Shown here: piece by piece, positions 1 to 64,000 of the stretch
Numbering within the stretch: the first letter of the stretch is position 1
Layout: each line of letters begins with the position of its first letter
Assembly (NCBI RefSeq): GCF_964019385.1
Contig: NC_088646.1
Coordinates: 14,153,405-14,217,404, forward strand
DNA: 64,000 bases
Reading direction: 5' to 3'
From: Sycon ciliatum
Lineage: Eukaryota; Porifera; Calcarea; Leucosolenida; Sycettidae
Made by a program: the position numbers and the translations under genes
The notes under the pieces: model-generated
The model's database searches: none
Told to the model about the DNA's origin: nothing
Seen by the model: the letters and a program-made list of their open reading frames with translations, nothing else

Positions 1-232
1 GCGGAGATGATGTCTTCGCGCCAGTCCCAGGCTGCTCTGACGACTTGGGTTCGCAAATGGACGTATGATGTCGATGCTCACATTTGCTACATCTCAGCCT
101 GGACTTGCAGTCGCGAGCCATGTGGTTCTTCTTCAGGCAGATGAAGCAACGACCATTCTTGCGTATCAGCTCCTTGCGGCGCTTGATGTCTGTGATGGAC
201 GAACATTGCGAGGACTCGTGTCCGCGAGGACT
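1..232 (-). pseudogene. Partial BEL/Pao-like Gag zinc-knuckle fragment, cut by window edge
   Basis: Reading the minus strand from about 230 down to 1 gives one open frame with a perfect CCHC knuckle (CFICLKKNHMARDC), followed about six residues later by a second Cys/His cluster of the form CxxC-x4-HH-x3-C. This paired arrangement after a basic stretch (ITDIKRRKELIRKNGR) is typical of the Gag C-terminus of BEL/Pao LTR retrotransposons, where it binds nucleic acid. The fragment joins the satellite at about 232 and runs off the left edge, so protease and RT may lie outside. It is not the same family as the intact BEL element at 8-14 kb, whose knuckles read CLFCSKAGHTTSSC and CFRCLGEGHLARVC. There is no start codon or LTR in view. 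The motif is seen directly; the BEL assignment is from family knowledge. Confidence 0.6.
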
Positions 233-414
233 CGGCCTGTTCGCAGCTCAGAAAATGACAATGACCATACTCATCTCGTTATATAGCTGGACATAGACAA
301 GGGCACCAGGAGAAACAGTACCATTTCTCTAAAGAACTCGCCCAGGGCTGCTGAAAGCTGAATAATAACCTATGTCCAAGTTTAGGGCTTGGTACCCGTG
401 AATCTTCACTTCTG
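233..414. repeat. 367 bp satellite, partial monomer
   Basis: Carries the right half of the satellite monomer (GTTCGCAGCTCAGAAAATGA through GGGCTTGGTACCCGTGAATC). It is cut on the left by the Gag fragment and on the right by the hairpin-rich insertion. Confidence 0.85.
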
Positions 415-931
415 ACATGTCACAAGACTGTAGGCACGGAGATGACCAATCGCATTGCACCTAGCAGGGCCTAGATGAGGCCATCAAAGCATGCTACAAG
501 AAGTAGAACTCCATATTTAGTGGAGCGGGCTTTGATTTTCCCATCAAAGCCCGCCCAGGCGGGCTTTGATTTTACGATCAAAGCCCGCTCCACTAGGGCT
601 TTGATTCACTGATCAAGCTCGCTTTTTTTTACTTGACTCCGGCTCGAGAAGGTTGACAGTCGTGCTTTCAAGCGCGATAGGAAGATCGAAGTGCGTGTTC
701 TTGTCAGAAATCCAATCAAAACAGTCGTGTTCACGTTCTATCAGCCAATCACAGCCCTTCGCGAAGTATTTACAAGTCCGATATGAGTTTCAAGCGCGGG
801 TGCATGTCAGAAATGCAATCAAAACACTCGTACTCATGTTCGATCAGCCTACATCACAGCCCTTCGCGCTTCGCGCGGCGGGCTGTGATTAGGCGATCTC
901 ACACTCGTACTCTTGCTTGATTCCATACTTT
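415..931. mobile_element. Hairpin-rich insertion in the satellite
   Basis: The satellite breaks after CTTCACTT and resumes at ACTTTGCGAC, so about 515 bp is inserted, possibly with an ACTT target duplication. Inside, 519-536 and 577-594 are an 18 bp perfect inverted pair (AGTGGAGCGGGCTTTGAT and its complement) enclosing a second GGGCTTTGAT inverted pair, a cruciform-prone cluster. Two diverged copies of a ~85 bp unit follow at about 668-757 and 788-870 (CAATCAAAAC...ATCAGCC...CACAGCCCTTCGCG). There is no coding potential. The element class is unknown. Confidence 0.5.
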
Positions 932-1255
932 GCGACTAAACTATTCACAGCAGTGCCAAATTTTCTGCGTCACTGAATGTGGGTGCCAGCGCCCTACAAG
1001 CAAACCAAAAATCAAACCAATGAGACCACTGACATTACAGCTGGCTCATGTTATAGAGAGGTACGTTGAAATTCAAAGGTGAGCACAAATGAGCAAAATC
1101 CGACATTTTCTCACCTTTCGGCCCGTTCGCAGCTCAGAAAATGACAATGACCAGACTCATCTCGTCGTGTAGCGGGACATAGACAAGGGCACACAGAGAA
1201 ACAGTCACATTTCTCTAAAGAACTCAACCAGGGCTACTGAAAGCTGAATAATAAC
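932..1255. repeat. 367 bp satellite, partial monomer
   Basis: One monomer beginning ACTTTGCGACTAAACTATTC and ending in GCTGAATAATAAC. It is then replaced by 35 bp of other sequence up to the TTAA of the next element. Confidence 0.9.
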
Positions 1256-1294
1256 GGAAGGATTTTTTCTAGCCGTGCTGCGACCCACAGTTAA

Positions 1295-2417
1295 AGGGGA
1301 ACTGTCACCAAAAATTTTCTTTGTCTTATCTTGTAGTTCTTTGGCTCCTGATCACGATGGTGTTATTCGTTTTTCTCTGCGATGGCTGGAAGTGGGTGAA
1401 AACTTGAAAAGAAGGTGCCCAAAATTGTCCCGAAGTACCGAGTGACGTCACGCCGGACTTGACCTCCACGCGTACATTCGTCGTCAAAAACGAAGTCCAG
1501 CCCGTGTGCTGGTCGATCGAGCCAACTATTCGATGTACGGTGCACGCTTGCCTTCTGAACTCGGACACTCGATGTGTACGTTGTACACAATGAGAACGCC
1601 AAAAAGGGACAAAATATACTAAAGTCGACAGCAATTTGTCGCACTGGTACTTCCTCCACGAAGCTCCAGCTCTTTGTTTTATTTGTGATTACGAAGGAGT
1701 GGAAGGATGTTTGTTTGCTGTTAGTGTGACACACATACCTCGTGCTTGAAAATGATGTCGTTGTATCGAAGCCGAAGGTGGCGGTGTTGCCCACTCGGCT
1801 CTGAAATGAAAGACGTCGGAGTTTGTCATCGGCATCTTCAGCAACATCGCCAGATGAATCGCCTTCACGTACCTACATTGCGTTCCTTTGGGGCTCGGGT
1901 TGGTGGTGTTATCGCCGGCCGGAGGAGTACTGTTTTCTGCATACGCACTCATCATCGTGTTGTTCCTCACACGAAAAGTTCAAAACAACGACGTACTTCC
2001 GTTCTCACAAAATAAAACTTAGATCCTCGTGGAAGAAGTCAAAAAGGTGAAAGCTCAGCTGCTTTTTATTTTGATTTGGCTGTGTAGCTGCACGTGGGTC
2101 ACTGCCTCTTTGGCATTCTCCTTCGGTACGACGTACCCATCTGTGTTACAGTTCAAAAGGCACACGTGCACCGTACATTGGAACAGCTAGCTCAATCGAC
2201 CAGCACACGGGCTGGACTTCGTTTTTGACGACGAATGTACGCGTGGAGGTCAAGTCCGGCGTGACGTCACTCGGTACTTCGGGACAATTTTGGGCACCTT
2301 CTTTTCAAGTTTTCACCCACTTCCAGCCATCGCAGAGAAAAACGGATAAAACCATCGTGATCAGGAGCCAAAGAACTACAAGATAAGACAAAAAATATTT
2401 TTGGTGACAGTTCCCCT
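1295..2417. mobile_element. Kolobok/T2-like non-autonomous transposon with long TIRs
   Basis: TTAA at 1291-1294 and at 2418-2421 flank an element starting AGGGGAACTGTCACCAAAAA and ending with its complement. The terminal inverted repeats are about 250 bp each (1295-1547 and 2166-2417) with few mismatches. A TTAA target duplication and a TTAAAGGRR-type start are the published hallmarks of T2 elements, which belong to the Kolobok superfamily. The ~620 bp centre has only short ORFs and no transposase. A piggyBac relative is possible from TTAA alone, but the AGGGG end is against it. Confidence 0.75.
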
Positions 2418-2421
2418 TTAA

Positions 2422-2624
2422 TTGGGAACTCGTGGCCTGGCACGAGGAACATGTATGCAGTGAATGGGATTTTCGGTCTTTGACCACTTGCTGGTGAGCT
2501 GATCTACTCACCTCCCACCGCTTTAGGAACTGCATCTGCGCCTTGATCCTTGAAGGGTGGTGGCGTTCCTACGGATGCGGAAAACCCGGCTTCCAGCCGA
2601 GTCTCACGCGAACCGTGAAAATTA
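2422..2624. other. Unassigned spacer between transposon and satellite
   Basis: About 200 bp not matching the satellite or any other repeat in this window. It has no credible ORF. It probably belongs to an older insertion. Confidence 0.4.
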
Positions 2625-4850
2625 TATTATAGAGAGGTACGTTGAAATTCAAAGGTGAGCACAAATGGTCAAAATCCGACATTTTCTCACCTGTATGCCC
2701 GTTCGCAGCTCAGAAAATGACAATGACCATACTCATCTCGTTGTGTAGCTGGACATAGACAAGGGCACCAAGAGAAACAGTCACATTTCTCTAAAGTACT
2801 CGCCCAGGGCTGCTGAAAGCTGAATAATAACCTATCTCCAAGTTTAGGGCTTGGTACCCGTGAATCTTCACTTTGCGACTAAACTATTCACAGCAGTGCC
2901 AAATTTTCTGGGTCACTGAATGTGGGTGCCAGCGCCCTACAAGCAAACCAAAAATCAAACCAATGCGACCACTGACATTACAGCTGGCTCATGTTATAGA
3001 GAGGTACGTTGAAATTGGAAGGTGAGCACAAATGGTCAAAATCCGACATTTTCTCACCTTTCGGCCCGTTCGCAGCTCAGAAAATGAGAATGACCATACT
3101 CATCTCGTTGTGTAGCTGGACAAAGACAAGGGCACCAGGAGAATAACGTACTACAACAACAGTACCATTTCTCTAAAGAACTCGCCCAGGGCTGCTGAAA
3201 GCTGAATAATAACCTATGTCCAAGTTTTTAGGGCTTGGTACCCGTGAATATTCACTTTGCGACTAAACTATTCACAGCAGTGCCAAATTTTCTGAGTCAC
3301 TGAATGTGGGTGCCAGCGCCCTACAAGCAAACCAAAAATCAAACCAATGCGACCACTCACATTACAGCTGGCTCATGTTATAGAGAGGTACGTTGAAATT
3401 CAAAGGTGAGCACAAATGGTCAAAATCCGACATTTTCTCACCTTTATGCCCGTTCGCAGCTCAGAAAATGACAATGACCATCCTCAACTTGTTGTGTAGC
3501 TGGACATAGACAAGGGCACCAAGAAAAAGACCCACATTCCTCTAAAGAACTCGCCCAGGGCTGCTGAAAGCTGAATAATAACCTATGTCCAAGTTTTTAG
3601 GGCTTGGTACCCGTGAATATTCACTTTGCGACTAAACTATTCACAGCAGTGCCAAATTTTCTGAGTCACTGAATGTGGGTGCCAGCGCCCTACAAGCAAA
3701 CCAAAAATCAAACCAATGCGACCACTCACATTACAGCTGGCTCATGTTATAGAGAGGTACGTTGAAATTCAAAGGTGAGCACAAATGGTCAAAATCCGAC
3801 ATTTTCTCACCTTTATGCCCGTTCGCAGCTCAGAAAATGACAATGACCATCCTCAACTTGTTGTGTAGCTGGACATAGACAAGGGCACCAAGAAAAAGAC
3901 CCACATTCCTCTAAAGAACTCGCCCAGGGCTGCTGAAAGCTGAATAATAACCTATATCAAAGTTTCGGGCTTTGTACCCGTGAATCTTTACTTTGCGACT
4001 AAACTATTCACAGCAGTGCCAAATTTTCTGGGTCACTGAATGTGGGTGCCAGCGCCCTACAAGCAAACCAAAATTCAAACCAATGCGACCACTCACATTA
4101 CAGCTGGCTCATGTTATAGAGAGGTACGTTGAAATTCAAAGGTGAGCACAAATGGTCAAAATCCGACATTTTCTCACCTTTATGCCCGTTCGCAGCTCAG
4201 AAAATGACAATGACCATCCTCAACTTGTTGTGTAGCTGGACATAGACAAGGGCACCAAGAAAAAGACCCACATTCCTCTAAAGAACTCGCCCAGGGCTGC
4301 TGAAAGCTGAATAATAACCTATATCAAAGTTTCGGGCTTTGTACCCGTGAATCTTTACTTTGCGACTAAACTATTCACAGCAGTGCCAAATTTTCTGGGT
4401 CACTGAATGTGGGTGCCAGCGCCCTACAAGCAAACCAAAAACCAAACCTATGCGACCACTGACATTACAGTTGGTTCATGTTATAGAGAGGTACGTTGAA
4501 ATTTGAAGGTGAGCACAAATGGTCAGAATCCGACATTTTCTCACCTTTCGACCCGTTCTAAGCTCAGGAATTGACAATAACCATCCTCATCTTGTTGTGT
4601 AGCTGGACATAGACAAGGGCACCCAGAAAAAGACCCACGTTTCTCTAAAGAACTCGCGCAGGGCTGCTGAAAGCTGAATAATAACCTATATCAAAGTTTG
4701 GGGCTTTTTTCCCATGAATCTTCACTTTGCGACTAAACTATTCACAGCAGTGCCAAATTTTCTGGGTCACTGAATGTGGGTGCCAGCGCCCTACAAGCAA
4801 ACCAAAAATCAAACCAATGCGACCACTGACATTACAGCTGGCTCATGTTA
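2625..4850. repeat. 367 bp satellite array, block A (about six monomers)
   Basis: The string CTTTGCGACTAAACTATTCA recurs at 2871, 3255, 3624, 3991, 4358 and 4725, giving spacings of 384, 369, 367, 367 and 367 bp. Each monomer contains an internal inverted pair, AAGGTGAG...CTCACCTT, about 30 bp apart. Neighbouring monomers are nearly identical (for example those starting at 3255 and 3624), consistent with tandem amplification. Short ORFs here are by-products of the repeat. Confidence 0.95.
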
Positions 4851-6393
4851 CAAGCACGTCACACCCTTCCTCCCAGTGGATCAATCCGGTTTTCGTGCCA
4901 ATGATAGCACCGAACTCCAGCTCGCCAGACTCGTGCACGAGGTTTCCGAGAGCCGAGATAAAGGTCTTTCCGTCACATCTTGGTTTTTTGATCTCTCGAA
5001 GGCTTTCGACAGAGTCTGGCACGCCGGTCTCCTCAAGAAACTGCAACACCTCGGCCTGAAGGATACCGCCCTGCAATGGATGGTCAACTACCTCACCCAT
5101 CGCCGTCAACGTGTTCGTGTCGGCGACGCCTTCAGTGAGTGGCAAGCCATACCAGCAGGGGTGCCCCAAGGATCCGTTCTATGCCCCCTGCTGTTCTTGA
5201 TCTACACCATTGACCTGCCCTCTGCCTGCACCAACTCGAACACAAAGTGCAGCCAATTTGCAAATGACACGGCGCTCATCGCAACACACCAGAGCCGTTT
5301 GACATCGGAGTTGTCCCTGCAGTCAGCCGTTTCAGCTGCCGCAACCTGGCTGCGCAGATGGCACCTCCTCGTCAATGCCTCAAAGACCGTTACCTTGTCG
5401 TTCACACCAAACCACCAACTCAACATCACTCTTAACGGCACACCCCTAAAGCAAGTCAACGAACACCGTCACCTTGGAATCATACTACAAAACAACGTCC
5501 AATGGAACTCACATGTCACGCACATAATACAGTTGAACATCGATTATCCGCACATCAACTATCCGACCATTCGATTACCCGTAACAGTTTTTTTGGGCGC
5601 ACGTGCCGTAGAGTACGCACTGTGCCTGTAGTGAGCCATTCAAAAAATACGAAAATTTTGAAAAGTAAAAAGTAAAAAGGTCGTGCGGCTAGTAATAACC
5701 ACTGAAAGTGTGTGAGGGACAGTTTTTTCTTATCCGGAACATTTGCCTTATCTGAACACCGCCTGACAGTTGTCTGCCCAGAGGTGGTCGGATAATCGAT
5801 GTTCAACTGTAAACAAATCCAAAACACTCCTTCACCAACTTCGTAAAACGCGAGGCCAACTTAACACCCCCAGTCTGCTCGTAATCTACACCGCCTACAT
5901 TCGCCCGGTTATAGAGTACGGCAGTCTCGTGTTATCCAACACCACCCGCACACAGAAGGACCAATTAGAACGCGTTCAGCGACGAGCAGCCCGTATCTGC
6001 TTGCGGATACCCCTTTTTGCACCAGTCCATCACAGCTCACTTCTTCATCATCTCCAACTCCCCACATTAGTCTCCCGGCAACTCTTACGACAGGTTACTC
6101 TTGCCCACAACATCAAGTACATCCGCGCTCCCCTTCACCTGCAACAGCCTCATCTTGCACGACCAATCACAGAGCAGCCATATGCACTACGATACATGAG
6201 AACATACACATTGAGAACATCACACACATACCGACACACCAACTCACCCATCAACCTGTCCCTTCACAATTTCAACCAACTACCCCCCGACCTGCGTGAA
6301 ACAAATAGCAAGCATGCGTTTAAATCAATGGCGTCTAGCCTCATTCTATCATGCATATGCTCCTGTAGTAGCTCACACTGTACCCCATCGTAA
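4851..6393 (+). pseudogene. LINE reverse transcriptase fragment (Jockey/CR1-like), dead and MITE-split
   Basis: The frame runs from the RT region with PVDQSGFR through FDLSKAFDRVWH (first catalytic Asp), PAGVPQGS and the thumb domain, then continues after the MITE into the usual LINE C-terminus (IYTAYIRPVIEYGSLV, LERVQRRAARIC). The two halves (to about 5527 and from about 5812) are in the same frame if the MITE and one TA are removed, so the MITE alone split them. The catalytic box reads FAND instead of FADD/YADD: AAT at 5263-5265 replaces an Asp codon, and VLCPLL replaces the usual VLGPLL. The enzyme would be inactive. Clade assignment to the Jockey/CR1 group is from motif style and is approximate. 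Confidence 0.85.
5530..5809. mobile_element. pogo/Tigger-like MITE, TA target duplication
   Basis: The ends are perfect inverted repeats beginning CAGTTGAACATCGATTATCC, flanked by TA at 5528-5529 and 5810-5811. A CAG start with TA duplication and CGATTATCCG-type ends is typical of pogo/Tigger (Tc1/mariner superfamily) MITEs. At 280 bp it has no coding capacity. It lies inside the LINE, so it is younger than the LINE. Confidence 0.9.
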
Positions 6394-6517
6394 CCCCATC
6401 CCCCTGCAATGTAATGGTTTCCTTACTTGCTAGACTGACTTTATATAATTCTGCACTGATTTGAATCATATTATCTTCCTTATTGGCCATGGGCCATCGT
6501 GGAAATAAAGAATAATA

Positions 6518-7866
6518 ATGTTATAGAGAGGTACGTTGAAATTTGAAGGTGAGCACAAATGGTCAGAATCCGACATTTTCTCCCCTTTATGCCCATTCAC
6601 AGCTCAGAAATTGACAATAACCATCCTCATCTCGTTGTGTAGCTGGACATAGACAAGGGCACCCGGAAAAAGACCCACATTTCTCTAAAGAAGTCGCCCA
6701 GGGCTGCTGAAAGCTGAATAAAAACCTATCCCCAAGTTTAGGGCTTGGTACCCGTGAATCTTCACTTTGCGACTAAACTATTCACAGCAGTGCCAAATAT
6801 TCTAGGTCACTGAATGTGGGTGCCAGCGCCCTACAAGCAAACCAAAAATCCAAACCAATATGACCACTGACTTTACAGCTTGCTCACGTTATAGATAGGA
6901 ACGTTGAAATTGGAAGGGGAGCAAAAATGGTCAGAATCCGACATTTTCTCACCTTTATGCCCGTTTACAGCTCAGAAATTGACAATAACCATCCTCATCT
7001 CGTTGTGTAGCTGGACATAGACAAGGGCACCCAGAAAAAGACCCACATTTCTTTAAATAACTCCCGCAGGGCTGCTGAAAGCTGAATAATACCCTATATC
7101 AAAGTTTGGGGCTTTTTACCCATGAATCTTCACTTTGCGAATAAACTAATCACAGCAGTGCCAAACTTTCTGGGTCACTGAATGTGGGTGCCAGCGCCCT
7201 ACAAGCAAACCAAAAATCAAACCATTGCGACCACTGACATTACAGCTGACTGATGTTATAGAGAGCTGCATTTAAAAATTCAAAGGTGAGCACAAATGGT
7301 CAAAATCCGACATGTTCTCACCTTAATGCCCGTTCGCAGCTCAGAAAATGACAATGACCATCCTCATCTGGTTGTGTAGCTGGACATAGACAAGGGCAAC
7401 AAGAGAAACAGTCACATTTCCCTAAAGAACTTGCCCAGGGCTGCTGAAAGCTGAACAATAACCTATCACCAAGTTTGGGGCTTTTTACCCGTGAATCTTC
7501 ACTTTGCGACTGCACTATTCAAAGCAGGGCCAAATTTTCTAGGTCACTGAATGTGGGAGGCAGCGGCCTACAACCAAACCAAAAATCAAACCAATGCGAC
7601 CACTGACATCATAGCTGGCTCATGCTGAGAGGTACGTTGACATTCAAAGGTGAGCACAAATGGTCAAAATCCGACATTTTCTCACCTTTATGCCCGTTCG
7701 CAGCTCAGAAAATGACAATGACCATACTCATCTGGTTGTGTAGCTGGACATAGACAAGGGCACCAAGAGAAACAGTCACATTTCTCTAAAGAACTCGCCC
7801 AGGGCTGCTGAAAGCTGAATAATAACCTATCTCCAAGTTTAGGGCTTGGTACCCGTGAATCTTCAC
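6518..7866. repeat. 367 bp satellite array, block B
   Basis: Three to four monomers (GTTATAGA near 6520, 6889 and 7256, with a shortened junction near 7622) that are more diverged than block A. It ends at TTCAC (7862-7866), the target duplication of the BEL element. Confidence 0.93.
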
Positions 7867-8123
7867 TGTTTTCGTGAGATCCTGGTGCCCCGTGGCACAA
7901 CCCTCGTCACAGACACAAGCTCCTAATTCTCTTGTTGGTTAGAAGGTGTTCTTTATTGATCTGTCCCTGTTCTCGGGAGTTGTGTGATTATAGGAAAAAT
8001 AGTGTGCAAAGTGAGTCGGACATGTATGGAAAAGTGTTGTATCGTGCTCTTTACAGTGGGTGCCCAATCGGGCAAAGCACAAACGAAAAGGGTGCCGTGA
8101 GTCAGTGCTGTCATGCAGCAACA
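7867..8123 (-). repeat. 3' LTR of the BEL/Pao element
   Basis: 257 bp, identical to 14369-14625. On the minus strand it carries an AATAAA polyadenylation signal (plus positions 7952-7957). It ends adjacent to the polypurine tract. Confidence 0.97.
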
Positions 8124-8134
8124 TTCTCCCCCCT
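8124..8134 (-). promoter_or_regulatory. Polypurine tract of the BEL/Pao element
   Basis: Immediately 5' of the 3' LTR the minus strand reads AGGGGGGAGAA, the expected RNase H-resistant primer for plus-strand DNA synthesis. Between it and the pol stop codon (8135-8352) is about 220 bp of non-coding sequence. That stretch includes a purine-rich run on the plus strand at about 8268-8310. Confidence 0.85.
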
Positions 8135-8352
8135 GGTTACGAACCGTGGGAGAGTTAACATAAACATGCAAAAAAGAACAGAAGAAAAGCGAAGAAGACT
8201 GTATTAAAACCTAGCAACCATCGTGTTATTTGAGTAGAAATGAGGGTGGACGGTCCATGGACGCACGAAACAAGAAAAAGGAAAACAAGAAAAAAAAGAG
8301 AAAAAAACAGCGCAGCTAGCTGCAGCTCAGAAGTGCGGGAGGCATGACAGCT

Positions 8353-11300
8353 CTACGACCGCACGTCCAGTACACAAATTTTCGCGGCGGGTCGGCGAAA
8401 AACGCTACCTGATGCGGTCTTGACGTCGACAACACGGACAACACCATCGCGGCCTGGATGGACAGCTGAGACGACACCTTTGGGCCAGGAACCCCGTGGT
8501 GCGTTGTCATCCGCGATAATGACAATGTCGTTTACGACGAGCTGCTTCGTTTGGCGGTTCCACTTTGTGCGGCGAGCGAGAGTTGGAAGGTACTCGCGAA
8601 CCCAACGGCGCCAGAACATATCTGCAAGGGCTTGCGCAACGCGCCATTGGCGCCGCAGCGAGACATCTCCTGCCTGCGCGATTCCTTGAAGAATGGCACA
8701 CGAGGAACCGATCAGGAAGTGGTTCGGAGTCAAGGCCTCGTCATCGGCGGCATCCAGACTGACATGTGTGAGAGGTCGACTGTTCACGAGTGCCTCTGCT
8801 TCTGCCAGTGCGGTCAGGAGGGTCTCCTCCTTGGGATGGCGCTCTTTGAGGATGGCGTGAAGTGCGGTCTTGATGGATCCAACGAGCCGCTCCCAGGCTC
8901 CGCCCATGTGGGGTGCCGCCGGCGGGTTGAACGACCATGTAATGCCGCCATGAGAAAGCTGGTCCTGGATGCGGGCTTCATTCAGCTCACGAATGGCCTG
9001 GCGGAGCTCTTTGGCGGCGCCTTTGAAGTTGGTTCCGTTGTCTGAGTGGATCACCAGTGGACAGCCTCGCCTGCTGATGAATCGCCGGATGGCCATTAGC
9101 GTTGAGTCTGTGGACAGGTCGTGCGCCAGCTCCACGTGAACGGCTCGGGTGGCGAGACAAGTGAAGAGAGCGCCGTACCGCTTCTCATGTCTGCGCCCAA
9201 CAGTGACAGACAGCGGGCCGAAGTAGTCCAGTCCTGTCCGTGTGAAGGGTCGCTGAAAGGCGTCAGTGCGGCACTCTGGCAGGGCCGACATGATTGGTGG
9301 CTGCGGCTTGGCACGGAGATTCTTGCAATGCTGGCACTCGCTCCAGGTGCTTCTTACCGCTGTGCGGATACCGGGTACCCAGTACTTCTGACGCAGCTCG
9401 TTCACTACGCGATCCTGTCCTTGATGTAACGACCAGACATGGTGTTGCTGTATGAGCAGCCTAGTGAAGGCGTGCTTCGGCGGGAGCAAGACAGGTTGGC
9501 GCAGGTTCTTGTTTTCAACCTTTGCGTTCCGTACGCGGCTGTCAGAGCGCATGATGCCATTGTCGTCGATGAAGGGTGTCATCTGGACCAGGCGGCTGTC
9601 CTTGTTGACTGGCTTGCCATTGCGGAGCGCAGCGAGTTCTTCTGGGAAGCCTTCCGCTTGTGCAGCTTTCCACCAAAGACTCTCCGCGGCTCGTAGCTCG
9701 GGGACTGTCAGCGACGGCTTGGCAGTGTCTCTTCCTCCGTGTCTCAGGTGGCGAGTGAAGCGTAGCACCCAGGCGGTTGCTCTTACCAGGCGACACCAGC
9801 TTGAGAAGCGCTCGATCTCTGGTAGTGCTGCCTTCAGGCTGGGTGGCTCTGAGCTGTCTCCGGCTGCTGCGTGGACGCCACTGAACGCACGCTTCAGCTC
9901 GAGATCATCCGGGTCCGGCGTACGAGTCTCCTCGGCGGGCCAGTCTGCTTCGCCTTGCCTCAAATAGTCCGGGCCGCCAAACCAGCGATCGTCCGGCTGC
10001 AAGCGCTGGGCAGAGATGCCTCTGGAGAGGTCGTCGGCTGGATTCAGTCTTGTCGGTACCCAGTGCCACTGACCTACTTCTGTTGTGTCTGTTATTTCCG
10101 CGATCCGGTGGGCCACAAATGGTTTGAATTGCCGGGCGTCCGAGCGTATCCACAACAGCACCGTTCTGGAGTCTGTCCAGAATATGACCCGTGGAATTGA
10201 AATACGCAGCTGCTCCCGTACGGTACAGGATAGGCGCGAGGCGAGGACCGCAGCCTGGAGTTCCAGACGGGGTATCGAGGCCGGTTTCAGTGGAGCAACG
10301 CGTGCCTTCGCTGCAACTAGGGACACTGCCAGCTGAGTACCGTGGTTCGCTACTCTCAAGTACGCAGCGGCGCCGTATGCTTTCTCGCTTGCGTCAGCGA
10401 ACACGTGCAGCTGGATGTCTGTAGCGACTGCAATCAACGGTGTGTAGCACCGTGGCACTTCTGCGGTGGCCACCTGATCTAGCTCTGCAGCCCAATCTGT
10501 CCATCTCAGTGCAAGAGATGCAGGGAGTTCATCATCCCAGCCTATGCCAGCTCTCCACACGTCTTGGAGAAGCATGCGTGCGATGATGGAGTGGCAGGAC
10601 ACCAGGCCGAGTGGGTCGAATACCGACATTGTGTGTCGCAGGACGCTTCGCTTCGTGACTGGTGCCTTTGGATCTGGCTTCGTGCCGCAGGAGAAGCCAA
10701 GAGTGTCCTTCGCAGGGTCCCATCGGAGGCCCAGGGTCTTCTCGATGGGGAGGTCGTGGCTGTGGACGTTCACGATTCTTGGTGACCTCAGATCTGATGG
10801 AAGGCTCTCGAGGACCGTCGGAGAGTTGCTCACCCAGTTACGGATCACAAACCCTCCCCCCTCGTGGACGTCCATCACCTTGCGAGTCAGTGCTACAGCT
10901 TCCTCGGTTGTTGGGGTGCTGTCGAAATAGTCGTCGACATAGTGGCACTCCTCTATGGCTGTCACGGTTCGCGCATCTCCAGAAGCCAAGTTGTGTGCAT
11001 TGATGTTCTTCGCAAACTGGGCGGCGGTTGGTGAGCAGACTGCACCGAACGTCATCACGTCCATCTGGTACACATCAGCTGGTCTGCTTGCATCCATGTC
11101 GCGCCAGAGGAAGCGTTGTGCATGACGGTCTTCGGGACGCATCTTCACCTGGTGGAACATCTCCTTGATGTCTGCACCAAAGGCAACCTCATACAGTCGG
11201 AAGTTGTACAGAACTTGTGTGATCGGCGTCAGGAGGTCGGGGCCGGTGAGGAGGAAGTCGTTTAGAGACTTTCCATGCGACTTTGCCGCGGCGTCAAACA

Positions 11301-14300
11301 CCAGTCGCACCTTGCCTTTCTCTTTGTTGTACACAGCAAAGTGTGGCAGGTACCATGTCCGCTCTGGCTGGTGGGTGGCCTCCTCAGGTGACAGCTTCCG
11401 GGCATACCCCTGTTCCAAATAGCTGTCGATCTTGCTCTGGTAGCCTTGTGCAAGCGTGTCATCCTTCCGCAGGCGCCTCTCCAGCTGCTCGAGACGCTGG
11501 GCAGCCGTTGCCTTGCTCCGTGGAAGGGTGATGTTGTCCTCCCGCCAGAGAAGCCCCGTTTGCCACCGGCGTCCGGTACGCGTGGTGAGAGTGTCTAGCA
11601 GCTGGAGTGCGCGGTCGTCAGCCTTGCTGCGGATTTTCGCAGGCTTGACCCCGAGGGAGTCTAGGGCGAACGACTGCTGGACCAGGTCATGGAGGTCGCT
11701 GTTGAGACCCCAGGTGGAGAGGACCACGCCTTCATCGATTCTGCAGCGGTCGGCGATCGTTTTGCCATGAACAACCCACCCTAGCTTGGTCTGAGTAGCT
11801 ACGGGTGCGTTTGGAGGGCCCTCCGCGATCACCCGTGGTGCGATCAGGCTGTAATTATCCTGTCCGATTAGGAGTCTGGGCTTGGCACAAGACAGCGTTG
11901 GTAGTTCAAGTCCCTCCAGGTGGGGGCAGTTTTTCAGCCGTTGAGGGTTGATTGATTGTGTTGGCAGGTTGAACTTGGCATGAGTGTGGACGTTTGTCAA
12001 GGTGAAGCTGTCCTGTCTCTGCCTGCCAGCTACGCTGAATGTTACTACCTTGGAGCTGGACTCCTGGTGCTGCTTGCCATCCGTCCATGACAGCCTCAGG
12101 GGCCGCGTTGATCCTGCAAGTCCAAGTTCCTCCGCCAGTTCGCTTTCAATCAAGGACACTGTTGAGCCTTCGTCCAGGAGTGCGTATGTATCAGCCGCTG
12201 TGTCTCCGTTTCGTACCGTGACCGGAATCACCCTCAGCAGCACCCTTCCACTGTGTTCCGACACGTGGGTTGCCGAGGTGTATGTCGTCTCTGACATGCG
12301 TCCTAGCGGTGCTACACTTCCGCGGCCATCGCGGTGTAGTAGCGGATGGTGGGGTTTGCCACACGAGCAGGCCTTCTCCTCGCATACCCTCGCCAGGTGG
12401 CCTTCGCCAAGGCAGCGGAAGCACAGCCGTCTGTCACTAACGAACTGCCGACGGGCGTTAAGTGGCTCCGCGGCTAGCTGACGGCAGCTACTTGTGGTGT
12501 GCCCAGCTTTGCTGCAGAATAGGCAATGTGGCTTACCGGCGGTGGCCTCCACGACTGTGAACGTTTGGCCTGTGCGTGGAGTGGCATGACTGACGTCACA
12601 TGGGCTCGGCTGAGCGACTAGGCATGCAGCCTTGGCCCTCTGTTGAAGCCAGGCAGAGAAGGTGTCCAGGTGCGGGTCTGTGCCGGTTTTAAGCACGTAC
12701 TCTCCCCACTGGATCCGAAGCCCCCCAGACAGCTTGCCAACTAGCTCCTTGACCAATTGAGGGTTGTAGAGATGGCCGGTGCACTTTGTGCTTCGCATAG
12801 TGGCCACAAAGTTGCGGCACAGGGCGCTGATTTCAATCAGTACCTCGATGGCCTCCTCCGACTTCATGCCTCTCTGTGATTTCGTCTTCAGAATGAGATT
12901 CTGGACAATCTGGTCCGGGCGGCCGAACCTCATCCTCAAGATGGAGATGACCTCCCCTACATTGTCGGGGAGAGTCATCATCCCCTGTACAGCTTCCTTT
13001 GCCTTTCCGCGCAGCGCCTTTTGCAGTCGTCCAAGGTTCTCCCCGTTCGAGAATCCGCACTCTCTGGTCGTGTGCTCCAGGGCGAAGATGAATGCTGGCC
13101 ACTCGTCAGCATGTCCAGAGAACTGAGGCAAGTCCTTGGCAGTGGACTGCCTTGCCATGAAATGGTGGGTGGTGAGATTCATGGGGTGTGACTGCCTTGC
13201 ACTTGTAGGGGTAGGACGTGTGCCATTGGGCTCGTTCCCTGAAGCCCGCTCACCTTGGACTTGGTGGTCCAGTAACAGATCCTGGATTTGACCATTGGCT
13301 TCCTCAAGCGCTGCTCCCATGTTTCTCTCCGCACGCTCGGCGCGCTGTGCGCGCTCAGCTAGGCTAATGCGATCCGCGCATGTCAGCTCGGATCCGTTGC
13401 CGGTCTCCCGTGATCGACGGGACGAACTTGATCGGACGCTGGCATTACTGCTGCCGCTTGACCGGTTTCTGTTCAACTTCTTCTGGAGTTCTAGCTTCTT
13501 GCGGATCAGCTTTCGTTCTACTTCTGCAAGCTCCTCCGCGGCGATACGTTCCGCTTCCGCGTCGAGTTCGTCGATTGAGCGGAGCGAGCGCCGGCTGCTG
13601 CAAGACGTTGCTGATGAAGTGGTGAGTGAACGAGCGCTCATCGACCTGCTCCCGTTTTGGTACCCTGCGCTGGCTGCAGCAAGGCCTGCATTTTCGCCGA
13701 TCTGCGCGTCGTTTGTGTACTGGACACGCTTTTGGTGTGCATGAGGCAAAAAAGGAACAGCCGGGGTCACAGAGCGCGTGTGAGTGTCATGCAAATCGGA
13801 ACCTAAAAAGGACTGGCCAGCGTACGGCTGGTGAGGTGCTAAATCTACAGCAACATGATGTGGTGCGTGTACGGGATCATTGTTTGCATGCATTTGTGAG
13901 GTGCGTGTGTGCGAATATGAAAACGGCCTACTTGTAGAGGAAGCATTACACGTTTCAAAATTGTTTTCATGACTTTCATGAACAAACTCATTCGTGGAAC
14001 TACTAACATTAGTATTACGAACAGCAGAACAAACAGGCATATAATTATTTGGTGTGTGGAGACCAGGACCTAACTGGTTGGTGCTTTCTCCAGCTCCACC
14101 TCGAGTGATTTCACTTAGCTCAGCCTCTTGTTCCGTCTTGACGATGTCAGCCATCTGCGTTGACTTGCCGGCGTCGTCCTGGGCTGCCGCTGCTGCTGTT
14201 GCGTTGTCGTCGTCTCCGAATCGCGTCGGTGCACGAGACAGACGGCCACTCCGTGTGGTGTACATAGGTTCGCTGTGGCGTCGATCCGCGACGCTCCTCA

Positions 14301-14418
14301 GCTCTCTGGTTGGTTCGAGTATGGCGATGCCGGACCCTCTCCGCAGAGAATCCGGCTCGAAGGACCAATGTTTTCGTGAGATCCTGGTGCCCCGTGGCAC
14401 AACCCTCGTCACAGACAC
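8353..14418 (-). CDS. BEL/Pao Gag-Pol polyprotein, intact
   Basis: A single 2,021-residue ORF with no stop or frameshift. In order: a disordered Ser/Arg-rich N-terminus with a coiled-coil-like stretch (about 280-375); a DUF1759-type Gag domain (about 428-575); CCHC knuckles at 632-645 and 666-679; an aspartic protease with the Pao-style LLDEGS (747-752); RT with the YVDD box at 1160-1163; RNase H (D1342, E1386, D1416); integrase with an HHCC zinc region (C1695, C1698) and a DDE triad near D1731, D1793 and E1843; and a C-terminal DUF5641 region. It would make capsid, reverse-transcribe and integrate the element. The first ATG lies 50 bp inside the 5' LTR, and the frame reads through the primer-binding site. 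The next in-frame ATG is at 14265, so residues 1-51 may not be translated. Confidence 0.97.
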   Translation of the reverse strand: MSVTRVVPRGTRISRKHWSFEPDSLRRGSGIAILEPTRELRSVADRRHSEPMYTTRSGRLSRAPTRFGDDDNATAAAAAQDDAGKSTQMADIVKTEQEAELSEITRGGAGESTNQLGPGLHTPNNYMPVCSAVRNTNVSSSTNEFVHESHENNFETCNASSTSRPFSYSHTRTSQMHANNDPVHAPHHVAVDLAPHQPYAGQSFLGSDLHDTHTRSVTPAVPFLPHAHQKRVQYTNDAQIGENAGLAAASAGYQNGSRSMSARSLTTSSATSCSSRRSLRSIDELDAEAERIAAEELAEVERKLIRKKLELQKKLNRNRSSGSSNASVRSSSSRRSRETGNGSELTCADRISLAERAQRAERAERNMGAALEEANGQIQDLLLDHQVQGERASGNEPNGTRPTPTSARQSHPMNLTTHHFMARQSTAKDLPQFSGHADEWPAFIFALEHTTRECGFSNGENLGRLQKALRGKAKEAVQGMMTLPDNVGEVISILRMRFGRPDQIVQNLILKTKSQRGMKSEEAIEVLIEISALCRNFVATMRSTKCTGHLYNPQLVKELVGKLSGGLRIQWGEYVLKTGTDPHLDTFSAWLQQRAKAACLVAQPSPCDVSHATPRTGQTFTVVEATAGKPHCLFCSKAGHTTSSCRQLAAEPLNARRQFVSDRRLCFRCLGEGHLARVCEEKACSCGKPHHPLLHRDGRGSVAPLGRMSETTYTSATHVSEHSGRVLLRVIPVTVRNGDTAADTYALLDEGSTVSLIESELAEELGLAGSTRPLRLSWTDGKQHQESSSKVVTFSVAGRQRQDSFTLTNVHTHAKFNLPTQSINPQRLKNCPHLEGLELPTLSCAKPRLLIGQDNYSLIAPRVIAEGPPNAPVATQTKLGWVVHGKTIADRCRIDEGVVLSTWGLNSDLHDLVQQSFALDSLGVKPAKIRSKADDRALQLLDTLTTRTGRRWQTGLLWREDNITLPRSKATAAQRLEQLERRLRKDDTLAQGYQSKIDSYLEQGYARKLSPEEATHQPERTWYLPHFAVYNKEKGKVRLVFDAAAKSHGKSLNDFLLTGPDLLTPITQVLYNFRLYEVAFGADIKEMFHQVKMRPEDRHAQRFLWRDMDASRPADVYQMDVMTFGAVCSPTAAQFAKNINAHNLASGDARTVTAIEECHYVDDYFDSTPTTEEAVALTRKVMDVHEGGGFVIRNWVSNSPTVLESLPSDLRSPRIVNVHSHDLPIEKTLGLRWDPAKDTLGFSCGTKPDPKAPVTKRSVLRHTMSVFDPLGLVSCHSIIARMLLQDVWRAGIGWDDELPASLALRWTDWAAELDQVATAEVPRCYTPLIAVATDIQLHVFADASEKAYGAAAYLRVANHGTQLAVSLVAAKARVAPLKPASIPRLELQAAVLASRLSCTVREQLRISIPRVIFWTDSRTVLLWIRSDARQFKPFVAHRIAEITDTTEVGQWHWVPTRLNPADDLSRGISAQRLQPDDRWFGGPDYLRQGEADWPAEETRTPDPDDLELKRAFSGVHAAAGDSSEPPSLKAALPEIERFSSWCRLVRATAWVLRFTRHLRHGGRDTAKPSLTVPELRAAESLWWKAAQAEGFPEELAALRNGKPVNKDSRLVQMTPFIDDNGIMRSDSRVRNAKVENKNLRQPVLLPPKHAFTRLLIQQHHVWSLHQGQDRVVNELRQKYWVPGIRTAVRSTWSECQHCKNLRAKPQPPIMSALPECRTDAFQRPFTRTGLDYFGPLSVTVGRRHEKRYGALFTCLATRAVHVELAHDLSTDSTLMAIRRFISRRGCPLVIHSDNGTNFKGAAKELRQAIRELNEARIQDQLSHGGITWSFNPPAAPHMGGAWERLVGSIKTALHAILKERHPKEETLLTALAEAEALVNSRPLTHVSLDAADDEALTPNHFLIGSSCAILQGIAQAGDVSLRRQWRVAQALADMFWRRWVREYLPTLARRTKWNRQTKQLVVNDIVIIADDNAPRGSWPKGVVSAVHPGRDGVVRVVDVKTASGSVFRRPAAKICVLDVRS
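14351..14367 (-). promoter_or_regulatory. Primer-binding site, tRNA-Tyr
   Basis: One base inside the 5' LTR the minus strand reads TGGTCCTTCGAGCCGGA. This is complementary to the 3' end of animal tRNA-Tyr (acceptor strand TCGAAGG, discriminator A, CCA). It primes minus-strand DNA synthesis. It lies within the open reading frame. Confidence 0.85.
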
Positions 14419-14625
14419 AAGCTCCTAATTCTCTTGTTGGTTAGAAGGTGTTCTTTATTGATCTGTCCCTGTTCTCGGGAGTTGTGTGATTATAGGAAAA
14501 ATAGTGTGCAAAGTGAGTCGGACATGTATGGAAAAGTGTTGTATCGTGCTCTTTACAGTGGGTGCCCAATCGGGCAAAGCACAAACGAAAAGGGTGCCGT
14601 GAGTCAGTGCTGTCATGCAGCAACA
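14369..14625 (-). repeat. 5' LTR of the BEL/Pao element
   Basis: 257 bp, TG...CA ends, identical to the 3' LTR. Transcription should start within it, upstream of 14418 if the first ATG of the ORF is used. Confidence 0.97.
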
Positions 14626-17549
14626 TTCACTTTGCGACTAAATTATTCAAAGCAGTGCCAAATTTTCTGGGTCACTGAATGTGGGTGCCAGCGCCCTACA
14701 AGCAAACCAAAAATCAAACCAATGCGACCACTGACATTACAGCTGGCTCATGTTATAGAGAGATACGTTGAAATTCAAAGGTGAGCACAAATGGTCAAAA
14801 TCCGACATTTTCTCACCTTTATGCCCGTTTACAGCTCAGAAATTGACAATAACAATCCTCATCTCGTTGTGTAGCTGGACATCGACAAGGGCACCAAGAG
14901 AAACAGTCACATTTCTCTAAAGAACTTGCCCAGGGCTGCTGAAAGCTGAATAATAGCCTATCTCCAAGTTTAGGGCTTGGTACCCGTGAATCTTCACTTT
15001 GCGACTAAACTATTCACAGCAGTGCCAAATTTTCTGGGTCAAAATAAAACCAATGCGACCACTGACATTACAGCTGGCTCATGTTATAGAGATACATTGA
15101 AATTTAAAGGTGAGCACAAATGGTCAGAATCCGACATTTTCTCACCTTTATGCCTGTTCACAGCTCAGAAATTGACAATAACCATCCTCATCTCGTTGTG
15201 TAGCTGGACATAGACAAGGGCACGCAGGAAAAGACCCACATTTCTCTAAAGAACTTGCGCAGGGCTGCTGAAAGCTGAATAATAACCTATATCAAAGTTT
15301 GGTGCTTTTTACTCATTTTGTAGATAGGTACGTTGAAATTGGAAGGTGAGCACAAATGGTCAAAATCCGACATTTTCTCACCTTTATGCCCGTTCGCAGC
15401 TCAGAAAATGACAATGACCATCCTTATGTGGTTGTATAGCTCGACATACACAAGGGCACCAAGAGAAACAGTCACATTTCTCTAAAGAACTTGCCCAGGG
15501 CTGCTGAAAGCTGAATAATAACTTAGTTATCTCCAAGTTTAGGGGTTGGAACCCGTGAATCTTCACTTTGCGACTAAACTATTCACAGCAGTGCCAAACT
15601 TTCCGGGTCACTGAATGTGGGTGCCAGCGCCCTACAAGCAAACCAAAAATCAAACCAATGCGACCACTCACATTACAGCTGGCTCATGTTATAGAGAGAT
15701 ACGTTGAAATTCAAAGGTGAGCACAAATGGTCAAAATCTGACATTTTCTCACCTTTATGCCCGTTTACAGCTCAGAAATTGACAATAACAATCCTCATCT
15801 CGTTGTGTAGCTGGACATCGACAAGGGCACCAAGAGAAACAGTCACATTTCTCTAAAGAACTTGCCCAGGGCTGCTGAAAGCTGAATAATAGCCTATCTC
15901 CAAGTTTAGGGCTTGGTACCCGTGAATCTTCACTTTGCGACTAAACTATTCACAGCAGTGCCAAATTTTCTGGGTCACTGAATGTGGGTGCCAGCGCCCT
16001 ACAAGCAAACCAAAAATAAAACCAATGCGACCACTGACATTACAGCTGGCTCATGTTATAGAGATACGTTGAAATTCAAAGGTGAGCACAAATGGTCAGA
16101 ATCCGACATTTTCTCACCTTTATGCCTGTTCACAGCTCAGAAATTGACAATAACCATCCTCATCTCGTTGTGTAGCTGGACATAGACAAGGGCACCCAGA
16201 AAAAGACCCACATTTCTCTAAAGAACTTGCGCAGGGCTGCTGAAAGCTGAATAATAACCTATATCAAAGTTTGGGGCTTTTTACTCATTTTGTAGATAGG
16301 TACGTTGAAATTGGAAGGTGAGCACAAATGGTCAAAATCCGACATTTTCTCACCTTCATGCCCGTTCGCAGCTCAGAAAATGACAATGACCATCCTTATG
16401 TGGTTGTGTAGCTCGACATACACAAGGGCACCAAGAGAAACAGTCACATTTCTCTAAAGAACTCGGCCAGGGCTGCTGAAAGCTGAATAATAACCTATCT
16501 CCAAGTTTAGGGGTTGGAACCCGTGAATCTTCACTTTGCGACTAAACTATTCACAGCAGTGCCAAACTTTCTGGGTCACTGAATGTGGGTGCCAGCGCCC
16601 TACAAGCAAACCAAAAATAAAACCAATGCGACCACTCACATTACAGCTGGGTCATGTTATAGAGAGGCACGTTGAAATTCAAAGGTGAGCACATTGGTCA
16701 AAATCCGACATTTTCTCACCTTTATGCCCGTTCGCAGGTCAGAAAATGACAATGACCATCCTTATCTCGTTGTGTAGCTGGACATGGACAAGGGCACCGA
16801 GAAAAACAGTCACATTTCTCTAAAGAACTCGCCTACGGCTGCTGAAAGCTGAATAATACCCTATCTCCAAGTTTAGGGCTTGGTACCCGTGAATCTTCAC
16901 TTTGCGACTAAACTATTCAGAGCAGTGCCAAATTTTCTGCGTCACTGAATGTGGGTGCCAGCGCCCTACAAGAAAACAGAAAATCAAACCAATGCGGCCA
17001 CTCACATTACAGCTGGGTCATGTTATAGAGAGGCACGTTGAAATTCAAAGGTGAGCACAAATGGTGGAAATCTGACATTTTCTAACCTTTATGCCCGTTT
17101 GCAGCTGAGAAAGTGACAATGACCCTCCTCATCTCGTTGTGTAGCTGGACATAGACAAGGGCACCAAGAAAAAGACCCACATTTCTGTAAAGAACTCGCC
17201 CAGGGCTGCTGAAAGCTGAATAATAACCTATCTCCAAGTTTGGGGCTTTTTACCCGTGAATCTTCACTTTGCGGCTAAACTATTCACAGCAGTGCCAAAT
17301 TTTCTGGGTCACTGAATGTGGGTGCCAGCGCCCTACAGGCAAACCAAAAATCAAACCAATGCGACCACTGATATCATAGCTGGCTCATGTTATAGAGAGG
17401 TACGTTGACATTCAAAGTGAGCACAAATGAACAAAATCCGACATTTTCTCACCTTTATGCACGTTCGCAGCTCAGAAAATGACAATGACCATACTCATCT
17501 GTTTGTGTAGCTGGACATAGACAAGGGCACAAAGAGAAACAGTACCATT
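14626..17549. repeat. 367 bp satellite array, block C, with ~970 bp higher-order unit
   Basis: About nine monomers. Two blocks, roughly 14753-15684 and 15685-16656, repeat the same order: a full monomer, a shortened one (GTTATAGAGATACG, then only about 235 bp to the next), and a variant with the junction TTTTTACTCATTTTGTAGAT. That junction occurs near 15307 and 16279, 972 bp apart. The first block has an extra 37-40 bp deletion near 15040. This shows amplification of a multi-monomer unit. Confidence 0.9.
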
Positions 17550-18272
17550 CATTGCCAGCAATCGAGGACATCTGAGAGTTGTAATTTTTGTACTCCTCCG
17601 AGGTGTGATTTTTGGCGTGCTGGGCCAAGCACAAGGAAGCCATCTGCAAAAAAACTGCAGAAAATGGTTGTTGTTTGATCCTTTGGTGTAATCTTTGTTT
17701 CTAGTCGAAGCTAGTTGCTGTTTGGAGCAGAAACGCTGAAATTGACTATTTTCTGCATGCACTCATACATGTACTCATGTACTCAGGCATGCAGTCTCAC
17801 TCGTATTTTAGCTCTTTTTCTGGAATGGATGCTGCTCTGTGCCCCTTGGTGAACCTTTCCTGCGCTCGTGGAGCAGCTGATAATGACCACTGGTATGTCT
17901 GGTTCCTTGTTTGAAAGTGGAGAGTCGACTTTTGTGCCTTGAAAAAGGAGTAGAGAGCGATAAAGGTACGTCTGTGGCTTATTTTTGAGTGCTCCTCGTA
18001 CATTTTTGATCGTGATAGAAATTCTCAGACCAAAGTCAGACCAAAGTCAGCGCGATGATGGCCGTACAGTTTTCTTGTGGATTTTTTAGTTGTTTCATCT
18101 CGTATCTATGTTAGTATCGTGATGGTGAAGTGGAGAGGGTGATTTTCTTCCTCTAGGCTTCGTTCGGCCGACTTTGCTTCGTCCTCGCTGAAAAGTGATC
18201 CTGAAAAAAAGGTCGATTCGCAAAATTAAGTTGATTTTGAATGTACGTGGTGACATGCGATTGCTGGCTATG
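17550..18272. mobile_element. TIR element of unknown superfamily in the satellite
   Basis: The satellite is interrupted between CAGTACCATT and TCTCTAAAG by 723 bp. It begins CATTGCCAGCAATCG and ends with the complement of CATAGCCAGCAATCG, a 15 bp TIR with one mismatch. No target duplication is visible when compared with uninterrupted monomers. It contains only short ORFs. The empty-site comparison makes the insertion certain; the class is not. Confidence 0.7.
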
Positions 18273-19008
18273 TCTCTAAAGAACTCGCCCAGGGCTGCTG
18301 AAAGCTGAATAATAACCTATCTCCAAGTTTAAGGCTTGGTACCCGTGATTCTTCACTTTGCGACTAAACTATTCACAGCAGTGCCAAATTTTCTGGGTCA
18401 CTGAATGTGGGTGCAAGCGCCCTACAAGCAAACCAAAAATCAAACCAATGCGACCACTGACATTACAGCTGTGTCATGTTATAGAGAGGTACGTTGAAAT
18501 TGGAAGGTGAGCACAAATGGTCAAAATCCGACATTTTCTAACCTTTATGCCCGTTCGCAGCTGAGAAAGTGAACATGACCATCCTCATCTCGTTGTGTAG
18601 CTGGACATAGACAAGGGCACGAAGAAAAAGACCCACATTTCTCTAAAGAACTCGCCCAGGGCTGCTGAAAGCTGAATAACAACCTATCTCAAAGTTTCGC
18701 GCTTTTTCCCGTGAATCTTCACTTTGCGACTAACCTATTCACAGCAGGGCCAAATTTTCTTGGTCATTGATTGTGGATACCAGCGCCCTACAAGCCAACC
18801 AAATATCAAACCAATGCGACCACTGACATTACAGCTGGCTCATGTTATAGAGAGTTACTTTGAAATTCAAAGCTGAGCACAAATGGTGGAAATCCGACAT
18901 TTTCTCACCTATATGCCCGTTTGCAGCTCAGAAATTGACAATAACCATCCTCATCTCGTTGTATAGCTGGACATAGACAAGGGCACCAAGGAAAACAGTC
19001 ACATTTCT
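18273..19008. repeat. 367 bp satellite array, block D
   Basis: Two monomers between two TIR insertions, with several private substitutions. Confidence 0.93.
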
Positions 19009-19977
19009 CGTCAGGCGAAATAGCACGTCATAGTACATTTTAGATCAGCGGGAAGAAGATGACGGCGTCCACTAATTTAGTATCTGTGCACACGAATCTG
19101 CTGTGTGTGTGACTCTGTGTGTCAGCTATGATATCATCTTCTGTGGTTCCATGCCTAGCAGGTACGTCTGTACCATCCTGCAAAGTTTGAATGACGTAGG
19201 TTGAGTGATCGCTCCGCGAAACATACTTTTTGAAATTCTCTTCATAGTATATCTTCCACCATTGAAATTTCGAATTTCTTCAAAAAAAGTGCTGAGAGGG
19301 GTGGCTTGCAACCTCGATATGGCTTGTTCCAGGCATGCTTTGGAGCCATCTTCTGTTGAAGTAGTGGCGGGGATCTGCCCTGCAACTGCTACAACAAAAT
19401 ATGATTCGATCTGAGAAAGGGTGAAACCGCGAATCTCGGTTGAATATTGAGTATTTCAAGCCTTTTCACGACGAAGATGGAGTTCTTTTTGGAGATGGAC
19501 GTCGCGGCAAAGGACATGGTGTCCGACTTCTGGCGTCTGGTGAAGCCTGGGATAATTTGTCCAGTCAGGTCGGCAGCCTAACCGTCGGTAAGCTTGTGTT
19601 TGGATCCCGTTCTGCTCAATGTGGTAGATCACAAACAATTTGATATCGCACAAATTGATCTCAGTATCGTGCGTACGGTATTTTATGTTCAGAAAATCCC
19701 AAAGTGTCTCTGTGTGGCCGTCCTATGCCACGAGAAACTCCAATCAGGCTCCTATGTCGTCTGCCTTCATGATTGAATGTCCACTTCGTTTGAACAACGA
19801 ACACAACAATCGAGGACGGCTTTGCAATGAAAAATACAGCTATACTGGAGCTGAAAAAAAGAAAGAAAAAAACGTGCTCAGGATGAGACTCGAGTACACG
19901 CATACTCTCCCAGCAGGTGAAACGCAAATTTTTGTGAAAAATTCGTGTCGCCGACTGACCAGTAATTTCGCCTGACG
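19009..19977. mobile_element. CGTCAGGCG-ended TIR element, copy 1
   Basis: 969 bp starting CGTCAGGCGAAAT and ending with its exact complement. The flanks TTTCT and CTAAAG join to give the normal satellite sequence, so there is no obvious target duplication. A second copy lies at 62075-63025 in opposite orientation, which defines the element independently. Short frames in both copies give similar peptides (FFEEIR.FNGGRYTMKRISKSMFRG), possibly a captured or residual coding piece; there is no recognisable transposase. Confidence 0.8.
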
Positions 19978-21365
19978 CTAAAGAACTTGCCCGGGGCTGC
20001 TGAAAGCTGAATAATAACCTATCTCAAAGTTTGGGGCTTTTTATCCGTGAATCTTCACTTTGCGACTAAACTATTCACAGCAGTGCCAAATTTTCTGGGT
20101 CACTGAATGTGGGTGCCACCGCCCTACAAGCAAATCAAAAATCAAACCAATGCGACCACTGACATTACAGCTGTGTCATGTTATAGAGAGGTACGTTGAA
20201 ATTCAAAGGTGAGCACAAATGGTCAAAATCTGACAATTTCTTACCTTTATGCCCGTTCGCAGCTCAGAAATTGACAATTACCATCCTCAGATTGTTGTGT
20301 AGCTGGACATAGACAAGGGCACCCAGAATAAGACCCACATTTCTCTAAAGACCTCGCCCAGGGCTGCTGAAAGCTGAATAATAACCTATCTCAAAGTTTG
20401 GGGCTTTTTACCCTCGAATCTTCACTTTGCGACTAAACTATTCACAGCAGTGCCAAATTTTCTCGGTCACTGAATGTGGGTGCCACCGCCCTACAAGCAA
20501 ATCAAAAATCAAACCAATGCGACCACTGACATTACAGCTGTGTCATGTTATAGAGAGGTACGTTGAAATTCAAAGGTGAGCACAAATGGTCAAAATCCGA
20601 CATTTTCTTACCTTTATGCCCGTTCGCAGCTCAGAAATTGACAATTACCATCCTCAGATTGTTGTGTAGCTGGACATAGACAAGGGCACCCAGAATAAGA
20701 CCCACATTTCTCTAAAGAACTCGCCCAGGGCTGCTGAAAGCTGAATAATAACCTATCTCAAAGTTTCGCGCTTTTTACCCTCGAATCTTCACTTTGCGAC
20801 TAAACTATTCACAGCAGTGCCAAATTTTCTCGGTCACTGAATGTGGGTGCCACCGCCCTACAAGCAAATCAAAAATCAAACCAATGCGACCACTGACATT
20901 ACAGCTGTGTCATGTTATAGAGAGGTACGTTGAAATTCAAAGGTGAGCACAAATGGTCAAAATCCGACATTTTCTTACCTGTATGCCCGTTCGCAGCTCA
21001 GAAATTGACAATTACCATCCTCAGATTGTTGTGTAGCTGGACATAGACAAGGGCACCCAGAATAAGACCCACATTTCTCTAAAGAACTCGCCCAGGGCTG
21101 CTGAAAGCTGAATAATAACCTATCTCAAATTGGGGCTTTTTACCCTCGAATCTTCACTTTGCGACTAAACTATTCACAGCAGTGCCAAATTTTCTGGGTC
21201 ACTGAATGTAGGTGCCAGGAGGCCTACAAGCAAACCAAAAATCAAACCAATGCGACCACTGACATTACAGCTGGCTCATGTTATAGAGAGGTACGTTGAA
21301 ATTGGAAGGTGAGCACAAATGGTCAAAATCCGACATTTTCTCACCTTTATGCCCGTTCGCAGCTT
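19978..21365. repeat. 367 bp satellite array, block E (end of array)
   Basis: Four monomers with CTTTGCGACTAAACTATTCA at about 20058, 20426, 20791 and 21157. They share private variants such as TCAGATTGTTGTGTAG and GAATAAGACCCAC, so they arose by local duplication. The array ends where a monomer runs into a CA microsatellite. Confidence 0.93.
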
Positions 21366-21370
21366 TTTTT

Positions 21371-21410
21371 GCACGCACCCAAGAATGCGCACACACATAC
21401 ACACAAACAC

Positions 21411-21464
<54 letters not shown>

Positions 21465-21512
21465 CCAAGAATGCGCACACACATACACACAAACACACAC
21501 GCACACAGCACG
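21371..21512. repeat. CA microsatellite with a duplicated leader
   Basis: (CA)n with the leader CACCCAAGAATGCGCACACA at about 21375 and again at about 21463. The same leader occurs at about 25138. Open frames through it are low-complexity artefacts. Confidence 0.95.
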
Positions 21513-21650
21513 TTCAGCATCGGTAGCACAGACTCAGGGGCTGGGTTGCAAGGAAGAGTGCCTGACATTCACATGGTCGTGGGTTGAATCCCCTCTTGTG
21601 TACATCTGCTTTGTTCAAAATTTTCTTTTTCTAAGGTGGAGAGACAATGT
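21513..21650 (+). repeat. Possible tRNA-derived SINE fragment
   Basis: GTGGGTTGAATCCCC resembles a Pol III B box (GGTTCRANNCC), and upstream TCAGGGGCTGGGTTGCAAGG is loosely A-box-like at about the right distance. There is no cloverleaf and no second copy in this window. A similar B-box-like GGTTCAAGCCC lies on the minus strand near 31787-31797. Confidence 0.25.
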
Positions 21651-21684
21651 ATGTGTCCAAGAGGTTCTAAGGAATCAATTATTA

Positions 21685-22075
21685 GGGAGGTTTAGTCCCA
21701 CGTAATCCGTGGGTACTCTACGTGTGTGTACCACGTGATGCTCAGTGACCCACGTACAGACGTTTTCTGATTCACGACATACCGTGTATGAAGGCTCAAC
21801 CACGTTCCGCCAGAACGTGGGTGAAAATCAGAATGGAGTGCATTGTGCAAGCTGTGAGGGTGCTCAGCTGAAGAAGTTTCCGAAGTACGAAATCAAAATA
21901 CTGGATGAGCTTCTTAGGCCCGGGTAGCTTCGTCTTTGACCAGGTTTGGGCCTTTCGCTTCATGCTTTTGTTTGTTCCTTGTGACTAAACACAACATTGC
22001 AACGTGGGTGCCCTTCATCCACTTTACGTGGATCACCCACGTACGCGTTTCCGTTACGTGGGAACTAAACCTCCC
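21685..22075. mobile_element. MITE with GGGAGGTTTAGT ends
   Basis: 391 bp with ~20 bp inverted ends (GGGAGGTTTAGTCCCACGTAA on the left, one base longer on the right), flanked by TA at 21683-21684 and 22076-22077. Several internal CCCACGTA and TACGTGGG motifs repeat. TA suggests Tc1/mariner; the GGG end also recalls PIF/Harbinger. Confidence 0.75.
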
Positions 22076-22096
22076 TATTAATAGTCAAGTATAACT

Positions 22097-22175
22097 GCGT
22101 ATTTGACTAAGCAGTTCAATATGCGATATATTTGACCGCTTAGGTATCAAGGAAATCGGTGGGGTCAAATACTAA
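22097..22175. repeat. Short hairpin repeat, copy 1
   Basis: CTAAGCAGTTCAATAT pairs with ATATTTGACCGCTTAG, followed by GGTAT...GGTCAAATACTAAG. The same layout recurs at 24550-24660, so this is a dispersed short repeat of about 80-110 bp. Confidence 0.5.
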
Positions 22176-22180
22176 GAATA

Positions 22181-22831
22181 GGGATCTCAGCGCGTGCAGT
22201 GCGCAGGGTGTTTGCGCATACATTGCGTCATCGAGTTTTGAGTGCAGCTCGCAGACACAGCAGAGAATGGCGACGGTCGATTTTCGACACTAGCGGACGC
22301 GGTGGACACTAGCGGAATCGTCATCTTCATCGTCGTTCAAACATACTTTGTAATTCCCGCCGAAGGACAGCGTGGCCAAGGCGATATCGCCCCGGTCAAT
22401 TTGCCTATAATTTGCCATGCGGCAGGAACCCACTTCAGAGAGGATTCAGTCAAAAATTCAGACGTTTTCTCCGGTTAGATTGTCCTAACTTCGATTTTCA
22501 GTGCATCAGCCATCGCGAACATCGCCGCCATTATCACTCAGAGAGAAGACATCGCGCTCAGTAGAAGAGGTGTTCACGCTGCGTCCAAGAGTGAAAGATT
22601 GTGCTCTTTGACCCTCCATAGTTCCTCTGAGAGAGTGTCTGGGAGATAGGTAGCTTGGAGATGGCCGTAGAACGTGCTTTCCTGGACGCAATATTCAGCC
22701 ATTTCTACTGTCTTCTTCAACTTGATTTGTTCCGAAAAAATGTTCTTTTCCACGATTTCTGCACTGGACGCGTTTGGGATCGAAAATCTCACCTGCGCAG
22801 ACTGGCTGCACAGTTCACGCGCTGAGATCCC
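22181..22831. mobile_element. TIR element with GGGATCTCAGCGCGTG ends
   Basis: 651 bp with a 16 bp perfect TIR. TACTAAGAA occurs at 22170-22178 and at 22832-22840. If this is the target duplication (9 bp, Mutator-like) the left end carries two extra bases (TA); alternatively the duplication is just TA. There is no long ORF. Confidence 0.7.
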
Positions 22832-22889
22832 TACTAAGAATGCGATAATGATTGTTAAACAGTTTCCTCTGAGACAAAAATGCGATAAT

Positions 22890-23419
22890 ACTCATAAAAA
22901 GGACACACTTCAGGCTCATTACAAACATCTTGAAAGTTTTTGTCTTCACAAGTATACTTTCAAGCCTTCTCGTCAGGTGAAATACAGGCAAGGGAAAAGG
23001 AACAGGAACAGTGGATTAAATACAGTAAGAAGGTGGTAAAACAGCGCAAAAAAAGAAAGAAGATAGCTAAAGTAAACAGCGAAAATTGCAATAATGCACA
23101 CAAAGGTGCAAATGCGAGAAAACTCAATAAGCGTGACATGTAGTGCGACAACAAGAGACAACCACTGGACATACATGTAACTAACGAGGTTTTGACGACC
23201 TACCTAACAGCCTAAGTGTGAATTTGATTTGTTTCTGCTTGCAAAGGTTGGGTTTCTTTGTGTGCTGTTTTACCACCTTCTTACTGTATTTAATCCACTG
23301 TTCCTGTTCCTTTTCCCTTGCCTGTATTTCACCTGTCGAGAAGGCTTGAAAGTATACTTGTGAAGACAGAAACTTTCAAGATGTTTGTAATGAGCCTGAA
23401 GTGTGTCCTTTTTATGAGT
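22890..23419. mobile_element. Fold-back element with ~155 bp near-perfect TIRs
   Basis: 22890-23046 and 23265-23419 are inverted copies with about two to three differences. ATAAT at 22885-22889 and 23420-23424 is a 5 bp duplication. The ~220 bp loop has no recognisable gene. Because the arms match so closely it is young, or the arms are being homogenised. Confidence 0.88.
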
Positions 23420-23424
23420 ATAAT

Positions 23425-25897
23425 GATTGTTATTAGGGAATAAAATTGATATTAGCGGCATGCCCAGTGCTGTACTTGCACGGCTATTCTTCGACCTCCC
23501 ATTTCTCCCAAGTCCGAGACGATAAGGAGCAGACGGGAAATATGTCTCTCACCTCGAACGGTTGTGGCAGTGTAACGTAGAAATAATTGTCAGCTGCTGC
23601 ATTCCCTTCGTAGCTAAGCTATTTACGGACCATGTGCGCCGCTTGCTACAAACTGCTACAAACTATCCTGCTCTGACAATATCGTTCTAATCCCATAGAA
23701 GTTAGATTCAGAGGCAAATAGTAAGATTGTGCAAATAATTATAACTTGCGTTACGGGGACAACACGTGTTGTGTAGATACACAGGATGATCTAGTCTGGT
23801 TGGAGACAGGACACACAACGACAAGTATAGTGATTGCAGGCATCGCGCCTCTACTCCTTCCTCCACAGTCAGTCTGTGAGAGATGTCTGCATCTACAGAA
23901 ATACGGACGATCTGCATATCCTGACTGTACGGTCGACTGTCTGTGTAGTGTGTAGTGTGTAGGCTAGCTAGCTGTGCAACGCGGAATACCATCATCATGA
24001 TCGTGCATGATCTGATGCAGCTGCACGGGACGGTTTTGCGCGCCAGTGTGTTTCCTTGCTGCCACTGACTCTGTACTGTCTGTGAGTGCTGCGAGGTCAG
24101 CGCGCGTGGCCAGATCATGTAGATGTGGATCTTCTCCAGGCATTGGTAGTTCCACTCGCAGCGATATCTACATGTAGCGTAGATCTACACCATGCCCATG
24201 GCATCCGGTAGACAACTGAGCAGACCGGAAGTGTGTTTGGCCAACATAGATCTACCATCACTGACACTGACAGGTAACAAGTCATGTACGTACATTACGT
24301 ATCTAATAATGACTGAGTACGACGAGGTCAATAGGAAATAAAAGCCGAAGCCGAGGTCTTTTACGAGGTTTTTATTTCCTATATACTGACCAAGTGCGAA
24401 GTCAATATTAGATTTAACACGACAAACAGTCCGTATTTCAAATTCCAGAACGATAACCTCATGAATCCCGGTTTTATGATTGCACAACCGTTGCACCACC
24501 ACCTACTCATGCAGTGACAATGCGACACTAGGCACCGTTCAACTGCGCAACCCCTAAGCAGTCAAATATAAGCAGTCAATATAGCCCTTAGGAGTGAAAT
24601 ATGCAGGAATATTTGACTGCTTAGGTATGGCAAAATCTATGTGAGTCAATACTAAGGGAGTGATAACATGCCTTTTACTGACGGTGATCTCCTGCGCGCG
24701 TCAAAAGAAACGCTTCCGCAGTGCAGTGATCATGGTGATCGCCGTGGCCAATGGCAATGGTGACCTGGTGACTGGGTCTGGGGTCTGAACTGAAGTGAAG
24801 CAGTGAAGGAAAGACCAGCGAGCGCAGCTATGGTGTCAGTACATAATCATTCGAGGCGGAGGGGGGGGGGGGATTACAGCTAGCTGCTGGTCCAGTAAGA
24901 CCCGAGTCTGAGATAGCATAGCCCAGGCTACGTGTGTGCCTAGCGAAATGCTGCGTAGGCGCGTAGCACTCTGTACATGTGATGATACGACCAAACAGGT
25001 GCACAGATGCCCCCCCCCCCCCCAAACAAACACCCTTCCTCCACTTGGCACTTCCAGTGCAGTGTGAGTCATGAATTTGTATACTCAGCAACCTACCAAG
25101 TCACATGCACATGCATGTGTGGATGGATGCACGCACGCACCCAAGAATGCGCACACACATACACACAAACACACACGCGCACAGACACAGACACAGACAC
25201 ACACACACACACTACTACTACTACTACTATCAATCAGCTACCCCTTGGGGTCACGCCGCCCTCCACTCAGAGAACTGAGCGCAAGGTGAGAGGCAGTGGC
25301 GCAAACAAAACAGAAAGTACAGCAAAATGAATTGAAAAAAAGGAAATCAAAACAAGCTGCCATATTGATGGAAAGGGACTCACAAACAGAGGAAGGAAAT
25401 ATCACAAACCAGATGAACAGTCTGCTGTAGGTCCACTATAACATGCAACGACTGAAGAAAGGAACAATATTAATGTGAACATGATGTTCTGTTCAACCAT
25501 AACGTCTGTACTGCTTCGGCCTTCATGCACCAGGAAAGCACAATCTTGAGCTGGAGGGTGGGCACCGAACGTCCCACAAGGGCTCCACAAGACGTACTTT
25601 CACGAAACGACGAGGAGTATGCGCAGCAAGCTAACATCACAACACCATCGCCGCACGACGACTGGCCACTCAGGTCCAAACAACACGACAAATTCACAAT
25701 TCCAGCACACACACACACACACACACCATTTGACCATTTTGACCATTTGACGCCCTTCGCCAGAGGCGATGATAGCGATGCTACAGCAGAAGTCATAGCA
25801 GATTGTGCTGGGATTGCACCATTCAACAGCTTGCAACGCTGCACACACACACACACACACATACAAACACACACACAAACACAAACACATACACCCC

Positions 25898-25928
<31 letters not shown>

Positions 25929-26077
25929 AATAGTCAAGGATAAGAAAGGTGAATCCACTCTAATGCACAGGTAATCAGTGAACCATGTGGATGTTTACTC
26001 CAATGGCTCCTCTCATGAAAGTTGTTGCCGCGGTCAGGCCAGTGAAATCATGTTCTGTGATTGCCCGTATAAGAGGC
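23425..26077. other. Unassigned region with microsatellites
   Basis: No protein domain is recognised. It contains the second short hairpin repeat (24550-24660), a G run near 24863, a C run near 25011-25023, CA/CT-rich tracts at 25129-25230, 25703-25727 and 25843-25938 (the last with a C run), and otherwise unique-looking sequence. ORFs of 60-160 codons here overlap repeats or lack any domain. Confidence 0.5.
24550..24660. repeat. Short hairpin repeat, copy 2
   Basis: CCTAAGCAGTCAAATAT pairs perfectly with ATATTTGACTGCTTAGG, followed by TATGGCAAAATC...GTCAATACTAAGG, matching the order of copy 1 at 22.1 kb. Confidence 0.55.
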
Positions 26078-26089
26078 TTAAAGGGGAAG

Positions 26090-26678
26090 TTAAGGCAAAA
26101 ATTAAAATTTCACCTGTTGTAGTCTTCGGGGTGCTGAGTCGAATGGTCTTGGTCCGAGGAAGCTGAGACGCTCCCTTCCTACTTGAATCCCAATCGAACT
26201 CGCGCACTTCCACCGAAACTGGGTGACTGCGCCCTACTAGATGGGGATTTGCATGCAAAATTTCACTAAAAGCGCCATTTCGTTCTTATAAAAGCACGGA
26301 TGAGCACGATTGGCCCATATGTTGTAGTCTTTTGGACGCTAAATCGAATGGTCTTGGTCCGAAGAGGCTGCGATATAGCGTTCTGCTCTTATTTCCAATC
26401 GAACGCGGTACGTGATCCCGTACGGATGCGTACAAAAGACACCGTGCCTGCCAGTGCATGCAGTGCACTGACCGGTCGACCACTGCTGACTGTGCCGGTG
26501 CACAGACTCAGATGGCTGCAGTCTGTGAGACTGTGACACGATCGAGTACAATGACATGGCATCTCGATAACGCGATCTCATCAAGAGTTCATGGACTTTG
26601 GGTCTATGTTACATAGCCAGCTAGCCAGACGTACATGTCGACGAGGGTGTATGACGGGAAGAGTTCAAAGTGCACTGC
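26090..26678 (+). repeat. Left 589 bp arm of the Kolobok element
   Basis: Inverted copy of 40295-40883 with high identity. It contains an internal duplication: GTTGTAGTCTTCGGGGTGCT...GAATGGTCTTGGTCCGA near 26117 and again (GTTGTAGTCTTTTGGACGCT...) near 26322. These could be paired transposase-binding sites. Confidence 0.9.
26287..26294 (+). promoter_or_regulatory. TATA box in the left arm
   Basis: TATAAAAG reading inward. It is the mirror copy of the box in the right arm. Confidence 0.4.
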
Positions 26679-26934
26679 ACTGCATGCACTTTTTTTTATT
26701 TTTTTTTATTTTTACGAGAAGCCACGAACCTCGAGAACAGAATACTGCATGGTAGAGGTGGTTGCAGACGCAACTGTGGTGGTGAAAACTGGAGCATCTC
26801 CGCCGACCTGAGGTCTCGGCTTCAGCGACACTTCAGAGCACCAAAAACTGGGGAGGAGTAGGCACAGGGGGAGGGGAGGGGGGTACATTTATATAGAGGA
26901 AGGAAAAACGGAGAGATGATACATGTGATAGAGG

Positions 26935-27008
26935 AAGAAAAAAATAAAATAAAAAATAAATAAATAAAAAATAAATAAAATAATAAAAAATAAAAAAAAT
27001 AAAAAGGG
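26935..27008. repeat. A/T-rich simple repeat in the LINE 3' region
   Basis: AAATAAAATAAAAAATAAAT-type tract on the plus strand, hence T-rich in the sense of the LINE, so it is not its poly(A) tail. Confidence 0.85.
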
Positions 27009-27048
27009 GGGAGCCAGGGTGCAAGCAGAGAGGGTGTTCAGGGAGTGT

Positions 27049-30009
27049 TCAGAGGGCATCTGTGGCTGAACGCCAGTCTCGGCTGCGGAGCGACTTGTAG
27101 GCGCCTTCCTTGAATGCCTGCATTCCCTTCTGCGTGGGAAGGTTGCGTAGCAGGGCAGATGGGAGACGATTCCAGTCTTGGATCGTGGCATGGGGGAATG
27201 ATCGGAGAGCACTATTACGGGCTCCGGCGGGCAGTGTCGGTGCTAGTTGGTGCTGGTGCTGGTTCTTTTGCTGGTGGCGAGTGGAGCGCCGGTGCTGGTT
27301 TGCAACTGCCCTCGGTGGTGTCATGGTGGTCAGGATTGGGGGACCGTCGATCCAATGCAGCTTGTACAGGAATGTGAGTGCTGCGACTTGACGCCGAACA
27401 GTGAGGCTTGGGAGGTATGACCCTGGGCCGATGAGCTTTAGGGCTCGGTGCTGTACCCGGTCCAGCTGGTTCAGGGTAGACTGGGACGCACCCAACCATG
27501 AAAGCGGGCAGTACTCAAGTACTGGGCGGACGAAGCCGCGATACACTGCATACTTGGCCTTGCTGTCGAGAATGGGCAGGGCCTTCCTCATGAAGCCAAG
27601 ACGTTAGTGACCACGGACTGCAACCTGTCGAATGTGGGAGCGAAAGGAGAGGCTCCGATCAAAGAGCACTCCGAGCAACTTCAGCTCCTCCACTTCCTCT
27701 ATGGCCACCCCATTGAAGGTGGCTGGAGGAATCAGCCAGGGTTGACGGTGATGCGAAACTGTCAAGACTTGCGACTTTGTCGGCTCGAATGCGATCTTCC
27801 AGCTCTGGCCCAATTCAGCTAAGGCATCCACAGCAGTCTGGAGCTGCGCTAGGCCAACTGGGAGAGCGGTCAGGGATGGGATGCACTGATAAAGCGTGGT
27901 GTCATCTGCATATATGGCGAGCTGGGTTGTGGCTGGGAGGTGGTCCTCCATGTCATTGACATATAGGAGGAACAGAGTGGGGCCCAGTATGCTCCCTTGC
28001 GGCACACCTGAGCTGATTCGGAATTTAGGTGAGGTTTGTCCACTCACAACGGCCTGGATTCGTCTATCCGCCAGGTAGCTGTGGAGCCACTTGAGGAGGT
28101 TCCCGGACACTCCGTAAGCCTTTGCCTTGTGAAGGACACCTGCGTGGGAGACTTTATCGAAGGCCCCCGCAATGTCGACGGCAACAATACGTACAGCACC
28201 GCCAGCAGCTGCTATCTTGCTCCATTGGTGGTGTAGTCCTGTTAGGAGATCAGCAGGTCCTAACCCTCGACGAAAACCGAACTGGTGGTTTGAGAGTATA
28301 TTATTTCGTTCGAGAAAGTTGGTGAGAGCACGGTTAACAACTGCTTCCATTGTCTTGGAGATGAGCGACAGGAGGGAAATGGGCCGATAGTTCGATGGGG
28401 CTGACTTTGACCGTTTCTTATGGACTGGGACGACACTTGCCACTTTCCAAGACTGTGGTTGTGTCCCCGACGTCCTGCACTGGCGGAAGAGCAAGCATAG
28501 TGGCACTGCAAGGTGCTCAGCGTTGGCTTTGAGGACTCTGCCCGGAACTGCATCAGGGCCTGACGCTTTCGAAGGATCAAGGGCCCTCAGCAATTTACGG
28601 ACCTCAGCAGGGCGGAAGCGAATACTTAGGAGACGGCTTTGGGAGCGAGGCTGGACAAAGGGGAATTCAGATTCCTCATTGAAGTCCTGTGGGCCGAGGC
28701 TGCACTTATCGGCGAAGTACTGACCAAGGCACTTGGCCTTCTCCTGACTGGTTGTGTACTCAGTTCCATCAGCAGATCGGAGTGTTGGTATATCAGCGCT
28801 GCGGCCCTTGCCACCCGCACGCTTGATAGTGGACCACCATTCCTTGTCCCGAAGGCTACCAGTGGTGAGTTTCTGCCGGAGCATGGTAATATGCCGTTCT
28901 CTGTTTCGCTGGATGGTACTGCGTGCAGAGGCTGCAGCTGTGCGGTAGTGTGCTTTCTTATCAGCACTGTCGGGATTTGAGCGCATCTGGTGCCACATCT
29001 GTCGCTTGGTGTTGACTGCAGCTGTACACTCCGGTGTCCACCAAGGTTCGTCGGAGGGGCGCGATGAGATAACTCTGTTGGGTATGAATTGTGCCATTCC
29101 TTCGAGGATCCTCTTGGTGATGTTGTCGCAGCTGAGATCCGGTTCAGGTCCGAGCATGCTCTCCCAGTCTGTTGTTCGGTAGAAGTGGCCAAGCCGCTCC
29201 CAGTCTGCGCGGTGGTATCGCCAGACTCTACGCGATGTCTTGGGCTCACGGGTGAGCTTCACAGGAAAGTCAACTTGGAGGACAGCATGATCAGAGAGTC
29301 CAATAGGCGGGTGTGCCTTAACAGTTGCTGGTGAAGGGAAATCAGACATCACCAGGTCCAGGGTGTTATCACCTCGGGTGGGTACGTCGACATGTTGACT
29401 CAGGCCATGGTAGCAGCAGATATCCTCTGCATACTCTCCAGCTCGGGTGGTCTTGTTGCTGCAGAGCCGGGCAGCGTTATGCACATTGAAGTCGCCGGTC
29501 ACAATGACATTTGATCCGTAGGTACGGGATGCCTCCAGCGTGTTGTCCAAGTATTCCAATAGCTGGAGATCTGTCTCCGAACAGGACCCGGGCCGATAGG
29601 CTGCACAGATAACAACTTTCTGTCCACTCTGCGTCGTGACACTCAGCCAGATGATCTCGTGATCATGGCACTGGATGTGATCAAGATGTTCATATCCTAG
29701 GCCAGCCTTCACCCAGACTGCTACTCCACCACCGTGTGCAGAGCGATCCTTGCGGATGGGGGTGTGATAGCCAGGCATGGCTGCTTCAGATTCGCTGCAC
29801 TTCTCTGGCGTAAATTTTGTCTCTGTGACTACTGCTATATCTGGCTTCAGGGTCTGGAGGGTGTGGCGGAATTCTGCAAGCTTGGACGATAGGCCAAAGG
29901 CATTCGTCACCAAGAGTCTGAACATCGTTGGTTGGCTACTGGGCATCGTGCATGCTAGACGATCCCTTGAGGGCACCAGACGATTCATCAGTGTGCTGGA
30001 ACTCACCAA
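27049..30009 (-). pseudogene. LINE ORF2: AP endonuclease and reverse transcriptase, one in-frame stop
   Basis: The N-terminal AP endonuclease shows VTETKF (E63), GDFNVHN (D172) and SDH (H241). The RT has NYRPISLLS, QFGFR, VAVDIAGAFDKVSH (catalytic Asp), SGVPQGSILGP and YADD at 700-703. After residue 801 a TAA (27604-27606) interrupts the frame, but the same frame continues for about 185 codons as the normal C-terminus (YAVYRGFVRPVLEYCPLSW, QLDRVQHRALKL). Catalytic residues are intact; only the nonsense codon breaks it. The numbered start (30009) is TTG; the first ATG is seven codons in, at 29988, and another precedes the endonuclease (FRLLVTNAFGL). There is no RNase H. The clade (CR1/L2/Jockey group) is inferred from architecture. 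Confidence 0.9.
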
Positions 30010-30063
30010 GTTTGGATTGCAGTCCGAAGGGATTTGTCAGCAGGAGCGTTAGGCTTGGGGGAA

Positions 30064-30903
30064 TCATTTGGATTGCTGCTCAGTGCGTTCCTTAAATCGC
30101 CATGGCCTCGCGTACAGGGGCCTTGGCCAGAAATTCTCAGTTGTGACCAGGGTGAGGTCCTTAGCGTCCACAGTTAGGTGGGCAGACACTCTTCCTGCCT
30201 CCGTGGTGTGGAGGCTGCAAGTGTGCACCGTTGCCGTACCCCCTGCTGCAACTGCACGCTGGCGGGTGAAGCATTTCAGTCCCTCCTCAGTACAGCTTGA
30301 GCTTAAATTGCCTACATACAAAACTGCCCTCCTGGACCTGGGAGGCTCTCCTGACACCAGTTGCCAGCTGTCGTCGTCTAAGACCTCCAGGACTGGCTTG
30401 GAGCGATGTTTAGCGCTCCTGCTGTAGGGGCCCTCAATGCCAATGTCAATGATCTCAGAATTACTGTCTTCCTCACCGGACGCCTCAGGGTCACTGCCAG
30501 TGTCACCCACGCTACGGGGCTCACCCGTACTAGCAGTGCACGCGGCAGCCTGGCCTGTGCGGGTACGGGTACGATTTCTTGACGATTTCGTAGATCTACT
30601 CTTCGTACGCTGGCTCTGCTGAGGAGCTTGAATATTTGGGAGAACACTTGCCTTGGCAATGGCGGCTTCCTTGAGGGAGACAACTTCCTGAGTCAGGCCT
30701 GACACTTGCCGCGACAGGTCATTGATTCTTTTGTTGAGGCGATCCTCGCGATCGGCCGACTCGGACGCTAAGTTCGCCAGGGTCTTCAAGTGATAACCTC
30801 AATCACAGACGACTCGATACCCGGGAGGGAGCACATGGGAGCACAACAGTTTTGTCTCTACCTCTGAGAGCCCCTTGAGGGCGGCCTTTGTAGCTGGGGG
30901 CAT
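30064..30903 (-). pseudogene. LINE ORF1 protein (coiled coil plus RRM-like), one in-frame TGA
   Basis: It starts at ATG 30901-30903 (MPPATKAALKGL). A TGA at 30799-30801 interrupts after 34 codons; the same frame then runs 243 codons. Visible features are a coiled coil with heptad spacing (DREDRLNKRINDLSRQVSGL), a Ser/Arg/Lys-rich linker, an acidic segment and a possible RNA-binding fold around RAVLYVGNLSSSCTEEGL. This fits an RNA-binding ORF1 protein that assembles the LINE ribonucleoprotein. The stop could be a mutation. ORF1 and ORF2 are separated by roughly 55-80 bp. Confidence 0.7.
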
Positions 30904-31163
30904 GGCCGCCAGAGGTGGGCCAGCCCTACTACACGATACTAACTAACTAATACTGCTAGTGGTCCTCTTGGCCACGCCGACGGGCTGCCAGAGACTGAAA
31001 AACTGCGGAGCTCAAAAATTTGCTTCCACTTCAGAAAAAAAACTGCTTTGAATCTGGGTGTGAAATGCCCTTCGTTTTCCTTTTTCATGGTGACACTATA
31101 GCCGCTCAGCACTGTGAGTTTTATTTTTGCTGCCACTACGTTTGCTATTCGTTTACCTCGAAA

Positions 31164-32812
31164 ATGGCTGGCAGGGAGACCCCGACGAGTTCGCGTACAG
31201 AAGCCGTCGATGTATTAGCATATGCCAGGGAGCCACAGTACACGAGCGAGGAGCTCCAGAGTTTGCGTGACGGTGGCGATGAGCACGTTGAAAACGAGGA
31301 GGAAGCTGCTGCTGCTGCTGCTGCTGCTGCGAGCGTCGAAGAAGCCTGGCCTCCCCACACCAGAGTCGGCAACAGTTCCTGGTGTGAATGTACATGCTGC
31401 GTGCAGATGGAGTGTAGACTGGACTGCATATGCTGCCGTGAAGTGGATGCTGTGCTGCAGTTCCTCTCAGGCACAGCACCGAACAGTGCGTGTCTGAGAC
31501 AGAGGAATTCAAAACCGGTTGCCTAAATAAACACGTTTTGACCATCGCCTTGCGCGGATACCTGGACATGACCAAGCAGCTCTGTAACCAGCCGCCGACA
31601 CATTTTGACAATAGGTGAGTGAGTTCAACTTCAATTTTTATCTTGCTTTAGCTGTGGTGTGTAGATGTACGGATAAAAAAAAGGTCTTGGGAGGAGTGGG
31701 GTGAACTCGGTGTTTGGTCACAACCCACAAGTTCTCAGTAACAGTTCACTGTGGGTGGCACTAACAGCGCGGCTGGATAAACCTGTCCCAAACAGGGCTT
31801 GAACCAGGTACCTCGCCCTGGTCTGTCATCAGTGACGGTGGTCTCAGAGTGCGGCTGCCTGCTTCGTGCCTAGAATGGTAAAGAAATACTGGTAAACATG
31901 ACAATTTGATCCAAATGATGACCTGATTTGCTCCATTTTGCATGGGAGAATGCAGTAGAAAATAATTGTAAGAACACTAGAAAAAACGGAGTGCAGCCAG
32001 GCATCAATCACCTCTTGCAAATGGTACGTACATGGACATCGTTGGCTGAACGCTGGCAGAACTAATGTACATGCATGTATAGTAGGGATGTAACAGCTGT
32101 AACAAGAAAGTAACCGCTGTATTCTATTTTGTTGGATCTGACAGACTGATCCGAGAATATTTGAAAAGGAAACTTCGAATGAACGTTTGAAGTATCATTA
32201 GTACGTGCAGGGACGTCCACCCCGTGAATCACTAAAATACACTGACCTGTGCTCTAAATTTCCAAACGTTTCACCTCAGCAACCCCTCCTACCCTAGTAA
32301 ATTGTACTTCAGGTGGCTGACCGCATCACACGAAAATACTTTCCGACGCCCGTGACATGGATGCCAAAGCGTACTGGAAACGAAGATGGCTTAGTCAGCT
32401 GCTTTGAGATTTGCCAAAAGCTGTGACAGAAGTATCTATCTTCTTAGACGGGATTGGACTCTGTGAAAGTGTGATGTGCTATTCAGTCCACTTTCGTGAA
32501 GTCATGATGGATGGAATATTGTGTACTTTGCCCAGATCATTCAGATATGCTGCCTACCGACAGGTAACGTGGATGATCCATGGGAAAATGGGTCGTGGTG
32601 TAAGATGTCGTATCCCAGCCTGCCTTGTGGGAGCAATACGTCAGTGCTTTCCAAACCCTCCAGGTAAGCATTGATGTCACTTTATGGAGTGAATGCAAAT
32701 ACGAGTGAAATGTGGAAACTCCATTGCCTTGAAGTATGTTGAACTTGAAGATATCAACTTATGAATATAAATGAATGAACGGTTTGGGTGCGGATATGCC
32801 TGCGTGCATGTG

Positions 32813-32863
<51 letters not shown>

Positions 32864-32943
32864 TAATTGTCTGCGAAGGTGTACCGTACCATGGGTTTGA
32901 AGAAGCCAGAGATGAGGAGGCTACTCAGTGGCCTGAAGATTGA
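31164..32943 (+). CDS. P2X7 ballast-type (P2X7 C-terminal) zinc-domain protein, 3 exons, frameshifted
   Basis: Exons are 31164-31614 (donor GTGAGT), 32536-32663 (acceptor TTTGCCCAG, donor GTAAGC) and 32879-32943 (acceptor CTGCGAAG, stop TGA). Intron phases agree across both junctions. The product has an acidic N-terminus, a polyalanine run, then WCECTCC..MEC..DCICCREVDAV, the Cys-rich core of the P2X7 intracellular ballast domain, followed by CLNKHVLTIALRGYL, FRYAAYRQVTWMIHG and RIPACLVGAIRQCFPNPPG. No channel transmembrane segments are present, so this is the zinc domain alone (about 210 aa). Between about 31455 and 31485 the frame must shift by one base to join CREVDAVLQFL to CVSETEEFKTGC, so the copy is probably a recent pseudogene or holds an unrecognised splice. 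It converges with the transposase inside the same TIRs. Function is unknown; the ballast domain of vertebrate P2X7 binds zinc and guanine nucleotides. Confidence 0.7.
32808..32863. repeat. TG microsatellite in intron 2 of the ballast-domain gene
   Basis: (TG)n ending 15 bp before the proposed exon 3 acceptor, where it may replace a normal pyrimidine tract. Confidence 0.95.
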
Positions 32944-33693
32944 CACCATAACTTTTATGAGGTAAGCAATGACTTGCCTTCTCTCTGTATACTTCAATAT
33001 AAACAATGAACAATCTAGGATTCCTGTAGGATGGGCATTTTGGAATCAATGCTGCAATACTGAAGAACTGCATCTTACCTATTTTTACTACTTCAAGAAA
33101 AGTTCACTAAAGGGAAAGCACACTCACACAGTGGCACACTCCACATTCGTGCACAACGGAAAAACGATTCGGAGGAACAACAACCTTGAATTCTGTAGAA
33201 CAATAGCATGGATGCTCGTAATAACAGAATACATTACGACATGGCTGTAGACTGGAGCATCTCCAGGTGTGCGTTCGCACCAATATGACTCGGAGGACAA
33301 TAAATAAATATTCACAAACAAGGTAAGGTAAAACGAGAATCGTTCAAGAGGCTGTCTTAAAACATGTGGAAATAGGCGAGTGGCGACAACAAGCGCAGTG
33401 CAGCACAGCACAAGCTCTGGTGCATCCGGGAAGCTGAGTCATAAGTGAAGACACTTGTGGATATTTTAACATTATGTTAGAGATGGCTGTTCAATTGCTA
33501 AGCAAAGTTGGACTTGAAGGAATATAATAATTATATTGATGCCATGTAAAAAAATCCGTCATGGAACGATAAATAAACGCATGCCATATTCAAACTCAGT
33601 GCTGCGCATTGTGTAGTACGCACATTGGTTACACGCACCAGCTGTGTTGCCATGTGCTCATATTTGGGTGGGAACATCACATTGAACAACACA
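32944..33693. other. Spacer between two convergent genes
   Basis: No domain is recognised. It would hold the 3' ends of both transcripts. AATAAA-like motifs occur on the plus strand (ACAATAAATAAAT, about 33300). Confidence 0.4.
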
Positions 33694-36600
33694 CTACTGT
33701 TGTCCTTCATCTTCGCTGTCCTCTTCTTCCTCCTCCACATACCCTGCATCCTCCTCTAACGTTACTTCGTACTCTTCTTGTTCCTCCTCCTCCTCTGCTG
33801 CAACTGATGGTGATTCTGCTGTTGCTGCCATTGCCAATCTTGTTTTCAGGTTTGCGACAACTGTTGCCTTGACTGGGGCCCCGCGTCGCGACACGTTGAC
33901 AGGCTTACACTTCTGGATGGCTGGGACTGTCAGCCTCTTCGTGGCCACATCACTGACCTGCTGCATCATGCTGTGCATGCATCCGTATTTCTTTTCACTG
34001 TAGATTTTTTTGGCAACGAAATCACCCTTCACTCGAGAAAACTGGACTTTGTACTGTGGCTGTCCTGTTGATGTTGTTGCCTGCTCTCTGCCAGCATTGA
34101 AGTTATGGTCGAGAGCAGCAAGCTGGGTTCGGGCCTCCATTCCCTCTCTACTGAATTGAATCCGCTTCGGCATGTACTTCGTCATCATGCTATGGTACAC
34201 CTGCATGCACATGACGAACAAGAAAGTTATTCAGGTCACTGATACCTGGATTTGACTGATATGCTCCTTATGTCAATTATTGACAGAACTTACGTATGTT
34301 ATGGGAACACAGTGCAATGCTGAGGGAGTCAATATTTTAGTACCACTCCCAATATGAGCACAGTGTTTCGATGATCGGTCTATGTTATGATAGGTGTTTG
34401 GATAACTGACCTTCCTCCATTGGACTGTTGCATATTTGTAAGTGAAAGTGATGCATCAAGGGTCTATTTCCTCCTTACCTCTACGTTTCCAGTGTGCTGA
34501 AAATCTGACAAGCGCATCAAATCTGCCAGCAGTCTCTTGTCTTGGACAACTGATTCCAGAACTTTGTACGCTGGAGACCCTAAGAAAGGCAGAAAGATAT
34601 AGAATCAGAATCTATTAGTGCTGGTCTACTGTTAATTTTTGTGTGCGTGGGTAAAAGTGTATACGTACGCGTGAGATGCTCAGAAATTGTAGTGCTCATG
34701 CATGACTTACTGATAGGGGTGTCATCGAGTAGTAGGGTACCCGTGCTACCCGTAAATAGAGTGGGTATTATGGTTAGGGGTGAAAGGGGTGATCCGGGTA
34801 ACCCGGGTACCCGTCTGTTTAGCTGCTGATCCGTTAGCAAACGAGTACCCGTTAGTCGTGTACGACGGTATGGTACGTTATAATTAGCTGGCTTGTACAG
34901 TTGTACAGTTCGATGTACAGTTTGAATGTGTTGTTGCTAGTTTGATCCTGCTACATATGACAATTTGGACTGTTTTGCATGTAGCGCAGTAAGTGGGCGT
35001 GCTGCGGTTGTCGCGATGTAGTGCATTCGCTGTGAATTGCATGACATCGCATGTCCTCCTGGCACGAAATGCGAAAGGCTATTGTATAGCAACTGTTACT
35101 ATTGGCTGCTAAAGGGTACCCGATAGCCCGCCCGTTAAGCCACGTACCCGTTTGTAACCTCGAAGGGTAACCGTTTCACCCCTAATTATGGTACCAGTTT
35201 ACTCCTGAGAACCCGATCGGGTAGTTGGAGTACGGAGTTTTCGCAACGGTGCATGAAAAAAAAGAAGCATACCTGCAGTGTACACTGTCTATGTAGCGCA
35301 AGTGCACATTCAATGTACAAACTATGTCAAGAAAATACCTGATAGGGTGCCCATGCTACCCGGATAGAAATACCCAATCTCGTTACCCGGCCAAACCCCT
35401 ACCCGTTGCAGCCCTACTTATTGAAATTGATAGTGATAGTGACATAACTTTCACGTTTTACTGACCTGGTGTCAGCCACTTCTTCTGTCGCTGCTCATCG
35501 GTGGAAAGTGGAGGATGTGCACACTGCGTGAAAAGTGTACCCTCAGTCCAGCTATGTCGGTTGACGATGTGGTAGAGGACTGAGTTCCACTTTTCACGCA
35601 GCAGCACGGCATTGCCTCCGCACGACCGGGCGCAGTACCACAAGTGGTTATTGATGGCTGGTAACCACTCGAGCAAGGCCTGCTGGTCTTTTCTCCTGCA
35701 TCCTGCCCTGATCTTGGATGCGACACTCTTGGCATAGTGCCATACATCAAACTGATGCTTGATGGAGTGGCGTCCTCGCATCTCCTTCTTTATGCTGGGG
35801 CTCCGGTCAGTGACAACAGTGGCAATCTGGAGAAGGGGACGAAGCACGTAAATGTACACATAAAAGGAGAGAAATGTAGGATTTGTGGGTGTTTTCCTCA
35901 GGGTCATAAATCATCAAAACAAGCAGAACTTCAAAATGATATTGCAAGTGGCACATTGTTTTAAAATAAGGAAATATATCCAATCTGTACACACCTTCAA
36001 CCCTTGCTCCAAACACTGAACGGTCAAGTGTAACAACGAATCCCATTTTCTCCATTGCCACTGAACTGGTTGTGTCTGTGGACATCGCCAGATGGTAATC
36101 AACAATTAGGTCAGATGCAACATCCATAAAGGTGTATGTCCCAAATCGTGCGGAATACCCAGGGCTGTCACACCTGCCATCGCCAGCTACAGTGAGTTGT
36201 CTGCCTACAGCGTAGCATAGCAAAGACAAAATATGCAGAAACTGTCCTCCTCCTCATCAACAAGGTGTGGGTACAGACTAGGGTCCGGCGGATTCTGCCG
36301 GCAGAAAAATTAGCAGAATTCGGTACTTTTTCTGGTAAGTTTCATGCAGGTTTGGTATGTGGATAAAGAAATGGAGCAGAATTCGAGGAATTGCCCGCCA
36401 TAAGGTTTGTATGGTTCTGCCAATTTCACTGCTCTTGGAGCAGAATCTGCCACCTTTTCGAGCATAATCCACCGGTCCCAAGTACAGACAAACTTTGCGT
36501 ATAACGACACTCGGCAGGGCATCAGAAATGTGTCCTTATTCGCGAAGTGTCCTTATTCGCGAAGTCTCATTATAATGTATACAGTTAGATTTGACTTTGC

Positions 36601-39600
36601 TCTGGGCATGGGAATTCTGTCATTATTCGCGAATTGTCGTTATTCCGTAGTCGTTATTAGCAAAGTTGACTGTACTCCCAAGTGCCAGTAATCTGGTTGT
36701 GAACACAAACAGCTAGAAATACTGATGGGGTTTTAAGTAGGCATGGCCCATGCCGGTAATATTCGCTGGCCAAGGCAGTGAGCAGATTCTCCTGTACTGT
36801 TGTCTCTCAGTTACAACACAGACAATCCAACAATGCCACACAGTTTTGTATACTATAGCACATACAGGTAGCAAAGACACCTTACCTAACAAAAGTGAAT
36901 GAACACGTGTACGCTCTGCAAGCCATGCCGCTTGGATGACTGGAAATACAAACTTCTGTTGTATTGAATAGAAAGTGACTGCAGACATGAATTTCAGGTG
37001 GAAAAATTCAGCAAACTTGCTGAATTTACTGTAGGTGCCGCCACACAGAAGGATGGCTGCTACAAGCAGAACAGAACCTGCAGTGCAAAGTGCCAAGATT
37101 CAAGTACACACAGCTATCACTGTCTTGATCACGATGTGCCAGTCACTTAAACTTCATGTACTGAAGTATATTGTTTGTTTGTCTCGATAAGATTTCAGCA
37201 TGCAGCTCTCAAATCCCAAACATCACTGACTCTCCCATGAACCATGCTTTTTTTTAACTCCTGAATTCTCCTCCCACCCAAATATATGCAGTGCCAAAAA
37301 CCAACCCAAGTTTCAGTAATAGGAGAAATGGTGATTTAACTTAAGAGAAATGGAAGCCAGAAAATACCAGAAATACATGTACTCACACAGTGACTGTCGT
37401 TGACTCCCCGTGGTGGTGTGCGACCGCCAAATGACGACACAGCCCTGCTCACATATCATCTTCACCACTAGCATGGGACCAACTACGGTTTTGCTTTGAC
37501 TGATAACTTTCCCTCCGCACTTGGGGCAATACTTCATTAGCGTAAAGAGGGACGACTCACAGACAAAGTACATGTCTTCAGGTGATGTGTCACTGGCTGG
37601 AGGAGAGCTATCAGATTCGCTGTGGGAGTCGGAACTTTCAGTGCCTGGCACATACTCTGATAAGTTCGATATTATAGTCTCTGTGCTAGATACTTGGACA
37701 CCAGGTGCCGCTTTGGTGGGAGTAGATGGTTGGAGAGTGTTGATGCCAGTGACTGTTTCCCCGAGACCACCCTCTTCTTCCCTGACTCAGCTCCCATCAT
37801 GCCCACCTATAAAAGTAGAGAATCACATGTGGGGGATTAGAATCAAATCAATATTAACCCTTTATTACCGGATTACTTGCACAGCATGCACCAGAATTAC
37901 GAATTTCAGCACAATTTCCAACTTCACCAGGTCATAACTTTGGTCTCCTTCACTTGATTTTCACAATCTAGGGCTCGTTGGAAAGCTCTTGGCGAGAGCA
38001 ACGCCTTGGCTCCAAGCTCCATTATCCAGTCGCCACAAATCAGGCGCGGTAACACAGCAAAGTCGTCTCCAAGCCTGATATGCAAACAAATTCGTCCCAT
38101 CAACGCCATTCCACTCTCCTTCATCGCAGAACGCTCAAATTTGTTTGAGACGATTCAAACTTCAGCCGACTACGTTATTATCATGTGCTCAGTCGCTCAA
38201 AGAGCACACGAAAAGGGAGTTTCCCCAAAAATGGCGAAGTGATCGATCAAAAATTTGAATTTGCCGAGATGAGAATACGGCGCGCGATATCTCTGGCGTC
38301 CGACATCGTAACACTTCGGCGATTGTTGCATTGGATAGCTTGGAGTTTCCGCTACCAAATAGACCTTTCGATTGTTGAATTGGCACAAGAAATGATGGAG
38401 TTACGAAGATATTACTGGCCTACAGACTTTCGATCATAGATGATCGAAAGTCTGCAGGCCGGTAATAAAGGGTTAAAGAATGGATGAGCAAATTGTACTC
38501 TACCTATAGTTCTATACGTACTGTTCAAGTATACATTTTGTTCTTCTGAAGATACACAGAAAACCCTACGCATACCATCCTCAAAGCGAGTGGTCAGACC
38601 ATTTGTGGGGGCATTATAAACTTGTATTTATTGTACTGCAGTCAAACCTCGTTAGGATGAACTTCAAGGGACCGAACAAGTTTGTTTGTCTTATCCGGAA
38701 TTCGTATTATCCAGACCTGACAAAAAATTGATATGCATATTATGGATTGTATTTATGTGAAGGTGCATGCTGTGGCAAACTGTAAGACATTGTTTTCATA
38801 ACATAACCCAGCAACAGGTAAGTACAACATGATGTGCAGTGACTTCATGACAGCATGTCCTCCGCCTTGTAACATGTTTTGCCAGAACAAGATGCCTCAA
38901 TTATCGGAAAAAAAATTACAGCCAGCGCACTCAAGGGGACTGAAAGTTCATACTGCACGCTGATTCTGTTCAAATCACCCTTGAAATTAGTTCGTCTTCA
39001 CGAAAGTTCGCCGTACAGGAGTTCGTCGTGAACGAATAACTTTGACTTGATACTGATGCCTGGCCAACCATAGGATTGGCCCTAGTTCGTACTAAAGGAA
39101 AGTTCGCCTTATCAGTGTTCGTCCTAATGAGGTTTGACTGTATTTCAAAGTAGACAATCAGCAGAGATGGGCACATGCACATGTGGGCTTTGGAAATAAC
39201 TCCAATACTCAGATAATCGGTCGCAGAAAGTCAAGGGACTCGCTTACCTTGGCACTGCTCACTGCATACGCCGTCTTGGTAATGCTATCATGGTCTTGTA
39301 GCTCAATAGTTGGGTATTCCGTGGCTGTGACAGTTGCAGAGGCTATGGGGGGCTGAACTCGATGTTGAGAAATTGACGGCTGCTTGTCTGCTTGAGGCGA
39401 TATCTGTAACAACATGGTAAAGGCAACTGTTGAAATTGTTTGCAGTTATGGCCAGCTATGCAGTTGGTATGTATGCCGCCGTGAGTTATGGCCGAGCATT
39501 ATGCATCAGTCCGAATAGGCCTTTTCAAGCAATTCGCCGATATTTATATACAGTATAATTATCTACAGCGTATAAGTTTAGTTTGGCTTCTGGCTACTCT

Positions 39601-40145
39601 GAAAGCACATGCATCCTAAGATCTGCATACCGGTAGTGGTGTTTTGGTGAAAAGTACAAGTTATTCTGACCACAGACTTTAGTCAAGTAACAATGGATCA
39701 GGTACTGTCTGTGCCGAACTGAAACACTGTATAACAGTCACAGTGCTTCACTTCTCCTTCACTAGAATAATCTAGAGCGGAAACACATTCCGCATCAGGT
39801 ACCGGTACGCGGTATAAAAGCCCGTACCTTATTTGCTTCCCTTTTCTGTTGGTAAGTAGACTTCCGGCGTTTCGGCGGAGGTGGATGGTGTGGCCAAAGT
39901 CTGAGGGACGGAACAGCGGTTGGCTTCAGATGTAGCCTTGGTGGAGTGGTAGCCGAGGGCACATCCGCAATAAAGTCGTCTGGATGTACAAAATGAGCAG
40001 AGCAGACCGCGCAGGTATCGAGCAACGTAACCCTCCTCAGTGCTCTCACCCAAGCGGCGCGTCGTTTTGCCTCTGCGGGGAGTCTGTGAAGGGAGATGCC
40101 TCCACCGCTACGATTTCCGCAGCCCACAACGGCACAGGCAGGCAT
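33694..40145 (-). CDS. Kolobok transposase (THAP + zinc ribbon + DDE), 8 exons
   Basis: Exons, all with GT/AG ends: 40145-39828, 39403-39248, about 37790-37387 (5' edge unresolved), 37077-36886, 36204-35993, 35826-35466, 34579-34479, 34200-33694. Phases match at every junction checked. Exon 1 encodes a THAP finger (MPACAVVGC, W, CSAH, LKPTAVPSL) for DNA binding. Exon 3 has a zinc ribbon (YCPKCGG...CEQGCVVIWRS). Exons 5-7 give the catalytic core: GDGRCDSPG (first Asp), VVTDRSPSI (second Asp), IKHQFDVWH, NHLWYCARSCGG, and HTGNVE (likely Glu). Exon 8 ends VYHSMMTKYMPKR...LAALDHNFNAGREQATT and an acidic tail. Total about 745 aa, normal for this family. The enzyme would excise and insert at TTAA. 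No stop or frameshift was seen. The start is the ATG opening the THAP domain. Confidence 0.78.
34775..35184. mobile_element. hAT MITE in transposase intron 6
   Basis: 410 bp, ends TAGGGGTGAAA and its complement, with an exact 8 bp duplication ATTATGGT (34767-34774 and 35185-35192). An 8 bp duplication is the hAT signature. Its interior and both flanks are rich in GGGTACCCG-like motifs. Confidence 0.85.
36279..36481. mobile_element. hAT MITE nested in a pogo-like MITE (intron 4)
   Basis: 203 bp with imperfect ends TAGGGTCCGGCGGATT / TTGGGACCGGTGGATT and the 8 bp duplication GTACAGAC (36271-36278 and 36482-36489). The duplicated bases are the left end of the neighbouring pogo-like element. Confidence 0.8.
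36485..36672. mobile_element. pogo/Tc1-like MITE in transposase intron 4
   Basis: 188 bp flanked by TA. The left end is CAGACAAACTTTGCGTATAA and the right end is the complement of CAGTCAACTTTGCTAATAAC. It contains repeated TTATTCGCGAA. The left end was hit by the hAT MITE. Confidence 0.7.
37858..38472. mobile_element. piggyBac-like MITE (CCCTTTATTACCGG ends), copy 1
   Basis: 615 bp flanked by TTAA (37854-37857 and 38473-38476). TIR CCCTTTATTACCGG plus an AGATGATCGAAAGTCTG-type hairpin near the right end. Copy 2 is at 51610-52207. TTAA with CCC ends is typical of piggyBac. It lies in intron 2 of the transposase, close to exon 3. Confidence 0.85.
38639..39140. mobile_element. pogo-like MITE in transposase intron 2
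   Basis: 502 bp with ends CAGTCAAACCTCGTTAGGAT and the complement of CAGTCAAACCTCATTAGGAC. TA follows on the right; the left flank reads TG rather than TA. Its ends match the pogo/Tigger style. Confidence 0.75.
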
Positions 40146-40294
40146 TGCCGGTGGTGGAAGGAAACAAAAATAGAAAAACAAACCAAAGGTACCGAGCTGC
40201 TAGCGTCGCCATGAACCAGGATAGCGAAAGGAATTCAGACTTGGTTGGCGATGTACTTCAAACAAAGACTCGAAGTTGTGCATTGCTATTGTTG

Positions 40295-40883
40295 GCAGTG
40301 CACTTTGAACTCTTCCCGTCATACACCCTCGTCGACATGTACGTCTGGCTAGCTGGCTATGTAACATAGACCCAAAGTCCATGAACTCTTGATGAGATCG
40401 CGTTATCGAGATGCCATGTCATTGTACTCGATCGTGTCACAGTCTCACAGACTGCAGCCATCTGAGTCTGTGCACCGGCACAGTCAGCAGTGGTCGACCG
40501 GTCAGTGCACTGCATGCACTGGCAGGCACGGTGTCTTTTGTACGCATCCGTACGGGATCACGTACCGCGTTCGATTGGAAATAAGAGCAGAACGCTATAT
40601 CGCAGCCTCTTCGGACCAAGACCATTCGATTTAGCGTCCAAAAGACTACAACATATGGGCCAATCGTGCTCATCCGTGCTTTTATAAGAACGAAATGGCG
40701 CTTTTAGTGAAATTTTGCATACAAATCCCCATCTAGTAGGGCGCAGTCACCCAGTTTCGGTGGAAGTGCGCGAGTTCGATTGGGATTCAAGTAGGAAGAG
40801 AGCGTCTCAGCTCCCTCGGACCAAGACCATTCGACTCAGCACCCCGAAGACTACAACTGGTGAAATTTTAATTTTTGCCTTAA
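40295..40883 (-). repeat. Right 589 bp arm of the Kolobok element
   Basis: Inverted copy of 26090-26678. It lies about 150 bp upstream of the transposase start codon, so it doubles as promoter and 5' UTR. It ends at the internal TTAA and lacks the outer CTTCCCCT. Confidence 0.9.
40679..40686 (-). promoter_or_regulatory. TATA box for the transposase gene, in the TIR
   Basis: The minus strand reads TATAAAAG, followed by GCACGG, pointing toward exon 1. Initiation about 30 bp downstream would give a 5' UTR of roughly 500 nt. This is a sequence match only. Confidence 0.45.
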
Positions 40884-40934
40884 GGAGGTTCGCGACGGTT
40901 AGCGCCATGTTGGATTTCCGAATCTTTTTCTGAA

Positions 40935-41006
40935 AAATAATGCCTTTCGGAGTGGAAAAATAATGCCTTTCGGAGTGGAAAAATAATGCCTTTCGGAGTG
41001 GAAAAA
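40935..41006. repeat. 27 bp tandem repeat, three copies
   Basis: Unit AAAATAATGCCTTTCGGAGTGG plus spacer, repeated three times just outside the Kolobok right end. Confidence 0.9.
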
Positions 41007-41263
41007 TGGGACGCGATCATGCACAGTAAACTACAATCATGCAAGCAGTTTGACCCCATGACTTCGCGATGATGACTTCGCAGCGCCTGCTCGAGTCGAG
41101 ACAAGATTTGAGGAAGAAGCTCAGCCACTAGTGGACTTGCGGATTTGTTTTGACATTGGCGGTTTTTGGATAGCTCGGTTCTCCTGCCGACGTGTCGTGG
41201 GGATGAAGACGCGGGAGAGTAATCCGTCACCCACGACGCGCCTCTCATTCTGCGTTCTGGACG

Positions 41264-41642
41264 ATGCAAGAAGCCGAGGAGGGGGACGCTTCGCAAACTC
41301 AAACGATCGATCGAGTTCCTGAAAAACGGAAAGGGCGATCTCCACCACTAACGCCACTGGATTCGACTCCCGCGAAGAGGTCGTTCAGTGCCCCTCTTCA
41401 CGGTCGACGAATCGTTCATCTCAGGTATCTGGCTGTGGGATTGTCTGCGTGCCAGAATCCTGGATGTGGCAAACCTCTGGCGCTCATTGATTGCGGTGAA
41501 GAGAAGAGGTACGACCTGGGCAGCGTACTTGTCATTCCGTGGCAGCAGTGTGGGATGGAGAATTTTATAGATACAGATAGCCCTGTAACTGCTCAACACC
41601 CTGGCCCCCGTGCTTCCACAAGCAACACCAAAGCTGCTTTGG
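41264..41642 (+). pseudogene. Exon of a Mutator-like zinc-domain protein
   Basis: The ORF from ATG 41264 has a basic Ser/Pro N-terminus, then GRRIVHLRYLA, CQNPGCGKPLALIDCGEEKRYDLGSVLVIPWQQCG, and STSNTKAALG ending at a GTAAGT donor (41643). The order (R-I-V-x-L, CxxxxCGxPL, EEKR-GL, a degraded second Cys pair, then NTKAALG) resembles the N-terminal part of the Mutator-like transposase domain proteins common in invertebrates. No following exon of that family was found within the next 10 kb, so it is annotated as an isolated or partial exon. Confidence 0.4.
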
Positions 41643-41982
41643 GTAAGTGTGTTTTTCAATCTCATAAGATTTATTCATGATATTTGCGAGTCATTGCCAC
41701 CCTATGGCTATGGAAATGTATGAGCACACTGTATGCGCGGCGGCCGCGAGCGTGTGTGTTTGCATAGACCTGCATGTTTGTGCATGTGTGCACCATACGC
41801 ATGTATGAACATGCACATGCATAATTATGCGCTCATGTGGACGTGCCCTCGCACACATACTATACACACGTGCATGACCGCTCCCAGGGCATGTTGGTGT
41901 GACATGTGTATGCGGGCATCTCCACTCATGCACATGAGTGTGCACATGCATGTGGGTGGGTACGCACACGTGCGTGAATGTA

Positions 41983-42031
41983 TGTGTGTGTACGCGCGCG
42001 TGTGTTCTATTGCGTGTGAGAGCATGCATGT

Positions 42032-42088
<57 letters not shown>

Positions 42089-42100
42089 CACGGATGTGTG
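41983..42100. repeat. TG microsatellite
   Basis: Pure and interrupted (TG)n inside a longer purine/pyrimidine-alternating tract (about 41740-42110). Cys/Val-rich frames here are artefacts. Confidence 0.97.
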
Positions 42101-42194
42101 TGTCGATGGTGTTCAGTTTTGTGCTGGGTGAACACTCTGATCCCTAAACCGCGATACCGGAGCTCCCAAGCTACAGCCTCAGATTGATTTATAG

Positions 42195-42584
42195 TTCATC
42201 GTTGGGAATGAGTTCGCTGCTCATGATGCTGTTGCGGATGTTGCGGCCCTAGCTGAAATTGTCGAAGCTCGCCCTGATGCCAGTATCCTGTAGCACTCTG
42301 TCACTTTTGCATCAGCATGTTCGGCGATGGAGTTTGCAGAACATCAGCAAAAGCGGCTGGCCACCCTTCAACCGTTGGTCCAAGCAACGTGCTTCTCTAA
42401 ATCAGTTGCAGTGCGGGCAGCTGCCAGTGGGTTGGTGATGAAGCACTTTGTCTTGTCCTACGAATGAAGTGGTGAGCCAGCCATTTCCAGACTGATGACG
42501 GAGCAAGTCAGAGGTAAAAAGCGGGTGACAGTCTCAAGGAACATTATATTAGCGGTGGCTGAACACCTAGCGAAGAACCAGTAG
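42195..42584 (+). pseudogene. DEDDh (PML-like) 3'-5' exonuclease C-terminal remnant
   Basis: The frame reads FIVGNEFAAHDAVADVAAL, where H-x4-D matches motif III of DEDDh exonucleases. It is followed by a TAG (42291-42293), then EHQQKRLATLQPLVQ and KSVAVRAAASGLVMKHF, a TGA (42465-42467), and RLMTEQVRGKKRVTVSRNI before a final TAG. The helix order and GKxRVT ending resemble the C-terminal exonuclease region of PML-like proteins in invertebrates. Two stops make it a pseudogene. It may belong with the exon at 41.3 kb, but that is unproven. A possible acceptor precedes it (ATAG at 42191-42194). Confidence 0.45.
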
Positions 42585-45500
42585 CAACCCAACTGTAAGG
42601 AACGCCCTGTGGCACAGTGCTTCACTTGTTTGTGCGCACCGTAAAATACCATCATTTTTGCCAGTGTGGGGACACGTTCTAGCTCGCATAGTTGAAGAAC
42701 AAGAGGACTCAATGTTGTCTGATTCGTTCCAACATGTCAGCTTTCATTGTAATTTGAAATGGGGCTGTGCTAAGCGCTATCACAGCTACTTGTACATGTA
42801 TCAAAACCAAGTACCAACAGGAGAGTAAGCATGGAGAAAAGTACCTATCGATAATGCGTGCACCCAGGGTTTTCCGGCAAATTCACTAGTTCAGCTATTC
42901 CATCCTTGTATTGTTCTGAACGCCGAGGGCTCTAGTGAGTTTATGCAACACCTAACAGCCAAAAATCCAATAAGTTATGACCAAAGCAGCAGCAGAGAAG
43001 TACAAGCAATATAGATACGTGAATTTACCAATTTTAGGCAAATTTTGACAGTTTTTTGGATTTTTCTCCAGAATATGCACGGTGACCCCTATTTTCGCCA
43101 CGGTAAACCTGTTCCAACCCACTTATAGAACGTATTTGAAGTATCCACATATGGGGCAAACTCAAAAATAAGCTGCAAAAAATATTCAAAGTTTCATTTT
43201 TTGCGTCTTTTTGTTCTTCTCCAGGAAATGACGACCTGGATCCCATCGTCAACCAAAGTGTACATTTTTCGGTGTTGATATCATCTTAGTCAATACCTCG
43301 AACAGTCTGTAAAATTTTATGTCATGTTTTCTGTCCTAACTGATGTTATGGACGATTTCTCATCAATTTTGGGATTTTGTGTTATTTTGTGTCATCAAGG
43401 AAAATTGTGTTTTTGGCAAGACCTATTCGGGCAATTGAAAAACTGGTGTTACTAAGCGAAAATATAAGGCTGTACCTATTCAAACCTGTTGTCAGATTGG
43501 GCTGATGTTTGTAACAGACAAGCATACAACTATAGTACAAGCGAAATTGGCCAGCGTTGTGTGTGAACAGCTAGTCCGACTCATCCGACACAGTCGGTCG
43601 ATTTTTTGTCGGAGTCGGTGTGGGAGCATCGGCCGGAAAATCGGCCAAGTGTGAACCAGGCATTAGGAGACGAGCATCAGGGGATCTGATTGCAATAAAG
43701 CGAGAATAATGATGCCACTGGAAAGTATGTTGTGCGTAGCGAGATGACGAGGTGAGACTCACCGTAGATTCTACCGCTGAGATATCTGCGAACGCGACAG
43801 GCTCGCCGGGTTGCCGTCCAGGATTCACACCGCCCTGTCCGCCCGTCGACGGGATCGACAGCAGCTAGCAGGAGTCCTCACTGATATGATGCTGATGTGC
43901 CACACGTCTAATACTGGTACCATGGTAGTCGCGAGTGTGATACGAGCAGGTCTAGGAGCAGCCACTCGCAAAGTAACAGTTAGTTTGAAACGAGAGGCCC
44001 GCTGGGGCATTCCACTCAGCTCAGGGCCGGCTACAAGTAAATTAGTTGCCAACAACCAACAAGAGTCAAGAGTTTATAGCCATGAATCATAACCCCTTGC
44101 ACTGGGGTCGTGGTCTCGTGGACGCTCGCTTTTTAGACTGCTTGCCGGCCGGCCCGCGGTGCACCGGCGCGCGTGCGGTGGGAGACTTGTCGCATCACGT
44201 TCTCGAGTGACTCGGGTCACATTTGCCACGTGCTTTCGCAGAAATCCAACCGACGTTGACCAATAGACGTCGACTACGTACTGTTCTCTAGTCTTCCTCT
44301 CGCACGATCTCCATGGATACAAACTCTTTATGCAGTAATCTACCGGAGCTGAACCTGTGACCCCATGACCCCTGCACATCTCACAGCGCTTACGAGCTTC
44401 TTGGAACCAGGACGCAGCTGCGGAGCTTCGTCCGAACGCCCCAACGACTCATTTTCTTCGTTGTTGTTGTAGGAGGTGGGTTGAGTTTCAGCGCTCTCTC
44501 TCTCTCTCTCTCTCTCGGAGTTTCCTTCTCTTGCCTAGCTAGGTGTAGGTGGTTTGTGTTCTTGTATCAAATAGTTGCATTCGAGATGAACTGAGTCGTG
44601 ACTGGCGTTATCGTACACGATGCTCCGCTGCGAGAAGTTTCAAGTAGCTTATGTCCGATAGTGGAGAGACCAATCCCTAAACCGTTCGCTAACGGAGTGC
44701 CCTGAAGCGGGACCTGAAAAAAATCATCCGCCTTGCTTTACAATTTGAGGTTGTTGGCGAAGCGATGGTAGAGTCTACGAAGCAAAGACAGAGCTGCGCT
44801 ATGTAGCAGCAGCTCCGTGAGAAATTTCAACCAACAATTACAGGCGACTGCAGCGATGGTAAGGGTTTGATTTCGTTCACCATTGGTTGCAAGTGATCGT
44901 TGAGATCGTTTCTTTCCCGCTAACTTCATTTGTTTGGTGTGGCCGGTATTTGTTGTCCGCTAACCACGTGACTGGCATTTGCGCTGTGTCTTCCTTTCGC
45001 ATTGTACTTTGCCGTGCTTCGCTGCTGCTACTTTGCCGCTGTACCTAAACTCTATGCCCTTCTTGTTTTGTTCTCTTTTTCTTTCCTCCAAGGTGACCGG
45101 TGAAGGAGCATGTATTGCCATTATCAGTTCGACTGCGCATGCGCAAATTCCATGGAAGAGTGTTGCCCGGCTGCAAGAAGAGACTGGTAATGATGTACGC
45201 GGTAAGCACGCCCGCACATGTCCTTCACGAGCAGATAATTTATCTTTGGTCCTCTTTTTCTTCTTATAAGACATATCCTTCTGTCGGTATGGGTCGGTGC
45301 TCTGTAGCTGCGTGGCTTGCAGTGTCCGAACTGTCGCTAAATTCTTCCGACTCGCTATTTCGACTAGCACTAGAGCCACGTGAAGACCATTTCCACAACC
45401 TCTTTGTAATGACTACAGGAAACGCCTAACCTCCATTAATTTTAGTCACGCGGAGGCGCGTTGCAGTGTTGATAAAATTACTTTTCCCGATCTGGACTTG

Positions 45501-47671
45501 TCAATAAAATTATTGCAACAGAGCTTTCGGCCATACTCAAAGCTCCAAAATAACTAATTATCCGTTAAAGGAAGTGTCCTTGCTGTGCTGGTGTGTTTAT
45601 GCTTCATGCATTGGTTCGGCTACGAGCGCATGATGGTGACGGATTGACGATGTAGTATCTGGATTTGTGGTAAGTTTAATTCTGGCGACATGTGTCTATT
45701 TTGTGGAGGTTGGAGAGCGAGGCCGCCGTCTTTCGGTACTAAACTGCCGCCTTGTTGTGCTGCTCCTGTAGAATGTAGTGGGTTTTCCATTGCTGTCGGC
45801 AATGCCAGTGCAAAGTAGTTTATGCGTTCTCAAAGTCGGAACAGTTTCTGGTGACTCATTTCTCCGACCTGTTTGTTTTCGGTTCTCTGCTGGCAGTTCG
45901 TCATCTTTCGAGCGTCGAATATTCGATTGGATTATTTGGCAGGGCAACCGGCGCACTCGCAACGGATTGCACGCCTGCATCAGGACCGCTGTGCAGATTG
46001 GAGTAGCGGAGGGCATAACTCCCCAAACAAAAGGTACAGTGTCTTGTCCTCTTGGTGGTCGGGTGGCGTGTATTTCGCGAGTCGACATTCCTGTTGGTCA
46101 GAAGACAGTGTTGTACGAGTGCAATGTACATGTCTGTCCAAGCGTGTGGACCTACACTGTACACGTGTTGTGGTCGCTAGCCACAACCCACATTATGATA
46201 ATTGTAATGCGTTGGAACGCGTCCACCTGTGGAGCGACGCTTTGCAGCTTGACCGTGATACATGTACTAGATTGTCATGGGTAACATGTAGGTCTGTTCG
46301 AACGTTGTGCTTACCAGGCTGCACTGCCAAAATGGCAGCTGTAGCTGTAAGTACAACAAAGTAATGTCGTCTTGAGCCAGGTAGAGGCTCAGCTCATGGG
46401 GCCCCTGTGACGGATATGTAGATTTTATGATGCTGGCGATAGGGTGCACTTCGAAATTCCGCCTCCGGAAAATATTCCTACTTCCAAATCCTGTTAGTAC
46501 ATGTAGTACTTCAACCTCTGGTAAAGAGCATTATAATAATTATTATTACGAGACGGCTAACACAGTTGATGGATATTGGATAATTTGCACCGAGGTCCCA
46601 TGCTGCCTATTATGATTTTATGAGTTTCTTCTCTATTATTCTTTGGTGAAGACTAACAGCCTGCTAAACTTCTAACCAGTTGAATCTTAGCAACAACGGG
46701 CAGTGTGAAGGTTTCGGTGTGACATCCGTCCAATATTCTGAGCGCATTTAGCATGGCTTTTGTTTGCAATCATCGGAATTCCACGTTTGAAGGGTAACTG
46801 TTACGGTTTCGTAATTATTCAGTAGCTAACACCCTAGCTGGTTTAGATTTTGGATTTCTATATCGAATCATCCTATAACTAGTGCCACTACTCGCCAGCA
46901 TCTACCCATGCGTAACCCCTTCAGAGAGGTGTAGTGGGGGTGCAGCCATTTGTGTTCGTGTTGCCGATGTGTGTGTTGTCGGTCCCCCTGCGGACGCTTG
47001 ACCACATCGTCATGTAACTTATGTTCCCAGGGCAGCGTAAGAATGCTTCGTAAGCACTGTCGCGCTTGCACTCCTACCCCACCGCAAGGGGCTGCCCTAG
47101 ACAAAAATGGTGTTGGGAATTGTGGACAATGTTTGGTTTTCTTGGTTGTTGCATACCGTGTACTCTCCCGTTGGTGGGTGTCAGACTTTATATGCGATAA
47201 TGTTGAGGTCACTTCCCAAGTCGAGTAGCCGTCAATATGACATGGTTGTGCTGTCATGAGCACTTAAAGGGCTGGCATATTCTCCTGGCACTACGCTACC
47301 AGCAACAGAACCCCACTGATCTGAGGTCAAACACCCCCCCCCCCCCTCCTGGCGCTCTCATCTGGCTTCACACGTTTACCTATGCCTGCTTTCCCAAGTC
47401 ATGATGTAATGGAGGGCATTTCTTGTGTATGTGCCTATGTGATTGCTGAGCAACGTACGGATGGATTCCAGGAACATTCAAGGAGACTACTCAATCGTCT
47501 TCAACCTGACAGCATTCCATTCCGCTGCTCTTACCCGGGTGTGTACGCTAGACCACTGGATTCCAATCACCCACTGACAGTCTGGAGTGAGGGTTGCTTC
47601 AAGCCTTGTACTCGGGAGCCTGCCTTGAAGAATGGGAAATCTTCATCCAGGAACTCTACAGGCACCGCCAA
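42585..47671. other. Unassigned region
   Basis: No domain or TE is recognised. It contains a (CT)n tract at about 44489-44515. ORFs up to 168 codons (for example near 45778-46284) overlap each other in several frames and show no motif. It may be intron, UTR or decayed repeats. Confidence 0.4.
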
Positions 47672-47934
47672 GAGTACATAACCCCCCAAGAGTGTGCAAC
47701 TCCCACATATCCTGTTGTCCTGACAGAATTTCAAGTTGACGTCATTATTTATGATGCAATGCTCCTTGCACCAGTGATTTACAACATGTGTACGGGTGTC
47801 AAGTATCACACGTTTTCTTTGCAATAATTTGTTCAGCATCAGATGGGCTTTGCATCATAAAAATGACGTCAACTTGAAATTCTGTCGGGACGGCACCCAT
47901 AGTTGAGTTGCACACTCTTGGGGGTTATGTACTC
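47672..47934. mobile_element. Hairpin MITE, GAGTACATAACCCCC ends
   Basis: 263 bp with about 87 bp arms (GAGTACATAACCCCC..AAGAGTGTGCAACT, later GACAGAATTTCAAGTTGACG). No clear target duplication. Confidence 0.8.
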
Positions 47935-48102
47935 ATGGCACTGCTCTGCCCATCCGACAGGTAAGCAATTTGTTGTCCATCAACTTTTGGACTGTGACTT
48001 CACCGATGTTGCTGTTTCCTTTTATGGCATTTTTACGTTGTTGCCGTTGCAATTTCCTTGTCTTGCCAGAAACCTACGTGAAGACCTCATTATGCACATT
48101 AG

Positions 48103-48326
48103 CAAGAGTCCATAATCCCCCAGAGTGCGCAACGTCACTGATCAGACCTGGGGCGGCGAAATCCGTGTTGCACGTCATAGTGTGATATGAGTATGGGAAG
48201 TGTGTTTGTGGTGGACTGCGTCGACGGAGTGACGCAAGTCCGACCCAAAAAATGACGTACATCATGGATTACGCCGTCCCACAGCCCCATCCCAGCTGCA
48301 CACTTGGGGGGATTATGGACTCTTGG
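48103..48326. mobile_element. Hairpin MITE related to the previous one
   Basis: Ends CAAGAGTCCATAATCCCCC and complement, with CATTAG at 48097-48102 and 48327-48332 as a possible 6 bp duplication. The ends resemble the 47.7 kb element (AAGAGTNCATAAYCCCCC). Confidence 0.7.
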
Positions 48327-48478
48327 CATTAGCGATGTTCTGCTCTACGTTACGGGAATGTGACGAGAAGAATCCTGGGAACACGAAGAGTGTTCCATAA
48401 CGCAAAGGGAACCAATTCTGCTCTACGTTCACTGGGAATTTCCCCTTCCAAATTTGGCAGGTTTCTGCCTGCATTTAA

Positions 48479-50720
48479 CCCTTTACCGTTTCAGGTATTT
48501 GTACAGCATAAACCGACCGTCATTGTTCATGCCGTAACTTTTTTATTTTTTACTTTTATTATGTACAAAATGGGGTGATTCTGAAAGTAAAAACCCTCAG
48601 GAATGCGATGCAACAACTTTGAAGTCCAGAAAACGAACACAGATTTCACTATTTGAGCCCCGGCCAGCGAAAACCAGCACTTGTGTACTTGATATCAATC
48701 ATCAAAATGTGACGTCAAAGTTTGGGACGCGCAGTGAGCTGGCTTTTGAAGATTCTTTTTCGATCGAGTGGGTGTCTTCGTTGTCAAAGGAGTTTCAAAT
48801 GTCTTCAAATGAGTCTGGTCAATTGATTTTAGCGCTAGGTGAGTGCTCGTCAAACGGAGGTTGAGTTTAGACACAGCGATGGCGACAGGTGTCGCGACAA
48901 GGACTTAGGTCCAGAGTTGTCAGCGTGAGACTCCCTGTACGAAGCGGCGCTGAAAGTTTGTTCGCGATCGGAATTATTTCTTTGGTGGCGATCTCGCTGA
49001 GTTTGTCCAGCAGTGGCGAGTCTCATATTCATAGCAACGAAGAGTCCTCATAAAATCGACACTGGATACTGGTGGCAACGCTAGTCGGTGCTGGAGTAAT
49101 AGCGACTGCGAGGAGAAGCTGAATGTCGACCCGCTGAGCGATCCGTATTTCTACATCAACAACAATGATGTTGCAGACACTGATGGAGGGCTTCTCACGA
49201 CGCAAAACAGAGCGTAGTATTATCAGTACTCTGCCTTGTCGGACGACGCCAAGCTGGCTGCTGCCTGTGCTGAGAAAGGGGGATTCCTAAAAAGTCAAAC
49301 CGGCTGAACGCTTGGGGGCAACATCTTCACGTGCTACAAAACGCGAGTATTCGCTCATATCATTGAAATACAATTATGCTGAAATCATGGTCTGAGTGAA
49401 AGTGTGCAAGGAAGTGGATGTCAGTGGTATTGGTCAGTACATCTATCAGTATGGCAAGCTTCGGGACAACGCTCAAACTGCCAGCACAGAGGTCCCTGAA
49501 CACAATTTGGAAGGCCAGCTACCAATCATCGTTTTGCACTCTGGAGTCTGGTGTTGTAAAGAAGGTAGTGGTGTATACGGAATATCGTCACACTTCTGAA
49601 CTACTCATGCCTGCAGCACCAAGAGGGCAAGCCTGACTTCCATTCTATTTACTTACATGTACCTGTTCCACATCACAATCAGAAACTGTAGGATCAACTT
49701 GCATGGGGTCACTAGGCATGGATGCTGCGCCGACTGTACCGAATCTTGACCTGTGTGACTTCAAACTCTATTTTCCATGCTTTCGCTTATCAGATTGTCA
49801 CCAAACTTGATAACTTGAATGATTAATAGTGTAGAATCAATTTCGAGCGAAAAAATAATTTTTGAAAAAATTACACATGTTCAGGTTTCTGCTGGCTGGG
49901 GCTCATTTAGCACTAATAATTATTTGGATTTATTCCCGATCGGGCAAACTGTTGCAATATGCAATAAATCAGATCCTTGCACTGGAGTGGCTCCCTCAGG
50001 TAAGTGGATACCAGGTTCGTTCTCTGGGTGGAATGCAGGAGTGTTACCAGTCACAGCGGTGTCAGCATTGTCCCAAGTATTGCAAATATCGACTAGTGCA
50101 GGTTGCACCGCTGGCTGTACATAGTACCTGTGCACCACGACCTCTACCGTGACGACGGCCTATTCCACGGCCGAATCCTCTCTCTCTGCCACGTCCCCTT
50201 CCACCAATAGTGGCACTCATCTCAGCAACACTGTCGTCGTCTGTGACATCCATGTCACTCTCACTGGCGCTGCTTTCACTCGCCATGTCATCGTCGCGGT
50301 CGTCGTCAGAATAAATATTTTCAACAGGATTGTCTGGCTCCACAAACTCATCTTCGCTGGATGAGGCAGCGACAGAGTCGTCAGGAAGGGTCTCCAGAAG
50401 CGAAAGAGCTTGCTCCGCGTCCATGGCTTGCCCAGCAGGGCAGACAGTCGTGAGGCCAGCTCAAGCAAAAGTCGAAATAATCTGCAGGCAATACCAAAAG
50501 TCGCAGGGTACGCACTTTTCCCAAAGCGCATTTTTCAAGTCGCGATTTTCGCGATTTTTTATATTGCATCACACAAAAAAATTGTCGGCATCCTCTGCGC
50601 GTACATCTTGGCTACCAGTAGGGAAAATCCCAGCTCTCTGCGGTGAACCAGTCCAGCGCTGTGCGCATAGAAGTCATCGACCGCAAGCGGTCGAAATTTG
50701 TACGTACAAACGGTAAAGGG
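48479..50720 (-). mobile_element. Degenerate piggyBac element, 2.24 kb
   Basis: TTAA at 48475-48478 and 50721-50724. TIR CCCTTTACCGTTT at both ends. Inside, the minus strand carries remnants of a piggyBac-type protein near the right end, the expected place for its N-terminus. The left 1.4 kb is not recognisably coding. Confidence 0.75.
49920..50424 (-). pseudogene. piggyBac transposase N-terminal remnant
   Basis: From 50424 the frame gives an acidic N-terminus (SSSEDEFVEPDNP, DDDRDDDM, SESDMDVTDDD) and an RG-rich stretch. A shift near 50130 leads to a second frame with TPAFHPENEPGIHLPEGATPVQ, resembling the piggyBac segment before the catalytic core. The DDD core was not found downstream. 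This was the mobilising enzyme of the surrounding element; it is now broken. Confidence 0.55.
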
Positions 50721-50724
50721 TTAA

Positions 50725-51597
50725 GTGAGACCCAGCAGATGCGTACGCATTTTCTTTGCGGGAGCCACAGCGTAGAGAACCTCAACTCTGTGTAGAAATC
50801 TGACCCAAAACACGCGAAACCGTAGTCTCTAACCCAGACACCTGCTCGCAACGTGATTTCTCTACGTTTTCATGTATAGCAGAACCTCACCATTCTCAGT
50901 ATTTTTCTCCATGGATTCGTGGGTTGTTGTTGCTGATAGGTTTCACGTGACAAATTTGCTGCCTTTCTCTTTCCTTTTTCCGTTTCACTTTGTTTAACTG
51001 AAGAGAGGCTGTCATCAATCATCTCGTGGTTGATGGGCTGCTGTGATGCTGGCAACTGAGACTTGATGTTGAGAAGTGGGATAGCTCTGGACGCGCAGGT
51101 GAGTGGATTCTGTGTGCATTGTTCGCCACTCAGGTGCCTTGCACGGTCCTGCAACTAGCTTGACCACCGGTTCACTGTGGTTCACTGTGGTGATTGCTAC
51201 AGAACAGTTACGTTGGTTAGTCCCTGTGAGGGTCGCTATGGAGAAGCGCCGGACATCGCTTACAACCAAAGGGTGACATAAAAGTGTTCTTTGTTATCCC
51301 CCCCTGGGAATGCAGGAAAGCAATTCAACTTTTAGGTGAGCAATAATTGATGGAAGGTAGGGTTTTGCAAAGGGTTGCGTTATTTTGTTGATTCTTGAAG
51401 AAAACGTTGCAACCTTGACACCGGTTTTGGCTGATGTGCAGCAGAGTAATGTTAGCCCAGTTCATTTCCTAGCATTAAGTTTAGTACCCTCCCCCACCAC
51501 TCGGAGTGAGCTACCCTTCTTTGGCTAGAACCCTGCTGAAAATAACTGGTTCATTTAGGCGAGGTCTAGTTTGAGATCTGTGGCTGGTATCCATTAT
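50725..51597. other. Unassigned spacer
   Basis: No domain or repeat structure is recognised between the piggyBac element and the next Kolobok relative. Confidence 0.4.
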
Positions 51598-53049
51598 AGG
51601 GGAAGTTAACCCTTTATGGACGGATTACTAGCACAGTATGCACCAGAATTACAAAATGTCAGTACAATTTTCAACTTTTCCATGTCATAACTTTGGTGTC
51701 CTTCACTTGATTTTCACAATCAAGGGCTCATTGGAAAGCTCTTGGCGAGAGCTACGTCAAGGTACCAATCTCCATTATCCGGCCGCCACAAATCAGGCGC
51801 GGTAACACAGCAAAGTCGTCTCCAAGCCTGATATGCAAGCAAATTCGTCCCATCAACGCCATTCCACTCTCCTTCATCGCAGAACGCTCAAATCTGTTTG
51901 AGACGATTCAAACTTCAGCCGGCTACGTCATTATCATGTGCTCAGTCGCTCAAAGAGCACACGAAAAGGGATTTTCCCCCAAAATGGCGAAATGATCGAT
52001 CAAAAATTTGAATTTGCCGAGGTAAGAATACGGCGTGCAATATCTCTGGCGTCCGACATTGTAACTCTTCAGCGATTGTTGCATTGCACAGCTTGGAGTT
52101 CCCGCTACCACGTAGACCCTTCGATTGTGGAATTTGCTCAAGAAACGATGGAGTTACGAAGTTTCGATCTTATTAGATCGAAACTCGTACAGTCCGTCCA
52201 CAAAGGGTTAAGGCAAAAATTAAAATTTCACCAGTTGTAGTCTTCGGGGTGCTGAGTCCAATGGTCTTGGTCCGAGAAAGCTGAGACGCTCCCTTCCTAC
52301 TTGAATCCCAATCGAACTCGCGCACTTCCACCGAAACTGGGTGACTGCGCCCTACTAGATGGGGATTTGTATGCAAAATGTCACTAAAAGCGCCATTTCG
52401 TTCTTATAAAAGCACGGATGACCACGATTGGCCCATATGTTGTAGTCTTTTGGACGCTGAGTCGACTGGTTTTGGTCCGAAAAGGCTGCGATGCAGCGTT
52501 CCTCCTTTATTCCCAATCGAACATGGTTGAACAAGCGGTCACGTGCTCCTGGGTGCCCAAATCACCTGGTCACCACGCCAGCAGGCGACAACTTTCACAC
52601 CAAGGTTCAACTCGAGTGACAGGACTGCACCCAAAAAAGGTCAAACAGGCTAGTAAGTTGTACCCTGCAGGCACGGTGACCAGGTGACTGGCGTACGCAG
52701 GAGCACATGACCGCTTGTTCAACCATGTTCGATTGGCAATAAAGGAGGAACGCTGCATCGCAGCCTTTTCAGATCAAAACCAATCGACTCAGCGTCCGAA
52801 AGACTACAACATATGGGCCAATCGCGGTCATCCATGCTTTTAAAAGAACGAAATGGCGCTTTTAGTGACATTTTGCATACAAAACCCCATCTAGTAGGGC
52901 GCAGTCACCCAGTTTCGGTGGAAGTGCGCGAGTTCGATTGGGATTCAAGTAGGAAGGGAGCGTCTCAGCTTCCTCGGACCACGACCATTCGACTCAGCAC
53001 CCCGAAGACTACAACTGGTGAAATTTTAATTTTTGCCTTAATTTCCCCT
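51598..53049. mobile_element. Non-autonomous Kolobok relative (element B)
   Basis: Left end AGGGGAAG (51598), preceded by TTAT instead of TTAA. The right end is complement AAGGGGAAATTAAGGC with TTAA at 53050-53053. The arms (52208-~52530 and ~52730-53041) match the outer ~350 bp of the 14.8 kb Kolobok arms including the TATAAAAG motif, but the ~200 bp centre (CGGTCACGTGCTCCTGGGTG...) is different. A piggyBac-like MITE sits in its left end. Confidence 0.85.
51610..52207. mobile_element. piggyBac-like MITE, copy 2, nested in element B
   Basis: 598 bp, homologous to 37858-38472, flanked by TTAA (51606-51609 and 52208-52211). The host TTAA is the one inside the Kolobok TIR (AGGGGAAGTTAAGGC), so the insertion site is exactly known. 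Confidence 0.92.
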
Positions 53050-53116
53050 TTAAACTGGTCACCAACTATGGAAAAGTCAGGTTTTGAAAGGGGAAATGGG
53101 GAAGGAGGTGCCTTAA

Positions 53117-53737
53117 AGGGGAAGTTAAGGCAAAAATTAAAATTTCACCAGTTGTAGTCTTCGGGGTGCTGAGTCGAATGGTCGTGGTCCGAGGAAGCTG
53201 AGACGCTCCCTTCCTACTTGAATCCCAATCGAACTCGCGCACTTCCACCGAAACTGGGTGACTGCGCCCTACTAGATGGGGATTTGTATGCAAAATGTCA
53301 CTAAAAGCGCCATTTCGTTCTTATAAAAGCACGGATGATCGCGATTGGCCCATATGTTGTAGTCTTTTGGACGCTGAGTCGACTGGTTTTGGTCTGAAAA
53401 GGCTGCGATGCAGCGTTCCTCCTTTATTCCCAATCGAACATGGTTGAACAAGCGGTCAAGTGCTCCTGCGTACGCCAGTCACCTGGTCACCGTGCCTGCA
53501 GGGTACAACTTACTAGCCTGTTTGACCTTTTTTGGGTGCAGTCCTGTCACTCGAGTTGAACCTTGGTGTGAAAGTTGTCGCCTGCTGGCGTGGTGACCAG
53601 GTGATTTGGGCACCCAGGAGCACGTGACCGCTTGTTCAACCATGTTCGATTGGGAATAAAGGAGGAACGCTGCATCGCAGCCTTTTCGGACCAAAACCAG
53701 TCGACTCAGCGTCCAAAAGACTACAACATATGGGCCA
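53117..53737. mobile_element. Non-autonomous Kolobok relative (element C), right end missing
   Basis: TTAA (53113-53116) then AGGGGAAGTTAAGGC. The arm and centre match element B, but the centre is in the opposite orientation. Homology stops at ACATATGGGCCA near 53737, so about 310 bp of the right arm is lost. It is 64 bp from element B. Confidence 0.85.
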
Positions 53738-55690
53738 TCTTGGGACCTGATTTCAACTTTCATCAGAATGTGACGTCAAAGTTACTGGTATTCAAAGAAA
53801 ACGCGACCGCGATCAATCGTGAAGGCAGTGAAGTCAAAGACGGGTCAATCTTGAATAGGTTGTTTGCAAGTTAGATCGATTGATCCTGGGCAGCCAGAAT
53901 GGCTAGTAAACGACGATAGCATTGAGTTCGTTGATGTGTCACGTCAGGACGCGTCTCTCCGGGATGAGCGTGACAAGTCATTCTACGGCGATATCCCCGG
54001 TACGCAGGCAGCGAGGGCAATACTGTCGAGACCCGATAGGATATTCAATATTGCGTATGTGCCTGAGTCCAACAGCACATGGATGCCATGCTTCTCCTAT
54101 TCACTTGTGGTAGACTATGGTTATACGGTACAGCTATAGGAGACCCTACACATCGACTTGTTTGCTTTTGTTTTGTTGTGTTTTGCAACCACTGAGCAAT
54201 GCTCACCCAGATGTCCGGGCAACATGCATTCTCCACTATGCGCCAGCAACTGGAGAACACCCATGGCAGTGTCCACCGCTAGTCAGTCTGTTCACCAGTA
54301 AACCTGGACAAGCACAGGCTACGAGTTAGGAACGGTTCTCATTGAGAAGTACACTGGACCAAGGCTTCTTCATCAAAAACGTGGCTGCTGCCCACCTTCT
54401 TTCTCGCAGGTAAACATGCTCACATTGATCGAAATTTATAACTAAGCTGTCTGATGAGAAACGGTGGTTACCGATGCCGAATGGGAAATTTGAAACTGCG
54501 GGCAAGGTGACTTCTGGAAACTTTTGCTACTACTGTAACAGCTTACAAATATGATTTGAAAGTGCTGCACCACAACAACACTGGAGGCGTGATAACGCTG
54601 ACTTCTGGATCCACTTGAATCCAGGTTTATGGCTCCATACATGAGTACACGCTTTGTGGTGGTTTCCCTTCACGGTAAGGGGACACCTCCTCCGACAGTG
54701 ACTGATCTGGGCCCTCTTGGATGGGGACCCACTCCTATTACAGAAAACCACATATGCACGGGACATGAGGCCTAGCTAGTTCCCTCCACATCGTACTTTG
54801 CTATTGGTGGAGTGCATTCAATGGAGTGCATTCAATTTGACCCAGGAGTCGTAAATCATGTCCTAATGTCTTCGCTTTTAAGTGCAACTACTGCGAATGA
54901 GCAAAAATAAGCAAGGTGCCGCACTATAGCTCTTCGAATAGGTTTCCCAAAGGACCATGTTGTTCTGTGTCACTGTTTCTTGTGTGTGCCCAGTCGAGTT
55001 TGTCGGGGACAACCTGTGGAGAGTGGGAAATAGGATATGTTCCCCTGTCGTGATAAGTATCAATTTCGGCTCCTTCAAAACTCGCAACTGTAGGCTATTG
55101 TATATTCTATCATCCGCGTACTGCTGTGAACATGGAAATCCGGTCGAACGACACGGGGTCCGGCAGTGCCCTCAGTACCTCAGTACGTACAGCACGTTGC
55201 ATGCACAGTGCACGTGTTGATCGTATTCGTACTCACGGCTGCATGGCCCTGGGCCACTTGGCTTCCGACCGGATTTCAATGTCCGCGACATTAGTTGAAG
55301 ACCTTTGGAGCTTTGGAAATCTGTCCAATTAGAGCCAAGCTTATTAAGCTGGAAAGCACTTTCAAAAAGTTAGGTTTTGGACTGACAACTACGGTTGGAT
55401 CATATCGACAATAAAAACCCTGCTCCTTTATCTGATTTTATCCAACCTCCATTGAATGTGAACAAGAAGAGCTACACGAGTCCTACAGTGAAGTGTGTGC
55501 AGTTGTTTGCATGGTTTCTACCAGTATGAGAACGAGACAATAGAAAGGATTTGCCCTGCATAGTTTTGAACGAGTGAGCATGACTGGCAATCATAACAAT
55601 TATTGTGATGGTACCTTTTACGATTTCTTTGAGAATATCGTTACTTGCTCCAAACTGCGCACAGTATTATGTGTGTGTTGTGTCTCCCTC

Positions 55691-55721
<31 letters not shown>

Positions 55722-55879
55722 GCGTCTCCCTATCGTGTGTGTGTGTGTGTTTGCTCCAGGCTTGCCATCTGCCATCCATGCTTCCCCTTATGATACATTT
55801 TGCTCCTGGAAAACCTTTTTTTGGGGGGGGGGCACTTCATTGCGGCAAGACTCTTGCTGCAATGTAGCTGCCACAAAAT
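53738..55879. other. Unassigned region
   Basis: No domain is recognised. It contains a (TG)n tract at about 55695-55756 and a G run near 55822. The longest frame (53864-54139, 91 codons) has no identifiable motif. Confidence 0.4.
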
Positions 55880-58800
55880 GACAGGTGTTCCGTTCCATTT
55901 CCCCTGGTTTCAACCATTACGAAAGGGTAAAGGGGGTGGGGTGCTGCTGGCGACTCCATGACTGCCTTCGATCAAACTTTGCCTCAAAAATGGGGTTGCA
56001 GGAAAAGGAATCTGTAAGTCTGTGAATAAATCAAAAATCTTGTGCGATTCAAGTTGCCTCTATTCAACACCTTCCTGGCCTGTTTTGCGGAAGACCGCTG
56101 GTCAAGCTTGTACGGCAAAAGGCCACAAAGCGTCACGACAAAACATGTTGGCTATCGATCATTGATTTTGCTATTTATAGCATTCAAGGTATTTCCTGTA
56201 TGTATGCCATCACAACACACGCCCTATATAGTCTGTAAGTTAGTAGTCTGCAGTATCCATATTCCTGCCCTAATAGAACTGTATTACCTATCTTGCACGA
56301 TCACTGATCACGTTTGGTAGAATTATTCATGAATTCATTTGTTTGTGGATGAATTGAATTGTACTGTTACATGTAGCATTATTATACAGCCACATCATTC
56401 TTACTATTTCCACACCTGCATGTTTGTTCCCACACACACCTCAGGGATCAGTACACAACTACACACTCAGCGAGTACTACACAATGTGGCCAGCGGGGAG
56501 CGAGGTGGAGCAGCACACACTCGGCTGATGATTAGTGCGACCAGCCAAGCAGAGGCGGCAACTGGTGGCTGGAGCCGACCAGACTATCAACCACAACAAA
56601 CACTAAACAATATTCGACCCTCATGCCACACTAAACTCATATTTTCACATTATTGCATTTCTCTCACTCAAATTCTAATATATCCACATTCTTAGTTAGG
56701 TTAGCTAGGCATAGATCAGGCCAGGTAAGAGCCCTGTAGGTCATCTCTTCTACATCCACCCAGCGCTACGACCAACCAGCCCTACAACCAACCAGCGCTA
56801 CGGCGTCAAGTCATCGGGCCTACCATTGGTAAATATGTAGTTATGTACTGCATGCCTGGTGTATTGTACAACACCATGTTGTTTAGTAACCGTGTCCGTT
56901 ACTTGTACTATCCCCATACAACAGTGGCTGTCACAGGCTGCTGTTGTGTGGGTGTATGTAACCAATCAATTGTGTCATGCTCATTCATTCCCTCTCAGGT
57001 AGGTTCAAGCACTCCACGGCAGCCTCGCTGATGCCCGTCTCCCTGGTAACGTATATTTGGGTGGTACGTATGTAGACATTGGTAGGGTATGCATTCTGCT
57101 GTTTTGGCTTGCTAGTTCCCCGTGTGACAATAGCCGGTGATGGCTGCTGTCACATGGGTGTATGCTTCTAATCCATTGTGTGAAGCTGTCTATTTTTCCT
57201 CCGCTAGACTTGCAAGGCCAATGGACCAAGATTCTTCACAGCATGGCTAAGTATAAGCCATTTGTTTGGTACGTTACACAATTTGATTTCTGCATGCTGC
57301 AATTATTCATTTCTGACTTGCAGAGTAGGTGATAGGGACATGGCCAGAGTATGTGGTTTGAATATGTTGCTCAGTTGTACATGGAGTGTTGAGGTTACTG
57401 ATGAGTAGCAGAGTTTACATGCGGTTGCTTGCTACTGGCAGGTGTGTTGGGTTGGTGAATGTGTGGCTAATACAAAAATGGATGAATTCTGAAATGGAGC
57501 AATCAATGCCAATTGCAGCCATTTTCCAGCTGTTTGTTGCTGCACAGTCATTCTTGATCCCTTTGTATTCACGACATGTGCACCAATTTGATGCACCTGT
57601 CCGTAGCCGGTGAATGTTTGGACTGCTTTGCAACTTGTTTGTGGCTGATGATTGCATGTACAACGGGAGGTACATGCCTTGGCCACATCTCAGACCATGC
57701 CGCTTACTCTTCTACTGTGCTTGCCAGAAATTTCTTATGTGTTTGAAAACTGTGATCACCATAATTGTCGTGTACCTGGTGCTAATCATTACTGTTTGCT
57801 CCATACCTGCCCAGGTAAATCATCACAACCACCATCATTTCAATCACTACTACCGATGCAAGCCATCTCAGTACTACTGATGTCGGCCACCTCGCTACTA
57901 CCGATGCAAGCCATCTCAGTACTACCGATGTCGGCCACCTCGCTACTACCGATGCCGGCCACCTCGCTACTACCGATGCCGGCCACCTCGCTACTACCGA
58001 TGCCGGCCACCTCGCTACTACCGATGCCGGCCACCTCGCTACTACTAACGCTGGCCACCTCGCTACTACCGATGCCAGTTTCCAGCCATAACGCTGCTAT
58101 CGATGCCGGCCGCTTTGATGCGATACATGCTGACCACTTCGCTATCACCTATGCCGGATGCTTTGCTACTGGCGGCATCAGCCAAACGTGACACTACCAA
58201 AACTGCAAATACTAAATAGCTACTGTAAATTGCTACTACCGGCATTGACTATCGAATCACAACAGCTGTGTGACCAGATCACGCCAATACCGATGCTCTC
58301 AACGCCAGCTATCACATGACTGATCACCTCTTGCATGTCACAATGACGCCGGCACCGTCAACCTCTCTACTCTGCAGATGTCAGTCGCACTGTTACTACT
58401 GATGAGAAGCTGTCTCTCTCATCGTCCGGGTTGGATGCAGCTTGGAGGTTGCCTTCATCTCCAGCTCTAAAAAAGGTAAAGCATTTTTCTGGTACCCATT
58501 TGTGCGGGCTTGGGAGTTAATTGCATGAACTTGCACGTTGTACCCCGGTTAGCACTAGGTCTGGGATCCCAGAAGGGTAAACTGTACGCTGACTGGAGGT
58601 AACAATTAGAATAGACACTCTGAACTCCGATACCATAATTCCGAGTGAACAGGGAACTACTAGCACTTGCCAAATGCATGCTTCTCAATAGTGTGAAGCC
58701 TCCACTGAGTTCTCAAAGAAAGCAATTTAAATACTATTTGAGAGACCCATTCTAGGGAGCGTACGCATCTTAGAAGGCCTTTATCCACAGCAACCTCTCC

Positions 58801-59254
58801 TGTCCTCATGTCCCTAGTCTCCTTGCATGGCTCTTGCCGATGGAGATTTGACCACGCCTGGGATTTGTTGTGATGGCATACACGCAGCCGTGGGATGCGC
58901 CTTTCACAGATAGATGTGTTCATTGCCGCAGCACACTCCACATGTGACATCAAAATTGTACAACTAAAATTGCTGTTCACTAATTCGTAGATGTATTAGC
59001 CCACATGTACAGGTTATTGACACGCCGCTTGGAACGTCGATGAAGGCCACGTCATGGAGTCGCCAGCAGCTTCCCTCCTTTTATTATTTCAACATTCCCA
59101 ATAAATCAGCAATGAGCATGGATCAGGAGTTGAGCCTATAATCTTTGATCCTTTCCATTGCATGGAATTTTGGCTTTCCAGAGTTTCTTCAATTGGCTGC
59201 ACACCCATGTCCTTGTCTCATTGCTGACCCGAAAAATGGAACGGAACACCTGTC
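55880..59254. mobile_element. Possible 3.4 kb TIR element
   Basis: GACAGGTGTTCCGTTCCATTT at the left and its complement at the right, about 21 bp with minimal mismatch, with AAT outside both ends as a possible 3 bp duplication. The interior contains a 24 bp minisatellite but no recognisable transposase. The pair could be chance remnants of two elements. Confidence 0.4.
57848..58080. repeat. 24 bp minisatellite
   Basis: Unit CTACTACCGATGCCGGCCAC plus CTCG, about nine copies with variants (GATGCAAGCCATCTCAGTAC). An open frame runs through it because 24 is a multiple of three (LLPMPATS repeats); it is not a gene. Confidence 0.9.
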
Positions 59255-59455
59255 AATGGGGAGGGAAACTTTTAAACTCAGTCTTTGAAAATCAGATCAT
59301 AATTGGGGGCATAAATGATGTAATATTATTATAACTAAGAAACTTCAAATTCCTAAAATATACACAAAAAGCAACGGACCTATGCCCAAAATTTTCAGGT
59401 TTGGCTGCCATTTTGATTCTGTATGCATTATATGGGCCCTATCTGATTGTATGCA

Positions 59456-59790
59456 CACCATTCAAATGTATGGACACCATTCAAATGTATGGACACCATT
59501 CAAATGTATGGACACCATTCAAATGTATGGACACCATTCAAATGTATGGACACCATCTAAATGTATGGTTTCCATTCAAATGTATGCACACTGTTCAAAT
59601 GTATGCATGCCATTCAAATGTATGGTTCCCATTCAAATGTGTGTACACCGTTCAAATGTGTGTACGCTGGTCAAATGTATGGTTCCCATTCAAATGTATG
59701 CACGCCATTCCAATGTATGGTTCCCATTCAGATGTATGGACTCCATTCAAATGCATGGTTCCCTCTCAAATGCATGGTTGTCATTCAAAT
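59456..59790. repeat. 19 bp minisatellite, left part
   Basis: ATTCAAATGTATGGACACC repeated at 59461, 59480, 59499, 59518 and onward, degrading to the right. It resumes at 61430-61480 after the LINE. Confidence 0.92.
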
Positions 59791-59794
59791 GCGG

Positions 59795-60898
59795 GTATGG
59801 TCGGCGTCGGAGATCTCAATCTTAGGCATTGATATGTCAAAGGCATTTGACACTATATCAAGGGTCAGGCTGATCGATATACTGTCAACAGTCATTGATC
59901 ATGATGAGCTGCACATCATCCAGTGCCTTCTGACAGACACCACAATAAAAGTAAAGCTGAATAACATTCTCAGCCAACCATTAGTCACACACAATGGAAC
60001 CCCACAAGGTGATTCTCTATCGCCAGTCCTGTTTACTGTCTACCTCGAGGCTGCATTGAGGTTGATTCGAGAGCGACTCTCACCGCGACCAGCATTGGAT
60101 ATTCAGCTTCAATTGCCCAATGAAACAGCGTATGCGGATGACGTAGACTTCATCAGCACCAGCCTACAATATTTGCATGACAATCAACCCATACTATCAT
60201 CCTCGTTAGCGGAATACAATCTAAAAATGAATGAAGCCAAAACCGAATATACTACAATTAAAAGAGAAAAGGACAGAGTAGACGAGCGATGGCGGAACAC
60301 GGTCAAACTAGGATCGATGCTTGGAGTGGAGGAAGATATCAGTCGGAGAAAACGTCTAGCAACATGCGCCTTACATCAGCTGTGGGTGATATGGCTAAGA
60401 GGTAACCATGCCCGTGAACCCCTTCGGATTAGGTTATACGGCAGCTTTATTCTCCCAATACTTCTTTATAACTGCGGCACATGGAGCCTGACAGAGACTC
60501 AAGAAAAGAAACTTGACTCGTTCCACCGCCAGCAGTTACGAGCAGTCATAGGGGTCAAATATCCCCGTATAATACGCAATGAAGCACTGTACAAGCGCAC
60601 TGGCTCCAAGCCACTCAGCAGAATCATCCAGTCTGCTAGGTGGAGAATGTTTGGCCACATGCTTCGACTAGACACCTCATCCCCGGTCCAGCAGGCTATG
60701 TCGGCATACTTTCAGCCAGGAAGCTCAGGGTTCCGAGGCCGCCCGAGAACAACACTCCCGCGATCCATCAACAACGACCTGAAAAATTCCAGATCCACAA
60801 ACTCCCTCACATCACACGAGGATCTAGTTGCACTGAGGCAGCTCGCCCAGGATCGTCGAAAGTGGAAGGATCTAATGTGTGCTGTGTGTAATGGCTGA
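59795..60898 (+). pseudogene. LINE reverse transcriptase fragment with intact YADD
   Basis: It begins within the RT at ILGIDMSKAFDTISR (first catalytic Asp), then THNGTPQGDSLSPVLF, ETAYADDVDF (catalytic Asp pair), the thumb, and a C-terminus with GSFILPILLYNCGTW, FHRQQLRAVIGVKYPR and RWRMFGHMLRL, ending at TGA 60896-60898. There are no internal stops. It lacks the endonuclease and upstream RT motifs, so it cannot act alone. The frame is fused by chance to an open frame through the minisatellite back to 59561. The clade is uncertain (the HMLR C-terminus suggests an RTE- or R4-like type). Confidence 0.8.
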
Positions 60899-60903
60899 AG
60901 TTA

Positions 60904-61010
60904 TACAATTACACTAGATACCCTTAACAATAATAACGGATACAATTACACTAGATACCCTTAACAATAATAACGGATACAATTACACTAGATACTCTAG
61001 ATACTAGAGA
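60904..61010. repeat. 37 bp tandem repeat in the LINE 3' UTR
   Basis: TACAATTACACTAGATACCC starts at 60904, 60941 and 60978; a short TAGATACT repeat follows. Tandem repeats in the 3' UTR are common in LINEs. Confidence 0.9.
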
Positions 61011-61424
61011 CTCGGTACTCTAGATACTAGATACTCTAACAATTTTATCAAACATTATGATAATTACCACATCAAATGCTGCGGAGACCTATCCAGAATC
61101 GGCAATATGCTGGCCCTGGCCTGGAGATCTGCAACTATAATCAGCTTCTACTTTGCAACACTAACGGATTAGTCCCCTTTGTCGATTGATGGATCAATCG
61201 GTAGATTCGGCTCTGTTTTTCTTCCCTTTCTTTCTTGTTTTGAATTGTACGTTGAACTCATTGGATTTCTTTGTATTCTGTATCTCGTTATCGTTATATT
61301 TCCCTCTAGCCCTCTCGCTTAGGATGAGCTTTCTTTTTTTGGCAGCTTAAGCGAAGGCTATATACCTGCTTTATGCAGGTTGATGCCAACGCGAACAAGC
61401 AAAATAATAATAATAAATAATAAT

Positions 61425-62074
61425 GGTGGACTCTATTCAAATGTATTGTTGCCATTCAAATGCATGGTTCTCATTTACCCACATTTTCAGGTTTTAAATT
61501 TATCTCCTAAAAGGGATACAACAGAATGGACCTACAAGTGCAGCAGCGTTGGCTAGATGTGGTTAGCTGGCACATCAGCGCAGTACGGATTACCTGAATG
61601 TCTCTCTCTGTGCATAGCTGCAAGGGTTGTGATATCTGTTGGGAAAACAGTGCACGTGAGTGATGTGTGACCAACGAAATTACTAGTGATTTTAAACAGG
61701 GAGAGCAGTGAAGCCTGTCGAAAAAGACCGCTCAAGGAACCTTCAACATGTGGTCTCTGTTACCAGGTGGTCTCCTTATCCAGGGTCACTAGACTAGAAA
61801 TAGCATTCCTTGGCCCTGATTGTAGTGGTCGCCATATCCGAGTCGTTGCCTTGACAGGTTTTACAAGAGCATAATACTTACTCCCTGATTGTCTTGGCAT
61901 GCACGCTGCCATACGGGATTGTTGTGTAACTGCAGGTGACATATCTAATCAATTCGTTCGTCGTTGTCAGCGTGTAAACGAAGTACTGCTTGCCTTCAGT
62001 CAACAACACGGAATTCACGAGTTACGATAGTTTTTACTACGGCGTTGCATGTTGTTTGTACATTTACAATCACG
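61425..62074. other. Minisatellite remnant and unassigned sequence
   Basis: 61430-61480 continues the 19 bp minisatellite. The rest, to the next TIR element, shows no recognised gene. Confidence 0.5.
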
Positions 62075-63025
62075 CGTCAGGCGAAATTACTGGTCAGTCG
62101 GCGACACGAATTTTTCACAAAAATGTGCATTTCACCTGCTGGGAGAGTGTGCGTGTACTCGAGTCTCATCCTGAGCACGTTTTTTTCTTCTTTTTTTCAG
62201 CTCCAGTATAGCTGTATTTTTCATTGCAAAGCCGTCCTCGATTGTTGTGTTCGTTGTTCAAACGAAGTGGACATTCAATCATGAAGGCAGAGGACATAGG
62301 AGCCTGATTGGAGTTTCTCGTGGCATAGGACGGCCACACAGAGACACTTTGGGATTTTCTGAATATAAAATACCGTACGCACGATGCTGAGATCAATTTG
62401 TGCGATATCAAATTTGTGATCTACCACATCGAGCAGAACGGGATCCAAACACAAGCTTACCGACGGTTAGGCTGCCGACCTGACTGGACAAATGATCCCT
62501 GGCTTCACCAGACGCCAGAAGGCGGACACCATGTCCTTTGCCGCGACGTCCATCTCCAAAAAGAACTCCATCTTCGTCGTGAAAAGGCTTGAAATACTCA
62601 ATATTCAACCGAGATTTGCGGTCTCACCCTTTCTCAGATCGAATCATATTTTGTTGTAGCAGTTGCAGGGCAGATCCCCGCCACTACTTCAACAGAAGAT
62701 GGTTCCAAAACATGCCTGGAACAAGCCATATCGAGGTTGCAAGCCACCCCTCTCAGCACTTTTTTTGAAGAAATTCGAAGTTTCAATGGTGGAAGATATA
62801 CTATGAAGAGAATTTCAAAAAGTATGTTTCGCGGAGCGATCGCGATTCAAACTTTGCAGGATGGTTCAGACGTTCATGCTAGGCATGGAACCACAGAAGA
62901 TGATATAGCTGACACACAGAGTCACACACACAGCAGATTCATGTGCATGCATACTAAATTAGTGGGTGTCGTCATCTTCTTCCCGCTGATCTCAAATGTA
63001 CTATGACGTGCTATTTTGCCTGACG
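62075..63025. mobile_element. CGTCAGGCG-ended TIR element, copy 2 (inverted)
   Basis: 951 bp starting CGTCAGGCGAAATTACTGGT and ending TTTTGCCTGACG. It is the reverse complement of 19009-19977 along its whole length with scattered differences. The flanks (TCACG and TACAAG) show no duplication. Frames on either strand do not form a recognisable transposase. Confidence 0.85.
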
Positions 63026-64000
63026 TACAAGTTGTGTCACGATGCAATGCATACCAATTTATTTCACTACACGTACTACCCGTAACACCAATTCTTACTT
63101 CGTAGGTGTTTAGGTCCGGTCTTGCGTGACAGAGATAGTTAGTAGGAACTTCAGACCATTTTTTCAAATCGGTTTTCTGTGTTTTTTGGATAGGTTAGAG
63201 CTTCTTGAGGAGTTTGGTCTTTAGTTTTTCTAAATCGGACAAAGGAAAAAGTCACAAACGAAATAGTCATCGCCTATCACCGGATTTTTCCGACAAACGT
63301 CCCACACATTTTGAGATCAGAGAGATATGTCAAACTGAGAGAACCCACTTTCCTTAGCAACGCATAGCAACCGCACACCAGATCCAAAAACAATCTTGAT
63401 TCTCCGCATGAAATAGCAGAATAGCATGGTTTACAATGTAGTGGTTAGTAACAGGAGACATTGATGATACGGTCCTGAGATAGCTTCGGATTGTTGGTGT
63501 CAAGAAAAAGAATGATCACGGAAGAGGCACTGACTAAGGTCAACAAGTCATGTACACATGTACTACAGTACAGTACACTGTATTGGCTGGGGTAATCGTA
63601 GCACACACATCTACAGTACATTGTATTGGCTGGGGTAATTGTATCACACACATCTACAGTACATTGTATTGGCTGGGGTAATCGTAGCACGCACATCTAC
63701 AGTACATTTATGTCTGCACCTCGTGGCATGTCAAGACAGCCAATTGAATTGAGGAGAGGGTGAGACCAACCACGGAAGAAGAGAAAAAAAGAAAATGAAG
63801 AGCACGTACACAAAGTGGGAAGGGATTAGCAACTTAAAAAGCAATGGGATGCTCAGCGAGCTATGCAGCGGAAGTGGTGACTGTGACTTTGTTTACTGGG
63901 AGATACTGAAGTGCTGTCTGACGAGGGTACGGAATTTGGGCATATCTGGAGCTTGTCTAACACTGGGAGGCAGTTGGAGCCACGTGGAGTAGGAGGAAAA
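63026..64000. other. Unassigned region with a 43 bp tandem repeat
   Basis: 63579-63712 holds three copies of a 43 bp unit (TGTATTGGCTGGGGTAAT...ATCTACAGTACA) starting at 63579, 63622 and 63665. Nothing else is recognised up to the window end. Confidence 0.6.

Follow-up and report, generated by a model that had tools for sequence, protein, structure and literature searches.

Kojima and Bao (2022; PMC9587614) described KolX of the Kol0 group of Kolobok transposons as a ballast domain and as the source of the P2X7 tail. The accessible part of that paper lists sponges among the Kol0 hosts, with no mention of Sycon found there. An H2CH zinc motif in Kolobok has been described in PMC6004289 and PMC9587614, according to the parts of both that were available. 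PMC9587614 was the only report of a Kolobok-ballast link in the literature searched, with most subscription journals outside the search. Since the association was already published in 2022, the element reported here, from the calcareous sponge Sycon ciliatum, counts as a good further example and not as a discovery. What is new is an added member, the convergent pairing of the two genes over one genome, and evidence from selection for the importance of KolX to the element.

The window analyzed is a stretch of 64,000 nt. Two inverted arms (26082-26678 and 40295-40883) match each other over 589 nt (26090-26678 against 40295-40883) with four mismatches. The left end, TTAA (26078-26081) followed by AGGGGAAGTTAAGG, was identified as a family end by comparison with short copies of the arm family. 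In all six of these (L003-L008) one end reads TTAA followed by AGGGGAAGTTAAGG and the other CCTTAACTTCCCCT, and the latter is followed by TTAA in five of the six, the exception being L005. Placing the left end at TTAA followed by GGC was dropped, as the family copies support AGGGG there. The right arm halts at an internal TTAA (40880-40883) and is missing the final 8 nt, CTTCCCCT. These 8 nt were sought across the window and not found, the sole plus-strand near-match (53038) being part of another short element. TTAA thus flanks a true end of this copy at the left side only, and the matching arms with TTAA/AGGGG ends claimed in the first-pass annotation hold for the arms and the left end and fail at the right. 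A repeat start exactly at 40884 was withdrawn, because the query itself began at 40884 and the edge of its match cannot show a start there. Dating the element from arm identity was rejected, since a DNA transposon may already have nonidentical arms when it inserts. A tRNA scan led nowhere.

Between the arms lies an eight-exon THAP-DDE transposase gene (40145..33694, minus strand). Its spliced product matches the Pfam THAP domain (PF05485) with an E value of 1.8e-11. Across 10 aligned transposases, D359, D428, D448xxH451, and E575 are invariant, giving a DDE triad with the C/DxxH motif (assigned by motif position, not structure), and so are H507, H512, C523, and H525, which form an H2CH zinc motif between the second Asp and the Glu. 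The named matches of the transposase are uncharacterized, hypothetical, or "Transposase," with a few under other names. No His-Me nuclease is among the Pfam hits of either spliced protein, and the arms are inverted, whereas KolobokP would have such a nuclease and long terminal direct repeats. A piggyBac element would also use TTAA targets, but we regard this assignment as extremely improbable, given the 5'-RR...YY-3' termini (AG...CT in the family copies), the THAP domain, the DxxH, and the H2CH motif, as in described Kolobok.

On the opposite strand, with its 3' end facing that of the transposase, is a three-exon ballast gene (31164..32943, plus strand), hereafter KolX. The spliced protein, with its frame break read as X, matches P2RX7_C (PF20478), a small zinc domain that forms the tail of mammalian P2X7, at an E value of 4.1e-11 (43.6 bits against a cut-off of 23.5), and the same domain is matched by all 20 members of our KolX set. 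A search of PDB with a single KolX sequence led nowhere; a profile of the 20 proteins found four distinct sequences at E ≤ 0.01, all of them P2X7, the best at E 2.8e-17 over residues 468-592. Putative zinc-coordinating cysteines (in the WCxCxxC, CC, CIT, and PSC stretches) are found repeatedly across the alignment of the 20 sequences, in which some members are truncated or lack one, and they align partly with those of P2X7 in the profile comparison. A search of viral contigs with the KolX alignment gave 12 pattern matches and zero relatives. The first-pass description of a THAP-DDE transposase gene and, convergent to it, a stand-alone gene for the P2X7 ballast domain was thereby borne out.

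Other copies of the arms were checked for an enclosed ballast gene, a comparison set beforehand as a possible refutation. In each of three elements on contig C2, arms of this family enclose both genes, and the claim stood. Their arms are 571-572 nt long (98.4% identity), and their ends read TTAA, AGGGGAAG...CTTCCCCT, TTAA. Two of them, C2a and C2b, show 99.7-100% identity along most of their length, and the match ends at, or within 1 nt of, TTAA on both sides. C2a has inserted into a short copy of the arm family, at its subterminal TTAA, and the uninterrupted form of such a copy, in L003-L008, represents the empty site; TTAA flanks C2a on both sides, and the target site is thus duplicated.

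Table 1. Features of the Kolobok copy, in window coordinates.
Feature	Position	Strand	Basis or remark
Left TTAA target site	26078..26081	.	Sequence; TTAA precedes AGGGGAAG in 6/6 short copies and 3/3 C2 elements
Left terminal inverted repeat, starts AGGGGAAGTTAAGGC	26082..26678	+
Stretch missing from C2 copies, with non-LTR retrotransposon	26690..31045	-	Edges mark the break in homology to C2a only
KolX exon 1	31164..31614	+	Frame change near 31475-31484, 2 nt more than C2a
Stretch in KolX intron 1, missing from C2 copies	31797..32431	.	Comparison with C2 copies
KolX exon 2	32536..32663	+	90% identity to P0001 residues 150-198
KolX exon 3, TGA end	32879..32943	+
Transposase exon 8, stop	33694..34200	-
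Transposase exon 7, candidate catalytic Glu (HTGNVE)	34479..34579	-
Stretch missing from C2a	34770..35199	.	Comparison with C2a; by appearance presumably a hAT-like short element
Transposase exon 6, second Asp (TDR), DxxH, H2CH zinc motif	35466..35826	-
Transposase exon 5, first catalytic Asp	35993..36204	-
Stretch missing from C2a	36275..36671	.	Comparison with C2a; by appearance presumably a Tigger-like short element
Transposase exon 4	36886..37077	-
Transposase exon 3	37387..37771	-	Acceptor picked to preserve frame, no independent support
Insertion between TTAA sites, ends CCCTTTATTACC...GGTAATAAAGGG	37858..38472	.	Comparison with C2a; by appearance taken to be a piggyBac-type MITE
Insertion with ends CAGTCAAACCTC...GAGGTTTGACTG	38638..39140	.	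Comparison with C2a; by appearance taken to be a Tigger-like MITE
Transposase exon 2	39248..39403	-
Transposase exon 1, THAP domain	39828..40145	-
Right terminal inverted repeat, without the terminal 8 nt CTTCCCCT	40295..40879	-
Subterminal TTAA ending the right arm	40880..40883	.	Sequence from 40884 onward is repetitive in the genome

Compared with C2a, the window copy contains at least six extra stretches totaling ~6.9 kb, about half of the 14.8 kb given in the first-pass annotation. The largest stretch holds a non-LTR retrotransposon with a reverse transcriptase/endonuclease ORF (27604-30036) and an upstream ORF (30064-30798). A target duplication was sought around this LINE region (26690..31045), and none was identified. 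Both genes are also out of frame. A short intron as the source of the frame change in KolX exon 1 was rejected: the residues before and after it align to the C2 protein, which makes the extra 2 nt an indel, and the CIT and PSC cysteines lie past this break. Transposase exon 5 has 4 nt more than C2a, which breaks its frame, and the exon model is open only with the donor shifted by 2 nt; an intact transposase was rejected after comparison with P0003 and C2a. The copy is decayed, and neither full protein can be made from it unless the indels are sequence errors. Errors of assembly or sequencing in an otherwise intact copy are improbable. Both breaks are short indels in one assembly, and exon 5 is open with a donor only 2 nt away, but the extra stretches and the incomplete right end make decay the expected state.

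Pairing of the two genes extends across the genome. At least 74 Kolobok transposase loci were found, and a ballast gene lies no more than 10 kb away from 39 of the 74, against an expected 0.39. Conversely, 41 of at least 137 ballast loci were detected near a transposase (≤10 kb); 39 of these 41 pairs are convergent and 34 lie within 1 kb. As a control, two of at least 56 related LINE loci genome-wide are near a ballast gene, one of these being the window itself. At fetched stretches, TTAAAGGGG occurs within 1.5 kb upstream of the ballast start in 17 of 23 cases (16 if L030 is left out, since the 9-mer there is not the element's own edge) and downstream in 0 of 23. No transposase match was found at five of 17 ballast places (L027, L029, L031, L032, and L040).

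That a host gene for the ballast merely happens to be located in or next to a transposon is very improbable. Many animals are described as having ballast-only proteins encoded by ordinary genes (PMC7016195, accessible part), and 96 of the 137 ballast loci have no transposase detected within 10 kb. Against this stand the orientation and closeness of the near pairs, the enclosure of both genes in the three C2 elements with C2a/C2b homology stopping at TTAA, and the presence, among fetched loci without a full transposase, of deletion derivatives that retain Kolobok ends (L036, L043, and L044). For this arm family, the host-gene reading is refuted by C2a and C2b, where the two-gene unit inserted independently. 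We are therefore confident that the window element is a copy of a Kolobok DNA transposon and that KolX is its own gene, whatever its role; the proposal that the ballast domain is an accessory protein of the transposon was supported by the C2 elements and the paired transposase loci. The broader suggestion that transposon carriage explains ballast expansions applies to part of the expansion in this sponge, namely the 41 loci near a transposase and several other fetched loci that are deletion derivatives.

Between the window element and C2a, dN/dS was 0.138 for KolX (185 codons, dS 0.225) and 0.211 for the transposase (726 codons, dS 0.175). Both genes are under purifying selection between these two element lineages. 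Between close copies, the signal is weak or absent: KolX of L028 gave dN/dS of 1.09, 0.97, and 0.96 against L030, L029, and L032, respectively, 0.52 against L031, and 0.31 against L036, and the transposase gave 0.56 (L028/L030) and 0.59 (L034/L033). KolX and transposase distances among five elements, two of them from the same family, were correlated (r 0.91), with two of 120 orders, the true one included, reaching as high a value.

These results show long inverted repeats, a TTAA target, a THAP-DDE transposase, and a convergent KolX that travels inside the element, which is best explained as a decayed copy of a two-gene, Kol0-type Kolobok. By analogy with the superfamily, the THAP domain would bind the ends, and the DDE core would cut and join at TTAA. 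KolX may be a trans-acting zinc protein needed by the element, because purifying selection has preserved it and its divergence approximately parallels that of the transposase. Its most likely role, to which we give about an even chance, is that of a partner to the transposase in assembly or regulation. Somewhat more tentatively, KolX may function within the transposition machinery itself, maintained by selection and passed on together with the transposase; the P2X7 ballast would then derive from a transposition cofactor, and its zinc and guanine-nucleotide sites would originally have served to move DNA. It is rather unlikely that KolX is instead a passenger or a host-facing factor, acting for example on host silencing or expression, with no direct part in transposition. 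Such a role would fit the 35 of 74 transposase loci with no KolX detected within 10 kb and the accessible part of PMC9587614, which assigns KolX no function. Between the window element and C2a, KolX is under purifying selection no weaker than that on the transposase, which argues against a mere passenger but leaves a host-facing role untouched.

With dozens of Kolobok loci in convergent transposase-KolX pairs and KolX under purifying selection between the window element and C2a, a role of KolX in transposition becomes testable, and the question arises whether the biochemistry of P2X7 was inherited from such a role. Invertebrate gene models named "P2X purinoceptor 7-like" can be transposon genes. 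One such protein, P0049, matches L033 and L034, both of which have a convergent Kolobok transposase.

Among described systems, Kol0, as presented in the accessible part of PMC9587614, shares with the window element a DDE transposase, a KolX with the P2X7 ballast fold (here a ballast-domain gene inside the element, by Pfam, the C2 copies, and the PDB profile), the TTAA target, RR...YY ends, and a zinc motif between the second Asp and the Glu. The likeness is to the published description of Kol0, and the window copy differs in its long arms (585-597 nt), its many extra insertions, and its broken state. Xenopus Kolobok/T2-MITE (PMC6004289) has the same TTAA, AGGRR-type ends (one Xenopus end being AGGGGAACTATCATGA), THAP domain, DDE residues, and H2CH motif, as well as MITEs with end features common to coding copies; unlike for the window element, the text of that paper nowhere mentions KolX. 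P2X7 and the nanor-like proteins (PMC7016195, accessible part) share the cysteine-rich ballast domain PF20478, but in P2X7 it is fused to a channel and nanor is reported to be a gene of the host, whereas in the window the domain resides in a mobile element.

Both genes of the element, located in the window at C4:14153405-14217404 of the 538 Mb Sycon ciliatum genome, were identified by domain searches. KolX, the ballast gene, has three exons (31164-32943) and matched the P2X7 C-terminal domain (PF20478, 4.1e-11) when its frame break was read as X. The minus-strand transposase gene model (40145 to 33694) has eight exons with GT-AG borders, and its product matched the THAP domain (PF05485, 1.8e-11). 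Both assignments agree with the first-pass annotation. A profile of 20 KolX proteins, window copy excluded, recovered four distinct PDB sequences at E 0.01 or better, all of them P2X7, with the best match (E 2.8e-17) covering residues 468-592. Transposase residues D359, D428, D448, H451, H507, H512, C523, H525, and E575 were invariant in an alignment of 10 sequences including the window copy, and they fit the Kolobok motifs in the sections of PMC9587614 and PMC6004289 consulted.

The proposed inverted arms were recovered at 26090-26678 and 40295-40883 (589 nt, four mismatches). Other arm copies also enclose both genes, as the genome search established for three elements on contig C2 (C2a, C2b, and C2c), which encodes the S. 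ciliatum protein P0001 at 100%. Their arms are 571-572 nt long and 98.4% identical, and the elements run from TTAA-AGGGGAAG to CTTCCCCT-TTAA. C2a and C2b are 99.7-100% alike across most of their length, and on either side the match ends at TTAA or within 1 nt of it. C2b and C2c have the same right flank and are thus not clearly independent. The arm belongs to a repeat family, with 76 genome matches listed (best 40 of 1,121 candidates scored), 41 of which lie outside the window and span positions 1-323 or slightly more. In all six short copies inspected (L003-L008), one end is TTAA-AGGGGAAGTTAAGG and the opposite end CCTTAACTTCCCCT, the latter followed by TTAA in five (exception, L005); these copies show unbroken the short-copy end that C2a interrupts. 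Because all six agree, the TTAA/AGGGG terminus annotated on the left is correct, but the one annotated on the right did not hold: that arm halts 8 nt early, at a TTAA.

Sequence from 40884 onward is repetitive, with 39 other genome places matching from the first base of the query, most of them at 97-100% across its initial 78 nt; the query itself started at 40884, so that its edge is no proof of a repeat start there. The missing 8 nt and TTAA of the right arm were not found in exact form downstream in the window. A near-match at 53038 is the terminus of a different short element. Insertion of a repeat into the subterminal TTAA of the right arm is plausible, since three other insertions occupy the same site: the C2a element (L021/L022), the L028 element, and an insertion within the short element at 51599-53049. 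Three insertions in one TTAA suggest a favored landing site adjoining Kolobok ends. This TTAA lies 8 nt inside the AGGGGAAG end in all three, and the insertion in the short element has CCCTTT ends. Other repeats also occupy the window, including a Pao/BEL retrotransposon flanked by arrays of a 367-bp satellite.

Further features of the window and of two KolX-bearing stretches (L037 and L038)
Feature	Position	Details
Short arm-family element	51599-53049	
Short arm-family element	53117-53740	
Pao/BEL LTR retrotransposon	7864-14628	263-nt LTRs, 100% identity; one open frame, 8353-14424, minus strand
Satellite arrays	2627-4850, 6518-7867, 15093-17543, 18273-19009, 19978-21364	period ~366 bp
Reverse transcriptase frame	59561-60898	begins within 19/38-bp tandem repeat
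Element with KolX exons in each inverted arm	L037:3198-5971	arms ~890-900 nt
Element with KolX exons in each inverted arm	L038:2569-6391	arms ~890-900 nt

Pairing of the two genes was then counted across the genome. The ballast searches listed 197 matches (150 of 151 from one and 47 from another), which gave 137 loci, and three transposase searches (93, 74, and 97 matches) gave 74, based on the matches that set or extended a locus and omitting others that fell within it; these counts, like that for LINEs, are lower bounds because only the best candidates were scored. A ballast locus lay within 10 kb of 39 of the 74 transposase loci (within 2 kb for 35), versus 0.39 expected at 10 kb under uniform placement. 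Conversely, 41 ballast loci had a transposase within 10 kb, 39 convergent and two in tandem, with a gap of at most 1 kb in 34. As a control, two of the 56 LINE loci listed had a ballast locus at most 10 kb away, and the window supplied one of the two. In these lower-bound lists, no partner was detected within 10 kb for 96 of 137 ballast and 35 of 74 transposase loci.

We inspected 24 stretches, mostly best matches and not randomly chosen. Among 17 ballast places, transposase-core matches were present in ten (the three C2 elements, L028, L030, L033, L034, L039, L037, and L038), those in L037 and L038 being fragments; two (L035 and L036) had the THAP part only, and no transposase match was found in five (L027, L029, L031, L032, and L040). 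L036, a 2.5 kb internal deletion of an element of the L028 type, retains KolX exon 1 and the THAP exon between TTAA-AGGGG ends. On the KolX side, end included, L029, L031, and L032 match L028 at ~95%, and L037 and L038 carry KolX in both arms. Four further places comprised convergent transposase remnants missed by the genome-wide search (L041 and L042), remnants of KolX in a 0.95 kb element (L043), and a deletion derivative (L044). A short form that has lost the DDE core and retains KolX exon 1 plus the THAP exon is multi-copy (L035, L036, and other places); a protein with THAP alone might serve as a repressor. At C3:26.0-28.5 Mb, eleven ballast loci lie within 2.5 Mb, most with in-frame stops. 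Of 23 ballast starts in the inspected stretches, 17 have TTAAAGGGG upstream at a distance of up to 1.5 kb (16 if L030, where the 9-mer lies outside the element's own edge, is set aside) and none has it downstream; the starts are not independent, since several come from one family. In L023 and L025 the end is 3.4 and 2.1 kb away, past this limit.

The window copy itself is decayed. Relative to C2a, it has 2 additional nt in KolX and 4 in transposase exon 5, and the 743-residue transposase model stays open only if a donor is shifted by 2 nt. Much of its 14.8 kb length is due to a LINE region and five shorter stretches, ~6.9 kb in total, that are absent from C2a, which also has insertions of its own. 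Between these two copies, dN/dS was 0.138 for KolX (185 codons, 25 synonymous and 13 other changes) and 0.211 for the transposase (726 codons), whose loosest exons were exon 2 (0.60) and exon 3 (0.41). By these ratios, KolX has behaved in evolution, in this comparison, as a gene that the element needs. Most values between close copies rest on few changes: KolX gave 1.09 (L030), 0.97 (L029), 0.96 (L032), 0.52 (L031), and 0.31 (L036) within the L028 group, a single change for L034/L033, and L037 gave 0.22 versus L038 and 0.23 versus L039; the transposase gave 0.56 (L028/L030) and 0.59 (L034/L033). Synonymous sites are saturated between distant families. KolX and transposase distances correlated (r = 0.91; as high in two of 120 orders, the true order included) over five elements, of which the window copy and C2a form one family, and this correlation suggests that KolX and its transposase have been passed on as a pair.

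Convergence of the two genes as a genome-wide rule and their selection values were not found in the consulted sections of PMC9587614, PMC6004289, and PMC7016195. Kojima and Bao (2022; PMC9587614) state that KolX of the Kol0 lineage, whose hosts include sponges among others, is clearly similar to human P2X7 residues 476-595 and that P2X7 is derived from a fusion with KolX; they further describe KolX-like parts in a few piggyBac families. The window element is a further example of this published Kol0/KolX kind.
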